Positions 1 through 64,000 of a stretch of 64,000 bases of DNA are shown piece by piece; position 1 is the first letter of the stretch, and every line of letters begins with the position of its first letter. The notes beneath the pieces were generated by a model that was not told the DNA's origin, searched no databases, and worked only from the letters and a program-made list of their open reading frames with translations. The translations under genes and the position numbers were made by a program. This DNA is from Pseudomonadota bacterium (GTDB taxonomy: Bacteria > Pseudomonadota > Gammaproteobacteria > Xanthomonadales > SZUA-38). The stretch covers positions 1-64,000 of the forward strand of contig JBCCCR010000025.1 in the NCBI GenBank assembly GCA_039033415.1, in the 5' to 3' direction.

Positions 1-1478
1 GCCGATCCGATCCGACGCGCACGAAGATCCAGTTCTGCTCCGCTTAGCTCACTACCCTCGTAAACCACCGAACCCGTCGACGAAACCAAAACCTCGTGAA
101 GATCCAGGGGTAATGCGGAACCCACGGCAACGTCGGGGCCGACGGTCGAGTTTGCGGATTCCGGTGGCGCCCACTGGTCCAGCGGCAACTCAGGCTGCTC
201 GGATATCAGTATCAGCGATCGCTTCAGACCGTCGATCCAACCGCGAACCGTCGCCTCGTCGAAAAGGTCCGTGTTGAAAGTTGCCTCAAGGAGCACACCG
301 TCTGGACCCGGCAGAAAGTTGAAAAAGACCTCAAAATTCTCTGCTACACGGGGCAGTGTCCTAAGCCGACAGGTCAAACCATCCAGCTCTATGCCCGCAA
401 ACTCTTGATCGATGTTGAAGACTACAGGAATAAGTGGAATCCGCGCAGCATCACGTGGGACGTTCAACTGTCTGACAAGTTCTGCAAACGTGAAGGACTG
501 ATGCTCGTAAGCATCCATCACTGCTTCCTTGACGCTCGGAACGAGCTCAGCAAACGATGCGTTCGCAGGGACCTGCTGTCGGACTGGCAGCATTTTTACG
601 CAGTGCCCCACCAGCGACTGAAAGTCCCCATCCAGCTGACCGGCGACAGCCATGCCAAGAATCAGGTCATCCTGACCCGTTAGCTGCCGCAGCTGCAGGA
701 ACAGTGCACTGAGAAAAGAGGCGACCAGCGTCGCACCCTGCCGACCGCCGGCCCGGGTGAAAGGATCGATCAAATCCCGCGAAAACAGGACGTCGAGGCG
801 GCGCGCACCGAAGGTCCGAAATTCCGGTCGACCGCGATCCAGAGGCAAATCAAGCGGCGCCGGTAGCGTTGCAAATTTTTCCAGCCAGTGAGACGCATCC
901 GCATTTCCGTGACCTCGAGACTCATGAAGCGCATAGTCAACGAACGATTTGGGTGGCTCCAGCTGCGCTTCAACCTCGTTGAGGGACGCGTTGTAAAGCG
1001 CTTCGAGCTCTTCAAGCAGCACCGCCATCGACCAACCGTCGACCACGATATGGTGAAACAGAAGAAAAACCGTATGTTGGTCGTCCGACTGCTGCACCAG
1101 CACGACACGCCAAAGTACGTCTTGCTGCAAATCAAACACGTGTCGAACCAGCGCGGCGCGCTGCTCTTCCACCGAATACTGATCTGCGTCTGTGACTACG
1201 TCAAAATCAAGCCGGGGACTCCCGGCGATACAGGCAAACATGCCGCGACGGTCGAAATTGGCCCGCAGGGACTCGTGACGTTTCGCCAATTCGATGAGTG
1301 CGCGCTCCAGCGCAACTCTCTGCAGCGGGCCGCTGAACTCCAGTTCAATTCCCTCGTTGAACGCCAGCGCTGCCTGCGGATCCGCAAGACAAGAGGAGAA
1401 GATCTCCTTTTGCGAAGCGGTTGTGGGAACCGCGGCGTCCAGCTCTCCATCGCGAAAGGGATTGAAACTCGTCTTCAC
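1..1478 (-). CDS. Non-ribosomal peptide synthetase, condensation-adenylation (3' end beyond window)
   Basis: Would form a peptide bond between the upstream acyl chain and an amino acid chosen by its adenylation domain. The frame is open from a GTG at 1478 to the left edge, 492 codons. Residues about 15-440 are a condensation domain with the catalytic HHxxxDG motif read as HHIVVDG at residues 142-148. The last ~40 residues resemble the start of an adenylation domain. The GTG shares GTGA with the stop of the aminotransferase-bearing PKS upstream, so translation is probably coupled. I see no strong Shine-Dalgarno sequence, which fits coupling. A condensation domain right after a PKS aminotransferase is the order known from iturin- and microcystin-type lines, so it should accept a beta-amino acyl donor. 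Carrier and release domains are not visible. Confidence 0.88.
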   Translation of the reverse strand, partial: MKTSFNPFRDGELDAAVPTTASQKEIFSSCLADPQAALAFNEGIELEFSGPLQRVALERALIELAKRHESLRANFDRRGMFACIAGSPRLDFDVVTDADQYSVEEQRAALVRHVFDLQQDVLWRVVLVQQSDDQHTVFLLFHHIVVDGWSMAVLLEELEALYNASLNEVEAQLEPPKSFVDYALHESRGHGNADASHWLEKFATLPAPLDLPLDRGRPEFRTFGARRLDVLFSRDLIDPFTRAGGRQGATLVASFLSALFLQLRQLTGQDDLILGMAVAGQLDGDFQSLVGHCVKMLPVRQQVPANASFAELVPSVKEAVMDAYEHQSFTFAELVRQLNVPRDAARIPLIPVVFNIDQEFAGIELDGLTCRLRTLPRVAENFEVFFNFLPGPDGVLLEATFNTDLFDEATVRGWIDGLKRSLILISEQPELPLDQWAPPESANSTVGPDVAVGSALPLDLHEVLVSSTGSVVYEGSELSGAELDLRARRIGS

Positions 1479-4400
1479 TTCAGGGAAACCGCCACATAGT
1501 TGCCGTCGTCGCCTTTGACATACCAGACAGGATTACCCTGCTCGTCGCGGCCAAGTTTTGCGTCTGTTGCCGGTCGATTCTCTGGCAGGAACTGCTCCTC
1601 GGGGGGCATAACCCTGGCGTCCAGGAGATCATTAGCGACCATTTCGGCGGCAGCCGTTTCAAAAGCCGCCAGCAACTGCTCGAGCATCTCTGGCGTATGA
1701 GCCTGCGTCAAAAAGCAGGGCCGATGGCTCCAGATATGCACCCCATGTTCGCGAAGCAGACTGAAGAACACTTCAGCGAAGGGAACCTCCAGGTCGAAAT
1801 AGAATACGGAACTGAATACCTGCGCCCTGATTTCTACCCCCAGTCTTCGCATCCGCAGGTTCAGTTCTGCACAGAAGTCCGCCGTCGTCTGGTTTAGATT
1901 TTGTTGCAGTTCGCCGCCTTGTTCCTTCAGGTGGCGCAGGACGGCCCTGCTCGCCGCCATAGCAAGAGGGTGCCGAACAAAAGTCCCTGCAAAGAAGGTC
2001 ACGCCGACCTCAGGCGAGGATTCGTCACCAAAACGCCATTGACCACCGTCCATGGCGTCCATGTATTTGGCTTTGCCCGCCACAACACCGATCGGATACC
2101 CGCCACCGAGAATTTTGCCGTAGGTCGCCAGGTCGGCTCGAATACCAAAATACTCCTGCGCTCCACCCGGCGCACAGCGGAACCCGGTAACCACTTCGTC
2201 AAAGATGAGCGCAATACCGTTTTCTTCGGTTACGGCGCGAAGCTGTTTTAGGAATTCAGCCGGCTGGATATCCGGCGCGCGGCTCTGGACCGGCTCCACC
2301 ATTACCGCCGCAATCTCGCTGGCCTGAGATCTGATCACGTCGATCATATCCATATCGGCCCAGGGCAAAACCATCACGTTATCGGAAACAGAACGAGGAA
2401 TTCCAGGCGCGCCGGGGAGCGCCTGACCGGTCTTTCCGCCTCGCACGATCACCTCATCGAAGATTCCATGATAGGCCTGCTCGAAGGAAACGACACGCGT
2501 GCGGTTGGTCACGGTCCGAGCCAGCCTGATTGCCGCCAGCACCGCCTCGGATCCGGTGTTGGCGAATGTCATTCGTTCATTGCCGGTCATTTCGCACAGA
2601 AGCTGAGCGACCTCTCCAGCCAGCTCGGTTTGCGGACCAATTTCAACGCCGAGGTCTATCTGCGCTTTGACTGCTTCCGTTATGAATGCCGGCGAGTGAC
2701 CAAAGAGAATCTGACCGAAGCCATTGGTCAAATCGATGTACTCGTTACCGTCAATATCCCAAAGCTTTGCCCCACTTGAGCGACGGGTCACAATCGGATA
2801 CACCATCTCTTTCCACAGGGGACTGAACCCCGATACGGTCCGAGGATCGGCAAAGTGTGTCCGGTGCTCCTGGGCAAAGGCCTTCGACGCCGGAGTGCGG
2901 GCCACGTAACGGTCCTGGATTGCCATCAGGGCACTTTGCTGTCGTTCCGTCAGTTCACCCGCTTTACTGGAGATACGCGTGCCCGGGCCCCGGCGCCTCG
3001 CCTGATCCAGCTTTTGCTGCACCTCAGGGGGTAAGTCGATTGCCTTGCTCGCGGTGTTTGACTGCAACGCTAACTTTTTCTCGCCCACGGCAGTAGGAAG
3101 CTCGCCAGTGCCTCCCAGCGCCTGCAGCTGCAGCCTCATGATTTCCAGCTGGTTTTGGATAAGCGCATTCAGTGCCGCGCCGGGCTCACCGCTCGTTTGC
3201 AGGCCAGTCATCTGCCCCATCACCTGCATGTTCTGATCGGACTGAATAGGCGTAGCCGGCGCTGACACCGCAAGCGCCGGGTTCTTCTCGGCCAGGTATG
3301 CGGCCAGCGAACTGACCGAGTTGTACTCCTCAGATAAGTCTCGGAAGCTGATCGATACCTCAAACTCAGAGCTTACGGTCCGGCTCACCTGAGTCAGCAA
3401 GAGTGAATCCAGGCCGAGTTCCAGAAACGACAGGTCGTCCTGATCCGGCGCTACGCTGATGCCCGAATACTCTTCAAGCATCTCCCGAAGCTGCTCCCGC
3501 AATGGGCTGGTGACATTCTGCGGTGGTTCGCCAGCCTCAGGCTCTGAGATCTTCGCTTCGGAGGTTTCTTTGATCTGGTTGATTGTCATACCGGTTCCTT
3601 CCGGTTCATCGACACAATAGGTCGTCGGTTCAAACTCGTAGCCAGGCAGCGGGATTCGTCGGCGTTTCTCGTCTGCGTAAATTCTGTCGGCGTCCAAAGG
3701 CAACCCGCTGGTCCACAGTGCCCCCCAAGCACCCGCGAGGGAATCGACCGCAGCCAACTTCAACATAAGGCTAGCAGTGACAGCATGACGCTGTTCGAGG
3801 GGCAGCCCCCTTGCGAGCGATGCGAGGGTTGATCCCGGGCCGGCTTCCAGAAAGACCAGACCGCGGGCGTCATCGTTAAGCGTTGTAAGCGCGGCCAGGA
3901 AGTCTACCGGCTGCGCCAGCTGCCGCGCCCAGTAGGACGGACTGACCGCATCAGTATCGCTTAGACGCTCACCAGTTACCGTCGAAATGATCGGCACCAC
4001 CGGGGGCGCTGTTCGCACGCCGCAGAGGTATTCCTCCAGCTCATCAGAAGCCGCTTTCATCATCGTAGAATGAAAGGCATGAGAGGTATTGAGTATCTGG
4101 CATGCCGTCCCGCGCTGCTTCAAAGACGTGGCAAACCCCTCAACGTCAGGCGTCTTGCCGGCCACCACAATGCTGCGAGGTCCGTTTACGGCCGCCAGCG
4201 AGAGTTCGGGCGGCAGTTGCTCGGAAAGGTCCGAGAAACTGGATCGAACAGCCAACATCGACCCAGGTTCCTGCGCTTGCATGAGCTCCCCGCGACGGCA
4301 GACGATCTCCATTGCGACTTCGGGAGACCACATGCCGCTGACACATCCGGCGGCAAACTCCCCGATGCTGTGCCCGATCAGTGCTGCCGGCTCCAGTCCG

Positions 4401-6256
4401 TGATTGACCCAGTAGTTTCCCAGGGCCCAGGAGACAGCAAATAGCGCGGGCTGGGCGAGTTCGGTCTGACGAAGCTTATCCTGAGCCAGATGATCTTCAG
4501 GGTCGGCATGAAACAACAGCTCTGTCAGGATTGCTTCTCGTTCACCAGCTGCAGCGAGCACCCGTCTGACGTCCTCTCCCACCGATTCCAGCTGGCCGAC
4601 GAACCCTGCTGCCATGCCGGGTTGCTGGGCACCCTGTCCCGGAAACATGAACACACAATCCGTCGCGGCTCCCCCCTCGGCGGCAATCCACGCTGATCCG
4701 GGATTGCTCTTGAGAGCTCTTTCAGCGGCAACATCCGGCCAGCCTTCGGGAGAGCCGAGCAGCGCGCCACGAAAAGCGTGAGGCTCGCGTGTCTTCAGCA
4801 CCGTGTAGGCGGCGTCGGCCGTTTCTGCAGCATCCGCTTTGGTCAGGCGGCCTATCATCGCTTTTGCCAGGCGATCGAGGGCTCCCTCGGTTCGTGCGCT
4901 GAGGAGCAGCGCAGGAATGCGGGAAAGCCTGTCCGACTCCCGGTATTCGGGCCACTCCTGGAGCAGAACATGGGCGTTGGTACCACCTACGCCAAACGAA
5001 CTGACGGCACCTCTCCTGGCCATCCCGTTAGGTAAATCCCACGCCTGAGACTGACTGTTCACGGCGAATCGCGTTCCTTCGAGACCAAGGTTTGGATTCG
5101 GTTTAACGTAGTTTTGGACACCCGGGATTGTCGCGTGCCGAAGCGAGAGCGCCATTTTGATCAGGCTGGCTGTACCCGCGGCATGAATCAGGTGGCCGAT
5201 ATTTCCCTTGATCGAACCCAAAAAGCACGGCACCTCGCCGCGGCCATAAACCTCTTTCAGGGCAGCCACCTCGACCGGATCACCCAGGGGGGTTGCGGTG
5301 CCGTGAGCTTCGATATGGGTGACGGATTCCGGCTCAACATCCGCTACGCCCAGCGCGAGACGCAGCGCATCAGCCTGCCCACCGACGCTCGGTGCGGTGA
5401 AGCTGACTTTGCTGTTTCCGTCGTTGTTGATTCCCGCGCCCAGGATGACCCCATGAATCGTGTCGCCGCTGTTCTGTGCGTCTTCCAACCGCTTGAGCAA
5501 GACCACGGCGGCACCTTCGTTGAAGGTTGTTCCGCTCGCCTCGGCATCAAATGGCCTGGTTCGTCCATCCCTGGAAAGCATCCCACCTTCGTTGTAAAGG
5601 TAGCCGCGATTCGAGGGCGGATTTAGCGATACGCCTCCTGCAACCACACAGTCGCTTTCGAAGTTCAGTAGGCTGCTGACTCCCTGGCACACCCCGACGA
5701 GCCCCGTGGAGCAGGCGGTCAACAGATTGATACAGGGGCCTCGAAAATTGAAAAGATACGCCAACCGAGTCGCTGGGAAGTCATGTTCATTGGCTATCGA
5801 AGAATTCAGCTCACCGAATCGCTTAACGAGCTGCTGGCCTGAAGGAGAGCTGAGATAATCAGACTGGTAGCGATTCCAGTTCGAGCCCACAAACACACCG
5901 ACGCGATCATCAACGCGTCGTATGTTGATACCCGCGTTTTCAAAGAGATGCCAGGTCAGTTGAATCAAAACCCGATGCTGCGGATCCATGATGCGGGCTT
6001 CCATCGGGGAAATTCCAAAGAACTCTGCATCGAATTCCATTGCGCCATCGACGATGCCACGGGCAGGAACGTAGTTACCGTCAGACGTTATCGCGCGATC
6101 TATCGGATGAATCTCGGACTCTGTAAATAGCCGCACCCCGTCGACTCCCTCGAGCAAATCTTGCCAGAGTTCTTCCACGCTGCTGGCACCCGGGAATCGT
6201 CCGGCCATACCGACAATTGCCACCGCATCTTCTACGGCGAACTGAGAGTCATTCAT
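1475..6256 (-). CDS. PKS module KS-AT-ACP with integral PLP aminotransferase
   Basis: One elongation step plus beta-amination on a polyketide-peptide line (1593 aa). Ketosynthase at residues 10-430: active Cys182 in TACSTG, His318 in EAHGT, His355 in GNIGH. Acyltransferase at 533-830: GHSIGE with Ser630, and HAFH at 726-729, the usual malonyl-CoA signature. ACP at 920-990: phosphopantetheine Ser951 in GLDSL. A Gln/Leu-rich linker follows, then a class III PLP aminotransferase at ~1130-1560 with Asp1353 and Lys1381 (YGKILGGG). There is no ketoreductase, dehydratase or enoylreductase. The beta-keto group should therefore be transaminated directly, as in the iturin/mycosubtilin family. ATGA overlap with the A-T gene upstream and GTGA overlap with the NRPS downstream indicate one operon. 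Confidence 0.93.
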   Translation of the reverse strand: MNDSQFAVEDAVAIVGMAGRFPGASSVEELWQDLLEGVDGVRLFTESEIHPIDRAITSDGNYVPARGIVDGAMEFDAEFFGISPMEARIMDPQHRVLIQLTWHLFENAGINIRRVDDRVGVFVGSNWNRYQSDYLSSPSGQQLVKRFGELNSSIANEHDFPATRLAYLFNFRGPCINLLTACSTGLVGVCQGVSSLLNFESDCVVAGGVSLNPPSNRGYLYNEGGMLSRDGRTRPFDAEASGTTFNEGAAVVLLKRLEDAQNSGDTIHGVILGAGINNDGNSKVSFTAPSVGGQADALRLALGVADVEPESVTHIEAHGTATPLGDPVEVAALKEVYGRGEVPCFLGSIKGNIGHLIHAAGTASLIKMALSLRHATIPGVQNYVKPNPNLGLEGTRFAVNSQSQAWDLPNGMARRGAVSSFGVGGTNAHVLLQEWPEYRESDRLSRIPALLLSARTEGALDRLAKAMIGRLTKADAAETADAAYTVLKTREPHAFRGALLGSPEGWPDVAAERALKSNPGSAWIAAEGGAATDCVFMFPGQGAQQPGMAAGFVGQLESVGEDVRRVLAAAGEREAILTELLFHADPEDHLAQDKLRQTELAQPALFAVSWALGNYWVNHGLEPAALIGHSIGEFAAGCVSGMWSPEVAMEIVCRRGELMQAQEPGSMLAVRSSFSDLSEQLPPELSLAAVNGPRSIVVAGKTPDVEGFATSLKQRGTACQILNTSHAFHSTMMKAASDELEEYLCGVRTAPPVVPIISTVTGERLSDTDAVSPSYWARQLAQPVDFLAALTTLNDDARGLVFLEAGPGSTLASLARGLPLEQRHAVTASLMLKLAAVDSLAGAWGALWTSGLPLDADRIYADEKRRRIPLPGYEFEPTTYCVDEPEGTGMTINQIKETSEAKISEPEAGEPPQNVTSPLREQLREMLEEYSGISVAPDQDDLSFLELGLDSLLLTQVSRTVSSEFEVSISFRDLSEEYNSVSSLAAYLAEKNPALAVSAPATPIQSDQNMQVMGQMTGLQTSGEPGAALNALIQNQLEIMRLQLQALGGTGELPTAVGEKKLALQSNTASKAIDLPPEVQQKLDQARRRGPGTRISSKAGELTERQQSALMAIQDRYVARTPASKAFAQEHRTHFADPRTVSGFSPLWKEMVYPIVTRRSSGAKLWDIDGNEYIDLTNGFGQILFGHSPAFITEAVKAQIDLGVEIGPQTELAGEVAQLLCEMTGNERMTFANTGSEAVLAAIRLARTVTNRTRVVSFEQAYHGIFDEVIVRGGKTGQALPGAPGIPRSVSDNVMVLPWADMDMIDVIRSQASEIAAVMVEPVQSRAPDIQPAEFLKQLRAVTEENGIALIFDEVVTGFRCAPGGAQEYFGIRADLATYGKILGGGYPIGVVAGKAKYMDAMDGGQWRFGDESSPEVGVTFFAGTFVRHPLAMAASRAVLRHLKEQGGELQQNLNQTTADFCAELNLRMRRLGVEIRAQVFSSVFYFDLEVPFAEVFFSLLREHGVHIWSHRPCFLTQAHTPEMLEQLLAAFETAAAEMVANDLLDARVMPPEEQFLPENRPATDAKLGRDEQGNPVWYVKGDDGNYVAVSLK

Positions 6257-8115
6257 GAGGTAGTTGTCCTTCCGCGCCGCCGGCGTCGCGATGCTCGAGC
6301 TGCCGCCGCTCGCTGACCTGCATCCTCGGGTTGGGCCTGCCGCGTCTCACCAATGAACGCCGCCATCTGGCGGATCGTGGGAAACTCAAATACGCGAGTC
6401 ACCGATACCTCCCTGCCCGCGAGCTTTGTAAGTTGCTGAGCGAGTTCAAGCGTCTGAAGGGATGTGCCACCAGCGTCAAAAAAGTTTCGATCTGGGTCCC
6501 CAAGCTCGCCGGCAGGCAGAAAGCGTGCCCAGGCGCTGCCCACCAATTTCTGAGCCTCATCGCCAAACGCAGGCCCGTTGTTCGTCTCGTTAATTTCGGA
6601 TTCGTAGGGGTTTGGCAACCGATCCTCGTCCAGTTTTCCCGTCGCCCCCAGCGGAAAGCTGTTCATATGAATGAACTGAGCCGGCACGATAGGCTCGGGA
6701 AGTCGCTCCGCGAGAAAGCTCCTGAGGCCCTTTTGGGGGACTTCGGCAAGATAGTAGGCGACGAGCTGCTTTTCGTGCTGCCGATCAAGCTTGATTCGGA
6801 CACGGGCATCCGAGACACCGGGATGCGCCAGCAGGTGACTCTCCAGGTCTCCCGGCTCCACGCGATGCCCCCGAACCTTCAATTGACCGTCATTGCGGCC
6901 CTCGAAGAAAAAACAGCCGTGGGCATCTTGCCTGGCGAGATCCCCGGTGCGGTAGTAAAGCCGGCCATCCATCTCAACAAATCGTTCTCCCGTCTCTTCG
7001 GGCCGATTCCAGTAACCAGCCGCAACACCCGACCCGCTGGCAAACAGCTCGCCGATTTCACCGTCCAAGACGTCGTTCCCGTCTCGCAGCAGCCTTACGC
7101 CTGTTTTCGGCAATGCCTGCCCGATAGCCATCGGCCCGGCGGGGTCGAGGTCCCGGGGCACCACATAAGCAGTAGTAAATACGGTGTTTTCGGTCGGCCC
7201 GTAACCGTTAATGATTCTGATACCGGCGTTTTGTGCATATACGTTGAGGCAATGCTGGGCGGCGAGTGCCTCTCCGCCGACGAAGAGCCGATCTAGACCC
7301 GCAAAGCACTCGGGCGCCAGCGCGGCAAACTGATGAAACAGCGATGTCGTCAGGAATACCGTTTCTACGCCATGAGTCATAATGATTCGGCCGAGTTCAC
7401 CGGGTTGCGGGATATTTTCAGGCGGATACAGGACACAGGTTCCACCGCACGCGAGGGCGCCATACAGCTCGAACAATGAAGCATCGAAGGTCGGTGCTGA
7501 AATCTGGAGGGTTTTGGTGGAACCGTCGAAATCGCCGTAGTGTGATGGATCAAATAGCCGGCTGATTCCGGCGTGGGTTATCCGGACACCTTTCGGTCTG
7601 CCAGTGCTGCCCGAGGTAAACATCAGGCATGCGGTCGACTCGTCTGCCAAGCCGTGGTCAGGAGGAAAACCCTGGTTGTCGATAGTTGACTGTAAGGCCT
7701 CGGATAGCCTCACCAGCTTCTGATCCTGTGCAGGCAGGTCCAAGCCCTCGTCAACGAGGCAAACGGCATCCTTGCAATCATCGAGCATGACTCGAATCTT
7801 CGCCTCGGGATAGCGAGGGTCAATCGGCAGGTACGCTGCGCCGGTCGCGAGCACCCCCAACCACCCGGCAACGGCCCTAGGCGACCGGTGTGCGAGAACC
7901 GGAACGACGTTCCCGCCGGAAACCCCAAGATTTTGAAGTGCGGAACCGACGGCGCTTGCATCGCGGGCGAGTTCCGCGTACGACAGCTGCAGGCCTGTCG
8001 AGGCGTCCACCAACGCGATCCGATCCCCCTGTCGGGCGACAAGGTCGGAAAAGCGTCTCCAGAGATGGTTTGCGCCGGACTCCCCTGCAGCCACTGGCAT
8101 TTCCTTGGACTTCAT
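6253..8115 (-). CDS. NRPS loading module, adenylation-thiolation
   Basis: Activates an amino acid as AMP ester and loads it on its own carrier domain (620 aa). Adenylation domain at about residues 15-490: TSGSTGRPKGV ATP loop, GYGPTE, YRTGDLA, RGHRVEPGDLE, and the A10-type lysine in TGKLDEDRL. The T domain near the C-terminus has Ser552 in DAGGTSL. Hand reading of pocket positions gives roughly D-A-F-S-F-G-G-V-F, suggesting a hydrophobic residue (weak). There is no condensation domain, so it is the likely starter module that passes an aminoacyl group to the KS of the next gene. The C-terminal tail is arginine-rich and of unknown use. I start at the ATG at 8115; a TTG two codons upstream (8121) is the alternative. 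First gene of the NRPS/PKS operon. Confidence 0.9.
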   Translation of the reverse strand: MKSKEMPVAAGESGANHLWRRFSDLVARQGDRIALVDASTGLQLSYAELARDASAVGSALQNLGVSGGNVVPVLAHRSPRAVAGWLGVLATGAAYLPIDPRYPEAKIRVMLDDCKDAVCLVDEGLDLPAQDQKLVRLSEALQSTIDNQGFPPDHGLADESTACLMFTSGSTGRPKGVRITHAGISRLFDPSHYGDFDGSTKTLQISAPTFDASLFELYGALACGGTCVLYPPENIPQPGELGRIIMTHGVETVFLTTSLFHQFAALAPECFAGLDRLFVGGEALAAQHCLNVYAQNAGIRIINGYGPTENTVFTTAYVVPRDLDPAGPMAIGQALPKTGVRLLRDGNDVLDGEIGELFASGSGVAAGYWNRPEETGERFVEMDGRLYYRTGDLARQDAHGCFFFEGRNDGQLKVRGHRVEPGDLESHLLAHPGVSDARVRIKLDRQHEKQLVAYYLAEVPQKGLRSFLAERLPEPIVPAQFIHMNSFPLGATGKLDEDRLPNPYESEINETNNGPAFGDEAQKLVGSAWARFLPAGELGDPDRNFFDAGGTSLQTLELAQQLTKLAGREVSVTRVFEFPTIRQMAAFIGETRQAQPEDAGQRAAAARASRRRRRGRTTTS

Positions 8116-8392
8116 GGCCAATTACCCAAACTTAAATTTTAGCAACGGGCTCAGCAGCGGTCGCATAAACTTTTGTAACTTGGCCAAAAGAAAGGGACAT
8201 CGCCTCTAGCTCCAGAAACGGCGACCGCCGTTACAAAAACGCAATACCGTTCGTTTTCCCTCGGTGGCAAATGCAAAAAAGTGTCGGAAAGCAGGGTGAG
8301 CGCCGCCCATAACGACTTGTTGTGTCATTATAGCGGGCTAGGGAGACTTCTGATTCCAGGAGTCAGGCTTACCATAAGAACTCATTTGCCGC
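8116..8392. promoter_or_regulatory. Divergent intergenic region (NRPS operon / hydrolase pair)
   Basis: These 277 bp separate the minus-strand NRPS operon from the plus-strand hydrolases, so promoters for both must lie here or nearby. Visible inverted repeats: AACGGC-GACC-GCCGTT at about 8217-8232, and CTTTTG (8170-8175) with CAAAAG (8185-8190). No convincing paired -35/-10 boxes could be assigned by eye. The placement is certain; the regulatory role is inferred from the divergent layout. Confidence 0.4.
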
Positions 8393-9082
8393 ATGGACCA
8401 CGCATTCTTTGGCCAACGCCAACATTTGTTCGGCACATTCCATCCAGCAGCTGGCCAAACCCGAGATCGAGCCGTGCTGATTGTCGCGCCGCCCTTCGGA
8501 GACAATCTGCGGAGTCATTGGACCCTCAATAAAACGGCAAGCAAACTGGCAGAAGCGGGAATCGACGTACTTCGTGTCGACTTGTCGGCATGCGGGAACG
8601 CGCCTGGCGACCTGAGTGAAGTTACCTGCGAAACGTGGATCGCGGACTGCCAGGAAGCGCTCCGAGAACTAAACGACTTGTCTGGATCCACCAGAACACT
8701 CACCTTTGGGGTGCGATTTTCTGCCGCTTTGATGCTTGCCGCGCTGGACAGGGCTGGTAGCCGTTCCGAAAGCATTGCCTGGGACCCAGTCTGGGGCGGA
8801 CAACAGTATTTGGAAGAGCTTCGGGCGACCGAATTCGGGCCACCGTCGGAAGGCGTACTCGCGGGTCACGCTGTTTCTGCAGAGTTGGTATCCAGCTTCG
8901 CCGACTTCACGATTGAACCTGCTGATGCCGAGAACACGTTCGTTATTGCTACAACCAACTCTTTCCTGGGCGCGAGCGTTGCTAAGGTCGACGTCGACTG
9001 TGAATGGGCCCTAGCGGATCTGAAGATGATCTACGGTCACGACGTTATTAGCACCGTCGTAGATTGGTGTGGGCGATCATGA
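8393..9082 (+). CDS. Alpha/beta-hydrolase fold protein, exosortase-A-associated hydrolase 2 type
   Basis: A 229-residue alpha/beta-hydrolase-like protein. The N-terminal part reads like the small hydrolase 2 family that accompanies exosortase-A EPS loci: a strand of the type AVLIVAPPFGDN near residue 25, followed by an AGIDVLRVDLSACGNAPGD segment. The usual G-x-S-x-G elbow is not obvious; GVRFSAALML stands in its place, so the catalytic serine is uncertain. It overlaps the next hydrolase through ATGA. The substrate is unknown; a thioester or acyl-carrier editing role is an inference from the neighbouring acyl ligase, carrier proteins and NRPS. The start has no strong ribosome site. Identification rests on pattern recall and context. 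Confidence 0.7.
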   Translation: MDHAFFGQRQHLFGTFHPAAGQTRDRAVLIVAPPFGDNLRSHWTLNKTASKLAEAGIDVLRVDLSACGNAPGDLSEVTCETWIADCQEALRELNDLSGSTRTLTFGVRFSAALMLAALDRAGSRSESIAWDPVWGGQQYLEELRATEFGPPSEGVLAGHAVSAELVSSFADFTIEPADAENTFVIATTNSFLGASVAKVDVDCEWALADLKMIYGHDVISTVVDWCGRS

Positions 9083-9867
9083 AACCCGAAGTTCATCGGT
9101 TTGGCAAACACAGGGAATTACTAGGTTTTTCTCAAATCCCGGACAATCACAACGGCACAGCGCTGATTTTTCTCAATTCCGGGCTGCTCCCATCGATGGG
9201 CCCCTTTCGGCTTTTCCTCGAGTATGCGAATGAAATGGCCGAGAAAGGTTTTGTCACCGTGCGCTTCGATCAGTCTGGCAAAGGCGACAGCTACCGAAGA
9301 GACATGGACCGACCCGAGGCGAATTCGCTGGACTTTCAGGCCGTCCAAGAGCTGCTGAATTCTGCGAAAATCGAGCGTTTCGTATTGATCGGGTTGTGTT
9401 CGGGCGCCGACGACGCAACCCAGATCGCCGAGCAATTTCCCTGTATCGATGCTGTTGTACTGCTGGACGGGTTCGCCAAAAAGACCAGGGCATACCAATT
9501 GCGGTACTACCTACCCAGAGTTCTCCGAGTAGCCCCGCTAGTAAGAGGCCTATTGCGAAAATTCAGGCCCTCCGGATCAGGTGACGGGATGCTGACGCCC
9601 GTGTCGTTGCGCAATTGGGAGAGCGACGACCAAATGGTCACGCGGTACCAAAACCTTCTGGACCGAGGGGTTAAGATGCTAGCAATCTTCACGGGTGGCA
9701 TCGAACGATACTACAACCATGAAGGGCAGTTGGGGGCGGTCCTTGGGACGCCTGATCATCTGACCGAGATTTTTCAGCCGGCTGTTGAACATATTTATCC
9801 GACACCCGACCAACGCAGCTGGCTGAAAAGGACCGTCACAGATTGGCTAGAGAAACTCACCCTCTAA
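9079..9867 (+). CDS. Alpha/beta-hydrolase, exosortase-A-associated hydrolase 1 type
   Basis: A 262-residue hydrolase whose start ATG shares ATGA with the preceding gene. FDQSGKGDS resembles the conserved FDYRGMGDS loop of the exosortase-associated hydrolase 1 family. GLCSGADD supplies a nucleophile elbow with Ser108. A late histidine suited to a Ser-His-Asp triad is plausible in the C-terminal third (VEHIYPTPDQRSW). The pair is the known arrangement in XrtA EPS loci, where the two hydrolases sit next to an AMP-ligase and an amidotransferase, both present here at 13398 and 15141. The reaction is not known for the family. A TTG at 9064 is a less likely start. Confidence 0.75.
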   Translation: MKPEVHRFGKHRELLGFSQIPDNHNGTALIFLNSGLLPSMGPFRLFLEYANEMAEKGFVTVRFDQSGKGDSYRRDMDRPEANSLDFQAVQELLNSAKIERFVLIGLCSGADDATQIAEQFPCIDAVVLLDGFAKKTRAYQLRYYLPRVLRVAPLVRGLLRKFRPSGSGDGMLTPVSLRNWESDDQMVTRYQNLLDRGVKMLAIFTGGIERYYNHEGQLGAVLGTPDHLTEIFQPAVEHIYPTPDQRSWLKRTVTDWLEKLTL

Positions 9868-9914
9868 AGCCGGGATGATTCAATCCCTTTCGGCGGCGAA
9901 AAAAGCGGCATAGC

Positions 9915-11033
9915 TTATACGCCGTCGCTATCGCCGAGACTGACAAACCAGCCATCTGGCTGCTCAAGAGTCTGGTAGTCAGGATTGCCGACCTTGACAA
10001 AGAATCGACTGTCCTCACCCCGGCGCAAAAAGCCGAGACTGCGCAAAACGTGAGCTGAGCGTGGATCGTTGACAGTGGTTTGCACCATGTGGACTGGCGT
10101 CCGCACCATCTCTTGGATAACCACACGCAAGATTGCAGCAAAAGTGGACTGTCCCTGGTCGTCATTGCTGTAGTCCCAATCCATGATCAGCCCTCGTTTT
10201 GAAGCGTTTCCGGTACCAGCAACCTTTGCAACGACGTAGGCGTCCAACACCCCTCTCGTCTCGACACCAAAAAACCTGTAGCTGCGGCCTGATGACGGAC
10301 TATAACGCCATTCCAAATATGGACCCGATCGGACAAGGGCTTTTTTGCCCAGGCGGTTGCGTGCTGCCGGCGGCATTTTTGACACCAACTCATCAATTTG
10401 ACCGTAGCGCGACACCCTTGGGTCATCGCTTGCTGATCGCAGGCGAAACGCCTGCCAGGATCGAAACAGCCAATCAGCGAACGGGGCGAGCGGCCAAAGA
10501 GGCGCCGCAACGGAGTGTTTTTTCAACAGCAGGTGCATTGGACCAAGCGGCAACTTGTAGTCCTGGCGGATAGGTAAACCCGTAAACAGCTTTTTCAGCA
10601 TTGACAGGGAGTTGGTGTTCCCGCCGATGCATATGACGACATCATGTCGATCCATTTGCACCATATTCATCCAGGCGCCGATACCGCCACCATCAAATCG
10701 GGGTTTGACAATCGCGTCCGCGCATTTCACACCCTCGGCAATGTGTTCACCGACTCTGACGCTGCAGGGTTCGGTACCCAGCGCCGCAATGATCTCCCCT
10801 TCGTGACGAAGGCACAGCAGGGTGGACTTGTCTGCGTCTTTCGAGAAATACCGCCAGTACAGGTAATCCTCGTCACCAGGAGAAATGTCTGCTCCAAATA
10901 CCTCGGTGCGCAGAGCGGAAACTTCCGCGATCTCCTTTTTCTGGCATGGGCCAAACGCAGCATCCAGATCATCGATCGAAACCCCAAGGCTTCGCGCCAG
11001 GACACGCGTAAATGCAGGTAAGCGATTGCTCAA
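9915..11033 (-). CDS. GNAT-fold acyltransferase (last gene of the carrier-protein operon)
   Basis: A 372-residue GNAT-superfamily protein. DEDYLYWRYF followed by a core ending around residue 140 forms one GNAT-like half. Residues ~225-345 form a second, with YLEWRYSP, LIMDWDYSN and a typical final strand-helix (VHMVQTTVNDPRSAHVLRSLGF). Such double-GNAT proteins are common in polysaccharide clusters, where they acylate amino sugars. It follows a stand-alone carrier protein with a 4-nt overlap (TTGA, TTG start), so the donor may be an acyl group on that carrier rather than acetyl-CoA; this is inference. It closes the operon that begins with the amidotransferase at 17102. Confidence 0.72.
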   Translation of the reverse strand: MSNRLPAFTRVLARSLGVSIDDLDAAFGPCQKKEIAEVSALRTEVFGADISPGDEDYLYWRYFSKDADKSTLLCLRHEGEIIAALGTEPCSVRVGEHIAEGVKCADAIVKPRFDGGGIGAWMNMVQMDRHDVVICIGGNTNSLSMLKKLFTGLPIRQDYKLPLGPMHLLLKKHSVAAPLWPLAPFADWLFRSWQAFRLRSASDDPRVSRYGQIDELVSKMPPAARNRLGKKALVRSGPYLEWRYSPSSGRSYRFFGVETRGVLDAYVVAKVAGTGNASKRGLIMDWDYSNDDQGQSTFAAILRVVIQEMVRTPVHMVQTTVNDPRSAHVLRSLGFLRRGEDSRFFVKVGNPDYQTLEQPDGWFVSLGDSDGV

Positions 11034-11296
11034 GCGGAGGGTTCGGAGATCAGGTTGTTGGATTTCAGCAGGTCGATGAAATCTGCGCCCGTCTTCATGG
11101 CGCTTAAGTCTTCTTCGGTCACGGTCAATCCGAACCTTTCATCCATTTCCGCCATGATCATGAGTGCCCCCATGGAGTCCCAACCTTCGAGCGACTCCAG
11201 AGGAGTATCAGGCTGCAACGACGACGGCTCTTCCGCCAGCAAATCTGCAATTAAATCAAGTGTTTGACGAACCGATAGCTGCTCATTTTCCGTCAA
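11030..11296 (-). CDS. Stand-alone acyl carrier protein (ACP2)
   Basis: An 88-residue carrier protein that holds an acyl intermediate on a phosphopantetheine arm at Ser41 in the motif EGWDSMG, followed by the usual amphipathic helix (ALMIMAEMDERFG). The start is TTG at 11296 with GAGGG at good spacing. It lies 25 nt after the ketoacyl synthase III gene and overlaps the GNAT gene by 4 nt. It probably shuttles an acyl group from the synthase to that acyltransferase. It is distinct in sequence from the other carrier in this operon (14879-15157), implying two separate loading steps. Confidence 0.92.
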   Translation of the reverse strand: MTENEQLSVRQTLDLIADLLAEEPSSLQPDTPLESLEGWDSMGALMIMAEMDERFGLTVTEEDLSAMKTGADFIDLLKSNNLISEPSA

Positions 11297-11321
11297 GGCT
11301 TGTCCCTCGTAGCCATATTCT

Positions 11322-12365
11322 CTAACTCGGTTTTCCCGTTTCTAGTTCGCAATGGTGGAACTGGGTGTTTTTTTCAATCGTCAGACAGGCCGATCCCCAC
11401 GATAACCCGACACCATACCCCAGCATCATAATCCGCTGCCCCACGACCCCATCTTGAGCCCCTGCTGCATGATGGGTGAGCGCCAACGGCACCGAAGGCC
11501 CACCGCTGTTGCCGTACTTATCCAGCACTACGGGAATTCGATCGGCCGGTAGCCCGCACTTTTTCGCGATGTGGCGCATGATAAACCGATTGGACTGGTG
11601 GAATACGTAGGCATCCACATCGTCGACTTCCAGTGACAGCAACGCCAGGGTTGCCTCGATCAGCGCGGGCACTTCCTTCACGGTAAAGTTGAAGAGATTT
11701 CCCCCATTCATGTGCACGTAGTTGTCTCGATCATCCGCCGCCTTGCGTTCCCTGAAGCCACCGGCCGGAATGATGAGGTCATCGTAGCCGGAGCCATCAG
11801 AGAAAAGACAAAATCCCCACGGTGTGTCAGCTTCACTGCGCTCGAGGGCTGTTGCTGAGCCAGCGTCCCCAAACAGGAGAAACGTTGATCGGTCTTCCGG
11901 GTGTGTAAAGCGACTCGGCGTTTCGCCGTGCAGCACCAGCACACGTTTCGCACTACCGCTGGATATCATCATTGAACCCAACCACAGTCCGTAAGGGTAA
12001 CCAGAGCACCCGAGACCTACGTCAAAAGCCGCGCAGCCTGGCCGCAGTTTGAGGTCGCGGTGGAGCAAAGAACTGGTACTGGGTAGAAAGTAGTCTGGCG
12101 TTTGCGTGACAAAAATTAGACCGTCAATCGAGTCGGATGACCAGCCCAAGCCCCCAAGGAGCTCGTTTGCAGCCGCTAGGCATAGGTCGGACGAACAGAC
12201 GTCGTCGGTGGCAACTCGACGCTGTTCGACTCCGGCCATGGCCACCACTTTCTTGACTTCCTTGGGGTCGATACTTTGTGTGTCCTCACGGTTGTCAAAG
12301 ACACTTGCTGGAACACATGAAGAAACACCTGCCAGATTAATTCCCTGTAATACTGCTTCAGCCAA
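11322..12365 (-). CDS. 3-oxoacyl-ACP synthase III (FabH-like)
   Basis: A 347-residue thiolase-fold condensing enzyme with the full KAS III triad: Cys120 in GLGCSGYPYG, His256 in FHQSNRF, and Asn286 in DKYGNSGGP. It would condense an acyl starter with a malonyl or similar unit on an ACP, or transfer an acyl group as some KAS III relatives do. Setting: between the NAD-synthase-like gene (56-nt gap) and a carrier-protein gene (25-nt gap), so ACP2 is its likely partner. The start is TTG with GGGAGAAGG upstream. A housekeeping fatty-acid role is unlikely in this operon; an EPS- or lipid-modifying acyl group is the better inference. Confidence 0.9.
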   Translation of the reverse strand: MAEAVLQGINLAGVSSCVPASVFDNREDTQSIDPKEVKKVVAMAGVEQRRVATDDVCSSDLCLAAANELLGGLGWSSDSIDGLIFVTQTPDYFLPSTSSLLHRDLKLRPGCAAFDVGLGCSGYPYGLWLGSMMISSGSAKRVLVLHGETPSRFTHPEDRSTFLLFGDAGSATALERSEADTPWGFCLFSDGSGYDDLIIPAGGFRERKAADDRDNYVHMNGGNLFNFTVKEVPALIEATLALLSLEVDDVDAYVFHQSNRFIMRHIAKKCGLPADRIPVVLDKYGNSGGPSVPLALTHHAAGAQDGVVGQRIMMLGYGVGLSWGSACLTIEKNTQFHHCELETGKPS

Positions 12366-12421
12366 TGCCTTCTCCCTGACAAGACTTCAACGGGTCCAAT
12401 CGCCAACGCGAAGTCTTTCCG

Positions 12422-13414
12422 TTAACCAGTTTCCACATCTTCAATGAGCCTTGCACCTAGATGAAGATATCGCGTGGTGCGACGCTTGTTTCTGATATCA
12501 GCATAGACCAAGTCAGTCTGCTGCGAGGTCAAACCGATTGCCGCACCCAGTTCCGCAGCCGGAACGCCGTGATTTATGCCCCAAAGTGCGAGGTCCATCT
12601 TTTGGTAGGGCAGCGCAAAGTAAAACTCATCCTGACCCTGAGACAAGCTGTAGGTGTCGGTGGTTGGGACAGCACCACAGATATCTTGTGGCAAGCCAAG
12701 ATGTTTCGCCAGACCATACACCTGAGTCTTATAGAGATGAGCAATCGGCTTAAGGTCAGCAAGGCCATCGCCGCCTTTAACGAAAAACCCCTGATCGTAC
12801 TCAAGCCGATTAGGCGTCCCAACAACCGCGTAGTTCAAGCGGTCTGCATGAAAGTACTCGAGCGTCTTGCGAATACGCTGTTTGAAGTTTGTCGCCGCGA
12901 CGATGGTCAGGTACTGCTTCAGAGGCAGCCTAACCTCGTGTCGCTGTTGCTGCACGTCCTCAACGACGAGCACAAAGTGGTTCACCTTTCCTTCAATGCC
13001 GCCGGCAATCACAATCTTGGACTTCCAGCCCTCATTGTAGTTCGGAAAAAGTTCCTTGATGGCCTGATCGCGGCTCTCGTAGCAGCCGATAGACTCCAGC
13101 GTTGGCGCAATGTCCTTTACGGTAAATTCGATGCCGAGATGATCGGCCAGCATTCGACCCCGACGCGTACTCTCAGAGGAAGAGTCGCGTTCAGGCATCA
13201 GCAGTCCAAAGACACGCTTCGCTCCGATGGCGTGAACCGCCAGCGCGGCGCTCACGGAACTGTCAATGCCTCCCGAAATTGCCACAACCAGCCCCCGCCG
13301 ATGGAGGTCGGACCGCAACGTCTGACGAATTCGTTCGCGGCACCTTTGGAGCTCAGCGTCAAAATCCAGATCCATGGCATCGGCGAGCGTTAAGGTCTCA
13401 GAGGTCACGGGCAA
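12422..13414 (-). CDS. NAD synthase-like ATP pyrophosphatase (probable amide-forming enzyme)
   Basis: A 330-residue NadE-type N-type ATP pyrophosphatase. The PP-loop SGGIDSS is at residues 47-53, and conserved NadE segments NYAVVGTPNRLE, GFFVKGGDGLADLKPIAHLYKTQVY and LPQDICGAVPTTDTYSLSQGQDE follow. Relative to ordinary NadE it has an extra stretch of about 40 residues after the PP-loop domain (around residues 110-155, with NHFVLVVEDVQQQRHEVRL). It is translationally coupled to the acyl ligase (17-nt overlap) and begins at TTG; an ATG at 13375 is possible. NAD synthesis is not an expected task here. Adenylation and amidation of a carboxylate in the operon's product is the inferred role. Confidence 0.8.
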   Translation of the reverse strand: MPVTSETLTLADAMDLDFDAELQRCRERIRQTLRSDLHRRGLVVAISGGIDSSVSAALAVHAIGAKRVFGLLMPERDSSSESTRRGRMLADHLGIEFTVKDIAPTLESIGCYESRDQAIKELFPNYNEGWKSKIVIAGGIEGKVNHFVLVVEDVQQQRHEVRLPLKQYLTIVAATNFKQRIRKTLEYFHADRLNYAVVGTPNRLEYDQGFFVKGGDGLADLKPIAHLYKTQVYGLAKHLGLPQDICGAVPTTDTYSLSQGQDEFYFALPYQKMDLALWGINHGVPAAELGAAIGLTSQQTDLVYADIRNKRRTTRYLHLGARLIEDVETG

Positions 13415-14879
13415 GATCCTGCGTTAACTGGTGATAACGGATTTTTCCGGACTCGGTTTTCGGCAGCGCTTCCATCCAGCTAACGCTCCGTGGAACCTTG
13501 AACGGGCTGAGTTTGTCGGCACAGTGGCGCATGAGCCGTCGGGTCAGGGCCGGCTCTGACTCATCTGCGCAGGTAGACTTGACGCAGCACGCGAGGAGTC
13601 GGCTGCCAAGAAGGTCATCCGGGGTCCCCACTATCGCCGCCTCAGCGACGAACGGCAAATCCGACAACACTTCTTCAATTTCTTCTGGATGGATTCGATA
13701 GGAGCCTGACTTGAGCTGGCGCCCCAGGCGCCCAACAATATAGACGAAGCCCCCAGCGTCAATCCGCGCAAGATCTCCGGTGTGAAGCCAGCCATCACGA
13801 AGCGCGTGCGCCGTCGCGGCCGGATTGCGCCAGTAGCCCTGCATGATGTTGGGGCCTCGGGCCAGCAGCTCTCCGACGCCGTCTTCCTCGGTCGGGGACG
13901 AAATGCTCAGTTCGACTCCGGGCAAAGCGCGACCGACAGAGTCTGGGCGCTGCGAGACGAGCCTGGGGTCCAGATATGTTAACCGGGCAGCAGCTTCAGT
14001 CTGACCGTACATCAAAAACAGTTGACTTTGCGGACAGGATTTCGCGACGGCCTGGGTGAGAGCAACGGGCATCGGGCCACCCGCCTGAGTCAGATACCGA
14101 AGATGCCCCGCCGCCTCCGCGAAGGGTGTCTTCTCAAGCAGCGTCTGAAACAGCGAAGGGACGCCGGAGAGCCCGGTGATTGACGGATCAGAGAACTCCT
14201 CCGCCATGAGCGCAGGAAACGCGACCGAATGCGCAATATGAACGCTGGCGCCAGCGACAATGTGAGACTGAAGCACCGAGTTACCATAGCTGTATTGAAA
14301 CGGCAGAGCACAGTATGCGCGATCCGCTGGGCTCAATTCGAGGTATTCGGCAATCGCCCTCGCGTTAAAATATAGAGCGCGATGAGAAAGCATAACGCCC
14401 TTGGGATCAGCGGTGGTCCCCGAAGTAAACAGCATCATTGCCGTCGCTTCGGCAGCCGGAGCGGGTGTCTGCCGCGTCAATGCCGGTAAATCCCCTCCGA
14501 ACTCTCTCGGTGCGGCGACGACCGAGTGAACATTGCCGCCTGCGGACGCTGCCGAGCCATCCTCAACAACCACGAGGCGAGCGTCCGTATGCGCAACCAC
14601 GTGGCTCGTTTCGCTCGCGGTAGACCGAGGATTCAGCGGCACGGCAATAGCGCTCGCGGCCCAGATGCCGTAAAGCGAGGCGATATAGTCAACCGAGTTT
14701 GACAGGAGCAGAACAACCCGGTCCCCCGGAACGACCCCGCGCTGCACCAAACCCTGCGCGAAACTCAGTGCCCGGTCCGCGAGCTGTCGGTAGCTGATGA
14801 CATCCTCACCGTCCCTGGCAGCGGTCGCCGCAGGCCTTTGATTCGCGTGTTCCAGCAGTTGAATTACGAGCGTGCCCAT
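13398..14879 (-). CDS. AMP-forming acyl-CoA/acyl-ACP ligase
   Basis: A 493-residue ANL-superfamily ligase: ATP loop LFTSGTTADPKGVMLSHRA, YGQTEA, WLHTGDLARID, and the C-terminal catalytic lysine in TESGKIRYHQL. It activates a carboxylic acid as adenylate and loads it on CoA or on a carrier; the directly preceding gene is a free ACP (TGATG junction), a strong hint that the ACP is the acceptor. An AMP-ligase beside an asparagine-synthase-type amidotransferase and two small hydrolases is the recognised accessory set of exosortase-A EPS loci. It is also close to the NRPS adenylation gene but lacks a fused T domain. The substrate is unknown. Confidence 0.9.
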   Translation of the reverse strand: MGTLVIQLLEHANQRPAATAARDGEDVISYRQLADRALSFAQGLVQRGVVPGDRVVLLLSNSVDYIASLYGIWAASAIAVPLNPRSTASETSHVVAHTDARLVVVEDGSAASAGGNVHSVVAAPREFGGDLPALTRQTPAPAAEATAMMLFTSGTTADPKGVMLSHRALYFNARAIAEYLELSPADRAYCALPFQYSYGNSVLQSHIVAGASVHIAHSVAFPALMAEEFSDPSITGLSGVPSLFQTLLEKTPFAEAAGHLRYLTQAGGPMPVALTQAVAKSCPQSQLFLMYGQTEAAARLTYLDPRLVSQRPDSVGRALPGVELSISSPTEEDGVGELLARGPNIMQGYWRNPAATAHALRDGWLHTGDLARIDAGGFVYIVGRLGRQLKSGSYRIHPEEIEEVLSDLPFVAEAAIVGTPDDLLGSRLLACCVKSTCADESEPALTRRLMRHCADKLSPFKVPRSVSWMEALPKTESGKIRYHQLTQDLARDL

Positions 14880-15157
14880 CAGGCGTCAGAGGACTTTTGC
14901 TCCAGGTATTTCAGCAGGTTTCCGATGGAGTCCAAATTGTCCGGTGTCATCTCGTCATCCTCGACCTTGACGCCAAACTGATCCTTTAGAAATTCTGTCA
15001 GCTCCAGTATTCCCATACTGTCGAGGATGCCGCGATCAAGAAAGGAATCGTCGTCCGCAAGTTCGGCGTCATCGTCGGTAAACAGATAGTTTTCCAGAAT
15101 AAAGGTTCGCAACGCTGTGCGAGTGTCAGCGGTCGTAAGGCTATCTTGAACGGACAT
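14879..15157 (-). CDS. Stand-alone acyl carrier protein (ACP1)
   Basis: A 92-residue carrier protein with Ser47 in the motif RGILDSMGILEL. I start at the ATG at 15157, which has GGAAGAGAG upstream; a longer version from 15205 would add 16 residues that do not look like an ACP. It overlaps the 3' end of the amidotransferase gene by 17 nt and abuts the AMP-ligase. The helix-rich acidic sequence is typical. Probable acceptor for the acid activated by the ligase. Acyl carriers of this kind accompany exosortase-A-associated ligases. Confidence 0.9.
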   Translation of the reverse strand: MSVQDSLTTADTRTALRTFILENYLFTDDDAELADDDSFLDRGILDSMGILELTEFLKDQFGVKVEDDEMTPDNLDSIGNLLKYLEQKSSDA

Positions 15158-17102
15158 TGACGTCTTGCTCTCTTCCGATTTCCACAAAATTCTGGTGTGC
15201 TGCATGGGTCGACATTATGCCCATCAACGACTGAGAGTCGTTAACGGTCAGTTTTCTGCCAGATTGAGCCTTTGCGCGTAAAAAGCCAACCTTTCTGGGG
15301 TCGAACACGCCACATCGGCTGACGGCCTCGGGCCCGAGAAGCTCCTCCACGACCTCACCCAAACCCGTTTCCGCAGACACATCGATGTCAGGCGCTCGAT
15401 AGGGCTGCTTCGGTCTCGAGAGAATCTCCCCTGGCAGATGTTCGGCCATACACTTTTTGAGCAGGTATTTCTCATTCATGACCTTCATTTTCAGGTTCGG
15501 GTGGACGCGGTTGCTGAATTCAATCAGGCGATGATCCAGGAACGGGAAACGGCCCTCGACGGAATTCATCATCAGCATGCGGTCGCCCTGTGAACTCAAA
15601 AGGTAGCCTGACATCAGCATTTTTGCTTCGACGTACTGCGCCTGGTTGAACGGGTGCAAGCGGTTCAAGGCATTGTGATATTTGTCCAACAGTCGGTTTG
15701 ATGCTGGCGCTGCTGCTTGTGTCGCTGCCGCAAACTCGTCGCTGTAGAACTGTTTGATTCTCGACGTTGTAGCCCAGCGCGGCAAATGCGAGTAGCGTGG
15801 ATCGTCGACGGCGGTGAGCCCCCCACCAAAGAACCGTTTCAGGTAGTCGGCAGCGCCTGACTTGGGCAGGTCGAGATATGGGTAAAGTCGCTTGAGGATC
15901 AAAGGACGAAATGACGATTCGGGAAATTTGGCCCAAAACCGACGAGCCTTGCCCTCCTTGAAAATGTCGTACCCACCCAGGGTCTCATCGGCCCCCTCAC
16001 CCGTCAGCACAACCTTAAACCCCTGCTCCCGAACAAATTTCGACAGCAGACCCATGGCTATTGGCGCGGTGCGTAGTACCGGCATTTCGATATGCCGCAT
16101 TGATGCCATGAATGCACTTGCAATATCTCGTTGCGTCACTCGAATCTCATGGTGCGTGACTTTCAACGCACGAACGAGCCGCTGTTGATAAACCGATTCG
16201 TCGAAGGTTTGGTCTGAAAAACTGAGGGAAAAGGTACTCAGCCGCTCCCCGGCGTGGCGCCCCGCAAGCTGTACCAGGGCCGACGAGTCCAGCCCGCCGG
16301 ATAGATACGCGCCCACGGGAACATCGGATCGCAGTCTTAAGGCTGTTGCATCACTGAGCAGGGCCTCCAGTTCCTGGAGGAGCATGGGTTCATCGCGTTC
16401 AAAGTCTTCGTTGTGTTCAGGAAACGTCCAGTCCCAGTACTTTCGCACCGACAGCCCTTTCTCATCGGCGACAGCAATGTGACCCGGCTCCAACTCCACC
16501 ACACCCTCCAGCAGTGTGCGGGGGGCAATGGCGGTCCAGAAGGTAAAAACTTCGTCCAAGGCTTCGGGGCAAATCGATGGCGAGGACTCCATCGCGGGCA
16601 ACAATGCCTTCAGTTCGCTGGCAAAGATCAGCCGGTCGGATTCCTCCCGATAGTACAGTGGACAGATTCCAACCCGGTCGCGCGCCATAACAAGGCGCTT
16701 TTCCCTGTGATCCCACAGGACAATCGAAAATTGACCGTTCAGATGCTCTACGAAACTCGTGCCGTGACGAGCGTACATTTGCGCCACAACCTCTGTGTCC
16801 GATTGCGTCCTGAATTCGTAGCCTCGTTTCAGGAGATCAGCCCGCAGCTCAAGGTAGTTGAAGATTTCGCCGTTAAAAACCAATGAAACCGTGTGTTCCG
16901 CGTTGGTCATCGGCTGTGATCCCCCCGCAATATCCAGAATACTCAGGCGCCGGTGACCGAGCCCCACCTGATGATTACGATATGATCCGCCGGCGTCCGG
17001 GCCGCGATGGACCAGAGAATCCATCATTACCTCGATGAGCTTGGAGTCAGGACCCAGACGCCTGGAACGATCTGCGTAAAAAACGCCTGCAAAGCCGCAC
17101 AT
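15141..17102 (-). CDS. Asparagine synthase-type glutamine amidotransferase (XrtA-system type)
   Basis: A 653-residue two-domain enzyme. The class II glutaminase domain (1-~210) has catalytic Cys2 after Met1, HRGPDAGG and NGEIFNYLELR. The synthetase domain follows with the PP-loop SGGLDSS near residue 267 and GEGADETLGGYD. It takes ammonia from glutamine and amidates an adenylated carboxylate. This architecture is known for AsnB and for the amidotransferase that accompanies exosortase-A EPS loci; context favours the latter. First gene of the minus-strand operon ending at 9915; GAGGAA lies about 11 nt before the ATG. It may amidate a uronic acid of the EPS or a small acid carried on ACP1; the sequence does not decide. 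Confidence 0.88.
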   Translation of the reverse strand: MCGFAGVFYADRSRRLGPDSKLIEVMMDSLVHRGPDAGGSYRNHQVGLGHRRLSILDIAGGSQPMTNAEHTVSLVFNGEIFNYLELRADLLKRGYEFRTQSDTEVVAQMYARHGTSFVEHLNGQFSIVLWDHREKRLVMARDRVGICPLYYREESDRLIFASELKALLPAMESSPSICPEALDEVFTFWTAIAPRTLLEGVVELEPGHIAVADEKGLSVRKYWDWTFPEHNEDFERDEPMLLQELEALLSDATALRLRSDVPVGAYLSGGLDSSALVQLAGRHAGERLSTFSLSFSDQTFDESVYQQRLVRALKVTHHEIRVTQRDIASAFMASMRHIEMPVLRTAPIAMGLLSKFVREQGFKVVLTGEGADETLGGYDIFKEGKARRFWAKFPESSFRPLILKRLYPYLDLPKSGAADYLKRFFGGGLTAVDDPRYSHLPRWATTSRIKQFYSDEFAAATQAAAPASNRLLDKYHNALNRLHPFNQAQYVEAKMLMSGYLLSSQGDRMLMMNSVEGRFPFLDHRLIEFSNRVHPNLKMKVMNEKYLLKKCMAEHLPGEILSRPKQPYRAPDIDVSAETGLGEVVEELLGPEAVSRCGVFDPRKVGFLRAKAQSGRKLTVNDSQSLMGIMSTHAAHQNFVEIGREQDVNVRSR

Positions 17103-17552
17103 TGCGTGTCCGATTCCTCATAACATTTCGCTGCTACGAACTCCGCAGCACCGGCCAGGCGACAGGTCACGCGGACGCAGCAGGCCTTTCGCTTCCCGGC
17201 CAACTTCGCCCGGTACCGCGAGATTATCCCCACAATCTCCATCTTTGGACATAGAGCCTAACCGGATGGGCGCGGACTTCTTTCCAGCCTCATGGATTTT
17301 ACGTCTCCCGCAGACCAAAGATGAAGACCGGGAATCAAAGGTTCACAAAGCGATTTGAGACGCTATGCTTCCCCTTTTGCCGGCGCGGCGGTCGAGCCGT
17401 GCAAGAGACCCGAGAGGCAAACGAACCGTTATGTACAAGCGCCCAGGAGGCCATGGCTCGAATCGCTTCAAAACTCAGGCTTCGGGGCACCTTGCTGCCG
17501 GGGCCGGTTGCCAGGCCGAAATGCACGTCAAGCCGTATCTGGCCTGGCAGCG
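17103..17552. other. 450-bp divergent intergenic region
   Basis: Lies between the amidotransferase operon (minus) and the glycosyltransferase at 17553 (plus). An upstream extension of the glycosyltransferase frame to 17355 is open, but its translation is Arg/Pro-rich and unlike a glycosyltransferase N-terminus, so I treat it as non-coding. Apart from a possible plus-strand promoter at 17342-17369 I see no clear operator, hairpin or small RNA signal. Confidence 0.5.
17342..17369 (+). promoter_or_regulatory. Possible sigma-70 promoter for the glycosyltransferase at 17553
   Basis: TTCACA (17342-17347), a 16-bp spacer, and TATGCT (17364-17369). Both boxes differ from consensus at one or two positions, and the site lies about 180 nt before the chosen start. 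Chance matches of this quality are common. Confidence 0.25.
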
Positions 17553-18725
17553 ATGATGGCCCGGCCTCGCGACATCATCTACGTAGGCAATCCATTCCAG
17601 GCCGACAACCGGACCAGCAGCCATCACATTGCAAGACACCTTTCTAAAAGCCATCGACTGATTTATCTGGAGGCCGGAGGGCTCCGGGCCCCCAGGGCAA
17701 GCAGGTCGGACCTCGCAAAAATCGTCCGACGGGTTCAGCTTTTATTCACGCCCATTCAGGAGGTCGAACCCAACATTTTTGTCAAATCGATTTTTGCACT
17801 TCCCTTCGGGAGCCATCCGCTCATCGGCGCGGTCAACCGGAAAATTCAGCGTTTGACAATACGCCGCTTGTTTCGAAGTTTCGCACTCCATAACCCGATA
17901 ATCTGGTGTGTATCACCGGCGCTGATCAATGTCGTCAAAGACGTCGACCGAAGCCTGCTTGTTTACTATTGCGTCGATGATTTCAGCAGTTTCCCCGATG
18001 TGGACGTATCGCTGATCCTCGACCTCGACCAACAGCTCACGACACTCTCTGACATCGTGTTTACGCCTTCGAAGCCCCTCTTTGACGTGAAGAAAGGACA
18101 GGCAAAGAGGTGTCGGCTCAGCCCGCATGGGGTGGATCTCAAGCATTTTGGTCGCGCGCGGAGCGCCCCGGCTGTGTGTCCGGAGCCTATATCGGGTCTT
18201 CCTCAGCAACCCATTGTAGGATTCTGGGGATTGATCGAAGACTGGATTGACCTCGAACTGGTGTTCTTTCTGGCGCGAGAGCTAGCGGACGTCATATTTC
18301 TCATGATCGGTCGTGTAGCTGTAGAAATTCCCGAGGGCCAGATACCTGACAATGTGCGGTTTATCGGCCAGATACCGTACGAACAGTTGCCGGAATATGC
18401 GTATTACTTCACGGTCGCAATCATTCCCTACAAGCTCAACAAACAGGTTTACAACGCGAATCCGCTAAAGCTGCGTGAATACCTGGCAACCGGAAAGCCG
18501 CTGGTCTCCGTATCGACTCCGGAGACTGAACGATACCGGGATGTTGTAGCGCTCGCCGATGGGTATGAGGAGTTCCTGGAAATGCTCAACCGAGAACTGG
18601 ACGGGGAATCGCACGCCACTCCTGAAGCACGACTCAGGTCTGTCGAGAATGAAAGCTGGTCAGCACGGTATGAAGTAATCTGGGAAACCGTGGAAACCCT
18701 GCTTGCAGACAAGGAAGTATCATGA
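17553..18725 (+). CDS. Glycosyltransferase, GT4-like (GT-B fold)
   Basis: About 390 residues from the ATG at 17553. The N-terminus MMARPRDIIYVGNPFQADNR begins with the expected first strand, which is why I discard the upstream extension. The C-terminal nucleotide-binding half has PIVGFWGLIEDWIDLELV, FIGQIPYEQLPEYAYYFTVAIIPYK and NPLKLREYLATGKPLVS, the usual GT4 pattern of an acidic/Lys acceptor region and family E/REYLA motif. It transfers a sugar from a nucleotide donor to the growing lipid-linked repeat unit in the cytosol. Neither donor nor acceptor can be read. The next gene, a GT-C membrane protein, lies 73 nt downstream on the same strand. Confidence 0.82.
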   Translation: MMARPRDIIYVGNPFQADNRTSSHHIARHLSKSHRLIYLEAGGLRAPRASRSDLAKIVRRVQLLFTPIQEVEPNIFVKSIFALPFGSHPLIGAVNRKIQRLTIRRLFRSFALHNPIIWCVSPALINVVKDVDRSLLVYYCVDDFSSFPDVDVSLILDLDQQLTTLSDIVFTPSKPLFDVKKGQAKRCRLSPHGVDLKHFGRARSAPAVCPEPISGLPQQPIVGFWGLIEDWIDLELVFFLARELADVIFLMIGRVAVEIPEGQIPDNVRFIGQIPYEQLPEYAYYFTVAIIPYKLNKQVYNANPLKLREYLATGKPLVSVSTPETERYRDVVALADGYEEFLEMLNRELDGESHATPEARLRSVENESWSARYEVIWETVETLLADKEVS

Positions 18726-18798
18726 CTTCGTTTGGTTGGCCGTCGAAACGAGACGGCGTCTCACGCCACGCATTTGAAAGATTTCCAAGGAGAGCGAC

Positions 18799-20310
18799 GT
18801 GTCGATAGCGCAATCCCAAGTCAACCAGCTTGTCGGGTTCCTGGAAAAGTATGGCCTGCTGCTCGTCCTTACCCTTTACCTGATTTTTCAGTTTTTCCAT
18901 CTTGGCCATCGCTGGGTGGACGACGAGTCCTGGTATCTGATGCCGCTGCCAATGATCTTCGAGGAGGGCAGCTTCCGGATTCCGACGGTTCCGGGAGACG
19001 ACGTGTTTTGGCCGCAGCCGCCGCTGCTTACCTACCTTGAAGCGGGATTCAGCAAGGTTGTTCCGCTTACTTCTTACTCTGCTCGACTGATTCCGTTGAC
19101 ATTCGGGGTGCTGCTGTTGATCGGCACGTACACACTATGTCGCCGGGAGTTTGGCTGGCTGGTCGCGGTAATCGGAACCTTTTTTGTTGCCGCCGACAAT
19201 ATTCTGTTTCTAACGGCGCGCACCGTGAGACCCGATATTATGGTCGCAGCCTTCCAGGTCTTCGCGATCATGGGATTTCTGCGCTACCGGGAAGGACAAG
19301 AAGGAAGGCTGGGCTGGCTCAGCTTTTCAGCGCTGATGGCGGGCCTCGCTGTTTGCAGCCACCCGAATGGCCTGCTGGTTCCGCTGTCCCTCCTGATTTG
19401 TACCTTTTTGTTGGTGACCCACTGGCCGGAGCGAATTCGTTGCGCGCTCATCTGGGGCACCGCTCTTGCGTTGTCCTTGCTTCCTTTTGCCATCTGGATG
19501 CTGGTGCTCGACTACGAAAACGAGTTTCAAAACGTGATCAGTCATTGGACCGGCAGGCACGGACGATTTGCCGATACGCCGGAGAGCGGAGGTCTCATCG
19601 CACAAGCCGGAGCGTTGATCAGCGCTGAGTTCCGAGGCCGCTATTCCGACTTCATCCAATGGCCCTACCGCATCCACATCGGCGTGGCGGCGCTGTTGGG
19701 CATCCTGGCCAGTCTGTTCAGCAAAAACCGTGTTGTGATGACAATTTCGGTCATCGCGATAGCTCACCTGCTGTTCTACATCTTCGTCAACAATTCGAAC
19801 AACAGTATTCGCTACCTGGCATCGATGACGCCGCTGCTGGCGATCCTCTACGCGTACTGGATAGCAGGACTGTTCGGCACTGGCGCACCATTAAAAGCCA
19901 TCGCAGGGCTGCTTCTGATCGTTGTGATCGGCGGCAGCCAATTCGGTGGAAATATGCTCTACCACTGGAAATACCGTCAGGCCGACTACACGGCGGTTGT
20001 CGACGAACTCCGTCGCCAGATTCCTCCAGGTTCCACGGTTTACGGCGGGATGTCGTTCTGGCTGGGCCTTCAGGAGTATGGTTTTGTGCCATACATGCGG
20101 ACCGACTGGGACCAGGCAATGCAGCGGTATAGACCGACCCACGTCATCATGGACGACTGGGTGATGATGGGCGGTTGGGAAGACGGTGAGTGGAGGCCAC
20201 TACGCACTCGATTGACTCAGTACCTCGAGCAACATGGTGAGCTGGTGACGAAGGTGGCAAACCCTTTCTACGGCGACCTCAAGCTCTATCGTGTTTCCTA
20301 CCCTGAATAA
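18799..20310 (+). CDS. GT39/ArnT-type membrane glycosyltransferase (GT-C fold)
   Basis: A 503-residue polytopic membrane protein with roughly ten or more hydrophobic helices. Acidic DDES (41-44) in the first periplasmic loop and RPDIM later in the N-terminal part are typical of the protein-mannosyltransferase/ArnT superfamily. Such enzymes use an undecaprenyl-phosphate sugar on the periplasmic side. The GTG start has AAGGAGAG just upstream. Its stop codon abuts, with no gap, the stop of the convergent GtrA-like gene; with the GtrB-like gene next to it the three form a complete lipid-sugar side-chain system: make the undecaprenyl-phosphate sugar, flip it, attach it to the polymer. Confidence 0.88.
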   Translation: MSIAQSQVNQLVGFLEKYGLLLVLTLYLIFQFFHLGHRWVDDESWYLMPLPMIFEEGSFRIPTVPGDDVFWPQPPLLTYLEAGFSKVVPLTSYSARLIPLTFGVLLLIGTYTLCRREFGWLVAVIGTFFVAADNILFLTARTVRPDIMVAAFQVFAIMGFLRYREGQEGRLGWLSFSALMAGLAVCSHPNGLLVPLSLLICTFLLVTHWPERIRCALIWGTALALSLLPFAIWMLVLDYENEFQNVISHWTGRHGRFADTPESGGLIAQAGALISAEFRGRYSDFIQWPYRIHIGVAALLGILASLFSKNRVVMTISVIAIAHLLFYIFVNNSNNSIRYLASMTPLLAILYAYWIAGLFGTGAPLKAIAGLLLIVVIGGSQFGGNMLYHWKYRQADYTAVVDELRRQIPPGSTVYGGMSFWLGLQEYGFVPYMRTDWDQAMQRYRPTHVIMDDWVMMGGWEDGEWRPLRTRLTQYLEQHGELVTKVANPFYGDLKLYRVSYPE

Positions 20311-20730
20311 TCAGATTCCTGCTGGAGAGCGAAAAACGAAACGTTTGCTGAGGACAAATCCCCAGGCAAAAGCGACGACCGTAGCAAATAGTTTGCTGAT
20401 CATAGGATTCAGGTATTGGCTGAGCAGCACAATGGTTACGTTGGAGAGCGCCAGCGCACCCATCTGAACCAGCAGGAATGCGCCAAGCTGTCTGTGGTGG
20501 CTCACTTTCCGCGGAACTGCTCCGAAGGTCCAGTAATTGTTGAGGATGTAGCTCTGTATGACCGCGACGCAGAACGCCAGGGTGTTGGCCAGGAGAAGGT
20601 GGATTTCGACGAGATAAAGCAAAACGATGAACACCAGAAAGTCGGTCAGCGTATTGACCACGCCAACAGCACCATAGGCGGCGCCTTGTCGCACCGTTTC
20701 GGACTTCATAAGCTCAGGAAACTGGCTCAT
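20311..20730 (-). CDS. GtrA-family membrane protein (putative lipid-linked sugar flippase)
   Basis: 139 residues from the ATG at 20730, four hydrophobic helices, with the GtrA hallmarks GAVGVVNTLTDFLVF, the NNYWTFG turn after helix 2, and a positively charged end (LSKRFVFRS). The family is thought to move undecaprenyl-phosphate glucose or similar across the inner membrane. It overlaps the 3' end of the dolichol-phosphate-type synthase by 17 nt, the standard gtrA-gtrB pairing. A longer version from 20787 would add 19 residues without a membrane character. Confidence 0.9.
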   Translation of the reverse strand: MSQFPELMKSETVRQGAAYGAVGVVNTLTDFLVFIVLLYLVEIHLLLANTLAFCVAVIQSYILNNYWTFGAVPRKVSHHRQLGAFLLVQMGALALSNVTIVLLSQYLNPMISKLFATVVAFAWGFVLSKRFVFRSPAGI

Positions 20731-21679
20731 CAAATCCCTGCACAAAATAGAGTGGGCGCTGTTTGGTCTCGTTGAACACGCGACCAAGGTACTCGCCGAT
20801 TACGCCAATCGACAGGAGCTGCACGCCGCCCAGGAACAGTACAACGGTCATAAGAGACGGATAGCCGGCCACCGGGTCACCGAAAACGAGCGTCTTATAG
20901 ATGATGAAAGCTGCGTAGGTGAACGCGCAGATTGCGATTACAAACCCGGCGTAAGTGGCGAGCCTCAGCGGCGCGGTGGTGAAAGACGTAATACCTTCGA
21001 TCGACAAGTTGATCAGTTTTGGATAGTTCCACTTTGTGAGCCCCGCGAATCTGGGGTCGCGATTGTAGTAAACCGCCGTCTGTGGGAAACCGACAAGCGC
21101 AAAGAGACCCTTTAAGAAACGATGCTGTTCGCGCATGGAGCAAAATGCGGTGACGGCCCTTCGGCTCATAAGGCGAAAATCACCGGTGTTGCGGGGGATA
21201 GACACCTTATCACCGATGTTTTGCATCAGCTTGTAAAAGGTCGAGGCGGTTGCCTTCTTGATCCACGTTTCCCCTTCGCGCTCGAGGCGGGTTGCGTAAA
21301 CCACGTCATTACCGGCTTCCCACTGCGCAAGCAGCTCGGGTATCAGCTCAGGCGGATCCTGGAGATCAGCGTCAATCGGAATGACCGCTTCTCCCTTCGC
21401 ATGGTCGATCCCGGCGGTCAACGCAATCTCCTTGCCAAAATTCCGACTGAGCTCGACGATGCCAACTCGCCCGTCCTGCTTCTTCAACGCTCGAAGTTTT
21501 TTGATGGTGTCGTCGGTGCTCCCGTCGTTGACGAAAACAAGCTCGGAACGGTACGACAAACCGTCAAGAACCTTCGCAATTCGCCGATAAAACTCGTCGA
21601 TAACCTCCTGTTCGTTGTAGGCGGGGATGACGATACTGATCAGATTGGTGTCCAACATCGGGTTTTGTGATTGAGTCAT
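20714..21679 (-). CDS. GtrB/DPM1-like family 2 glycosyltransferase
   Basis: A 321-residue GT2 enzyme: IVIPAYNEQEVIDEFYRR, FVNDGSTDDT, SRNFGKEIALTAG, and DADLQDPPE as the metal-binding motif. Two C-terminal transmembrane helices follow (about 230-250 and 265-290). The family makes polyprenyl-phosphate sugars (glucose, mannose or aminoarabinose derivatives) at the cytosolic membrane face. It is followed by the GtrA-like gene and faces the GT-C transferase gene. First gene of a two-gene operon; a 128-bp divergent region separates it from the secreted protein at 21808. Confidence 0.92.
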   Translation of the reverse strand: MTQSQNPMLDTNLISIVIPAYNEQEVIDEFYRRIAKVLDGLSYRSELVFVNDGSTDDTIKKLRALKKQDGRVGIVELSRNFGKEIALTAGIDHAKGEAVIPIDADLQDPPELIPELLAQWEAGNDVVYATRLEREGETWIKKATASTFYKLMQNIGDKVSIPRNTGDFRLMSRRAVTAFCSMREQHRFLKGLFALVGFPQTAVYYNRDPRFAGLTKWNYPKLINLSIEGITSFTTAPLRLATYAGFVIAICAFTYAAFIIYKTLVFGDPVAGYPSLMTVVLFLGGVQLLSIGVIGEYLGRVFNETKQRPLYFVQGFDEPVS

Positions 21680-21717
21680 CGAAATAGTTGTGTGAAGGAT
21701 GTTAAGTATGGAACGTT

Positions 21718-21731
21718 AAAAGTTAACTTTT
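21718..21731. repeat. 14-bp perfect palindrome in a divergent promoter region
   Basis: AAAAGTTAACTTTT is centred between the start codons of the GtrB-like gene (21679, minus) and the secreted-protein gene (21808, plus). The location fits an operator for one or both genes; no matching copy was noticed elsewhere in the window. An AT-rich palindrome of this kind can occur by chance. Confidence 0.4.
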
Positions 21732-21807
21732 TGCTCATGCTGGCGGTCTATCGTTTGAAAACTGTAGATCCTTATCGCCAAATAAGCCACAGGACTGTCT
21801 GTTAACC

Positions 21808-23808
21808 ATGTTTTCCGATTTGAAAGGTGTTTCAGCGGCGATCTTTGCCGTCGCGTTAGCCATTACTGGTAGCGTAAGCGGGGCAACGCAGGTTCAGCTG
21901 GTGCCCAATCCGAATTTTTCCATGGGCAGCGACGAGCTGGTAACGCTCGGACTGCCTGTGGCACCGTGCGAGGCTCCCAACGCCAGCCAAATCAGGCTCC
22001 TTCGTCCGAACGGCAGCGAGGTCCCGGTCTTCGCCAATGCGCTGCTCAGCTGGCACTTCAAAACAGATGAGTGCGCCGGCAGCGTAAGGGCAGCTAAGAT
22101 TCAGTTCCGAGCGGATATGACCTCGGGACCTCTGACCTATCGGTTCGAGTTCTCGGGTCGGAATACGGCTCAGGACCTGTCTGAAACGCCCATCTCCATC
22201 GGCACCGATCCGTCCACCGTAGCGGGAAAGGCCGGGGTCGATGAACCTCGCGTCATTGCGGTCATCGACCGCGACTATCTGTCCGCGAGCGGTCTAATCC
22301 CGCCGTACGTTGCGGCCAAAGGCGATCAGTACGACGGCTACACCAATGCGCAATTCGATAACTACTGGCGGGACTTCAGTTTCGACTCCGGGTCAGCGGC
22401 CAACTGGCTTTTTGATCGCACCACGACACTCTACAAGTACGCGATGCGAACCGGCCGTGCGGACGCTTACCTGGAAGCCTATCGGAGCTTCCGGTGGTGG
22501 TACGCACGTCTCAACCCCAATGGATCGACCAGCAATCCCGATTGCCGGGGGGGCTTCGATTTTGGCGGGAAAAAGTGCGACCAGAAATACACGTACGCGG
22601 AACCCATCAAAATGCACCTCGCTTTGACCGGTGACGACAGCCAGTTAGATCTCGACTTCGTCAACGATATCGCCGAAACCGCATGGAATACGTCGGGATT
22701 TGGTGCGCAAGGACTTAAATCGCCCTACGTTACGCTGAATCGGAATCTGTCGGAACGGGGAGTGGGGCTCACTTTGCTGACTCAGGTCACAGCCTTTGAG
22801 ATCACGGGCAACGCTGAAATCCTCGGGCGGATCGGTACCGGAATCGACAACATCTTCGACCATCAGAACACCTTTAACCCCGACGGCTTACCCGTTGACG
22901 GGTCGCTTCGGCACTCATGGAGGGGACACGAGGGCGACGACCCGTATCTGGGCCTGCTGAGCAGTCCTGCTGGTTCAGGAAGCACCAGCATCGTGTTGGA
23001 AGACGTCGCCGATATTGGTCTTGTCGACACGGGCGCGCCACTGCGATTTTTCCGGGGAGGAGTGATCAATCAAAACATAAACGCAGTTGGACCGGCTACA
23101 GACAATGGAAACGGCACCTGGACAATCAACCTGTCGGAGTCGCTGAGCGCTTCCCTGTCGGAAGGATTCAAGGTCCGGTGGTTCCGCGCCGACTTTGACG
23201 TGATACCCAGTGATCGGGCATTTTCCCCGTGGATGATCGAAAACGTCACAGACGCCATGTGGCATTCCTATGCGGTCATTCAGGACCCGGCACGCCTCAA
23301 CAAGATCGAGACCTTTTTTCGCGGTGCCGGCCAGGCCATTGCTTTGTGGGGCATAACGCCACAGTCGCTGAACAGCGGTACCCGGTCGGATCTCGAAATG
23401 GCCTATGACCATACCTTCGTGAACACCAGCAGCAACCCCAGAGCCTGGCAGGACGGGTGTAGCTCGACATCGCCGGTGCTTATGTACTTTGGTTCTTCGG
23501 TCGCGCCTCCGGTAGCGATTGCCGACATTGCCGGGAGCCATTCCGGCACCGACCAGCACCTTCCAGAGACTATTCTCAGCCTCGCGCTCGCCCGCCACTT
23601 CGAAACCGACCCGGAGAAATCCGAGGCGCTGCTGTCACTGATAGAAGATGTCGACAACTGGTTCAGCAGCGGTTGTGTCAACAAGATCGCTGGGAGAAAC
23701 ATTCCCTGGCGAGCCTTTGCCTGGCAGCACCGTTCCAACGCCTGGGGTACGTTCCTGTGGACCCAGGAGGAATCGACCATTGTTTTTAGATCGGGCTTTG
23801 AGAATTAG
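21808..23808 (+). CDS. Secreted protein of unknown family, putative polysaccharide-active alpha/alpha-toroid enzyme, with C-terminal FRSGFEN
   Basis: A 666-residue protein with a signal peptide (cleavage near GSVSGA-TQ, residue ~26). An N-terminal beta-type region (~27-125) is followed by a helical-repeat region sharing many blocks with the protein at 31797: NWLFDRTTT, PDCRGG, CDxKYxYxEP, ALTGDDS, EITGN, HQN, GSLRHSW and SPWM. A beta domain plus a helical-repeat barrel is the layout of many polysaccharide lyases and some glycoside hydrolases; no known catalytic motif is recognised. Residues ~381-462 are an insertion absent from the paralogue. The last residues VFRSGFEN match a short C-terminal signature I recall from other gammaproteobacterial secreted proteins. 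Probable role: processing of the EPS made here (inference). Confidence 0.8.
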   Translation: MFSDLKGVSAAIFAVALAITGSVSGATQVQLVPNPNFSMGSDELVTLGLPVAPCEAPNASQIRLLRPNGSEVPVFANALLSWHFKTDECAGSVRAAKIQFRADMTSGPLTYRFEFSGRNTAQDLSETPISIGTDPSTVAGKAGVDEPRVIAVIDRDYLSASGLIPPYVAAKGDQYDGYTNAQFDNYWRDFSFDSGSAANWLFDRTTTLYKYAMRTGRADAYLEAYRSFRWWYARLNPNGSTSNPDCRGGFDFGGKKCDQKYTYAEPIKMHLALTGDDSQLDLDFVNDIAETAWNTSGFGAQGLKSPYVTLNRNLSERGVGLTLLTQVTAFEITGNAEILGRIGTGIDNIFDHQNTFNPDGLPVDGSLRHSWRGHEGDDPYLGLLSSPAGSGSTSIVLEDVADIGLVDTGAPLRFFRGGVINQNINAVGPATDNGNGTWTINLSESLSASLSEGFKVRWFRADFDVIPSDRAFSPWMIENVTDAMWHSYAVIQDPARLNKIETFFRGAGQAIALWGITPQSLNSGTRSDLEMAYDHTFVNTSSNPRAWQDGCSSTSPVLMYFGSSVAPPVAIADIAGSHSGTDQHLPETILSLALARHFETDPEKSEALLSLIEDVDNWFSSGCVNKIAGRNIPWRAFAWQHRSNAWGTFLWTQEESTIVFRSGFEN

Positions 23809-24028
23809 CTGACCCTCGAAGCCCCTGCCCAGCGCAGACTCCTACAGCCATCCAGTTGATCGTCGGCCAGCTACGCTACCTGGCCTATGCCCAGCATGCA
23901 TGTCCTATCGATTCGGGGAGCCCGCTTGCGATAAAATTTTGCGATCTAAAGCAACCACCGATGCACGTCTGCCGAGATCAGGTCGAGCCAGGTGATTGCG
24001 GATTTACGGTCAGGAGCAGGGACAACCG

Positions 24029-24547
24029 GTGTTTAGCATTATCCGAGCCGACTTTCGTCGTAAACAGAAGATTTTCCAGGGCGACGGCGCACCTTCAGGC
24101 CTGCTGCGCATGCTCGTGTCGGATGGCGCCAGCGCAATCATCCTGTTTCGTGCCACTCATGCATGCGGACGCCATGCCGTGACCAAGCCACTGGCGCTTG
24201 TCCTGCGCTGGTTCAACAAATTCTTGAATGGCTGTTTCATTGGGGTCGGTGCAGACTTCGGTCCGGGTTTCGTCATCATGCATCCCGAAGGCGTGATCAT
24301 TAATTCCAAGGTTCGGGCGGGTCGAAACATCACGCTGGAGAGCGGTGTTGTCATCGGCGATGACAAAGGTAGATCGCCGGTGCTTGGCAGCGATATCTAC
24401 GTTGGCGCCGGCGCAAAAATCATCGGTGAACTTGAGGTTGGGGACAATGTCAAGATTGGCGCGAATGCGGTGGTCACAAAATCTGCTCCCGACGGTTCTA
24501 CGATGTTGGGAATACCGGCCCGACCCTACGGCGACACCTCAGCATGA
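24029..24547 (+). CDS. Serine acetyltransferase-like hexapeptide-repeat O-acetyltransferase
   Basis: About 173 residues from a GTG at 24029, preceded by AGGAG; a TTG at 23996 would add 11 residues. FSIIRADF at the start and left-handed beta-helix repeats (GADFGPGFVIMHPEGVIINSK, GRNITLESGVVIGD, GAGAKIIGELEVGDNVKIGANAVV) match the CysE/exopolysaccharide acetyltransferase family; the His in MHPEG is the usual catalytic residue. It acetylates a hydroxyl of a sugar or lipid intermediate from acetyl-CoA. The stop overlaps the following glycosyltransferase start (ATGA), so the two likely act on the same repeat unit. The housekeeping cysteine role is less likely because the N-terminal CysE domain is shortened. 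Confidence 0.85.
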   Translation: MFSIIRADFRRKQKIFQGDGAPSGLLRMLVSDGASAIILFRATHACGRHAVTKPLALVLRWFNKFLNGCFIGVGADFGPGFVIMHPEGVIINSKVRAGRNITLESGVVIGDDKGRSPVLGSDIYVGAGAKIIGELEVGDNVKIGANAVVTKSAPDGSTMLGIPARPYGDTSA

Positions 24548-25719
24548 TGACGGTGGTGTTCTGGCTATCCGCCGGACTGATCATTTACACGTATTTCGGC
24601 TATCCGGTCCTCCTGACAATTGCCAGCGCTTTCGTTCAGATGGCGCGCGATCTACGGTTTTTGCTGACCCGTCGAGAGCGTCGGGTCAGCAGAGCCGGCG
24701 AACTGCCCTCAGTAACCGTTTTGGTCGCGGCCTACAACGAAGAATCGTGTATCAGCGAACGCGTTGAGAACCTTCTGGCACTGGACTATCCAGAAGACAG
24801 GCTCGAAGTGCTGGTCGGGTCAGACGGCAGCACCGATCGCACCGCCGAAATCCTGTCTTCGATTGAAGATCCGCGGTTCAAAAGCCACTGTTTTGATGAA
24901 AACCGGGGAAAAATCAGTGTCTTGAATGACCTGATGCTCAAAGCGAGCGGTGACGTTGTCGTCATGACTGACGCTAATACCGTCTATCAACCGGACACGG
25001 TAAGAATGCTGGTACGGCATTTTTCCGATGAAGCGATTGGCGCCGTTTGTGGGGAACTGCAGTTGATCGACAAAGCGTCGGGCCAGAACAGAGACGGCGC
25101 CTACTGGCGCTACGAACAGGTGCTCAAATTCCATGAATCGCGACTGGGCGCTCTGCTCGGTGCCAATGGCGCGATCTACGCGATTCGACGCATGCTGTAC
25201 GAGCCGTTGCCCGCCGATACCATAGTGGATGACTTTCAAATCGCGATGAACATCGCCAGGAAAGGACTGACCGTGGTTTACGACCCAGAGTCGGTTGCCA
25301 GCGAGCCCGTCGCGCCAGACTTACGCGCGGAGCACGGTCGCCGTGTGCGGATCGGTGCCGGCAACTATCAGTCAATCTCGAGGGTCAGGTGGGCCCTGAA
25401 CCCGAGAGCGGGCTGGCGTTGGTTTACTTTCGTCAGCCACAAGCTCCTTCGCTGGTTTGTACCGCACCTGATGGTGCTGGCATTGGTGACGAATCTACTG
25501 CTCATCGAACTGCCGCGTTACCGTGTCCTTCTCGCTGGCCAGCTTCTTTTTTACGCTCTCGCAATTTATGGGCTCCTGCGTCTTCGCGCAGAAAGGCCGA
25601 ATGGCTTCCTGGTGTCGCTGGCGTCTTTCTTTCTCGCTATGAATGCGGCCTTACTACAGGGGTTCGTGCGCTTCCTTCGTGCCGACCTCGGTGGCGCGTG
25701 GAGCCGAACGCGCCGGTAG
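24544..25719 (+). CDS. Membrane family 2 glycosyltransferase (processive-type architecture)
   Basis: 391 residues: one N-terminal transmembrane helix, a GT2 domain with VLVAAYNEESCISERVENLLALDYP, GSDGSTDRT, TDANTVY (DxD equivalent) and TIVDDFQI, then three C-terminal hydrophobic helices from ~290. The layout resembles cellulose/hyaluronan-type synthases, but the Q/RxxRW signature is replaced by RRVRIG, so processivity is doubtful. It is coupled to the acetyltransferase upstream. The 3' end is embedded in a strong inverted repeat (25685-25739). It builds one linkage of the EPS unit at the inner membrane. Confidence 0.88.
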   Translation: MMTVVFWLSAGLIIYTYFGYPVLLTIASAFVQMARDLRFLLTRRERRVSRAGELPSVTVLVAAYNEESCISERVENLLALDYPEDRLEVLVGSDGSTDRTAEILSSIEDPRFKSHCFDENRGKISVLNDLMLKASGDVVVMTDANTVYQPDTVRMLVRHFSDEAIGAVCGELQLIDKASGQNRDGAYWRYEQVLKFHESRLGALLGANGAIYAIRRMLYEPLPADTIVDDFQIAMNIARKGLTVVYDPESVASEPVAPDLRAEHGRRVRIGAGNYQSISRVRWALNPRAGWRWFTFVSHKLLRWFVPHLMVLALVTNLLLIELPRYRVLLAGQLLFYALAIYGLLRLRAERPNGFLVSLASFFLAMNAALLQGFVRFLRADLGGAWSRTRR

Positions 25720-25739
25720 TCGGCTCCAGCAACCGAGGT
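25685..25739. repeat. Two-tier perfect inverted repeat at a convergent gene end
   Basis: The outer arms ACCTCGGT (25685-25692) and ACCGAGGT (25732-25739) are exact complements. The inner arms TGGAGCCGA (25699-25707) and TCGGCTCCA (25720-25728) are exact complements too, enclosing a 12-nt loop that ends at the glycosyltransferase stop codon. No T-run follows on either strand, so it is not a canonical intrinsic terminator, but it lies between convergent genes and could fold in either transcript to block read-through or protect the 3' end. Confidence 0.6.
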
Positions 25740-25782
25740 TGAACCCATTTAACACCAGCGGGCAGAGCGGCTTTTGCGCGCG

Positions 25783-27534
25783 CTAGCCGCCGCAGCCAAG
25801 ACCTTCGACGCCAGCTAGGCGGGTCAGAGCAAGTTGCTCAGTGCCCTCGGACCCCAGTAGTGACCCGGAGGCTGATTCGCAGTCGAAAAACGTCAGTTCC
25901 AGCGTACCCCAGGAATCCAAGGTGACCGCGTCGGGATCGAAATTGTTGAAAACACCACCGGTGGCCTCCAACATGTTTACCGTGACCGCGGTTCCGGGTG
26001 CAACTTCGCCCTGGTAGTCGCCTACCAGCCACAGCCGCTCTCCCGAATCACTAAAGCCATAGAAATAGATCAGAAATCGGTCTCTGGCGATAAACTGGAT
26101 ATTGAACCCGCGACCTGAACTGGCCGGGTCGAACCAGGAACCGGTTGCGCCGACCAGGCCCTCGGGGCCGGCTGTGGCTTCGAAAGCGCCCAGATCTATT
26201 GGCCCCTCCGCCAGCCTGAACTCAGCGTTTGCGTTGGGGAGACCCGAAGGCTTGGCAGGTGGGTGAAATACGGGCTGCGATTTTGGCGCCTGGATAGCAA
26301 ATTCCGGTTCGCTTGTGTTGGTCGCAACACCGCTGTTGATCAATGGGCTGTCGGCGGCGGGCCTTAAGTCAAGTCGGGAAAAATTAGAGAATTTCGGATC
26401 TGCGGCAATAATTGAGTCGGTGAAGCCATCGGGAATGGAGACGGAACCAGACTCCATCCAATTGTTTTTACCGGCGATTGTTGTGCTCCCGGTGAACCAG
26501 TTGGCCTCGGTCTCTCTCACTATTCGAAGCGCACTGGATCCCGCGTTAAAGAACACGTTGTTGCTGGCCTCAAGAGACTCAAGGCCATCAAACAAACGAA
26601 AAACGGTAGCCTGCCCACCGCCGGTCCGGATCACCGTGTTGTTCACAAAGCGATAGCGCCCGAAACTCTGACCGGTGGCATCGCCCCCGAGCCGCAGGAT
26701 CGATCCAAAGTCGCTGGTATGCAGGATCACGTTGCCTACGATGTCCGAGTCCTCACGAGCAAGCGACTCGGTCCATCCATCGGCGACGCCTGCCGGATCC
26801 GGGCCGATCAACTCCAGTTCGTGGTAGAAGCCGCTCTCGAGCCAGTTGTAGTAGATTTCGTTTCGCTCCGCCCGACTCTTGATCAGGTTGCCGCCCTCAC
26901 CGGTCCCAAACTGGCTGTCTGAGACGTAACTGAATTGCAGTCGGAAGACGCTATCGGGGTATCTCACCTGATCGGTAGACATATAGATCGCGTGGCGGCC
27001 CCCATTTGCGCCAGCGTTGACTACGGCCGAGTATTCGATTGTTAGCGATCCGGAATCCTGATCCGCGCCGAGAATCCCGTTGCCGGGGCAGTCGTGGACA
27101 AAGACACGCCGCAATACAACACCGGTTCCCTGGTGAAAAAAACATCGAAAGCTGCCGCCGGTGATATCGAGGTTTTCAAATTCGATATAGCTTGCCTGGT
27201 TGTGAACCGTGTTGACGCCGCCCTCGAATCGCGGGGGTAGCCCGTTGACGTTCACGCCAATAATGCGGGTGGGATGGCCCGGCTCACCACCATGTTGCGA
27301 CCTGATGCGGGCGCTGCCATAGGTAGTGTTGCCGCGAAGCAACACCGTATCGTCAGGTCCCAGCGTCTCGGCAGCAAGTAACTCGTTCAGGTCTCGAAAT
27401 GTCGCCCCCGGACCGACCTCATACGTGGCTGCATGACCGATCTCAAGGATTGACGCGCCAAGTAGCAAAACGCAGGCGAACCCTCTTACCATTCCTTGGC
27501 CTCTAACTGTCCACAACCCAATGAACCGTTTCAT
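25783..27534 (-). CDS. Secreted right-handed beta-helix protein with C-terminal WFDPxxSGRGFN domain
   Basis: 583 residues with a signal peptide ending near EIGHA-ATYEVGPG. Residues ~45-410 are a parallel beta-helix with short repeated strands (IEFENLDITGGSF, LRRVFVHDCPGNGI, LTIEYSAVVNAG), typical of pectate-lyase-like polysaccharide lyases and epimerases. Beta-helix proteins in EPS loci often cut or epimerise the polymer; no specific active site was identified. Residues ~455-580 form a separate beta-rich domain (GSWFDPASSGRGFNIQF... IYFYGFSDSGERLWLVGDY) that I recall at the end of unrelated secreted gammaproteobacterial proteins. An internal ATG at 27492 with a better-placed ribosome site could be the true start. 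It stands alone, convergent with the preceding gene. Confidence 0.82.
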   Translation of the reverse strand: MKRFIGLWTVRGQGMVRGFACVLLLGASILEIGHAATYEVGPGATFRDLNELLAAETLGPDDTVLLRGNTTYGSARIRSQHGGEPGHPTRIIGVNVNGLPPRFEGGVNTVHNQASYIEFENLDITGGSFRCFFHQGTGVVLRRVFVHDCPGNGILGADQDSGSLTIEYSAVVNAGANGGRHAIYMSTDQVRYPDSVFRLQFSYVSDSQFGTGEGGNLIKSRAERNEIYYNWLESGFYHELELIGPDPAGVADGWTESLAREDSDIVGNVILHTSDFGSILRLGGDATGQSFGRYRFVNNTVIRTGGGQATVFRLFDGLESLEASNNVFFNAGSSALRIVRETEANWFTGSTTIAGKNNWMESGSVSIPDGFTDSIIAADPKFSNFSRLDLRPAADSPLINSGVATNTSEPEFAIQAPKSQPVFHPPAKPSGLPNANAEFRLAEGPIDLGAFEATAGPEGLVGATGSWFDPASSGRGFNIQFIARDRFLIYFYGFSDSGERLWLVGDYQGEVAPGTAVTVNMLEATGGVFNNFDPDAVTLDSWGTLELTFFDCESASGSLLGSEGTEQLALTRLAGVEGLGCGG

Positions 27535-27813
27535 ATCCTTTGTGAATTCGTAGTGAACTCAGCCGCCACAATGCCGGCTGAATCAGGTGCGCGAACCCTT
27601 TGCGGGTCCCGCGCGAGCACATAACGCAGGTGTCACCTATACCGGCAAATCTGCTGTCGGTAAGAATGCAAACTTTGATGTTTAAGGTTGATCAACTGTG
27701 CCACCAATTGGCGAATCCGATATTATTGGTTCGTACAGCCGTCCCAGATGCCCTGAAAGTATGACCGCCACCCGTCGCTCCCCCAGTCGGCGCCACTCCC
27801 AGACCGAGACCCA

Positions 27814-28842
27814 ATGAGGAAATCACGACTACTAAGCCGGATTTTCTACTATTCTGGCATGGCAGCGCTAAGTCAGGGCTTTTCACGCCTGGGGCCAAGG
27901 CCGCTGAACGTTCTGGCTTATCACAGGATCCTTCCGACCTGGGACGAGCAGTATCCGGGAGATCTGGAGCTGGTGAGCGCTTCGCTGGAAGACTTTCGCT
28001 GGCAAATGAAATTCGTAAAAAAGCACTTTGACCCAATTACCCTGGACGAATTGCTGAAAGCGGTTGGCGACGAGTCCAGGCTGCCTGAACGACCTGTAAT
28101 GATCACCTTTGATGATGGCTTTCAGGACAACTTTCGCTACGCACTTCCTGTGCTGAAGGAGTTTGATCTCTCGGCAGTTTTTTTTGTCTCCACCGGCTTA
28201 ATTGGAGGAAGCACGCCATTTTGGTTCAACTGGATCTGTTCTGCGCTGCTTGCAACATCTGCGACGGACATCTCGTCCAGAATCCTGGGTGAACCGGTGC
28301 CGATCCCGCAGGATCAGGACGGTCGCCGATCATTGGCCGGAGAAATATTAAAGACGCTCAAGCGGATACCCAATGACGGTCGACTCAAAGCTATCGAGCA
28401 GCTTACTGAAGAGCTCAACGTCCCGATTCAGGTCGAGGACTCGGACGATATGCCAATGACCTGGGCTCAGCTGACCGAGATCGTAAAAGCGGGAAGCTAC
28501 GTGGAGAGTCACGCCCACGATCATGCAATTCTTTCAATGATGAGTCCCGAGGAGATTCGTTCCGAAATTGAGACGTCCAAGGCCGAAATTGAGCGTAATC
28601 TGAATCGACCATGCAGGGCTATTTCGTATCCGGTAGGCGGACCCGGTGCGATCAACGAGCATGTGCTTCACTCGGTCCGGGAGGCCGGATTGAAGGTAGG
28701 ATTCACCTATGTTTCGGGAACCAACAAACGCAACATCAGCGAGCCGTTAATGCTACGCCGGACCCATGTTGAGCGCTACATCGATCGCGCCGAATTTGCA
28801 ACCCGCATGTTGATGCAGCACCGAATTTTCGTACAGCAATGA
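27814..28842 (+). CDS. Polysaccharide deacetylase (NodB-homology, CE4-like)
   Basis: 342 residues. The NodB core starts at PVMITFDDGFQDN (D100-D101) and carries SHAHDH near residue 230 as the zinc-site motif. Other features are LAYHRI near residue 36 and YPVGGPG (motif 3). There is no clear signal peptide, so a cytosolic or N-terminally membrane-attached position is likely. It removes N- or O-acetyl groups from a polysaccharide or lipid-linked precursor. It shares ATGA with a second deacetylase gene, which is followed by a glycosyltransferase: a three-gene operon. This longer form resembles the XrtA-system deacetylase in layout. Confidence 0.88.
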   Translation: MRKSRLLSRIFYYSGMAALSQGFSRLGPRPLNVLAYHRILPTWDEQYPGDLELVSASLEDFRWQMKFVKKHFDPITLDELLKAVGDESRLPERPVMITFDDGFQDNFRYALPVLKEFDLSAVFFVSTGLIGGSTPFWFNWICSALLATSATDISSRILGEPVPIPQDQDGRRSLAGEILKTLKRIPNDGRLKAIEQLTEELNVPIQVEDSDDMPMTWAQLTEIVKAGSYVESHAHDHAILSMMSPEEIRSEIETSKAEIERNLNRPCRAISYPVGGPGAINEHVLHSVREAGLKVGFTYVSGTNKRNISEPLMLRRTHVERYIDRAEFATRMLMQHRIFVQQ

Positions 28843-29459
28843 TTCGTCTAATTAAACGACCTGTTCAGTATGCGCTGTCACTTGGCTGCGTGCGCTGGGG
28901 ATTGACGGACAGTAACGCTCGTTTTGGCCTGACCTTTGACGACGGGCCGAGCCCGGCATATACGCCCGCGCTACTTGATACGCTTGATCGCCACGGGGCA
29001 AAAGCGACTTTTTACGCGATCGGTCGAAATCTTGAGCTGTTTCCTGAGGTCGCTCGCGAAATCATTTCCCGTGGCCACCAGCTGGGTAATCATTCGCACA
29101 TGCATCGGGGCTTCGCCAAGCTGACGGTAGCCCAGCAGCTCGAAGAGCTTGAACGAACTAACGAGTTACTCTGCGCTTTAACAGGCAACACCCATTTTAA
29201 GTTTCGCCCCCCGAGGGGACAGCTACCGCCCCAGCTTTTGCTGGCTCTCGGCAAGCGGCGCCAGCCTATTCAGATGTGGACATTCGACAGCCGGGACTAC
29301 CTGAAAGATGCGAACCTGGTTTTTGACCGGTTCCGGCAGCGGCATCCACGCGCTGGAGACGTACTTCTGTTCCACGATGATGGCCCGGTAGCGGCCCAGG
29401 TGCTGGATGAACTTCTCCCGGTTTGGAATCTATCAGGGCTATCGCCCGTACCAGCCTAG
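28839..29459 (+). CDS. Short polysaccharide deacetylase (NodB domain)
   Basis: 206 residues made almost wholly of a NodB domain: LTFDDGPSP (D34-D35, general base and zinc ligand), GNHSHMH (zinc ligands), FRPPRGQ, WTFDSRDY and FHDDG (final motif, usually LHD). All five CE4 motifs are present, so it should be active. It lacks an export signal. It overlaps the previous deacetylase gene by 4 nt. The two proteins are different in length and sequence, suggesting two acetyl groups or two steps rather than a recent duplication. Confidence 0.9.
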   Translation: MIRLIKRPVQYALSLGCVRWGLTDSNARFGLTFDDGPSPAYTPALLDTLDRHGAKATFYAIGRNLELFPEVAREIISRGHQLGNHSHMHRGFAKLTVAQQLEELERTNELLCALTGNTHFKFRPPRGQLPPQLLLALGKRRQPIQMWTFDSRDYLKDANLVFDRFRQRHPRAGDVLLFHDDGPVAAQVLDELLPVWNLSGLSPVPA

Positions 29460-29472
29460 TCAAACCATTCGA

Positions 29473-30597
29473 GTGAACATCCTCCACACGACGCTTTCAT
29501 TCGAGCCAGGCGGGCGCAGACAAGCAATTGAAAACCTGGCTGATGGCGGAAACGGAACAGGTTTCAATTCCTACCTGTGTTGCCTCAACCAGACAGGCTG
29601 TCCACGCGAGAAAATAGCCGCGCGATTCGAGGATCACTTGGAGCTAAACAGAAGATCGCTGTTTGGCAGACGCGAGCGAGGAGTCTTTCGCTCCTTCGTC
29701 CGTGACAACAACATCGATCTCATTCATTCACACGACGGTGCCGCGCTGTTTTTTTCCAGCCTTTTCTTGCTTGGCGATCACAGGGTCAAACAAATCACGA
29801 CCTTTCATCGATCGCTTGGAATCGAGACCGCGACCTTCAAGGGAAAAGTCAGAAATGCGCTGGCCCTGCTGCGCTGCAACCTTGTATTGACCGCTAGCGA
29901 AGAGCGCCGAAATCACTACATTCAGGAAAACTGGGTTTCCCCACGGAAGGTTAGGACCATTCCTCTGGGAATCGATTTGTCCCAGTTTGCCTACTCCGCT
30001 GCCGGCAGGAACACAATCCGGATAGAGCTGGGGATTCCCGATTCGGCTTTAGTCTTTGGCGCTATCGGGCACTTCGGTGGAGAAAAAGGCATCGACATCG
30101 TCATTCGAGCGTTTCTGCGCTACAGTCGCCAAGAACCTGGTGCTCATCTATTGGTGGTCGGCACGGGATCGGATTCGCAAATCGACCTGATCCGCAGCCT
30201 TGTGCCTGCGGAGGGCGAAGACCACAGCAAGACGAAAGTCCACTTTCTTGGATTCAGGTCCGACATTGGGGATGTGCTCTCTGCCTGCGATGTGTTTGTA
30301 CATGGCGCAAGGCAGGAAGCGTTTGGCCTGGTTTTAGCAGAAGCGCTTTCAAACGGGAAACCTGTCGTGGCAACCGCAACAGGCGGCGCCGCACAAATTC
30401 TTAATCCGGACGTTGGCGTTATCGTCCCGGTTGACGACGTAGAGTCAATGGCTGACACCCTGTCCGATATTGCCTCCCAGCCAGAGATTCGCGCACAGAT
30501 GGGCGCATCAGCGGTAGAGCGAGCGCAAAAGGAATTTAGTGTCCAGAGCTACGCCAAGGTGATGACCGCGGTCTATAGCGAGGTACTCGAGAATTAG
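29473..30597 (+). CDS. Family 4 glycosyltransferase
   Basis: A GT-B enzyme of about 374 residues: VNILHTTLSFEPGGRRQAIENLA at the start, NNIDLIHSHDGAALFF, TIPLGIDLSQF, FGAIGHFGGEKGIDIVIRAF and HGARQEAFGLVLAEALSNGKPVVATATGG (the EAFG-x7-E donor motif). The GTG at 29473, 13 nt after the deacetylase stop, gives the expected N-terminal strand. An ATG at 29407 would overlap that gene and add 22 atypical residues; neither has a strong ribosome site. It adds a sugar, possibly one later deacetylated by the two upstream enzymes. Confidence 0.88.
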   Translation: MNILHTTLSFEPGGRRQAIENLADGGNGTGFNSYLCCLNQTGCPREKIAARFEDHLELNRRSLFGRRERGVFRSFVRDNNIDLIHSHDGAALFFSSLFLLGDHRVKQITTFHRSLGIETATFKGKVRNALALLRCNLVLTASEERRNHYIQENWVSPRKVRTIPLGIDLSQFAYSAAGRNTIRIELGIPDSALVFGAIGHFGGEKGIDIVIRAFLRYSRQEPGAHLLVVGTGSDSQIDLIRSLVPAEGEDHSKTKVHFLGFRSDIGDVLSACDVFVHGARQEAFGLVLAEALSNGKPVVATATGGAAQILNPDVGVIVPVDDVESMADTLSDIASQPEIRAQMGASAVERAQKEFSVQSYAKVMTAVYSEVLEN

Positions 30598-30643
30598 TCG
30601 AATCTGCTTGGACCGGGTACTTTCGACGCTCCTCTGCGACTAC

Positions 30644-31714
30644 TCAACCGAGGTTCGGAGCGGTATCGGACTTCGATGACATTCCCGGGTCTTGATCTGC
30701 GCCGCCGCTACTAAAAGCCAGCACCGCGTCCGACTCGATGAGGTGGCTATAAAGATGGTGCGATTTGCCAATTGGGTCTGGAAGCGGGTCCCAATCGCGG
30801 CGGAAGATCTTTTTCGCAACGCCGCCAATCCTGTTAGAAAGATTGACTGGAAGAAAAAAGAAACGACAGATGAGAAATGCTTTTCTTCTGAAAGCCCAGT
30901 TATACATGCCCTGCTCGGAGTAGAACCCATAGCCCCAGCGCCGCTCAAACTCGCGGTGTGACTCTCTCGAAAGTCGCTCGCTCCAGCGGAAAAAGAAATA
31001 CCGCATATCGGCAAGCTCCATACGCGTTCCCAGGTTGTCGAACAGCACGACTGACTGCGGCACAATTACCACAGCCTCTCCTTTGTGTTCGAGCTGCATA
31101 CAGATATCAATGTGTTCTCGAACGACCATCTGAGGAATATCCAAAGCCCTCAGCTTATCCGTGTCGAACACAACGCCATGAAGTTCAAAAGTCTCCGATC
31201 GGGAAACACTCTCCGGCAAATTTTCGGGCAACTCCCGCCGAAACAGTTTGTGCTCAATCAGCAGTTCACGCCCCTGGTATTCAACGACTCTGATTTCGCT
31301 CTGGTGCAGGTGATTTCGGATTTTTGCGCCGATGTCTACTCCGTCTTTTTCCAAAATCAATGGCGAGGCAATTGCTGCGCCTTCGTCGACAGCTCGCTTC
31401 AGCGGTTCATACCATTCAGCAGTGACTCTAGAATCGTTGTCTATCCAAGCGGTCTTCTTACCTTTTACTTTGGGCAGTATCCGTTGAAGGGCAGCCATCG
31501 GGGTGATCAGGCCGTACTCCACAACGCGTGCAAGTTTTTTCGTCGCGATAGATTCATCAATCTGCTGTCGCAGGCGCTTCGGGTATCCGAGGTCCAGTAC
31601 CAGGAGCTCAAAAGGCTCGGAAGTGTGCCTGTAGATTTCTTCAATGCATTCAACGACACCAGAGTATCGGTCTCGGGGACCAACAATAACCGTCAAATCG
31701 AGATTTTCATGCAT
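30644..31714 (-). CDS. Family 2-like glycosyltransferase
   Basis: 356 residues with a GT-A-like N-terminal half: DLTVIVGPRDRYSGVVECIEEIYRHT, FELLVLDLGYP and TAWIDNDSRV (acidic metal site). Then LHGVVFDTDKLRALD and VVREHIDICMQLEHKG, a common acceptor-side motif. The C-terminal third (from ~255) is rich in aromatic and basic residues with a hydrophobic patch and may be membrane-associated. No recognised sub-family. It is a single-gene unit between a convergent glycosyltransferase and a divergent secreted protein. Probably one of the EPS-assembling transferases. Confidence 0.75.
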   Translation of the reverse strand: MHENLDLTVIVGPRDRYSGVVECIEEIYRHTSEPFELLVLDLGYPKRLRQQIDESIATKKLARVVEYGLITPMAALQRILPKVKGKKTAWIDNDSRVTAEWYEPLKRAVDEGAAIASPLILEKDGVDIGAKIRNHLHQSEIRVVEYQGRELLIEHKLFRRELPENLPESVSRSETFELHGVVFDTDKLRALDIPQMVVREHIDICMQLEHKGEAVVIVPQSVVLFDNLGTRMELADMRYFFFRWSERLSRESHREFERRWGYGFYSEQGMYNWAFRRKAFLICRFFFLPVNLSNRIGGVAKKIFRRDWDPLPDPIGKSHHLYSHLIESDAVLAFSSGGADQDPGMSSKSDTAPNLG

Positions 31715-31796
31715 GAAACAAATTCCTTTGGCTGGTGGCCCGTTCTACAGGTAGTGCGACTACAATTATATTTGATTTTGTGCTGCGGCCGAGATT

Positions 31797-33440
31797 ATGC
31801 AAGCCCATCCCGACAAATACCGTACCGTGACAATACCTTCGACACTTGGCCGCCTGAGTGGCTATGGCATACGAGTCGCAACTCGATTGCGACGCCTTCT
31901 TGCGGTGTCTTTGATACTCATGGCCAGCGGCCCGACGTTTGCGGAATCCGCCGAACGGGAATTTGAACTCCTGCCGTTTCCGGACGGTGACTACAGCGAC
32001 CGAATAACAATCGGCATCCCCTTCCCCCCCGGAGACCTGTCAAGCGTAGCTGACTTTCAGCTGTTCGTGGACGGCAAGTCCGTAGAGATTGCCGCGCGCC
32101 CGATTCTCCGATGGCACTGGCTCGACAACAGCATAAGAGCTCTGAGAGTTCAGTTCGATCTGTCAGTCGGCACTGACAAGAAGTTTCACTTTTTGACAGG
32201 TTCAGCAGCAGGCCCACCCATGAATACCCTCGCGGAGGACACTCAAGCCGGGATGAGTTTTCTCGCCGTTATGAGCCCGCATTGGCTCACGCGGTCGAGA
32301 GTCGCCGGTCCGCAGGTGCCGTGGTCGAGACACGAACCCTATGATCGGTTCGTGGACACCGGCTACCAGTGGGCGAGGGACCTGCCGCTCGATGGCAAGG
32401 GGGCAGCGTGGCTGTTTGACCGGACTACCACGATTCTGCGGCACTATGTCCGCACCGGGGACCCCATGGTACTGCGCCACGGGGTACGCGCGGCGCGGTT
32501 TTATGTTTCGCACATCAAAAAGGATGGCGCTCCCGGAAGGCCAGACTGTCGCGGGGGCTGGCAATATGCGGGCATAAGTCCTTGTGACCCGAAATACGTC
32601 TACCTTGAGCCCCTGTTGATCTACTCGGCGTTGACCGGTGATGACTCGTTTCTAGAAGCAGCGCTGATTGAAAAAATGGTATCTGCCTGGGGAACCATAC
32701 CCGGCCCCTACCGGACCACTAGCAAGATGTTTACGGAGCGATTTGCGGGGCTCGGGTTACTCGCAATCACCGCCGCCTGGGAGATCACCGGCAACAAAAA
32801 ATATCTCGACGCCGTAGGCTCCCGAATCGGATGGCTGCACAGCCACCAGAACGGGAATCCCGATGCCCAACCGCCAGATGGATCTTGGCGTCACAGCTGG
32901 CAAAAGCACGAGTTTGAGCGCTACGACCCGGTCACGGACACTCGCGGCGCATCACCCTGGATGAGCGAAAACATCATTTCGGGGCTTTGGAGCGCCTGGT
33001 GGGCAACCCAGGATCCTCGCATTCCTCAGATGATCGCGTCTTTTGGCGAATACCTAGAAAACCACGGCTGGATTCGTGATGATGTTTTTGTTGTGTCGGG
33101 CAACACCTGGAAAAGTGACTGCGGCGGAAAAGATGCACCCATTTCATGGTACTGGTCCTCATCGGTCGAACCGTTGAATAAACTGATCGCCATCCAAAAC
33201 GATCACGGCTGGAACTCCGACGCACATTCGCCTGAACTGGCATTTGTCTCAGCGGCCGCTGCCTACTTCACGGATGACGCGGAACTCAGGTATCGCCTGC
33301 TATCAAGAATAGCACTCTTGGAGCAGACGACATTTAATCCAAGGTGCGCTAGGAACAGTCGTCCGCCCCGGCGGTTTAACTGGAGCAACCGTTCGACCCC
33401 AGGTTATCGGTGGATCATCAATGAGCTCCGAGACCCTTGA
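31797..33440 (+). CDS. Secreted protein, paralogue of the 21808 protein (putative polysaccharide-active toroid enzyme)
   Basis: 547 residues. A long basic N-terminus precedes a hydrophobic export segment (LLAVSLILMASGPTFA). A beta-type region (~50-140) is followed by a helical-repeat region with blocks shared with 21808: WLFDRTTT, RTGD, PDCRGG, CDPKYVYLEP, ALTGDDS, TERFAGLGLL, EITGN, HQNG, GSWRHSW and SPWMSENI. It lacks both the ~80-residue insertion and the C-terminal FRSGFEN tail of its paralogue. Conserved His, Glu, Tyr and Arg in the shared blocks could form an active site, but no known family is recognised. Two divergent copies within 10 kb of an EPS locus suggest action on the EPS. Confidence 0.8.
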   Translation: MQAHPDKYRTVTIPSTLGRLSGYGIRVATRLRRLLAVSLILMASGPTFAESAEREFELLPFPDGDYSDRITIGIPFPPGDLSSVADFQLFVDGKSVEIAARPILRWHWLDNSIRALRVQFDLSVGTDKKFHFLTGSAAGPPMNTLAEDTQAGMSFLAVMSPHWLTRSRVAGPQVPWSRHEPYDRFVDTGYQWARDLPLDGKGAAWLFDRTTTILRHYVRTGDPMVLRHGVRAARFYVSHIKKDGAPGRPDCRGGWQYAGISPCDPKYVYLEPLLIYSALTGDDSFLEAALIEKMVSAWGTIPGPYRTTSKMFTERFAGLGLLAITAAWEITGNKKYLDAVGSRIGWLHSHQNGNPDAQPPDGSWRHSWQKHEFERYDPVTDTRGASPWMSENIISGLWSAWWATQDPRIPQMIASFGEYLENHGWIRDDVFVVSGNTWKSDCGGKDAPISWYWSSSVEPLNKLIAIQNDHGWNSDAHSPELAFVSAAAAYFTDDAELRYRLLSRIALLEQTTFNPRCARNSRPPRRFNWSNRSTPGYRWIINELRDP

Positions 33441-33556
33441 TCTTTTTGAAGTCTCGGCCTCAATCAAATCTGTCGCCTAGGGCCCATGCGTGAGCCTCTT
33501 CGGAGAACGGCTGCAATTGCGCCGCTAGCCAAAGCGCGCATCGGCAATCGTCATGC

Positions 33557-34573
33557 CTACTGCATCGAAGCGGCTTTTTCGATCAATCGATCAATCGATG
33601 GGCTATTGCAGATCTCCTTCAGGCTGTTTAACAACGGCGTCGCGGACCAATTTGGGGTATAAATTTCCGCTTTTTCTACCAACGCACGCAAGTCACCTTC
33701 ACCAGCGTTATGGAGTGTGTGGATTCTAAAACGTTCCATGCCTACTCCCAAGCAAAAGTCGTCAAACTTAATGTTGTCGCCACCAATATTCTGAGACTCA
33801 AGTTTGAAAACAGCGACAGGTACACCGTAAGCAACGGAGAAAATAAAGGCATGGAGAGAGCTTGTGAGTACACAACGAGCCGAGGCGATATGGTCGATTA
33901 CGCTTTCGATTTTTTGTTTGCTGCGAACATGCAGATCTATGAATTCAAAATCGGGGATTCTGTCGAGCAGATTAGTATGTTTAAAATGCGGGACAACCAG
34001 ACCAATGGAATTAGTAACATGCAACGTCGGTCGGTAGATTAGTGGGAAGAGCATGGCAGGATCGCCAAACACTTTTGGGCACGGAATTCCGTGCTTTTTC
34101 AGGTTGTTTCTGGTCAGGGGGCCTCGTACAGCCAGGCATTTAGGAGATGCTACGATCGCCTCATTGTCTCTGATAATTCCGCTGCCCCATACATAAGAAT
34201 GGTCTTGGGCCAAGCGCACCGTACTGCCGATTCCCAACAGATGTTTCTTCCGGTCGAACAAACAGTCTGCGCCGGCAATGCGGGCCAGGAGATACGGCAT
34301 TAGCTCATCACCAAAATTTCCTAAGTGTCTTGACCACCAAACCTTCAACCGTTCCGGGTTTTTGATTCCCGACTCCCGCAACATGTCGAGGATCTCGAGA
34401 CGCTGTACTTTTTGATTAAGCACGTGGTGGCAGGGAACCCAGGTAGGTACACTGAAATGCTTCAGCCTTGTCCTAGACAGCAGTGAATGGGGCATAGCCC
34501 AATCGATGAGTATGTCTAACGCGGTTTCAATCGCCGATTTGACAATTCCCTTTAGCCAGAGGAAGCGCTGCAT
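33557..34573 (-). CDS. Polysaccharide pyruvyl transferase (ExoV/CsaB family)
   Basis: 338 residues with family hallmarks: WWSRHLGNFGDELMPYLLARI, LLGIGSTVRLA, VWGSGII, LAVRGPLTR, KVFGDPAMLFP and LTSSLHAFIFSVAYGVPVA. It puts a ketal pyruvate from phosphoenolpyruvate on a sugar of the repeat unit, adding negative charge to the polymer. It stands alone on the minus strand. This part of the window looks lower in G+C than the ends. Confidence 0.9.
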   Translation of the reverse strand: MQRFLWLKGIVKSAIETALDILIDWAMPHSLLSRTRLKHFSVPTWVPCHHVLNQKVQRLEILDMLRESGIKNPERLKVWWSRHLGNFGDELMPYLLARIAGADCLFDRKKHLLGIGSTVRLAQDHSYVWGSGIIRDNEAIVASPKCLAVRGPLTRNNLKKHGIPCPKVFGDPAMLFPLIYRPTLHVTNSIGLVVPHFKHTNLLDRIPDFEFIDLHVRSKQKIESVIDHIASARCVLTSSLHAFIFSVAYGVPVAVFKLESQNIGGDNIKFDDFCLGVGMERFRIHTLHNAGEGDLRALVEKAEIYTPNWSATPLLNSLKEICNSPSIDRLIEKAASMQ

Positions 34574-34602
34574 AAACGAAACTCATATTGAAACCCACGA
34601 CG

Positions 34603-34608
34603 ATTGTA
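34603..34608 (-). promoter_or_regulatory. Possible -10 box for the pyruvyl transferase gene
   Basis: Minus-strand TACAAT lies 29 nt before the ATG, at a sensible distance for a short leader. No matching -35 box is found at 16-18 bp, so support is weak. Confidence 0.25.
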
Positions 34609-34750
34609 GTGTTTTTCGGTGGCTTTATGGACAGGTGGGTTCGTTCGCGGTTGGTCGACGCACTTTCAAGGCGTTCGCTGCCCGTTTGACTCGTGCTAAC
34701 GCTCTTAGCCTGAAAGCCACAACAGCGGCGTTTTCGCTCCGTTGACGGTT

Positions 34751-36433
34751 CTACGAATCGGGAGACGTGCAGGATACTTCTTGCGAGGAAACAGGGATCG
34801 GAGAACCTGCCACGTATCCTTCGGCCATACACCCATCATGGAAAAGGATAATGTGCTGATTTGAAGAGACTCCGTTATACCTGTACGTGGGGCCGTCATG
34901 CGGGTAACTCACAACTATGTCAACCGAGTTGTTTCGATCAAGCCCAATGTGATGACCATTGGTCGAGTAGTCGGTAACATTTGCTAGTTTTCGGTAGTTC
35001 GCAACGATCTCATCTGTACCTTCTTTGAATACCGTCACCGTCGTGTGAATACCGTCAGTGTTCCCCCCAAGCCCACGAACAGACAGATTGAACCAGCGAT
35101 TTCCGTTCGTTGAGCGGTTTTCCCAGACCGAGATCGTGCCCCCGGAACTTGGCTTGACTATGTCCAAATCGCCATCATTGTCATAATCGGCGACTCCGGG
35201 AACAACGCCCAACCCCCCTTGGCCACCGCCAAAATCTGGCGTCGTATCGTTGAGGAAGAACTGGCCTCCAAAATTCATGAAGAAATAGTAGTTCTGAATT
35301 GAAGCGGAAACACCGGTGCTGGCTCGGTTGTACATAATGTCTACATAGCCGTTATTGTCGAAATCCGCTGCAACAGACTTTCCATAGGGTACTGTCTGAT
35401 TTTTGGCGACCGACATCAGGCAGCCAAGGGCCTGTTCATCTTTCGTGTAGGTTCCGTCGCCGTTGTTGATTTGAATCGTGATGCAAAACATATCGGGGGA
35501 CGCATCTCGCGCCGCTTCACCGATGAAAATGTCAAAATCTCCGTCCAGATCATAGTCGAACACGAAGGTCAACCCTCCCGACGTGCCTTCGGACTGACCG
35601 GGGGTGAAGGACTGAATCCCGTCCCAAGCAGTAAAGGAACCAGTTGCCCACGAAAAAGTACCATCCTTGTCATTGCGCCAGTAGCCAGGCGAACCGACTA
35701 TCGTAGTTCGGTTGGAGATTGGGTAGAGATCCGGCCAGGAATCGTCGTCCAGATCGAACACAATGTAGGGATGGGAATATTCGGTGTTGGATTGCCACAT
35801 TACGTCTCCGGTTTGGGCCGTGGAAACTCGAACGTCACCCGTATTGCGACGCCAGCTAAGCACGTCCATGGCACCGTCGCCGTTTGCATCGAAAACCATT
35901 GTGATAGGCTTTCCGTCCAGCGATCCAGGCAAGGAGATTTTGTCAGACCACCTTGGGTTGCCGCCTACGCTGCGGTCAAATGGGTACAGGGCGGGCGCGT
36001 TCCCATCGGAGTCGTCTCCACCAAGATCTGGCTGTCCTCCGGGGTTTCCCAATACGTTGAAATACCAGTTGTTGGAGGTAATCCGAGGGATCTGCGGCGA
36101 CGACTGAACGTAGCCTGCTACCGAGTTATCCAGCAGTGAAAACCGACCTAGACACCCGAATACTGCCGTATCCTGAAGGTATGCGGGCCGGAATTGTGCG
36201 TCAGAGTGGGAGCCGTACGCAATGTCGAAGCAGCCGTCTTGGTTGAGATCTACGAAGGACGCGCGCCAGGTGACAAGTGCGTCAGCAAAATTGCCGGCAG
36301 TACCCGTCACGTTAGCAAAATCCAATTCGACCTCTGGATCGAAGCCGTTCTTGAATATCGTTTGCGCCCCAGTTGGCCCCATTCCGCAGAGGAGATTCAC
36401 CGCCACTGCTATGAAAATTGTTCTTATAATCAT
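34751..36433 (-). CDS. Secreted FG-GAP/VCBS beta-propeller protein with ASPIC/UnbV-type C-terminal domain
   Basis: About 560 residues from the ATG at 36433, which gives a clean signal peptide (IIRTIFIAVAVNLLCGMGPTGA-Q); a GTG at 36502 would add 23 residues. At least six calcium-loop repeats of FG-GAP type: DLNQDGCFD, DANGDGAMD, DLDDDSWPD, DYDLDGDFD, DFDNNGYVD, DYDNDGDLD. The last ~110 residues resemble the ASPIC/UnbV domain of CRTAC1-like proteins (NRWFNLSVRGLGGNTDGIHTTVTV, HIGLDRNN). Right after the signal peptide is IFKNGFDPE, similar to the VFRSGFEN tail at 21808. Probably an extracellular calcium-dependent binding or adhesive protein for the EPS matrix. Paralogue at 40484. Confidence 0.88.
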   Translation of the reverse strand: MIIRTIFIAVAVNLLCGMGPTGAQTIFKNGFDPEVELDFANVTGTAGNFADALVTWRASFVDLNQDGCFDIAYGSHSDAQFRPAYLQDTAVFGCLGRFSLLDNSVAGYVQSSPQIPRITSNNWYFNVLGNPGGQPDLGGDDSDGNAPALYPFDRSVGGNPRWSDKISLPGSLDGKPITMVFDANGDGAMDVLSWRRNTGDVRVSTAQTGDVMWQSNTEYSHPYIVFDLDDDSWPDLYPISNRTTIVGSPGYWRNDKDGTFSWATGSFTAWDGIQSFTPGQSEGTSGGLTFVFDYDLDGDFDIFIGEAARDASPDMFCITIQINNGDGTYTKDEQALGCLMSVAKNQTVPYGKSVAADFDNNGYVDIMYNRASTGVSASIQNYYFFMNFGGQFFLNDTTPDFGGGQGGLGVVPGVADYDNDGDLDIVKPSSGGTISVWENRSTNGNRWFNLSVRGLGGNTDGIHTTVTVFKEGTDEIVANYRKLANVTDYSTNGHHIGLDRNNSVDIVVSYPHDGPTYRYNGVSSNQHIILFHDGCMAEGYVAGSPIPVSSQEVSCTSPDS

Positions 36434-36778
36434 CGATACTAGGTGCGTTACGTGTTGGCGTATGGTACTGAAAACTTTTGAAACGAAAGTGAACGAGATC
36501 ACAATCCGCCTTTAGAGTTTGTTAACCTGTGAAGTTGGTAACACTCTTTCCCCTTTTGCTGTAGCTCAGCGCCCCTGGGTTGTTCTGTTTCAAGTCCCCT
36601 GTCGCGAGCGCTTCGTCCTGAGGTGGTGGTGCAAGAAGGGACCTCGGTACTTTTGGTTGAGCAGTGTAATGCGCTCCGCCGCCCGCTGGGTATTGCGGCG
36701 AAAGCGGTCAGACCGTCACGGCGCGCAGGTTGACAGAAATCAGCCGACTGTGCCCTAGCCAAGGAGGGGTAAACTGCT
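36434..36778. other. 345-bp divergent intergenic region
   Basis: Between the FG-GAP protein (minus) and the flippase (plus). It holds a TTGACA hexamer at 36730-36735 without a good -10 partner, and the flippase ribosome site AGGAGG at 36762-36767. GTAGCTCAG near 36561 and TTCAAGTCCCC near 36589 imitate tRNA A and B boxes but do not form a tRNA. Nothing else stands out. Confidence 0.45.
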
Positions 36779-38320
36779 GTGTCCCAAACACGCACGCAGC
36801 TGTTATCACGAATAACAGCGTTTGCATCGGGCGTTTATACCGAATACGCCCTCGGTTTGATCGCAGGAATCATGGTCGCTCGTACTCTCGGGCCCGAGAT
36901 GTTTGGCGTCTTCTCGCTCGTCATTTGGTATGCCAGGTTTGCTCGCGGCCTGATTAACAGCGGCGTTGCAATTGGGGCGACAAGGTTTGTTGCGCAATGC
37001 CGGGCCAGGAACGAAATCGGTCAGGCGCGCGCAGTCGTAGCAAAGCTGGCAAAAGTGCAGTGGCTTAAGATACTTGCCGTGGTCTTGATTTTTGGGGCTG
37101 TATTGGCGTTTCGGCCAGAGACGTTACCAGACCCAGTCTTAACTCATGTCTCGAGCGTTGTTTTGTGGGCAATGCTGGTAGCGATCGCTGCTCGCACAAA
37201 CTATATGTTCAAAGTCGCCGTCGCAAAAGGCGACAATGATTTCCGCTCAGTATCGATTATCGCCATCATAGGGGCACCGTTAAATCTAATTCTGGTGGCC
37301 TTCGGTGCGCTGACCCAGCAGGGAGTTAACTATTTCATCGCAACGTTTGTTGCTTCCGGCCTGGTGTTTTTCATTGCAAGTACCTGGCGAACGTGGAACC
37401 TGACCTACGGACCGAGGGACGCACAAATTGCGCCCGAGACTTCTTCCGCGCTCAGTAAACATCTGCGCTATCTGACATGGTCCGGCATGATTGGGTTCTT
37501 GGTTTCCGCGGGCGTAGAAGTGGCCTTTCTGGCCTACTACGCAACGCCACAAGAGGTCGGCTTTTTCCGTCTGGCTATGCAGACCGCCGCCGCCGTTACA
37601 CTGCTGATCCCTGGAATATTCGGCGGCATCCTGTTGCCTCTGGTGGCGCAGGCCGCCGCCAATTCAACAAAAGACGCCGCAGAGCAGTTTGCCAAATCCA
37701 CCTGTTATTCGTGGATCCTGGTAGCACCACTGCTGGTTTATGTTGCCGTCTATGCCGTACCAGTCATCGAGTTGGTTTACGGATCTGAGTTTGGGACCGC
37801 CGGTTGGGTTTTGGGATTTACCATATTGGGTGCAGGCCTGAGGAATGTGGGTCCGGCTGCTCAAGCGTTTTTGCTTTCGATTAACGTTCAGCGGCTATTG
37901 CTGGTGGCGACCGTCGTCGGCGTCGTTTTAAAACTTACGCTGGCCTGGCTGCTGGTCAAACGCTGGGGACTAAGCGGCGCCATCGCCAGTTACCTGACAC
38001 TGGAAATCGGATTCGTAGTCTTCAAGATTTCTTTAGCCATCCATTTTGGAGGCGTCAGTCCACCCTGGTCGCGAATGTTTCGAACCTTGGTGGCAACCGT
38101 GCCAGGGTTGCTCCTGGGGCTCATCTGGTTCGCTACTGGCTTGCCGAACTGGACAGCAATCATCTTTGGTTGCTTGTCAATGACCGCTTACGTGCTTACG
38201 ACCCTGTGGTGCGGAACTTGGACCCGTGAAGACATTTCCTACATGAATCAGCTATCGGAACGAATTCCGCTCGCCGGATCGTGGATGCAGCGTCTCTTCC
38301 ACACAGCTAGAACGGCGTGA
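36779..38320 (+). CDS. Wzx-type polysaccharide flippase (MOP superfamily)
   Basis: 513 residues with about 12-14 hydrophobic helices and the N-terminal pattern RITAFASGVYTEYALGLIAG...ARTLGPEMFGVFSL of O-antigen/EPS flippases. It moves the undecaprenyl-linked repeat unit from the cytosolic to the periplasmic leaflet. GTG start decided by AGGAGG at 36762-36767, 11 nt upstream. It is the only flippase seen, which fits a Wzx/Wzy route with the polymerase-like gene at 49827. Confidence 0.93.
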   Translation: MSQTRTQLLSRITAFASGVYTEYALGLIAGIMVARTLGPEMFGVFSLVIWYARFARGLINSGVAIGATRFVAQCRARNEIGQARAVVAKLAKVQWLKILAVVLIFGAVLAFRPETLPDPVLTHVSSVVLWAMLVAIAARTNYMFKVAVAKGDNDFRSVSIIAIIGAPLNLILVAFGALTQQGVNYFIATFVASGLVFFIASTWRTWNLTYGPRDAQIAPETSSALSKHLRYLTWSGMIGFLVSAGVEVAFLAYYATPQEVGFFRLAMQTAAAVTLLIPGIFGGILLPLVAQAAANSTKDAAEQFAKSTCYSWILVAPLLVYVAVYAVPVIELVYGSEFGTAGWVLGFTILGAGLRNVGPAAQAFLLSINVQRLLLVATVVGVVLKLTLAWLLVKRWGLSGAIASYLTLEIGFVVFKISLAIHFGGVSPPWSRMFRTLVATVPGLLLGLIWFATGLPNWTAIIFGCLSMTAYVLTTLWCGTWTREDISYMNQLSERIPLAGSWMQRLFHTARTA

Positions 38321-38341
38321 CGGTACAAGCCGCGATCCCGG

Positions 38342-39334
38342 TTATGCCTTCGCAACCGGCAAAATTGAGAATATTGCGTTAATCCCGAGTTTTTCCGTGT
38401 CTACCTGCCAGTTCACGACGCCGGAACCTACATCAATGCTAACCACTCTGGTCGGAAAACTGCCGTACCACGACGCAGCGTCGGTGAGTCTTCTCTTCAT
38501 CCATTCCAATGATTCCTCGTATTTTGTGGGTCGAATTCGGGTAAAGCCGACTAGCAAGGTCGCCATATCCGAGGTCCAAAGACCTCTACACCACCCGAGA
38601 CTCTCTTTGCCCGTATGGGACTGGTTCGCGTCATGCAAAACGCTGGACTCCCTGGTGGGCATATGCACCCTGGACATGAGTCCATTTACATGGGTGAACA
38701 AAACATCCTCGCCGAGCACAAACCCGTCGTGAGGCCGCTCATAAGGAATCGAGATAGACTCGCCAGTATTAAGATTCGTGAAATCTCTCTGCTCGAGTCG
38801 CGTCACCCAAAGCTCTCCATCGATCTCCACACAATGGTTAGGATGAGACATGTGGGGTTTTGTTGTGAGCACTTTGCGCCAGTCAGTATCCTTGTCGAAA
38901 TGATCCCAGGTGCTTCCACCAAGAACATGCCATTCGTTGACGAGGTGACCATCGAAATCGACTTCCATCACGGAATCTAACCCGGTGGAGGTTACGACGA
39001 AGTTTTCGGCGCTGTTGACAAACGCATGATGCACATCGTTAAAGCCAGGTAAGGACACCCGGCAACTAATGGATTGGTTCGAGATGGAAATCAGCATAAC
39101 CTCAGTTTGGGTTGCCGCTACCACTTGATCGTTCCAAAGCGAGCAGGATTTGAAGGTGATCGAGCTTCTGTTTCCTTCCGGCACACAATCGGGCGGGGAC
39201 TCATATTCCAGCACTGGCTTGAGCGAGAGGTTTGAAGAATCCAACTCAAGCAGGACGCCTCGATCGTACCCCTCCCATTCTTTTATTTTGCTGCCACGCA
39301 GACGCTGCCGCCCCCCCGTCAGGAGATATTTCAT
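38342..39334 (-). CDS. Hypothetical protein, probable beta-propeller
   Basis: 330 residues without signal peptide or membrane segment. Repeating strand-turn units suggest a propeller: GVLLELDSSNLSLKPVLEY, SITFKSCSLWNDQVVAATQTEVMLI, VHHAFVNSAENFVVTSTGLDSVMEVDFDG, PNHCVEIDGELWVTRLEQRDF, RPHDGFVLGEDVLFTHVNGLM, RVVSIDVGSGVVNW. The HH and PNHC positions recur where propeller enzymes carry metal or substrate ligands. I do not recognise a named family. The convergent flippase ends 21 nt away; a glycosyltransferase follows divergently. Possibly modifies or senses a sugar intermediate; function unknown. Confidence 0.72.
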   Translation of the reverse strand: MKYLLTGGRQRLRGSKIKEWEGYDRGVLLELDSSNLSLKPVLEYESPPDCVPEGNRSSITFKSCSLWNDQVVAATQTEVMLISISNQSISCRVSLPGFNDVHHAFVNSAENFVVTSTGLDSVMEVDFDGHLVNEWHVLGGSTWDHFDKDTDWRKVLTTKPHMSHPNHCVEIDGELWVTRLEQRDFTNLNTGESISIPYERPHDGFVLGEDVLFTHVNGLMSRVHMPTRESSVLHDANQSHTGKESLGWCRGLWTSDMATLLVGFTRIRPTKYEESLEWMKRRLTDAASWYGSFPTRVVSIDVGSGVVNWQVDTEKLGINAIFSILPVAKA

Positions 39335-39377
39335 AGTATAACTTTAAGCCTGTGATCCTGGTTTCGAGAGTCTATGA

Positions 39378-39391
39378 CTGCCTGAAGGCAG
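39378..39391. repeat. Short hairpin in divergent region
   Basis: CTGCC-TGAA-GGCAG, extendable by TGA/TCA with a one-base bulge. It lies in the 273-bp region between the propeller gene (minus) and the glycosyltransferase at 39608 (plus), within the leader expected for the propeller transcript if the -10 at 39408 is used. A leader structure is possible. Confidence 0.3.
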
Positions 39392-39407
39392 CTCAGTTGC
39401 GCAGATC

Positions 39408-39413
39408 ATTATA
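39408..39413 (-). promoter_or_regulatory. Possible -10 box for the propeller gene
   Basis: Consensus TATAAT on the minus strand, 74 nt before the ATG at 39334. No TTGACA-like -35 was found at 16-18 bp, so an activator or chance match must be considered. Confidence 0.3.
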
Positions 39414-39607
39414 AGTAATCCGCCGCCATATTGGACCGTTCGTCGGGATTAGGAGTGAAGAACATGGAGCCCCGCCTCGTCGGCCGGAAAGACTCAACAA
39501 TGCGCTGATTTGAGAGCGACCGTCGGATACAATCAACTTACGGTTAAACGCGCCTGGCGCAGGAGATCCAGCGACAATCATCTCCTATTTGAGGTATCAC
39601 AGTTTCT

Positions 39608-40432
39608 ATGGACTCTTCCATTTCAGTGGTCATCCCCTTCTTCCGCCGACAACATACGTTTGCCGAGACGCTGGAAACGGCGCTCGCGCAAACCCACAAG
39701 GCGGACGAAATAATCGTAGTTGATGATGCATCTGGTGGTGATGCGCTTGAATTCCTCAAAGGATTCGAGCCTGACATTCGAGTTGTTGCTCTCGAAGAAA
39801 ACGTGGGCGTATCCGGAGCTCGAAACATCGGTGTTAGAGAAGCAACAGGCCATTGGATCGCTTTTCTGGACAGCGATGATCTCTGGCACCAAAAAAAACT
39901 TGAAAATCAACTTGCCTACCTTCGAGCTAAACCGGACTGTGATGTAATTCACACTGGCACGGTCAACTTTTATCCAGACGGTCGGGAAATTGAGTATGTC
40001 GGCAAGCCTTCAAGGCTCTCTAAAGCTGACCTTGCGCAATCAAGCCACGTCATGTTTCAAAGCGTGATGATGAGAAGAAAGGACTTTCTATCACTAGACG
40101 GATTCGATCAAAGCTTTCGACAAACCGAGGACTACGAGTTTTCAATGCGAATGGTACGTCGAGGACTGAAGATCGATTTTCTTCCGGAGCCGCTAGTGAG
40201 AATCAGACACGGCCACGCCGACAAACTGTCGACTAACTGGAAAGGATTTATCTCGGGACACATTCGAGTTGTTTTGCGGCACAAACAGCTTTTTCGCGAA
40301 GTTGATGGATGGCTAGGACCGGCAAAGCACTGCGCAAAATATCTGATTAAAGGGGGGTACAAAAAGGGGGGCCTGGCCGGTCGCCTGATCACCCTTACCG
40401 GTAGATTGCTCTATCCCGCTTACAAAGGCTAA
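39608..40432 (+). CDS. Family 2 glycosyltransferase
   Basis: A 274-residue GT-A enzyme: ISVVIPFFRRQHTFAETLETALAQT, IIVVDDASGG, VSGARNIGVREATGHWIAFLDSDDLW (DxD metal site DSDD), and QTEDYEFSMRMVRRG as the catalytic-side ED motif. This is the common soluble EPS/O-antigen transferase form. GAGGT lies 14 nt before the ATG. A counted 60-base row inside it (39721-39780) is 48% G+C, below the nucleotide-sugar genes at the right end. Single gene on the plus strand. Confidence 0.92.
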   Translation: MDSSISVVIPFFRRQHTFAETLETALAQTHKADEIIVVDDASGGDALEFLKGFEPDIRVVALEENVGVSGARNIGVREATGHWIAFLDSDDLWHQKKLENQLAYLRAKPDCDVIHTGTVNFYPDGREIEYVGKPSRLSKADLAQSSHVMFQSVMMRRKDFLSLDGFDQSFRQTEDYEFSMRMVRRGLKIDFLPEPLVRIRHGHADKLSTNWKGFISGHIRVVLRHKQLFREVDGWLGPAKHCAKYLIKGGYKKGGLAGRLITLTGRLLYPAYKG

Positions 40433-40483
40433 GCGTTTCCGCCGGTGGGCGACGAATTCAGGGGTACGCCCTGCCCGACGTGC

Positions 40484-42193
40484 TTACTCATCAGGCGTGG
40501 TACAGGAAACCTGAGATGATTGTACGGGCAGCTTGCCGCCGGGCGCGTAGCCTTCACCCATGCAGCCATCGCGAAAAAGTATGACGTGTTGATTGGCATT
40601 CACATTGCGATACCAGTAGTTCGGGCCGCCATGAGGATACGTGACCCTGAGGTCGACCATGTCGTTTTCGCCAAGCCCTAGGTGATGACCCGAAGTTGAA
40701 TACGCGGTGGCGATAGTCAGCTTCTGATAGCTAGCCACAATCTGTGTCGTGCTTGGACGATAGGCTGTGACGATCGTATGGATGCCATCGGTGTTACCAC
40801 CAAAACCACGGATTGTCATATTTAACCAACGGTTGCCGGTGGAGGTCCGATTCTCCCACACGGATATCGTGCCACGCGAACTCGGCTTGGTGATGTCCAG
40901 ATCCCCATCGTTATCGAAGTCCGCCACCCCCGGGGCGACTCCAAGTCCTCCCTCTCCGCCACCGAAGTTGGGGGTGGTCTCGCTGAGATAAAACTGACCC
41001 CCAAAGTTCATGTAGAAAAAATAATTCTGGACCGACAACGAGATCGCCGTACTCGCCTGATTGAACATGATATCCACATAGCCGTTGTTATCGAAATCAG
41101 CGGCCACCGACTTGCCGTAGGGAACCGTCTGATTTCGCCTGACCTCCTGTAGACAGCCCAGGATCTGCTCGTCGCTGGTGTAAGTGCCGTCGCCGTTGTT
41201 GATCTGAACCGTCACGCAAAACTGGCTTGGCGTCGTGTCTCGGGCGCCTTCCCCAATGAAAATGTCAAAATCCCCATCCAGATCATAGTCGAAGACAAAG
41301 CTGAGACCGCCCGCCGCCCCCTCTGACTGTCCCGGGGTAAATGACTGCACGCCGTCCCATGCCGAAAACGCCCCTGTCGTCCAGGTAAAGGTGCCGTCAG
41401 TATCACTTTTCCAGTAGCCAGGCGACCCTGCTTTGCTCTTCCCATTCATCACTGGGTACATATCCGGCCACCCGTCTCCGTCGATATCAAAAACCAGGTA
41501 TGGGTGCGCATAGGTCGATTTGCCTGTCCAGAGGATCTGACCGGTTGACGCGTTAGAGACCCTTAAGTCTCCCGTATTGCGGCGCCAGCTCAGCACATCC
41601 ATTACCCCATTTCCGTCGGCATCAAAGACTAGGGTCAAGGGCTTGCCATCCAGCGAGCCAGGAAGGGAGATCTTGTCACCCCACCGGGGCAAGCCATTGA
41701 CGATGGCATCAAACGGGTAAAGTGCCGGCGCGCTGCCGTCGGAGTCGTCACCGCCGAGATCCGGCTCTCCGCCCGGGTTGTTTCGCACGTTGTAGTACCA
41801 ATTGTTGGACGTGATCCGCGGAATCTGGGGAGAGGACTGAACGTAACGAGCAATCGAATTGTCTAGCAGCACAAATGTTGCAAGACAGCCGGAAGCCGCA
41901 CGGTTTTGCAGGTAGACGGGTCTATACTGACTGTCCGAATGTGATCCGTAGACGATGTCGAAACAGCCGTCCTGATTCAGGTCAACGAATGAGGAGCGCC
42001 AGGTCACCAATGACTGCTGGAAGTCCCCCGATTGCTCTGTAACCTCTGAAAAGTGCAGGCGAGCCCCGGGATACGTAATGCTTTCACGGTCAACGCGCTC
42101 TTGACCATGAAGATACTGAATGACCAGGGTTCCGGCGAGAGTTAGTGCGATCAGCCGGCGTGCGGCCCCCCTGTGCTTCTCGGACTTCTTCAC
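40484..42193 (-). CDS. Secreted FG-GAP/VCBS protein with ASPIC/UnbV-type domain, paralogue of the 34751 protein
   Basis: 569 residues from a GTG (GTG AAG AAG), with a basic start and a hydrophobic export segment (LIALTLAGTLVIQYLHG-Q). The calcium loops DLNQDGCFD, DADGNGVMD, DIDGDGWPD, DYDLDGDFD, DFDNNGYVD and DFDNDGDLD match the 34751 protein one for one. Long stretches are near identical between the two (YVQSSPQIPRITSNNWY, DKISLPGSLDGKP). The C-terminal domain (GNRWLNMTIRGFGGNTDGIHTIV) and the Cys-containing tail (DGCMGEGY, VSCTTPDE) are shared. It lacks the IFKNGFD motif at the mature N-terminus. Likely an extracellular matrix or binding protein. Confidence 0.88.
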   Translation of the reverse strand: MKKSEKHRGAARRLIALTLAGTLVIQYLHGQERVDRESITYPGARLHFSEVTEQSGDFQQSLVTWRSSFVDLNQDGCFDIVYGSHSDSQYRPVYLQNRAASGCLATFVLLDNSIARYVQSSPQIPRITSNNWYYNVRNNPGGEPDLGGDDSDGSAPALYPFDAIVNGLPRWGDKISLPGSLDGKPLTLVFDADGNGVMDVLSWRRNTGDLRVSNASTGQILWTGKSTYAHPYLVFDIDGDGWPDMYPVMNGKSKAGSPGYWKSDTDGTFTWTTGAFSAWDGVQSFTPGQSEGAAGGLSFVFDYDLDGDFDIFIGEGARDTTPSQFCVTVQINNGDGTYTSDEQILGCLQEVRRNQTVPYGKSVAADFDNNGYVDIMFNQASTAISLSVQNYFFYMNFGGQFYLSETTPNFGGGEGGLGVAPGVADFDNDGDLDITKPSSRGTISVWENRTSTGNRWLNMTIRGFGGNTDGIHTIVTAYRPSTTQIVASYQKLTIATAYSTSGHHLGLGENDMVDLRVTYPHGGPNYWYRNVNANQHVILFRDGCMGEGYAPGGKLPVQSSQVSCTTPDE

Positions 42194-42426
42194 CTACTTC
42201 AATCCCGGTAGTGACTGGACCTACTCGCCGCCAGTGGAGCACCACTAACGCACGCAAACAAAGTGCCAACTGCGGACGCTCGAGTTTTGTTGCAACGCAG
42301 CAGGTGTAGGGGCAAGTAGGTGTATGCTTTCGACGGCACTGGACTGATGACACGACTCCGGAGCGGTAAGTGATTCGATGAAAGAGACAGCAAGGAATTC
42401 ATGCTAGCTCACGTGGGTTGGAAAGA

Positions 42427-43386
42427 CTATTTACGAGATTGGTTCGTAAAAAAAGGCAGTGGGGTCCACCCCAGCGCGGCTCTGAGCTTCTTGCCACTGA
42501 TATGCACCGGCAGTTGGGAAGCCAGCAATCGATATCTTGTCAACGGCGGCGTCCGCCCGAGCAGCGGGAAAAGCGTTTCGCAAATGAAAGCAGCCACCAT
42601 GATGACGATAATCGGCACATAGACCACAATCGCGCTCGGATGCGCCGGCCGAATGATCCGATCCATAAACATCCGCTTGGTGATACGTTGCGGATCTACG
42701 ACATTGAATACTCCGCTCACCTGCGGCGCTGCGATCAGTCTCGTTGCAGCATCTGCGACATCATCAACGTGGACCAGAGGCAACTCCGTCGAGCCAGGAC
42801 CAATAATCAGGAAGAGCCTGGCGCCGACTCTAAAACCCAGCGAGGGTGAAAAAACCTTTGCTGCGCGGCCAAAGATGATTCCTGGCCTTAGTACTACAAC
42901 CCGTTTCTCGCTTCCCGCCAGCTCCCGGCGCAACAGCACCTCCGCGGAGTGTTTCGCATGAGAGTAAGCACCTCTCAGTTCGGGTCTTTTCTCCAGCGCG
43001 GATTCTTCATCAATCACATCTCCGGCAGCCAGATCCGAAATTCCATACACGGAGCAACTGCTGATATATACAAGTCTTAGCTTCGGCCGCCTGGTGCAAA
43101 GCTGCGCCACGTTCAGCGTACCGTTGATCGTCACTGATTTACCTCCGGAGACTGTTCCGCTGGTATCGGCGGCAGCGTGAACGATAACGTCGACATCTCG
43201 GCTCGCCTGCTCCATGCTCTCTACGCACGTGACGTCACCGGTCACTGTTTCAGCACCAATTTCAACCAGCTCTTTTGCGTCAGACGATGTCCTCACGAGC
43301 CCAACAGCATCGTAGCCCGCACCTGTCAGGTGACGAATCAAGTGAGTGCCCAGGTATCCAGTTGCTCCAGTGACCAACACCTTCAT
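42427..43386 (-). CDS. NAD-dependent epimerase/dehydratase (extended SDR)
   Basis: 319 residues: nucleotide motif GATGYLGTH (7-15), VVIHAAADTSG-type strand, SSCSVYG, and catalytic YSHAK (Tyr-x-x-x-Lys). A hydrophobic helix near residues 250-270 (AIVVYVPIIVIMVAAF) is unusual for a soluble sugar epimerase and suggests membrane contact, as in some lipid- or sterol-directed SDRs. It is the last gene of a long minus-strand run and directly follows the GMC-type oxidoreductase (21-nt gap), so the two may act in sequence on one substrate. Confidence 0.85.
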   Translation of the reverse strand: MKVLVTGATGYLGTHLIRHLTGAGYDAVGLVRTSSDAKELVEIGAETVTGDVTCVESMEQASRDVDVIVHAAADTSGTVSGGKSVTINGTLNVAQLCTRRPKLRLVYISSCSVYGISDLAAGDVIDEESALEKRPELRGAYSHAKHSAEVLLRRELAGSEKRVVVLRPGIIFGRAAKVFSPSLGFRVGARLFLIIGPGSTELPLVHVDDVADAATRLIAAPQVSGVFNVVDPQRITKRMFMDRIIRPAHPSAIVVYVPIIVIMVAAFICETLFPLLGRTPPLTRYRLLASQLPVHISGKKLRAALGWTPLPFFTNQSRK

Positions 43387-43407
43387 AATCGTGGACCTTT
43401 CATCGGG

Positions 43408-44799
43408 CTACCCGTGTTGGAGATGGCCGCTAAGGCGCAGCGCCAGCTGCGCAATTGTCAGACCAGTGTTTGTGTATGAGTGTTCGGGCAGTACCGAAGC
43501 GTCACAGACAAATACGTTGTTCAGCGCTTTGAGTCTCAAGTTCCGATCAAGCAGGTCATGCTCTCCGTCTCCGAATGCAACGGTCCCGGAATGATGGGCC
43601 GCCGACCAGAGCCAATCCCCAGACAATTCAGTTTTGAGCGCAATCCGCTGCACATTCGGCGCGAGTATCTCTTTTAGCTTTTCGAGCATCTCCCGGTACT
43701 TGCCGAATTCGAGAGAATTGATTTGCCAGTCAATCGCTACCTCATTTTCATCCGCCTGCACTTCGTTAGCTGAAGCACGCTGTTCAGTGATGAACAGGAT
43801 TGCGAAGGTCCGCGATTTGGACTGCCTGCCCGTAAGATGCTGGTGGATTTCTGTTACGACGTCAGGATGAAAGATCCGCGGCGAGAACGCGTTTCTGATC
43901 CGCCTGATCCCTTTCGAAGCTCCGAGCGCAGACTTGAAGCGGTACAGCTTCGGATCATTGGTCATGGTAGACGATGGCCGTAGAAACGCGGCACCACTGT
44001 AAGCGCCACAAGCACTCTTTACCCTGATCATGTGTCGCGCATAGAACGAGCCATAGTCAGCCCTAGCGAAGTGGTGAAGCTTTGTGGCGAAATCAGCAGA
44101 TACCCGGATTTTGCCGACAAAACCCATCGGGTGATCAATCAAACCTCTCCCGGCTAACGGCACAGAAGCGCCGACGGTTCGCAGGCATGTGTTGACAACC
44201 TGCGGGCTGCCCATTGTGCCAGCGCTGATCACCAGCTGATCGCAGGGCAGACGCCTCGATTCTCCGTCCACAACAAAGCCAACTTCGGTGACGGCGTTTC
44301 CTGAACACTTGACCGTAAGATTCTGTACAGCGAAATAGCGGTCCACATCCTCTGACAATGACTGAGGCTTATGTCCTTTCGGGTAAAGCAGACAGTCAAT
44401 GTCGTTCGCAAGACCCCCTACTCCTCTCATCAGTTGGTTCACTTTTTTCTGCACCGCAAGAAACTGGTCTCGGAAAGAGCCCGCTTTGAAATGAAGTTGG
44501 AACGCAGCTTCATCAGTGTAGGCTTCGGCATCCGCCAGGACTGCCCTTGCTGCTGGCTCGGTGATATCTGATGCGCGCATCGGAATTAGGCCGTTATCCC
44601 AAAGGTTCGTGGTTCCACCCGCCCCGTAGCAAAAGGTGTTGGTCGTGCCGATTCGCGACCTGATGAATCGAAGCGTCGGATACCGGATTCCAGTCCGTGG
44701 ACCCTTTTCCAACACCGTCACTTCACCATGTGCCTTGGCAGAGTTGGCAAAAACCGACCCACCAAGTCCGGATCCAACGACAACGATTTTCTTGGCCAT
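43408..44799 (-). CDS. GMC-type FAD-dependent oxidoreductase
   Basis: 463 residues: FAD motif IVVVGSGLGGSVFA at the N-terminus, a second dinucleotide-like segment LVISAGTMGSPQVVN, and the GMC C-terminal block WLWSAAHHSGTVAFG with the active-site His pair, then FVCDASVLPEHSYTNTGLTIAQLALRL. GMC enzymes oxidise alcohol groups of sugars, sterols or choline; the substrate here is unknown. It sits between a GT4 gene and an SDR gene in an EPS cluster, so oxidation of a sugar hydroxyl to a keto group, later reduced or epimerised by the SDR, is a reasonable inference. Confidence 0.85.
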   Translation of the reverse strand: MAKKIVVVGSGLGGSVFANSAKAHGEVTVLEKGPRTGIRYPTLRFIRSRIGTTNTFCYGAGGTTNLWDNGLIPMRASDITEPAARAVLADAEAYTDEAAFQLHFKAGSFRDQFLAVQKKVNQLMRGVGGLANDIDCLLYPKGHKPQSLSEDVDRYFAVQNLTVKCSGNAVTEVGFVVDGESRRLPCDQLVISAGTMGSPQVVNTCLRTVGASVPLAGRGLIDHPMGFVGKIRVSADFATKLHHFARADYGSFYARHMIRVKSACGAYSGAAFLRPSSTMTNDPKLYRFKSALGASKGIRRIRNAFSPRIFHPDVVTEIHQHLTGRQSKSRTFAILFITEQRASANEVQADENEVAIDWQINSLEFGKYREMLEKLKEILAPNVQRIALKTELSGDWLWSAAHHSGTVAFGDGEHDLLDRNLRLKALNNVFVCDASVLPEHSYTNTGLTIAQLALRLSGHLQHG

Positions 44800-44838
44800 C
44801 TCCGATCTCGCTCCTGCTGAATGCTCAGGACGTAGTGT

Positions 44839-46020
44839 TCACGGGTCAAGATCCCCCCGACAATATCCAGAAATTGCTGAATCGAGCACCGATACCGTCT
44901 CCGCGGCATTCCGATCCCACGTCAGGCCGCGTACCGAGTCTCGTACTTTTGCCGCGTCCCAACGCCGCCGCAGGATGTCGTTGATTGCGGCAGCAACGTG
45001 GTCAGGAGACGATGCGTCAACCAGCAACCCGTTCTTCCCTTCCTGCACAACCTCCGGAATTCCTCCAACCTGGGAAGCGAGGACCGGTGTGCCCGTCGCC
45101 ATGGCTTCAAGCAGCACATTGGGGACGCCTTCATTGCGACTCAGCAAACACACCAGATCAGCTGCGGACATCAGCATCGGAATCTCGTGGTGAGGCCGGC
45201 GGCCGGCAAACCAAACACGATCGGCGACGCCAGCAGACCGCGCCTGTTCTTTCAGCGTTGCTAGTTCGCTCCCGTCACCTACGATGAAAAGTCGGCAGTC
45301 ACGCACAGCCGCCTGAGTGAACCCCGCAATCAGACGGTCCACACCCTTCACCTGCTTTAGATTCCCAACATAAAGCAGCATCTTTTCGGTCTTGGCTATA
45401 CCCAGTTTCTCGCGGCATTGCGCTTGGCCCAGACGCTGAAATCGCTCCAGATCGACGCCGTTGTAGATCGTCACCGTACGTATTGCTTCGGCGCCTAGAC
45501 CTATCATGCTTTTGCGAAGATCCTGGCTTACGGCAATACTGAAATCGGCCAACCTCAAAGCAGCCCTGGCGCCTTCCATCCTAGCCCCTGGATCCAGGCT
45601 GTGGATGTCGGAGCCGTGTGCTTTGATCACCACAGGCAGCCCTGCCTGCCGGGCGAGCTGCGCCGCCGCCAGCGCATCCGGATAAATCCAGGTGGCGTAA
45701 ACAACATCAGGGGCAAACTCGGCGAGCTGACGACGAAAATCCGCGGCGATTGAGCGCCTGAAGCAATAGGGGTAGGAAGCGCGGGCAATTCTCGGAGGAT
45801 AGAAAAATGTCGGGTGCACCAATCCCGCGAGCTGCCGCTCCAGGGGCTGGAGACTACGATCAGCACGCCGTTTTCGACCGGCTGGCGACGTCCACGCAAC
45901 TGGCGCGATTACAGATAGCGATACCCGCTGAGCAAGATGCAGCAGGTGCTGCTCATTGAACGTTGACCTCCCCGGCTCAAGCAGGTTCGGAAACAAATTT
46001 GTGATCGCCAGTACTCTCAA
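44839..46020 (-). CDS. Family 4 glycosyltransferase
   Basis: 393 residues: RVLAITNLFPNLLEPGRSTFNEQHLLHLA, FAPDVVYATWIYPDALAA, VIKAHGSDIH, TIYNGVDLERF, LLYVGNLKQVKGVDRLI, and SRNEGVPNVLLEAMATGTPVLASQVGGIPEVV (donor-binding EGxxNVxxEA motif). A clear GT-B retaining transferase. The start is TTG sharing TTGA with the stop of the gene upstream, with AGGA just before it. It extends the repeat unit in the cytosol; donor not predictable. Confidence 0.92.
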   Translation of the reverse strand: MRVLAITNLFPNLLEPGRSTFNEQHLLHLAQRVSLSVIAPVAWTSPAGRKRRADRSLQPLERQLAGLVHPTFFYPPRIARASYPYCFRRSIAADFRRQLAEFAPDVVYATWIYPDALAAAQLARQAGLPVVIKAHGSDIHSLDPGARMEGARAALRLADFSIAVSQDLRKSMIGLGAEAIRTVTIYNGVDLERFQRLGQAQCREKLGIAKTEKMLLYVGNLKQVKGVDRLIAGFTQAAVRDCRLFIVGDGSELATLKEQARSAGVADRVWFAGRRPHHEIPMLMSAADLVCLLSRNEGVPNVLLEAMATGTPVLASQVGGIPEVVQEGKNGLLVDASSPDHVAAAINDILRRRWDAAKVRDSVRGLTWDRNAAETVSVLDSAISGYCRGDLDP

Positions 46021-47186
46021 TCCTGAAGCACTGGTGGGGGTTGAAGATAGAAATCTCGATAGTCGCCTGGATTGCCAGTCTTCCCGGATTCTGCGGCTTT
46101 CGCAATGTTGACCATCTCTCTGGCCGTGACATAGTGTAGGCAGTAGCTGGATCCGTCGTTGTACCTGCGCTCCAGGTCAGTAAACATCGCATCCATCTTC
46201 TCACCCAGCAACGTATCCATATCGTGATCCTGGGTGCCATGCGTGTGGATTTTTACGAAGACCCATTCCGGCCTGCCTTGAACGTGGATGTGTTCCCTGA
46301 TCCAAAGGTCAGTCCGCTCTGGTGAAGGCGGCTGACCCGAACGGATATCGGAGTTTTCTGTGCGGGGGATGACACCCCATTTGCGATCACGCCAGTTCAA
46401 CGTGAGCGGCCCCTGTATCAGAAGCAAGTCCCCGACGGGTTTTCCACCGACGCTCATCAGTACCCCGCGGTCATGAGATTTCGGACGTAACGGGTCGTCC
46501 GTGGCGTAGTAGATACTGTTAATCGTTCGGGTTTGGGAGGGGTCTGGCGCAGCGGGCAGGGTGAAATCTGCGTAGCAGCCGGTGTCCGCAAGGATCGATA
46601 TTTCATTGTTGACACCACACCATCGCCCGTCGGGGCGGGCGTTGTCGAGGCACCAATTGCCGTGTATGAATGCGTACACGGGTTTTCCGGTGTCCGGAGA
46701 TCGACTCAACAGACCGTGAGTGTCAGAGAGGGTTTTACAGAAGCGGTTGAGCTTTAGACGAAGCTTTTCTTCGGTATCGTTATCATGATGCAAATGCACC
46801 TCGACTTCTCCGAAACCTGCCCTGCAAAGGTCCGTCAGCGCATCGAGGTGCTCTTCGCGATATTCTTCCTCCGGATAAAAGAACGTGTGCTGTGGCGGCT
46901 TGCCGTCAGCATCAAGGTGACCTTTCGCCATTTCAGGATATTCCTTCGACCAGCGGCTAACCCTTTCCCGCTCCTTTGCTAAGGTCGCATTCCTCCACAT
47001 GGGTTCGTAGTGGTCAACGAAGCAGAAAATTACGTGTATAGGCCCGCTGGTTTCGGGCGCTTTTTTGAGTTTCCGAAGCACATAGGGACGCAACCACAGG
47101 TGCATATTGCGCTTTCTGACCAATGCGGCGACCAAGCAGAGAGAAGCCACTAGAAACGCTAAGCCTACGTAGAAAACTACAGCCAT
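46017..47186 (-). CDS. Membrane-anchored deacetylase-like protein
   Basis: 389 residues with one N-terminal transmembrane helix (VVFYVGLAFLVASLCLVAALV) and a soluble domain starting IHVIFCFVDHYEP. VDHYEP and VEVHLHHDND recall the Asp-His and His-x-x-x-Asp metal motifs of polysaccharide deacetylase relatives, and HTHGTQDHDMD adds further potential ligands. I recall similar proteins in EPS clusters but no named enzyme. The orientation places the domain in the cytosol or periplasm depending on topology, which is not clear. It is coupled to the GT4 gene downstream. A carbohydrate esterase role is tentative. Confidence 0.7.
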   Translation of the reverse strand: MAVVFYVGLAFLVASLCLVAALVRKRNMHLWLRPYVLRKLKKAPETSGPIHVIFCFVDHYEPMWRNATLAKERERVSRWSKEYPEMAKGHLDADGKPPQHTFFYPEEEYREEHLDALTDLCRAGFGEVEVHLHHDNDTEEKLRLKLNRFCKTLSDTHGLLSRSPDTGKPVYAFIHGNWCLDNARPDGRWCGVNNEISILADTGCYADFTLPAAPDPSQTRTINSIYYATDDPLRPKSHDRGVLMSVGGKPVGDLLLIQGPLTLNWRDRKWGVIPRTENSDIRSGQPPSPERTDLWIREHIHVQGRPEWVFVKIHTHGTQDHDMDTLLGEKMDAMFTDLERRYNDGSSYCLHYVTAREMVNIAKAAESGKTGNPGDYRDFYLQPPPVLQD

Positions 47187-47252
47187 ACTTCGTCAACCTC
47201 ACACGCACGACAGGCGAAGTGCCGGGTCGCTACGCTGTGCAGATAAAGTTGT

Positions 47253-48359
47253 TTACCCACCTAAACACCTTTCGTAAAGCTTTGCGTATCGCTCAGCCAT
47301 CCTTGAGAAAGACCCATGTTCCATTGACCAATTCCGACCACTTGCGCCGAGCTTGCTACAGAGCGTTAGGTCACCAGACAGCCGCACCATCGCCTCGGTC
47401 ATCGCGCTTTCGTCCCCGCTAGAGACAAGTAGACCCGTTGTTTCATGATTCACTATTTCTCCGTTCCCACCGACAGCCGTGGCAATAATCGGCAATCCAG
47501 CTGCGCTCGCCTCTACCAGCGCAACAGAGTAGCCCTCCGACTTCGAGCTGAGCACAAAAACGTCCATAGAGGGCAGTAAATCCGGGACGTCCGCCCGTTC
47601 GCCCAGCAGCAGCACCTGACGTCCTATGTCCAACTCATCGACCAGCGTTTCGACGGCGGCCCGCTTGGAGCCTTCCCCTACAATCAGCAGATATACGTGC
47701 CGCTTCCCAGCAAACGCCCGCGAAAAAGATCTCAGCATCAGCTCGTGGTTCTTCGCCCAGTTGAGTCGGCCAACGGTCCCGAAGACTATGGCTGATTCGG
47801 AAATTCCAAGCTCTCTGCGCAGCGTAAGCCCGGTTGGATCCACCGGCTTCAGAAACGGCTCGAGGTAAGTGCCGTTCGGGATTACGTGAATCTTTGAAGG
47901 CTTTCTGCGACGCAAAGTCTCGAGCTGCCTCGCCTCAGCGGCCGCCTGGCACACGCAGACAACAGCACTGGAAAAGGGGAGTGCCAGACGAAACAGTCGC
48001 TCCCGCCGCAAGCTCGGATCGCCCCCCATGCCATGTCGAGTAGTAATCATGGGGATCCCGTTCAACCCTGCAGGAATAGCTGAATAGTAGTGAGGAATAT
48101 GATTGTGGGCATGCACGACATCAGTCCGCTTCAACCGACGGGTCAAGCGCAACAGGAGCCCAAGATCGATACCGGGGCTTTTATTGAGTTCCATCACCTC
48201 GATGTTCAACGCCTTTAACTCGTCTGCCAGCGCGCCGCCATGGTAGATACATGCAACTGCGGGTTGTTCACCGCTAGCCTGCTGAGACCGCGCAAGATTG
48301 ACGACCACTCGCTCAAGCCCACCAGTCTCCAGCGACTCAACAACGTGGACAATTTTCAT
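47253..48359 (-). CDS. Family 4 glycosyltransferase
   Basis: 368 residues: IVHVVESLETGGLERVVVNLA (typical GGxE start), DVVHAHNHIPHYYS, VIPNGTYLEPF, FGTVGRLNWAKNHELMLRSF, and SSKSEGYSVALVEASAAGLPIIATAVGGNGEIV. Highly typical of EPS glycosyltransferases. It shares ATGA with the CapK-like gene upstream, which hints that these two act on the same intermediate. A 66-nt gap separates it from the deacetylase-like gene. Confidence 0.93.
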   Translation of the reverse strand: MKIVHVVESLETGGLERVVVNLARSQQASGEQPAVACIYHGGALADELKALNIEVMELNKSPGIDLGLLLRLTRRLKRTDVVHAHNHIPHYYSAIPAGLNGIPMITTRHGMGGDPSLRRERLFRLALPFSSAVVCVCQAAAEARQLETLRRRKPSKIHVIPNGTYLEPFLKPVDPTGLTLRRELGISESAIVFGTVGRLNWAKNHELMLRSFSRAFAGKRHVYLLIVGEGSKRAAVETLVDELDIGRQVLLLGERADVPDLLPSMDVFVLSSKSEGYSVALVEASAAGLPIIATAVGGNGEIVNHETTGLLVSSGDESAMTEAMVRLSGDLTLCSKLGASGRNWSMEHGSFSRMAERYAKLYERCLGG

Positions 48360-49711
48360 TGAGAGCTGAGTTGATTAACGGTAACCCGATGCTTTCCGCT
48401 GGGACCACGGTCTATACGATCCAGGATTTCTACTCGCAGCTCCATTTCAGGTCCGAAAACCTTGGCTACTTCCTGCCTGACCAATTCGACGGCTGAGAGA
48501 TCTTCGCGGCCGCCCCAGACCAGCTTCAAAGTCAATTGATCACTACGGGATTGAACAACCTGGAAATTCCTGATTTCTTCAAAGTCTTTTAACAGGTGCG
48601 GGAAAAATTCTCCGGGTACCGGACGACCTTCGGGCGTTCTGAGAACATCGAGAATCCGACCTTCAACGTATTTGAGGAGCGGAAATGGCCGGCCGCATGG
48701 GCAGGACTCCTTCTCTATCATGCCAATGTCTCCAATCTCGTAGCGAACAAACGGCATGCGGGTATTGTGGAGATCCGTGACGAGAATCCGGCCTGGTCCG
48801 TCCGTTGGTAACCCATGGTCATCCACAATTTCAACAACCACCTGATCGATGTTTATATGTAAACCGGCGTGGCGCTCACACTCGGCCGCGATCAGCATGA
48901 ACTCTCTGGAACCATAGGTGTTGAAAACCGGGCATCTGAAAACCTGCTGCAAGAACTCGCGGCTGGCCTCTGGTAGTGGTTCGGCGCCTGTGATGATGCT
49001 ATCCGGTGAAAATGGCGTTACCTTTTTAGCGCGGCAATACCGCGCTACTTCAACCAGCGGCGCTACATAGGCGACGATAGTTTTTGGTTTGTATCTTTGA
49101 ATTTCATCGATATATTGGTCAACGTTTGAATCGGACAGTTCAAATGCATTTAGCATTCGGCGACCGTTTAGCGCGTGATACATCGCTTCCTTAGCCCTCC
49201 CGAACGCACTCATTTCACCAGTTGGCGCCCCCCAAAGGTAAATTGTTGGATCACCAAGCCTAGCTCCAGCCCAGCCATACCCGCGCCACATCACAGCGAC
49301 CCTCCGGTAATAGCTGTCACGATCATGTTCGAACGTCAGCGGGACGCCAGTTGACCCACCGGTCGCCTTTCTTACTGGAGAAGGCGAAGATTCCTTGGAA
49401 ATTAGAGATTGATAATTTTGACGAATCGACTTCTTATCGAGGATTGGCAAAATCGACAACTCGTCTATCGTAGGGATGTCAGCTGGCGTAATGCCCCGCT
49501 GATTGAATACTTGTTGGTAGTAAGGTACCTGCTGGTAGCAGTGACGGAGCAGCGCGCCGAGTTTCCGAGCCTGTAGATCCAATAGGTTACTCTCGCTGAG
49601 GAACTCATTTTCCTGGTAGTCCCGGAAATAACGGACCGTAGGTCGCCCCCGTAGTCCCTTTTCATACAGCGGAAACACAACCCGTCTGATCAAATGTCCG
49701 TATAAGCTCAC
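48356..49711 (-). CDS. CapK/phenylacetate-CoA ligase-like AMP-forming enzyme
   Basis: 451 residues of the CapK branch of the ANL superfamily: RKATGGSTGVPLTFEHD (ATP loop), FNTYGSREFMLIAAEC (A5-like), and TRMPFVRYEIGDIGMIEKESCPCGRPFP (A7 region with a Cys pair). The C-terminal subdomain ends KHRVTVNQL, keeping the usual lysine. Homologues sit in capsule and EPS loci where their acid substrate is unknown. GTG start with GGAGG 5 nt upstream decides the start. It could activate an acyl group for transfer to the polymer, together with the FemAB-like protein at 51130. Confidence 0.88.
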   Translation of the reverse strand: MSLYGHLIRRVVFPLYEKGLRGRPTVRYFRDYQENEFLSESNLLDLQARKLGALLRHCYQQVPYYQQVFNQRGITPADIPTIDELSILPILDKKSIRQNYQSLISKESSPSPVRKATGGSTGVPLTFEHDRDSYYRRVAVMWRGYGWAGARLGDPTIYLWGAPTGEMSAFGRAKEAMYHALNGRRMLNAFELSDSNVDQYIDEIQRYKPKTIVAYVAPLVEVARYCRAKKVTPFSPDSIITGAEPLPEASREFLQQVFRCPVFNTYGSREFMLIAAECERHAGLHINIDQVVVEIVDDHGLPTDGPGRILVTDLHNTRMPFVRYEIGDIGMIEKESCPCGRPFPLLKYVEGRILDVLRTPEGRPVPGEFFPHLLKDFEEIRNFQVVQSRSDQLTLKLVWGGREDLSAVELVRQEVAKVFGPEMELRVEILDRIDRGPSGKHRVTVNQLSSQ

Positions 49712-49826
49712 CTTGCCTCCTGCAGGTGGTGGACGCCTCTAACACTCATGGCTTGTAAAACTCCATAGCGTATAGAGCCCGGCTTGCCTGATGAAGCTTT
49801 GGTCATGATCAGGCGCGCGACTATTG

Positions 49827-51128
49827 CTACAGCAATACCCTTACGACCACATAACAGCCGAGGATGCAACACAGCGAAATCACAACCCAGGTCAAAAAAT
49901 CCTGGCTCATTCTGAAGGACTTCAGTGCGGGATAAACTGTGCGCAAGTAACCGTAGTAGCCCGTTATCATACCGAGAATGATGTACGGAAAGACGACATA
50001 GCTTCTCGACAAAAAACATGCCGCGACCAGGAAACCCACGAAGGAAAGAAATAGTGCGTAAGAAACGGAAACTTCCAGCTTCTGCGTTTCGGTCTGAGGT
50101 TCCGGGTCCCGTCGAAATGCAGCCTGCCTTGCCATAAGGAATCCGTAGCCGAACATCGCGATAAAAATCAGCGTTCCGACAAAACCCAGCTCTCCAATTA
50201 CAAGCACCAGCGTGTTGTGTGCCGTGCGGATGTGGTGGTCGGTAAAGGTACCGGCCCCCACCCCGAAAATCGGGTTGGACTCAAACATCTGCAGACCTGC
50301 ATACCACGCGTCAACACGCCCGCCGGCGGATGATTCAGCGACCGAGAGGCGCTGCATTCTTCCTGGCAGCAGGCTTATTGCAGCGACGCCAGCCGTTACC
50401 AGACCGCCTGCAGTGACGACGCCGATACGCTTGTAGACGTGTACAAGCAAGACGGCAAACGCAGCCAGCATCGTGCCCCTGGACTGCGTTAGATAGGCAC
50501 CGTAAAGATAGCTGCCCGCTGCGCTAAGCCAGAAAAGCTTGACCATAAAGTTTCGGGAATTCGACGAGAAGTGGAGCGCAAATGGGAGCGCCATTACCAA
50601 AAACATCCCTAGATCGTTCGGGTCATTGAGAAGCCCGATATAGCGCACTCGATCGTATACCGTAGTTTCGCCGGTCCAACCAACTCCGTTGAAGTGTTGT
50701 TGAAGACTGTGAACGACCAATGCGATGCCGCAAAGCGCGAATACGCGCATCAGCATCCTGACAGAATTCAACCCAAAACTGGCTGCATTGATTAGAAAAA
50801 AAACGATGCATGTCGGTAGAAAATTGAAAAACCAGTCGTAAGCGCCAGAAAACCAGCCTCCGGCAAGCCTCGATGCACAAGTCGCAAAAAGGAATACTGC
50901 CACGAGCTTGCTGACTGGCCCCGCGAGATTCTTGTTGCCAACGATAACCGCTAGCATGCTAAGCCCGAACGACAAGGGAACGATCGGGAAATCGTACAGA
51001 GCTGGAACGAACTCTTGCGGTCGTATGACAATTATCGTCAAGTTGGCTGCCACAAGCAGCAGCAGCGCGGTACTCTGCTGATTTTCCCTGGATACGGGAA
51101 ACCTGACTGCGGATTGGGCGACGCTCAC
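49827..51128 (-). CDS. O-antigen ligase/polymerase family protein (Wzy-like)
   Basis: 433 residues, about 11-12 transmembrane helices, and a large periplasmic loop followed by GVGAGTFTDHHIRTAHNTLVLVIGELGFVG, the H-N-x4-E region typical of the O-antigen ligase/Wzy domain. It polymerises flipped repeat units or ligates the finished chain. As the only such gene in an EPS locus with chain-length and export genes, polymerase is the better call. GTG start, one base after the FemAB-like stop, so coupled. A 115-nt gap follows before the CapK-like gene. Confidence 0.9.
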   Translation of the reverse strand: MSVAQSAVRFPVSRENQQSTALLLLVAANLTIIVIRPQEFVPALYDFPIVPLSFGLSMLAVIVGNKNLAGPVSKLVAVFLFATCASRLAGGWFSGAYDWFFNFLPTCIVFFLINAASFGLNSVRMLMRVFALCGIALVVHSLQQHFNGVGWTGETTVYDRVRYIGLLNDPNDLGMFLVMALPFALHFSSNSRNFMVKLFWLSAAGSYLYGAYLTQSRGTMLAAFAVLLVHVYKRIGVVTAGGLVTAGVAAISLLPGRMQRLSVAESSAGGRVDAWYAGLQMFESNPIFGVGAGTFTDHHIRTAHNTLVLVIGELGFVGTLIFIAMFGYGFLMARQAAFRRDPEPQTETQKLEVSVSYALFLSFVGFLVAACFLSRSYVVFPYIILGMITGYYGYLRTVYPALKSFRMSQDFLTWVVISLCCILGCYVVVRVLL

Positions 51129-51129
51129 T

Positions 51130-52248
51130 TTACTTTCGTTGCCGTTTGAGAAGCGACTTTAATCGCCGGCCAAATCCCGGAGACTCACCACCAGACCTTG
51201 ACACAAGCACGTCGATTGTCTCACGGCTTTGGGGAGCAAGCATTTTGGATACGGAATTTGAAGCGAGAAAGTCGCACCGGCTGGCGCCATGCTTAATAAC
51301 ATGACGTATAGCCTCACCACACAGGGCTAGGTGTTCGTCTAGGTTGGGCTTGTCCCTGGTCGTCCTAATAGAATCAACATAAGTTGTCCCGCCCCAACGG
51401 TAGGTGAGCAATACGCTTGCGTGCTTTCGGTCAACCACACAACTTACTGCTGAGACGCGGTCGCTGCGAATGAGGTCAGCACATAGCCTTTTCACGAACG
51501 TACCATCTTGAGAAGTCAGGACCGAATTCGGCCGGCCCAGTCCGAGTTTGATATACCGCTCAACCCATGCAGCGACGTCCTGCTTCTCGGTATGAACCTC
51601 AATTTTTGTTCGGGCATCAAAACCGGCTTTCTCGCAGGCAACTTGCACAAGCTTTTGTGTGTCTGGTCCAAGAGTATTGAGATAAAGCGGAAAGCTGGGC
51701 GGCAGCTCAATGATTTCATGCTTCACGCGACTGAAGGAGGACTCGCTCACGCCGAGATCCCTCATCAGCCTTCTGGCAAAAGGACTATCCGTTGGCACTC
51801 CTTTAAGGTTTGCAGTCCGCCAGACCGCGCCTTCGCCCAGCATCGCAGGCACGATCATTCCGGTCACACGAGTCCGATCGCGCGGTCGCGCTAAAAGATC
51901 AAAATACCCGCCTTGGAGACCGCCATGAGAGCCCAAGAAACGAAGTTCGTAATAGTCACCTTGCGTAAACTTTCGCCGCCGGATTAAAAATGCTGGGAGC
52001 AAACCAAGAAGTTTTGCGGCCCGGTCCCGGACGGCATAGACACGCAGATCATGGTCGCGCGCGAAAACCATCCACCAGTTCAGTACGTACTCCGCGGACT
52101 GAAACAAATCAGATTCCGGGCATTCAAGGCATAATTCGTTCCACTCCCTCGCCAGGGACGATACCTCCGCTTCCTCGCTTATTACCCTGAGCGACAAGCC
52201 CAAATGAGCCTGATGCTGGCCAGCAGCGCTAATTTGGTCCGGCTCCAT
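51130..52248 (-). CDS. FemAB/CelD-like GNAT acyltransferase (XrtA-associated type)
   Basis: 372 residues with the Acetyltransf_6 layout: WNELCLECPESDLFQSAEYVLNWWMVF near residue 40, RFLGSHGG, a long linker, then the core AVSCVVDRKHASVLLTYRWGGTTYVDSIRTTRD and CDFLASNSVSKMLAPQ. FemAB-type proteins are regular members of exosortase-A EPS loci and resemble CelD/BcsL of cellulose loci. It likely transfers an acyl or aminoacyl group to a sugar or lipid-linked intermediate. The outer-membrane barrel gene ends in the same operon only 9 nt downstream. Confidence 0.82.
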   Translation of the reverse strand: MEPDQISAAGQHQAHLGLSLRVISEEAEVSSLAREWNELCLECPESDLFQSAEYVLNWWMVFARDHDLRVYAVRDRAAKLLGLLPAFLIRRRKFTQGDYYELRFLGSHGGLQGGYFDLLARPRDRTRVTGMIVPAMLGEGAVWRTANLKGVPTDSPFARRLMRDLGVSESSFSRVKHEIIELPPSFPLYLNTLGPDTQKLVQVACEKAGFDARTKIEVHTEKQDVAAWVERYIKLGLGRPNSVLTSQDGTFVKRLCADLIRSDRVSAVSCVVDRKHASVLLTYRWGGTTYVDSIRTTRDKPNLDEHLALCGEAIRHVIKHGASRCDFLASNSVSKMLAPQSRETIDVLVSRSGGESPGFGRRLKSLLKRQRK

Positions 52249-52257
52249 AATCAGACC

Positions 52258-53577
52258 TTAGCGCCGATAGGTTACCGAAGCCCTTGCGGCCAGGGTGTCA
52301 AACTCGAGATTTTGAATATTATTTGACTCATCCGTGTAGTGAAAGCCGAAGGACAGGAATATATTTCTTGTGCGCTGAACCGTCACGGCAAAGGTCCAAT
52401 CCAGGTTATCGCTCTCTTGCCCTGCCTCAGCAAACGTTTGATTTGCCCACTGTACCGCCGTGCTCAATGAAACAAGCGGGCTGATCTGCCATTGAAGTCC
52501 AACCGAGGCCCGAATCAACTCCTGATCCAGCAGAGACGTGTCGTAGTCCTGCTCGTCGTAGACCAAAAGCGCAGTCAGATTGTGCCGATCTGTAATGTCC
52601 TTAGTCCAATTCACTCCAAGCGAGCTACGCACAAATGGGTCTCGGGTGACCACCGTTTCCTGAACCTGCGGAATAACTACCGCGTTGCCAAAGCTTAGCG
52701 TGTCCGCAAACACATCCCCGATTTCTCGGGTCAGGACAACACCAAGATCTTCCCCACCTGTGAGTTGACGGCTCCACCGCATGCTGAAGTAAGGTGAGGT
52801 TACGTCCTCTGCGCCATCGAGGGCAGCTTCCGCATAGCCTACATCAATGGCAATTGATGAACTCTGCCCGGCACCTCCTTCAATTTCTTTAATATAGTTG
52901 GCGGTAACCTGCCGTCGTTCATAATCTGGCTGAAGGTCAATTTCCTGGTCGAAGCCTATCGTGCTTGTCTGTAGGGAAAGTCCCAAGGTACTTGTGGGCG
53001 TAAGAGATCGAGACCACTGACCAAAGACTCCAACTCCGTCCGAGTCTGTCGTTGCAGCATCATCGTCCGCATCAAAAAAATTGTAACGAGCACCCAAAAC
53101 CAACGTGTCGGCAGCAGATAGATTCAGCGTCAGATCCGGACCGGTCGCAAATGCGTAAGTCTGCTGCACATTGTCAGGTGTCTGCACACCCAGGACGTTG
53201 ATGTTCGAACGCGTCAGGCCATTCTGAACAACCCAATTGAGGCGACTCTCGACAACCCGGTAAGTGGCATTGGCCGATACAGTTCCGCGAAATTCGCTGT
53301 CGAAGGTATCGTCAACATAACTGGCGTGTTCAACCAAACCGAAGGCCTCGATATCGAGTCTTGAGCCTTGGCGATTGATTCCGAAGTCCAGTGACGGAAG
53401 AAGCATTATGTCGTCAATCTGCCCATCGGCTATTCGCGCAGTATTGTTGTCATATTCGATCAACATACCGATTCCGTAGTCCAGGTTTGCCCCGTACTGG
53501 CGGAGCAGCTGGGCAGACGCGTTGTCTGAACAGATTAATATCAGGCATATCGGAAGGAAAAGTCTTGCTCGATTCAT
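52258..53577 (-). CDS. Outer-membrane beta-barrel protein of the EPS system
   Basis: 439 residues from the ATG at 53577 (signal peptide LFLPICLILICSDNASA-Q); a start at 53592 adds five residues, but the ribosome site GGGGGATGAAAGG fits the shorter form. The whole mature protein alternates polar and hydrophobic residues in amphipathic strands separated by acidic turns and ends in an aromatic/Arg-rich strand (SVTYRR), as for large porin-like barrels. This matches the PEP-CTERM-system-associated outer-membrane protein that sits beside the chain-length and kinase genes. Probably the outer-membrane exit or secretion partner of the Wza-type lipoprotein. Confidence 0.8.
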   Translation of the reverse strand: MNRARLFLPICLILICSDNASAQLLRQYGANLDYGIGMLIEYDNNTARIADGQIDDIMLLPSLDFGINRQGSRLDIEAFGLVEHASYVDDTFDSEFRGTVSANATYRVVESRLNWVVQNGLTRSNINVLGVQTPDNVQQTYAFATGPDLTLNLSAADTLVLGARYNFFDADDDAATTDSDGVGVFGQWSRSLTPTSTLGLSLQTSTIGFDQEIDLQPDYERRQVTANYIKEIEGGAGQSSSIAIDVGYAEAALDGAEDVTSPYFSMRWSRQLTGGEDLGVVLTREIGDVFADTLSFGNAVVIPQVQETVVTRDPFVRSSLGVNWTKDITDRHNLTALLVYDEQDYDTSLLDQELIRASVGLQWQISPLVSLSTAVQWANQTFAEAGQESDNLDWTFAVTVQRTRNIFLSFGFHYTDESNNIQNLEFDTLAARASVTYRR

Positions 53578-53581
53578 CCTT

Positions 53582-54340
53582 TCATCCCCCAAACGAAGGA
53601 AGGCGGTTGAAAATCACGCCAGCAAACTTTTCTGGCGTGAACGTGTTGGTTGCGTCGACAATTTTTGACGACGTAGCCTTTCCGTACGGCACGACCATGC
53701 ATACGAAGTCAGCATAGTTTTCGAGCAGGCGCGTATCAGCGGCAGCTCGCATATCCGGCGCATCAATGATGATAAAGCGATCAGGATACCGCTGCTGGAG
53801 CATATGTATCAGAAGACGCATATTCATCGTGCTCAAGCACTCGGTTTCGCGAGCGACCGGACCGCCAGCGGGGATCACTCGTATTCGCGGAATCGCAGCT
53901 GGCTTTATGATGTCGGAGATCGAGACCCCGTCGGGGTCATTCAAAAAATCCGTCAGGCCCGGCTCGGCGCGGACGCCTAGCAACGAATGAACGGCGGGCC
54001 GATAGAGATTGCAGTCTACGATCAAAGCGGTTTTGGAGCGGTCCAATGCAATTGCTGACGCTAGGTTCAGCGCAACGTGAGTCGCTCCGCCCCGTGGATA
54101 TAGTGAGGTGATAACACATACATAGTTCCGCCCTTTGGAACGTTGAAGCAGGTCAGCGCGAAGTTCTCGGAAAGCGTTGAACGCCTCAAGGTGAGGCGTT
54201 CGCGCATGGATGATGAGATTTTCATCAAGTGCTTTCGGGACGAGCGGATTTGGCTCCTCCATCAATGCGATCAGTTCACGACCGGCCCCTTTTTCGGGAT
54301 CGTTACTTTCTACGCTTTGGATTGGGACTGCGTCACTCAT
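53582..54340 (-). CDS. BY-kinase-like ATPase of the EPS locus with degenerate P-loop
   Basis: 252 residues. The position and fold match the tyrosine autokinase that partners Wzc/GumC chain-length proteins: FNAFRELRADLLQ before the first strand, ITSLYPRGGATHVALNLASAI at the Walker A place, ALIVDCNLYRPAVHSLLG (Walker A'), and FIIIDAPD (Walker B). The Walker A lacks the essential lysine (GGATH where GxGKS/T is expected). Walker A' reads DCN rather than DAD, and no Tyr-rich C-terminal tail is present. It probably does not hydrolyse ATP normally and may act as a structural partner. ATGA overlap with the chain-length gene decides the start. Confidence 0.85.
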   Translation of the reverse strand: MSDAVPIQSVESNDPEKGAGRELIALMEEPNPLVPKALDENLIIHARTPHLEAFNAFRELRADLLQRSKGRNYVCVITSLYPRGGATHVALNLASAIALDRSKTALIVDCNLYRPAVHSLLGVRAEPGLTDFLNDPDGVSISDIIKPAAIPRIRVIPAGGPVARETECLSTMNMRLLIHMLQQRYPDRFIIIDAPDMRAAADTRLLENYADFVCMVVPYGKATSSKIVDATNTFTPEKFAGVIFNRLPSFGG

Positions 54341-55863
54341 GATTCGATGCCAGTGAATTTCAACCAAGCGGCCGCACCGTACATCGCAGCCAGAGCCAAG
54401 ACGCCGAGAATAAAGGCAACGCTGGACGCGTTTGCCGCGGCACCAGCCGTTTTCATATCAGATATGACGGACAGCACCGGCACTTGCAACTGCTCAATTT
54501 GTTCTTTCATTCGCACCCTTGGGTCGAACTGGACGAGTAGGGTGGTAATGCCCAAGGGCAACAAGAAGCTCAATACAAGCCCCGCTCCCGCAATGTGAAG
54601 AAACCGCAAGCCAACAGGAGTGTATGGAACCGCAGGCGGTTCCTGCACGGACATGATTAGACCCTGTTGTTCCTGGTCCATTGTCATAGAAACTCGTGCT
54701 TTTTCGCGCCGGCGCAGCAGATCTTGATAGATATCTTGATTGACCTGATAGTCTCGATTGAGTTCTGTGAGGGCCTGCTCTGACTCGCCGATTTTCTGAC
54801 TGCGGTCGATCTCCAGACTCAGAAGACTCTCAAGTTCACGCAATCTGACCGCAACACTACTTTGACGCGTACGAATATCTGCCAGCCGTGAGCGAAGGTC
54901 ACCATACAAATCCTGACCTGTGCCTTCGGCACCGGTGCCACTCGTACCGGCAACGCCGGCGACGCTCTCAAGCTCACTGAGTTCGGCACGGAGCTGATCG
55001 ATTTGGCCCTTGATTTGAACAATGTCGGGGTAGGTGTCGTGGTAGCTCAATCGCAGCGTCGCCAGCTGGGTCTCGAATTCAGCCAGACGTGTTCGAATCT
55101 GAGTCTGTTTGCCCGCTGCGTTCGTGACTTGGGTCTCACTGCTAAGCTGCTGGACCAATGACATTTCCTGGGCATTGAGCTCAGAGATTTCGAGGCGTAG
55201 GGATTCAGACTCTCTGCGCAGGCCCATGGCGCGTTCACCGACCTGTCTGGACGACTCCGGTAGTGCATCCATATTAGCGTCTCTAAATTCGCGGAGCGCC
55301 ATCTCAGATTCGACAAGCTTCCGCTGATACTCCTGCACCTGGCTGTCAATAAACCTGAATGCTGAGAGACTCTCTTCGCGCTGAGACTTCAAGCTTTCCC
55401 GAATGATCCAGTCAACGTACATATTGGCTACTTCGTATGCACGCTGCGGCTCCTGGTCCCGATAAGAAATAGTGATCAGGTTTCTACCGCGATTACGGAC
55501 GTTTGTGCGACCCCTTAGGCTCGCCATGAGTCGCTCTTTTTCCTGGCCTGAAGTTGATTCGTCGATCAACTCCCCTACATCCAGGATTGTCTCCAGTATC
55601 CTGCGGCTGAAAGCGATTTCGCTGACAATCGAGGCCATGTAGGCGACCTCGGTCTGCTCAGCAACGCCGTCCATTAGCGGGCCGACGATGTTTCGGTTTT
55701 CCACCAGGATCGAGCCGGTGGATTCGTAAACCTTCGGCGTCGTGAAGGCAACGAAGAGAGCTGCAGCACTCACCAGCATCGCAACAACGATCCATAAGTT
55801 TCGGCGCGCAGAAAGCTCGCGAAAAATCGCTTTTATTAAACGTTCGGTTTGGGGATCCAACAT
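54337..55863 (-). CDS. Polysaccharide chain-length determinant (Wzz/GumC type, XrtA system)
   Basis: 508 residues: transmembrane helix at ~25-45, Wzz domain (KVYESTGSILVE), a long coiled-coil periplasmic section (~160-400, with RIETQL-like heptads), the PCP motif VPYTPVGLRFLHIAGAGLVLSF before the second helix, and a short cytosolic end followed by a third hydrophobic helix (SVAFILGVLALAAMYGAAAWL). It sets EPS chain length and bridges to the outer-membrane exporter. An extra C-terminal helix and the lack of a fused kinase domain fit the XrtA-system variant with a separate kinase gene. The downstream kinase-like gene overlaps by 4 nt. Confidence 0.92.
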   Translation of the reverse strand: MLDPQTERLIKAIFRELSARRNLWIVVAMLVSAAALFVAFTTPKVYESTGSILVENRNIVGPLMDGVAEQTEVAYMASIVSEIAFSRRILETILDVGELIDESTSGQEKERLMASLRGRTNVRNRGRNLITISYRDQEPQRAYEVANMYVDWIIRESLKSQREESLSAFRFIDSQVQEYQRKLVESEMALREFRDANMDALPESSRQVGERAMGLRRESESLRLEISELNAQEMSLVQQLSSETQVTNAAGKQTQIRTRLAEFETQLATLRLSYHDTYPDIVQIKGQIDQLRAELSELESVAGVAGTSGTGAEGTGQDLYGDLRSRLADIRTRQSSVAVRLRELESLLSLEIDRSQKIGESEQALTELNRDYQVNQDIYQDLLRRREKARVSMTMDQEQQGLIMSVQEPPAVPYTPVGLRFLHIAGAGLVLSFLLPLGITTLLVQFDPRVRMKEQIEQLQVPVLSVISDMKTAGAAANASSVAFILGVLALAAMYGAAAWLKFTGIES

Positions 55864-55878
55864 GAGACTTCGTTCCCG

Positions 55879-56508
55879 TTAAAGCACCCGCTCTGGCACC
55901 GTGATGACGTCGCCAGGACGCAAGTTGTAGTTGGTTTGCAGATCCCCTTTGCTCAGAATCTGGTTGAGTAGAATATCGAATGAGCCTGGGTTGTCCCCAG
56001 ATTTTCGAATCAGTTGGCTCCGATCAGAATTGGCAAATTCATTTGGGCCGCCGGCCGCCAGAACCGCGTCCAGAACAGTCATACCCTGACGATACGCAAT
56101 TGTCACAGGCGATCTAACGGCACCAGTGACTCGGATTCTGGACAGGTATTCATGACTGTTCAGCGCGGTCATAATGACCGCGACGAGGGGGTTCTTTATG
56201 TAGGTCGATAGTTCTTGTTTGATGACCTCAGCGACCTGTTCCGGCGTGCGTCCTGCCGCCTGTACATCGCCGATAAGCGGGACGGAGATCTTGCCGTCGG
56301 GTCGAACTGGCACCGACGCATCGAGATCCGGGTTCCTCCAAACTGAAATTTGAACAACGTCATCCACCCCAATGAGATATTGGTCAACTAGAACCGCAGA
56401 CTCGGCTTCCCCAACCGGCAGCCGATCGACGGCTCGCGGGGTGCCGCAACCAGAAAGGAGGAAACCGCAGGCCACTAGCATTCCCAGGACGAATATCCAC
56501 TTTTTCAT
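55879..56508 (-). CDS. Polysaccharide export lipoprotein (Wza/ExoF type)
   Basis: 209 residues from the ATG at 56508, with GAGGAG at good spacing. Lipoprotein signal with lipobox LLSGC (Cys21). Poly_export domain: YLIGVDDVVQISVWRNPDLDASVPVRPDGKISVPLIGDVQAAGRTPEQVAEVI, then the SLBB domain RIRVTGAVRSPVTIAYRQGMTVLDAVLAAGG. It forms the outer-membrane/periplasmic export ring for the EPS. First gene of the minus-strand assembly operon running to 42427. The ORF extends to 56544 but the added residues do not look like a signal peptide. Confidence 0.94.
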   Translation of the reverse strand: MKKWIFVLGMLVACGFLLSGCGTPRAVDRLPVGEAESAVLVDQYLIGVDDVVQISVWRNPDLDASVPVRPDGKISVPLIGDVQAAGRTPEQVAEVIKQELSTYIKNPLVAVIMTALNSHEYLSRIRVTGAVRSPVTIAYRQGMTVLDAVLAAGGPNEFANSDRSQLIRKSGDNPGSFDILLNQILSKGDLQTNYNLRPGDVITVPERVL

Positions 56509-56588
56509 GTCAGCATCTCTCCTCAGAAAACCCGCCGGTTGCACCCAACCACTAATTCTTGTCAGTATATTATCGTAAGCAAGCGAGA

Positions 56589-57020
56589 ATGCGTGCTAAC
56601 GTGACACCAAACCCTGATTTCGACCAAATCTATAAAATGCTGGATGTGGACCCTGCCGACGGTTGGGCAGTTGTTCAGCAATCGTTTCGGCGAAAAGCTC
56701 AGCGCTACCATCCAGATCGTGCCAAAGGGAATCCCGTTATTGAGAAAATCGCCGCCCGGCGATTTGAAGAGCTCAATCAATCGTTTGAGGAACTCAAGCG
56801 TTTTTACCGAATTTTTGGCGACCTTCCACCGCTTGGCCTTAACGCAACAGCGGATTACACGCGCCCCAAGCGCAGTTCAGCTCGCACACCCCTAGTTCAA
56901 CCTAAGACTGGCGTAATGAAAGACAGCAGCGCAAACAAGATCGCGTTTAACTGGGCTGTTCCCATCGGCACCGTCGTGCTTTTCATTGTGGCCGCAATCG
57001 TCGGGCTCTCTATCCTCTAA
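56589..57020 (+). CDS. J-domain protein with C-terminal membrane anchor
   Basis: 143 residues. A DnaJ domain at ~10-68 carries the catalytic HPD (41-43) between helix II (VVQQSFRRKAQRY) and helix III (ARRFEELNQSFEELKRF). A basic Pro/Ser/Thr linker is followed by a single C-terminal transmembrane helix (VPIGTVVLFIVAAIVGLSIL), so it is tail-anchored with the J-domain presumably in the cytosol, where it can stimulate DnaK. It has no Gly/Phe or zinc region and is thus a type III J-protein. It lies divergent to the Wza-type gene and convergent with the initiating phosphosugar transferase, suggesting a chaperone role in EPS machinery assembly. A TTG at 56559 is a less likely start. Confidence 0.88.
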   Translation: MRANVTPNPDFDQIYKMLDVDPADGWAVVQQSFRRKAQRYHPDRAKGNPVIEKIAARRFEELNQSFEELKRFYRIFGDLPPLGLNATADYTRPKRSSARTPLVQPKTGVMKDSSANKIAFNWAVPIGTVVLFIVAAIVGLSIL

Positions 57021-57021
57021 C

Positions 57022-57033
57022 GCCGCTAGCGGC
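57022..57033. repeat. 12-bp palindrome between convergent genes
   Basis: GCCGCTAGCGGC lies just after the J-domain stop and covers the stop codon of the phosphosugar transferase. It could form a small hairpin in both transcripts, but no T-run follows; a terminator role is uncertain. Confidence 0.35.
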
Positions 57034-58426
57034 CTTTGCCAAACAGCACAACCTCTACGGTCGTCATCATCACGTAAAGGTCCAGCATGAGATTGTGGTT
57101 CTTAACGTAGTAAAGATCGTATTCAAGTTTGTTTTTTGAATCCTCAATGCTTGCGCCATAGGGATACTTGACCTGCGCCCAGCCGGTAATGCCCGGTTTC
57201 ACGGTGTGGCGTTCGTCGTAGTACGGAATTTTCTCTCCAAGTTCGGCAACAAAAATCGGACGCTCAGGTCTCGGCCCGACAAAGCTCATCTCGCCGCCCA
57301 GGACGTTAAAGATCTGGGGTAACTCGTCGACCCGGCAGCGACGAATGATATTGCCGACACGGGTGATACGAGAATCAGACTTGTTGGCCCATCTGGCCTT
57401 GCCATCTTTTTCAGCATCGACGCTCATACTCCGGAATTTCAGAACGTCAAATAGCCTGCCCCGCTCACCGACCCTTTGCTGACGGTAAAAAACCGGAGCG
57501 CCCAGCCCGTCCTCAAGTTTGATCAGCAACGCGGTCAGCAGCATGACTGGCAGCGAGACCGCCAACAGACTTACGCTGGCGGCAACGTCAAAGGCGCGTT
57601 TCGTAATTGTACGAAACACATTTTTCGAACACCCATCACTGAAGACCAGCCAACCGGGGTTTAACATCTCCAGCCGAACACGACCGTCTTCTCTTTCGAA
57701 AAAAGTGGTCTGCTCGAGAATGGATATCCCCATCAACTTGCACTCAAGGAGTTCACTCATCGGAAACGCATTCCGCCGGTCATCGGCGGCTAGAACGATC
57801 TCTTCGACTCTCATCCGCCGGCAGTAGTCTGCAAGGCGCCCTTTGGCAATATTTGCAACGTCTCTTTGCGGAAGCTGGGGCGTCTCCCTATTCGCCGGCA
57901 TGAAGCCGGTAATCTTGAGCGCGCTTCCATGTTCGGTCTGCACGCTGCGGCGGATTGCACTGGCCGCCTTCCCAGCGCCAAGAACAAGCACCCGCTTGCG
58001 CAGACCTTGGACGTTTAGGACTCGAAAAAAGAGCGGACGTACGATCGAAACCGCAGCGACGGCCGTCAGGAGCGATACGAGCAGTACACTTCGGCCCGAG
58101 TAGAGGTCAGGAAACAGATAATAGAAGACAGCGAGACCGAGCCATCCGATCGCGAAAGCGGCTCCGAGCCGGAGACAAAACTCGCCAAGTCGTTGGGCGC
58201 GTTGGTACTGGTACAAGCCCATGGCGCTCATGCCTGTTACCATAAAAAAGGCGAAAACTACCGCTCGCGGCAGAACGTCGCCCATGTAGGCGTCGGCTTG
58301 GCCCAGGTCTCCAAAGCGAACAAGAGAGCCCGCGTAGAGACACGCGAAGAGCAGCATGCCATCGATCGCTGCTAGTAAAACGTACGGCAGTCGAACGTAC
58401 TGCTTGAAAATCCTAATCGTCGGCAT
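57026..58426 (-). CDS. Initiating phosphosugar transferase (polyprenyl-phosphate hexose-1-P transferase, XrtA type)
   Basis: 466 residues with four to five N-terminal transmembrane helices, a cytosolic Rossmann-like region (KRVLVLGAGKAASAIRR), and a fifth helix near 285. The C-terminal bacterial sugar-transferase domain has KRAFDVAASVSLL, LKFRSMSVDAE, RRCRVDELPQIFNVLGGEMSFVGPRPERP and KPGITGWAQV. It puts the first sugar phosphate on undecaprenyl phosphate and so starts the repeat unit. The architecture matches the TIGR03013-type enzyme of exosortase-A EPS loci. GGGGA precedes the ATG. Confidence 0.93.
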   Translation of the reverse strand: MPTIRIFKQYVRLPYVLLAAIDGMLLFACLYAGSLVRFGDLGQADAYMGDVLPRAVVFAFFMVTGMSAMGLYQYQRAQRLGEFCLRLGAAFAIGWLGLAVFYYLFPDLYSGRSVLLVSLLTAVAAVSIVRPLFFRVLNVQGLRKRVLVLGAGKAASAIRRSVQTEHGSALKITGFMPANRETPQLPQRDVANIAKGRLADYCRRMRVEEIVLAADDRRNAFPMSELLECKLMGISILEQTTFFEREDGRVRLEMLNPGWLVFSDGCSKNVFRTITKRAFDVAASVSLLAVSLPVMLLTALLIKLEDGLGAPVFYRQQRVGERGRLFDVLKFRSMSVDAEKDGKARWANKSDSRITRVGNIIRRCRVDELPQIFNVLGGEMSFVGPRPERPIFVAELGEKIPYYDERHTVKPGITGWAQVKYPYGASIEDSKNKLEYDLYYVKNHNLMLDLYVMMTTVEVVLFGKGR

Positions 58427-58702
58427 TTTTTCCCCGCATCACCCGAACATAAGGCGTGCATCTTCCCAATACGACAAATTCTGCCGCAGCACTCCCCTTC
58501 GGAGCCTCTGCGACCCCTAGACTAGCCCATTCCCCGACGGATAAAAGCCTAGGTACTGAAACAATTGTTACATCCCTACGACACTTCGAGACGAATGCTT
58601 ACACAGGTCTATTAAACGAATGTGGCAGCCGAAAAAACACAGTCGACGGCGCACAATTTTTCGCTAAACTTCTGCCCTATTCATTTCGGGATGTACCCTA
58701 GA

Positions 58703-59989
58703 ATGACCTCCCCCACAGCAATAGAAAACGCCCACCTTGCGGTAATCGGCCTCGGCTATGTCGGACTGCCATTGGCGGTTTCGTTCGGTCATCACTTCAA
58801 TACCACGGGTTTTGACATCAGTTCCGACAGAATTGCTGAACTTCGCGCCGGTAATGACTCCACGCTCGAGGTCGATTCTGCAGAACTCGCTGAAAGTAAA
58901 CGTCTCCGCTTCGCCGATTCCCTCAACGACTTAGAAGCCGCAGATGTCTACATCGTCACGGTCCCTACGCCAATCGACCACAACAAGCAGCCAGACCTCT
59001 CCCCCCTAGAGTCAGCCTGCCGCTCTATTGGAACCGTTCTGAGACCCGGGAACATCGTTATTTTTGAATCAACGGTTTACCCAGGTACCACGGAGGAGTA
59101 TTGCGGACCGATTCTCGAGGAAGTGTCGGGACTGTCACTGGATAAGGACTTTTTCCTCGGCTATAGCCCGGAACGAATCAACCCAGGCGACAAGCAGCAC
59201 CGAATTACCGATATCGTCAAAGTGACCGCTGGCTCAACGCCAGAAATCGCTAAGTATGTCGATGATCTTTACGGCACGATCATCAAAGCTGGAACGCACC
59301 TGGCCAGTTCGATCAAAGTCGCTGAGGCGGCCAAGGTGATTGAAAACACCCAGCGTGACCTGAATATCGCCCTCATAAACGAGTTGGCGCTGATATTTGA
59401 TCGCCTGGACATCGATACCCTGGAGGTGCTCGAGGCCGCCGGGACCAAATGGAATTTCTTGCCTTTTCGACCAGGGCTGGTGGGTGGACACTGTATCGGT
59501 GTCGATCCTTACTATCTGACCCACAAGGCGCTGCAGGTTGGCTACCACCCCGAGGTGATTCTGGCCGGTCGTAAGCTGAATGACGGCATGGGCGTTCACG
59601 TCGCCAGCAAGGTGGTCAAGCTCATGACCCAGGCCCGTCGGCACGTATTTGGTGCCAAAATCCTGGTTTTGGGTCTCACTTTCAAGGAAAACTGTCCAGA
59701 TCTAAGAAACAGCCGCGTTATCGACATCATCAACGAACTTCGCAGCTATAACGCCGAAGTTGACGTACATGACCCCTGGGTGGAACCGACCGCCGCGAAG
59801 CACGAGTTCGGTATCGATTTGCTACAGGATCCTCCGAAGGCGCACTACGACGCGATCATCCTGGCGGTCGCGCACAAGGAGTTTTCAGACTCGGGCATCG
59901 AAGCGTTGAGGGCTTTAGGCAAACCTGGGCATATCTTCTTTGACATTAAATCGGTTTTTCCGGCAGATCAGGTTGACGACCGCCTGTAG
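58703..59989 (+). CDS. tviB: UDP-N-acetylhexosamine 6-dehydrogenase (TviB/WbpO type)
   Basis: About 428 residues from the ATG at 58703 (58691 also possible; the frame stays open to 58622). N-terminal NAD domain [16 protein letters not shown], then [40 protein letters not shown] and [22 protein letters not shown]. The catalytic Cys is in [18 protein letters not shown], with a C-terminal domain [15 protein letters not shown]. It oxidises C6 of UDP-GlcNAc/GalNAc to the uronic acid in two NAD steps. The PTPID and [14 protein letters not shown] segments are typical of the TviB branch, but exact substrate identity is inferred. It gives the EPS an acidic amino-uronic sugar. Confidence 0.9.
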
Positions 59990-60037
59990 ACGGTCGCAAC
60001 ATCGCTGACCTGGTAAATCCGTCAATCGGAGTCTTCC

Positions 60038-61045
60038 ATGCGAATCCTGGTAACCGGCACCGCCGGGTTCATCGGCAGTCATGTTGCCCATCAGTTGCTC
60101 GACCGGGGCGATGAGGTGCTGGGTCTGGACAACGTTAACGACTACTACGAGGTCTCGCTGAAGGAAGCGCGCCTGGCTCGACTGCTGGACCGCGATGGAT
60201 TTACGGAGGCACGAATCGCACTAGAAGATCGGGACGCTGTCGAAAAGGCGTTTGCCCACTTTCAGCCTCAGCGCGTTGTCCACCTCGCGGCCCAGGCGGG
60301 GGTCCGCTACTCGCTGGAAAACCCTCGCGCCTACATCGACACCAATCTGGTTGGGTTTCTCAACATCCTGGAGCCCTGCCGCCACCAGCAGGTTGAGCAC
60401 CTGGTCTATGCTTCAAGCAGCTCGGTTTATGGCGCTAACACAAAGATGCCGTTTTCTGTGCATCACAACGTAGACCATCCGCTCAGCCTCTATGCGGCCA
60501 CCAAAAAATCCAACGAGCTGATGGCCCACACCTACAGCAGCTTATTTGGCGTACCCACGACCGGCCTCCGGTTTTTTACCGTTTACGGGCCCTGGGGAAG
60601 GCCTGACATGGCGCTGTTCATCTTCACCCGCAACATCCTTGAGGGTAAGCCGATCCAGGTATTCAACCACGGTAAACACAAGCGGGACTTCACGTACATC
60701 GACGACATTGTCGAGGGCGTGGTGCGGCTAACCGACCACATAGCTGCCCCAAGCGATGCCTGGGACAGCAACGCCCCCGATCCGGCAACAAGCAAGGCCC
60801 CCTACCGAGTTTTCAACATCGGGAACAATCAGCCGGTCGAACTCATGCGATACATCGAGGTGCTGGAGGAGGAGCTAGAAAAAGAGGCTGAAAAGGAGTT
60901 CCTCCCGCTACAGCCTGGCGACGTCCCCGCCACCAGCGCTGACATTGACGCTCTATCCAATGCAGTGGGCTACCGCCCCGCCACTCCTGTCGAAACCGGC
61001 ATTAAGAACTTTGTAGCCTGGTATCGCGACTACTACCAAGTCTAG
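60038..61045 (+). CDS. UDP-glucuronate 4-epimerase-like NAD-dependent epimerase
   Basis: 335 residues: [77 protein letters not shown] (catalytic Tyr-x-x-x-Lys), [17 protein letters not shown] and [16 protein letters not shown]. The NDYY and AGVRYS blocks are diagnostic of the CapI/LspL-type UDP-GlcA/UDP-GalA epimerases. GGAG precedes the ATG. It follows the 6-dehydrogenase on the same strand by 48 nt, so the two probably supply uronic sugars; a HexNAcA substrate is also possible given that neighbour. Confidence 0.9.
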
Positions 61046-61049
61046 CCGG

Positions 61050-61754
61050 CTAGTCCAGCCAGAATCGGAGCTGGTAGTAAGCCATTCCCACGACTTCGTG
61101 CAGTAGATGGTCGAGCCTGCCGACAGAGCGGTAATCCGGCAGCAACCCCCGCCAATTCTCAGTGACGTCTACGCCGACAGGGCAGACCTCAACGCCATGG
61201 TGAGAAAACGACGCGCGACTCCTTCGCATATGTAGCGCAGAGGTAACAAGCCAAACGACAGCTTCCTGAGTCTGTGGATGCTGCGCTGCTGCCTGAGCAG
61301 CCTGCAGCGTGTTCGCCGAGCCCGCCAAATCGACAAGTGCCGACTCCCTGCCCCACATTTGACTCACGCGTCGAAACACGGCGGCTTCTTGTTGTGTTCC
61401 GGATACCAAAATCGGCACATCGCCGTTTGACGCCGAAATTTCCAAAGCGTGCTCAAGGCGAAGTAGCGATTTGTGAGTGAGCGTCGAAAAACTACGGCTG
61501 CCCAGCGGCTTTCTCACCCCGGCTGGCAGGAGGACAATGATATCTGGACGGGTGTTCTGGCAAGGCAGCGGCGCGGCATACTCTGCCTCCCATAACCGCG
61601 TTATTCCGTACGCCACCGGCGGCGTCATACAAAGAAGGAGCAGGCCGATACAGAACGCCCCGAGAAATACACACCAGACTCTTCGCCTAAGGAGCCAACT
61701 CGCCAACGTGAGCGCAATCAGCCAAGCCAGCGGGTTGGTCATCAACAAGCGCAC
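61050..61754 (-). CDS. YdcF/SanA-like DUF218 membrane protein
   Basis: 234 residues with two hydrophobic N-terminal helices (LAWLIALTLASWLL, VFLGAFCIGLLLLC) and a DUF218 domain: DIIVLLPAG, LSRLEHALEIS-type helix (SLLRLEHALEIS), PILVSGTQQEA, ESALVDLAGSANTLQAA, VVWLVTSALHMRRSRASFSHHGVEV. The family is linked to envelope and peptidoglycan stress; its reaction is unsettled, and some relatives lie in EPS loci. GTG start at 61754 without an obvious ribosome site; an ATG at 61742 is possible. Convergent with the epimerase (4-nt gap) and just after GalE. Confidence 0.85.
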   Translation of the reverse strand: MRLLMTNPLAWLIALTLASWLLRRRVWCVFLGAFCIGLLLLCMTPPVAYGITRLWEAEYAAPLPCQNTRPDIIVLLPAGVRKPLGSRSFSTLTHKSLLRLEHALEISASNGDVPILVSGTQQEAAVFRRVSQMWGRESALVDLAGSANTLQAAQAAAQHPQTQEAVVWLVTSALHMRRSRASFSHHGVEVCPVGVDVTENWRGLLPDYRSVGRLDHLLHEVVGMAYYQLRFWLD

Positions 61755-61768
61755 AGGCGCCGGCCCGG

Positions 61769-62767
61769 CTAGCCAGCCAGCTTACGCTGCTCCGCCAGCT
61801 TCTGCTCCCAGGCCAAAGCCGATTCAACGATCGTGGACAGGTTGTCGAACTGCGGCTCCCAGCCGAGCAATTCGCGCACCCGGTCAGCCTTTGCAATCAG
61901 CTCAGGCGGATCACCGGGCCGACGATCAACCTCGGTGATTTTGAGTCGTTTACCCAAGCTCTGCTCAACCGCCGCGATCACCTCGCGAACGGTAAAGCCG
62001 CGTCCGTAGCCGCAGTTCATCGTCTCGCTTTGGCCGCCCCGGCGCAGGTAGTCCAGCGCTCGCAGGTGGGCGTCCGCCAGGTCCTCGACGTGAATGTAGT
62101 CGCGGATGCAGGTGCCATCGCGGGTCTCGTAATCGGTGCCGAACAGCTTTACTTCCTGACGAATGCCCATGGCTAGCTCCGACAGCACCTTGATCAGCAA
62201 AGTGGCTTTGGGCGTGTTTTGGCCAATCCGGCCGTGAGGATCGCAGCCCGCGACGTTGAAGTAGCGCAGCACCACCGATCGCAGCTTGCCGGTTGCGCCC
62301 ACATCTCGGAGCATCCATTCCGACATCAGCTTTGAGGTCCCGTAGGGGTTGATCGGAATCGTCGGCGTGTTCTCTGAGGCAATTCCGTCTGGCGGCATCC
62401 CATAAACCGCCGCCGTTGAGGAAAACACGAGCTGATCCACACCATGATCCACACAGCTTTGGATCAGATTGCGGGTCTGCATGGTGTTGTTTTCGTAATA
62501 GCGCAGCGGGTCTTCGACTGATTCCGGCACAATCGTGCGAGCAGCGAAGTGCATGACCGTATCAATGTCGTGCTCGCTGAAGATCCGGTCGAGCAGGGCC
62601 CGGTCGCCAACGTCTCCCTGAACCAGCTCGCCGTAGAGGACGGCGTGGTCGAATCCCGTCGACAGGTTGTCGAGCACCACCAGCTCCTGCCCGCGCTCGC
62701 CCAGCTGGCGCGCCACGTGGCTGCCGATATAGCCGGCGCCACCGGTGACGAGTACCTTTTTGGCCAT
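61769..62767 (-). CDS. galE: UDP-glucose 4-epimerase
   Basis: 332 residues from the ATG at 62767 with GGGGGA 9-10 nt upstream (a GTG one codon earlier is not needed). VLVTGGAGYIGSHVARQL, LDNLSTGFDHAV, MHFAARTIVPESVEDPLRYYENN, SSTAAVYG, NPYGTSKLMSEW (Tyr-x-x-x-Lys), RYFNVAGCDPHGRIGQ, GTDYETRDGTCIRDYIHVEDLADAH and MNCGYGRGFTVREVI are textbook GalE blocks. It supplies UDP-galactose (or GalNAc) for the EPS. Transcribed away from the TPR protein at 62939; the 171-bp divergent region holds no promoter I can defend. Confidence 0.95.
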   Translation of the reverse strand: MAKKVLVTGGAGYIGSHVARQLGERGQELVVLDNLSTGFDHAVLYGELVQGDVGDRALLDRIFSEHDIDTVMHFAARTIVPESVEDPLRYYENNTMQTRNLIQSCVDHGVDQLVFSSTAAVYGMPPDGIASENTPTIPINPYGTSKLMSEWMLRDVGATGKLRSVVLRYFNVAGCDPHGRIGQNTPKATLLIKVLSELAMGIRQEVKLFGTDYETRDGTCIRDYIHVEDLADAHLRALDYLRRGGQSETMNCGYGRGFTVREVIAAVEQSLGKRLKITEVDRRPGDPPELIAKADRVRELLGWEPQFDNLSTIVESALAWEQKLAEQRKLAG

Positions 62768-62938
62768 CACAAAATCCCCCGTAAAGTCCGTTTACCCTAA
62801 TAGTGTAGCTGTAGGAAAACGTTGCATGGCGTTCAGACTGTCAAAATTTCTTACGGGAGCAATTTGCCCCTCGCGCGCGGCTGGAACCGCCAACTACCGG
62901 CAGTGTCGTAACTGACTGTTACAGGATAAAATTAGCTC

Positions 62939-64000
62939 ATGAGTTTTTTCCAGGAACTGCTGAAACGACGGGTGCCTCAGATCTGCGGCATCTACCTGGG
63001 CGCAATCTTCGCGGGCGTGGAGTTCACCGACATTATCGTCGAGCGCTACGGCCTGTCCGATCTGTGGGTCGACGGCGTGTTGATCAGCATGCTGACCCTG
63101 CTCCCGACCGTCATCATGGTGGCCTGGTTTCACGGGGCGCCGGGGCGAGACCGATGGCGGAAGCGCGAGCTGGTCGGCATCCCGCTCAATGTGATCATTG
63201 CTGGGGCCCTCGTGATGCTCCTGGCGCCCAAGCAACCGGTTGAAGCGGCCTCCCAGATCCGCACTGCCACCGACGAAAACGGTCAGACAGTGACGATGGA
63301 GGTAGCGCGCGCTGATCTGGTACGGCGAGTGGCAGTCTTTTTTCTCGATCCCGAGGGCTTCGACAGCGAGCAGCCCTGGGAATCCTACGCCGCGAGTATG
63401 CTGATTAAGGCTGGCCTGCGTGCAGACCCGTTTGTCGAGCCGTACTCTCTCTATAACCAGTACAGCAACGGCCTGATCTGGCGGCTGAAGCGCGCTGGCC
63501 ATGTCAAGGGCCTCAACGCGCCCCTATCGCTGCTCAATGAAGTCGCGCAGAGCTACCACCAGGAGTATTTTGTCGCTGGCAGTCTTACCCCTCTGCCTGA
63601 CGAGCGGTGGCGCGCCGACATCTCACTTTACCGCACAGAGACGTTGGAGCGGCTCACGCAGCTCACGCTGGAAGGTGACTCGCTGTTTTCAATCAGCGAC
63701 AGCGCGATCGATGGAATCATCAGCAAGCTCGATCGTCCGAAGGACACCAACATGGTGGTGTCGCGGCTTCCGGCGAGCGAGCTTCTCACCAGCAATACCG
63801 AGGCGCTGCGGCTTTATGTTGAAGGCAGCAATGCGCTCCTGCTGAACAACGACTACGAAACGGCCCAGGCGAAGTGGAAGCAAGCGATCGAGCTCGACAA
63901 CGGCTTCGCCGAGGCCTATGCGGATCTGGCGGACGCCCAGGGCAGCCAGGGCGATTATCGGTCGGCGCTGGCCAATCTGAAAGAACTCAATCGGCTGAGC
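62939..64000 (+). CDS. Membrane TPR protein (3' end beyond window)
   Basis: 354 codons, open to the right edge. The N-terminus MSFFQELLKRRVPQ is the signature of a gammaproteobacterial family with a short basic cytosolic start followed by hydrophobic helices (here at ~15-35, 45-62 and 80-95) and a periplasmic adenylate-cyclase- or tetratricopeptide-like domain. Residues ~115-260 form an alpha/beta region (RRVAVFFLDPEGFDSEQPWESYAASMLIKAGL) resembling the TolB-like/FlgO-like part of such proteins. From ~290 there are TPR helices (NALLLNNDYETAQAKWKQAIELDNGFAEAYADLADAQGS). AGGA lies 16 nt before the ATG. Probably not part of the EPS system. Confidence 0.82.
   Translation, partial: MSFFQELLKRRVPQICGIYLGAIFAGVEFTDIIVERYGLSDLWVDGVLISMLTLLPTVIMVAWFHGAPGRDRWRKRELVGIPLNVIIAGALVMLLAPKQPVEAASQIRTATDENGQTVTMEVARADLVRRVAVFFLDPEGFDSEQPWESYAASMLIKAGLRADPFVEPYSLYNQYSNGLIWRLKRAGHVKGLNAPLSLLNEVAQSYHQEYFVAGSLTPLPDERWRADISLYRTETLERLTQLTLEGDSLFSISDSAIDGIISKLDRPKDTNMVVSRLPASELLTSNTEALRLYVEGSNALLLNNDYETAQAKWKQAIELDNGFAEAYADLADAQGSQGDYRSALANLKELNRLS

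Follow-up and report, generated by a model that had tools for sequence, protein, structure and literature searches.

An NadE-like paralogue linked to an AsnB-type amidotransferase, an acyl carrier protein and an AMP-forming ligase in a recurrent bacterial gene module

Gene content of the operon

The window, by which we mean the whole 64,000-nucleotide stretch that was analysed, contains a minus-strand operon of seven tightly packed genes that runs from 17102 to 9915. All seven open reading frames were located, and together with a possible terminator they are as follows:

15141..17102, minus strand: AsnB-type glutamine amidotransferase (AsnB), 653 aa, with a TIGR01536 match and catalytic motifs
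14879..15205, minus strand: acyl carrier protein ACP1, with a PF00550 match
13398..14879, minus strand: AMP-forming acid ligase, 493 aa, subtype I, with AMP-binding and C-terminal domains
12422..13414, minus strand: NadE-like ammonia-dependent PP-loop amide synthetase, 330 aa, PRK00876 type, assigned by NF002048 and fold
11322..12365, minus strand: KAS III (FabH-like), 347 aa, optional companion, with KAS III N- and C-terminal domains
11030..11296, minus strand: ACP2, 88 aa, optional companion of KAS III, with a PP-binding match
9915..11033, minus strand: tandem-GNAT N-acyltransferase-fold protein, 372 aa, frequent fifth module member, assigned by predicted fold and co-occurrence
9906..9924, minus strand: terminator-like stem-loop and T-run at the operon end, suggestive by position only

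The AsnB and ACP1 frames overlap, ACP1 and the ligase share 1 base, and the ligase and the NadE-like gene share 17 bases. Gaps of 56 and 25 bases separate the NadE-like gene from KAS III and KAS III from ACP2, respectively, while ACP2 and the GNAT gene overlap by 4 bases. These coordinates bear out an earlier note on this DNA, which described seven genes in one operon with overlaps or short gaps, and family scans likewise back the names that it gave to AsnB, both ACPs, the ligase, NadE and KAS III. The start of ACP1 is likely an internal Met near 15157. Across the region, terminator-like sites are no more numerous than in shuffles. A PKS lies near the operon at 1475-6256, outside the module core, and the window also holds TviB- and TviC-type genes for UDP-sugar dehydrogenase and epimerase as well as XrtA-type EPS export genes.

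In the NCBIfam scan, AsnB scores 479.6 bits against TIGR01536 (cut-off 267), and both the glutaminase Cys2 (MCGF) and the synthetase PP-loop (SGGLDSS) are present. ACP1 matches PF00550 with 27.3 bits and carries its phosphopantetheine Ser within ILDSMGIL, while the corresponding Ser of ACP2 lies within GWDSMGAL. The catalytic triad motifs of KAS III are complete, with Cys in GLGCSGYPYG, His in FHQSNRF and Asn in YGNSGGPS. The ligase displays the motifs LPFQYSYGNSVLQ and MYGQTEAAARL of subtype I, one of the two subtypes into which the module ligases split, the other (subtype II) being that of Sinorhizobium meliloti. Given these two subtypes, the acid used by the ligase may differ among loci. 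At the ligase position that corresponds to the amino-acid-binding Asp of NRPS A domains, the window has Ser, and other module ligases have Ser, Ala, Asp or Gly. Because this position is variable, we rejected the pocket residues as a means of naming the acid substrate.

For the 372-aa protein, no Pfam or NCBIfam match was found, and as a sequence comparison with the PDB also gave no significant match, we turned to structure. Its AlphaFold model (mean pLDDT 83) has a tandem-GNAT fold, which aligns with N-myristoyltransferases over ~320 residues (VIA Z 20-21) and also matches the tandem GNATs 7q3a and 2ozg.

Recurrence of the core genes

The earlier note held that these genes act as a set, as opposed to homologues scattered independently through other genomes. 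To follow their neighbourhoods, the best 80 of at least 556 NadE-like relatives in the collection were taken, and neighbours within 10 kb were recorded at 68 loci with adequate flanks. The ligase and ACP1 were found near the NadE-like gene in every locus (68/68 each), and AsnB in 64/68. All three occur together at 64 of the 68 NadE-like loci versus none of 13 housekeeping-NadE regions, and scattered homologues are thus not what the neighbourhood search returned. A separate draw of 398 genomes yielded 15 positives including the window's own, and among the other 14, the ligase and ACP lay near the NadE-like gene in 14/14 and AsnB in 13/14.

The linkage spans Gamma-, Beta- and Alphaproteobacteria as well as a few Delta/Myxococcota MAGs, with the four-gene core found in Sinorhizobium medicae and S. 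meliloti, Mesorhizobium, Shinella and Rhizobium. The gene order is permuted among loci (AsnB-ACP-ligase-NadE; NadE-AsnB-ligase-ACP; ACP-ligase-AsnB-NadE-GNAT; and divergent forms), which argues for selected linkage of the module genes. The core, consisting of AsnB, ACP, the AMP-ligase, the NadE-like gene and often the GNAT, is a recurrent module in many bacteria, and in the open-access papers that we searched, no description of a module of NadE, AsnB and ACP turned up. KAS III and ACP2, which the earlier note had counted as part of the set, appear as an occasional add-on at ~8-9 of the 68 module loci (about 1 in 8) and are an optional extension outside the core.

The module frequently has a fifth member, a divergent tandem-GNAT acyltransferase. 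Of 104 module loci, 53 carry its gene, as against none of the housekeeping-NadE controls, and in many module loci, it lies within 400 bases of the NadE-like gene. Whereas a narrow profile (A4) recovered only the window among the 398 genomes, a wider one (A7) found 28, and with the latter, the GNAT was enriched in genomes with the NadE-like gene (10/15 versus 18/383 without it). When the genomes that served as profile sources were removed, the enrichment was 5/10 versus 18/383 (p = 9e-5). Of 63 well-flanked module loci, 26 gave no match to the GNAT profile. A few of the GNAT-less loci carry a second acyltransferase family, which is CelD-like, and other acyltransferase candidates there were partly examined. 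With 13-25% identity, the GNAT families have diverged strongly, and the superfamily that contains them is broad, so part of the co-occurrence with the NadE-like gene could reflect a shared EPS context. By linkage, the module ACP is a candidate acyl donor for the GNAT.

The NadE-like protein

NadE is normally regarded as a housekeeping enzyme, and the subfamily found in the module is labelled "NAD(+) synthase" in public records. The NadE-like protein scores 480.9 bits against NF002048 (PRK00876; cut-off 313) and 151.3 against PF02540 (cut-off 21 bits), and by AlphaFold and Foldseek, it adopts the NadE fold (TMt 0.84 to 2e18). In alignment, it shares the SGGxDS PP-loop and catalytic positions with the housekeeping ammonia-dependent NadE, from which it differs by an insertion near 110-165 and by its lid. 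The latter reads PTTDTYSLxQxQ[DE]EFYF and is nearly invariant, whereas the housekeeping NadE of related genomes has P-S-A-E-L. The two also differ in context: instead of housekeeping neighbours, the NadE-like gene has those for ACP, ligase and AsnB linked to it. The same genome encodes a separate full-length NadE of 550 aa, whose frame is on contig C48, and the case that the earlier note had named against its proposal, that of an NadE-like protein serving NAD synthesis with no other nadE in the genome, did not occur. We therefore rejected the NadE-like protein as the sole NAD synthase, and because of this separate enzyme, the paralogue is probably not the main NAD synthase of the genome.

Relation to EPS and exosortase genes

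The earlier note had further proposed a pathway dedicated to EPS decoration. Glycan genes were detectable within 10 kb at only 40 of the 68 module loci, and the Sinorhizobium four-gene core has no EPS genes alongside, so the EPS link is common but not obligatory. The note had also viewed the operon against the exosortase-A (XrtA) accessory set (TIGR03098 ligase, TIGR03099 PLP decarboxylase and TIGR03108 amidotransferase), to which the operon's ligase and amidotransferase are indeed distantly homologous. That frame does not fit, as both enzymes fall far below the family cut-offs (318.6 versus 592.35 bits for the ligase against TIGR03098 and 400.9 versus 816.9 bits for AsnB against TIGR03108), and the draft assembly, which is 98.67% complete, gave no match to TIGR03109 or TIGR02602 and hence no exosortase. 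We rejected membership in the exosortase-A set on these grounds. The decarboxylase TIGR03099 is absent from the NCBIfam hits listed for the subset of window ORFs that was scanned, in agreement with the note's remark that no PLP decarboxylase is seen.

The related operon of Sinorhizobium meliloti

The megaplasmid pSymB of S. meliloti carries an AsnB-ACP-ligase-NadE operon that is the same as the core in the window. It differs in having a ligase of subtype II rather than I and no adjoining KAS III or ACP2. The record is unannotated, and we assigned SMb20650 and SMb20651 to this operon from the replicon, the adjacency of the two genes and the DST motif of the ACP. They are apparently the ligase and ACP of the pSymB module. 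In the sections of the literature that deal with this pair, expression of the ligase SMb20650 in E. coli is described to give acylated ACP SMb20651 (PMC7232532), and the two genes are described as co-transcribed (Ramos-Vega et al. 2009, as cited in PMC7232532 and PMC5686131). The same sections term the function of the pair unknown, and AsnB and NadE do not figure in them as its partners (PMC7232532, PMC5686131). Since the four-gene core is present in S. meliloti, a set of genes that includes a long-orphan acyl carrier protein is open to direct test in a laboratory strain.

Proposed pathway and alternatives

Our best reading, which we consider moderately probable, is that of a carrier-protein module that makes a nitrogen-bearing acyl group and hands it to an amine, with the NadE-like protein as a paralogue of NAD synthetase. 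It builds on the gene set, its linkage, the folds, the catalytic motifs and the separate NadE in the genome, and on the ligase-dependent acylation of ACP described by others for the apparent homologues. The ligase would adenylate a carboxylic acid and load it onto ACP1, and the AsnB-like enzyme would amidate a free carboxylate of this acid, either ahead of loading or once it is carrier-bound. The NadE-like enzyme, no longer mainly engaged in NAD synthesis, would adenylate a second carboxylate, or the amide made by AsnB, and then add ammonia. Finally, the tandem GNAT would take the acyl group off the carrier and attach it to an amine, which in many cases would belong to a sugar of a surface polysaccharide or to a precursor of that sugar. 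In this genome, KAS III and ACP2, placed ahead of the GNAT, may extend the acyl chain by a single malonyl unit. We infer the acid, the order of steps and the acceptor, as well as the NadE-like reaction, the last from family chemistry. The order of events in the earlier note (activate, load, amidate and transfer to an amine) is consistent with the enzyme classes.

A more specific alternative is that AsnB and the NadE-like enzyme act in turn on one carbon, taking an acid to an amide and then to an amidine, so that an amidino-acyl group is made for a sugar. The linkage of two nitrogen-adding adenylating enzymes in 64/68 loci is compatible with such a sequence, the PP-loop relatives GuaA and QueC activate amide-like oxygens, and bacterial nonulosonic acids can bear amidino groups. 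NadE homologues, however, are known to act on carboxylates, and we consider this route unlikely.

Less likely again is that AsnB amidates a uronic acid of the polysaccharide, as in WbpS-like uronamide synthesis, and has no part in the carrier chemistry of the adjoining genes. The TviB/TviC-type genes of the window and the WbpS-like AsnB genes described in EPS loci (PMC3684757) would suit this proposal, but AsnB is kept with ACP, ligase and NadE in Sinorhizobium, Mesorhizobium and Rhizobium without adjoining uronate or EPS genes. That the NadE-like protein serves as an additional NAD synthase to supply NAD, while AsnB, ACP, ligase and GNAT run the pathway, would agree with its score above the NAD(+) synthase subfamily cut-off and its NadE fold and catalytic residues, but we regard this as about equally improbable given the full-length NadE elsewhere in the genome, the different and nearly invariant lid, the lack of such neighbours around the housekeeping controls and the absence of any other operon gene that points to a special NAD demand.

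Returning to the carrier-protein module, the linkage of the NadE-like gene to AsnB, ACP and an acid ligase across proteobacteria suggests a biosynthetic role apart from NAD. In its broadest form, which we offer tentatively as possible though short of probable, this would be a laterally spread and so far unrecognised system in which an NAD-synthetase paralogue and an AsnB-type enzyme put two nitrogens on a carrier-bound acid, so that the acyl group becomes a diamide or an amidine. Its ligases and acyltransferases would be interchangeable and lead to different products on different surfaces.

Precedents also come from other AsnB-type enzymes. The loading module of glutarimides of the cycloheximide type consists of an ACP, a malonyl transacylase and an AsnB-type amidotransferase (AMT), where AMT and ACP are proposed to amidate a free carboxylate (PMC4853412). 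The window likewise pairs a discrete ACP with an AsnB-type amidotransferase, but here, an AMP-ligase replaces the transacylase, an NadE-like enzyme is added and the core has no modular PKS. An AsnB homologue dedicated to sorbamide has also been described (PMC13284220).

Organization of the operon

On the minus strand of the window, we observe seven ORFs between 17102 and 9915, which agree in identity by family scans and in spacing with the operon proposed in the earlier note. The AsnB and ACP1 genes overlap, ACP1 and the AMP-ligase share 1 base, and the ligase and the NadE-like gene, a NAD synthetase paralogue of the PRK00876 type, share 17 bases. Gaps of 56 and 25 bases separate NadE-like from KAS III and KAS III from ACP2, while ACP2 and the GNAT gene overlap by 4 bases. 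The last gene, GNAT, has no match in sequence-family scans; its AlphaFold model (mean pLDDT 83) matches tandem-GNAT proteins, including N-myristoyltransferases and bacterial tandem GNATs, across nearly its full length. The operon ends and is adjoined as follows:

9924-9906, minus strand: terminator-like hairpin with a T-run, a kind of site equally frequent in shuffled sequence
8393-9867, plus strand: two alpha/beta hydrolases convergent with the operon, weakly similar to exosortase A (XrtA) hydrolases 1 and 2, under cut-off
1475-8121, minus strand: NRPS-like A-PCP protein (622 aa), then a KS-AT-ACP-class III aminotransferase protein (1593 aa), adjoining the operon

Linkage of the module core

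An alignment of close NadE homologues was used as the query against genome contigs, yielding at least 556 relatives; flanking sequence was retrieved for the best 80 of them. The neighbourhood comparison was repeated with more loci, and 68 with enough flank were counted. All 68 loci have ligase and ACP no more than 10 kb from the NadE-like gene, and 64 have AsnB in that range. None of the three occurs in 13 regions around housekeeping NadE from related genomes (all three together, 64/68 versus 0/13, p = 6e-12). Because the best-80 sample is skewed to close relatives, 398 genomes of the phylum were searched separately. NadE-like sequences exceed the cut-off in 15 of these, the window's own genome included; ligase and ACP are close by in every one of the remaining 14, AsnB in 13 of them. 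In genome G320, AsnB is absent from the 20-kb stretch around the NadE-like gene. Gene order differs between loci, which argues that linkage of the module genes is under selection. The observation in the earlier note is sound, and wider in reach than could be seen from the window. We found no description of this gene set in the open-access papers searched.

Plasmid records contain 116 further copies, mainly from Sinorhizobium, and the complete AsnB-ACP-ligase-NadE order is seen in S. medicae, S. meliloti, Mesorhizobium, Shinella and Rhizobium. In an unannotated pSymB record, the module ACP carries a DST motif, as does SMb20651 (PMC12391972), and a ligase adjoins it, so the pair is very probably SMb20651 and SMb20650. 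As summarized in PMC7232532, citing Ramos-Vega et al. 2009, the two S. meliloti genes are co-transcribed, SMb20651 is acylated on co-expression with SMb20650 in E. coli, and SMb20650 does not replace fadD. Other papers treat the function of SMb20651 as open.

The NadE-like enzyme

The NadE-like enzyme folds as NadE does (TM-score of 0.84 with normalisation to 2e18) and shares SGGxDS, N176, R180, R182, T200, E205, D216, K229, D274, K310 and R311 with housekeeping NadE. The two differ in the substrate-covering segment, which is PTTDTYSLxQxQ[DE]EFYF in NadE-like sequences (near-invariant across 33) but P-S-A-E-L in housekeeping NadE, and in an insertion near residues 110-165 of the former. Some of these differences may be class effects, since the housekeeping sequences compared are of the long, probably glutamine-dependent type. 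The earlier note took as refuting a genome with no other nadE in which the enzyme mainly serves NAD synthesis; the window's genome encodes a separate full-length NadE in a 550-aa frame. NAD synthesis is accordingly unlikely to be the main role of the NadE-like enzyme, though it may act on NaAD. The archaeal control genome, Methanosarcina acetivorans, has a NadE of the NadE-like subfamily, over cut-off.

Variable members of the module

With an iterated profile seeded from the window's GNAT, 53 of 104 module loci prove to have a divergent relative, whereas the housekeeping-NadE control regions have none. In many loci, GNAT starts at most 10 bases past the NadE-like end, and in Azospirillum thermophilum, whose ACP-ligase-AsnB-NadE-GNAT genes are contiguous, the last two overlap. 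Among the 398 genomes, GNAT occurs in 10 of 15 with NadE-like versus 18 of 383 without. When profile-source genomes are left out, the former becomes 5 of 10 (p = 9e-5), with GNAT and NadE-like on different contigs in three of the five (G180, G227, G329). Because these families show only 13-25% identity to the window's GNAT, the module GNATs represent recruitment from a superfamily, not a single orthologue.

About 8-9 of 68 loci add KAS III and ACP2 to the core, and their arrangement varies. Mapped on the NadE tree, the presence of this pair requires five changes or more, at least two of them forced by starred branches, and it is therefore gained or lost repeatedly. The nearest architecture, an identical seven-gene order, is that of a gammaproteobacterial MAG (L062), whose NadE is sister to the window's with modest support (86).

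Two ligase subtypes occur with identical module partners. Subtype I, in the window, has FYYSYGxSVLHTHL and YGQTEAxARL; subtype II (Sinorhizobium, L062, L082) has LAFDYGLYQLLM and YGLTECKR. We read them as probable variation in the candidate acid. The subtypes alternate between loci of this module (L062, L082 and L137 versus the window, L026 and L030), with differing pocket-region motifs. In three alphaproteobacterial loci (L125, L130, L132), an AMP-binding plus thioesterase protein of 911-930 aa adjoins the NadE-like gene.

Proposed chemistry and glycan context

In the best-supported scheme, the ligase would put an acid onto ACP1, AsnB would amidate its free carboxylate, and the NadE-like enzyme would supply a second nitrogen, onto another carboxylate or the amide. 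KAS III and ACP2 would extend the chain in the window's genome, and the tandem GNAT would move the acyl group to an amine. Experimental support concerns the ligase-ACP step only, as reported for the apparent homologues SMb20650/SMb20651. An AsnB-type enzyme has been proposed to amidate a free carboxylate, together with an ACP, in the loading modules for glutarimides (PMC4853412), and an AsnB homologue can serve as a dedicated amide synthetase (PMC13284220).

Since 40 of 68 loci have glycan genes no more than 10 kb away, the amine acceptor may often be a glycan. The earlier note had placed a dedicated acyl or amidino building-block pathway for EPS decoration in an exosortase-A frame. Its outline holds, while the tie to EPS is too narrow: the Sinorhizobium module has minCDE on one side and a sugar ABC transporter on the other, and polysaccharide genes are not immediately adjacent. 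The exosortase frame fails, as no exosortase (TIGR03109, TIGR02602) is detectable in the 98.67%-complete draft assembly of the window's genome. The window's EPS locus does have XrtA-type export genes over cut-off (TIGR03007, TIGR03013, TIGR03027), and its long ORFs at 25783-27534, 31797-33440, 33557-34573, 34751-36502 and 40484-42193 have no NCBIfam match. Next to the operon, the A-PCP and KS-AT-ACP-aminotransferase proteins make up a small hybrid assembly line, a possible source of a beta-amino acyl group.
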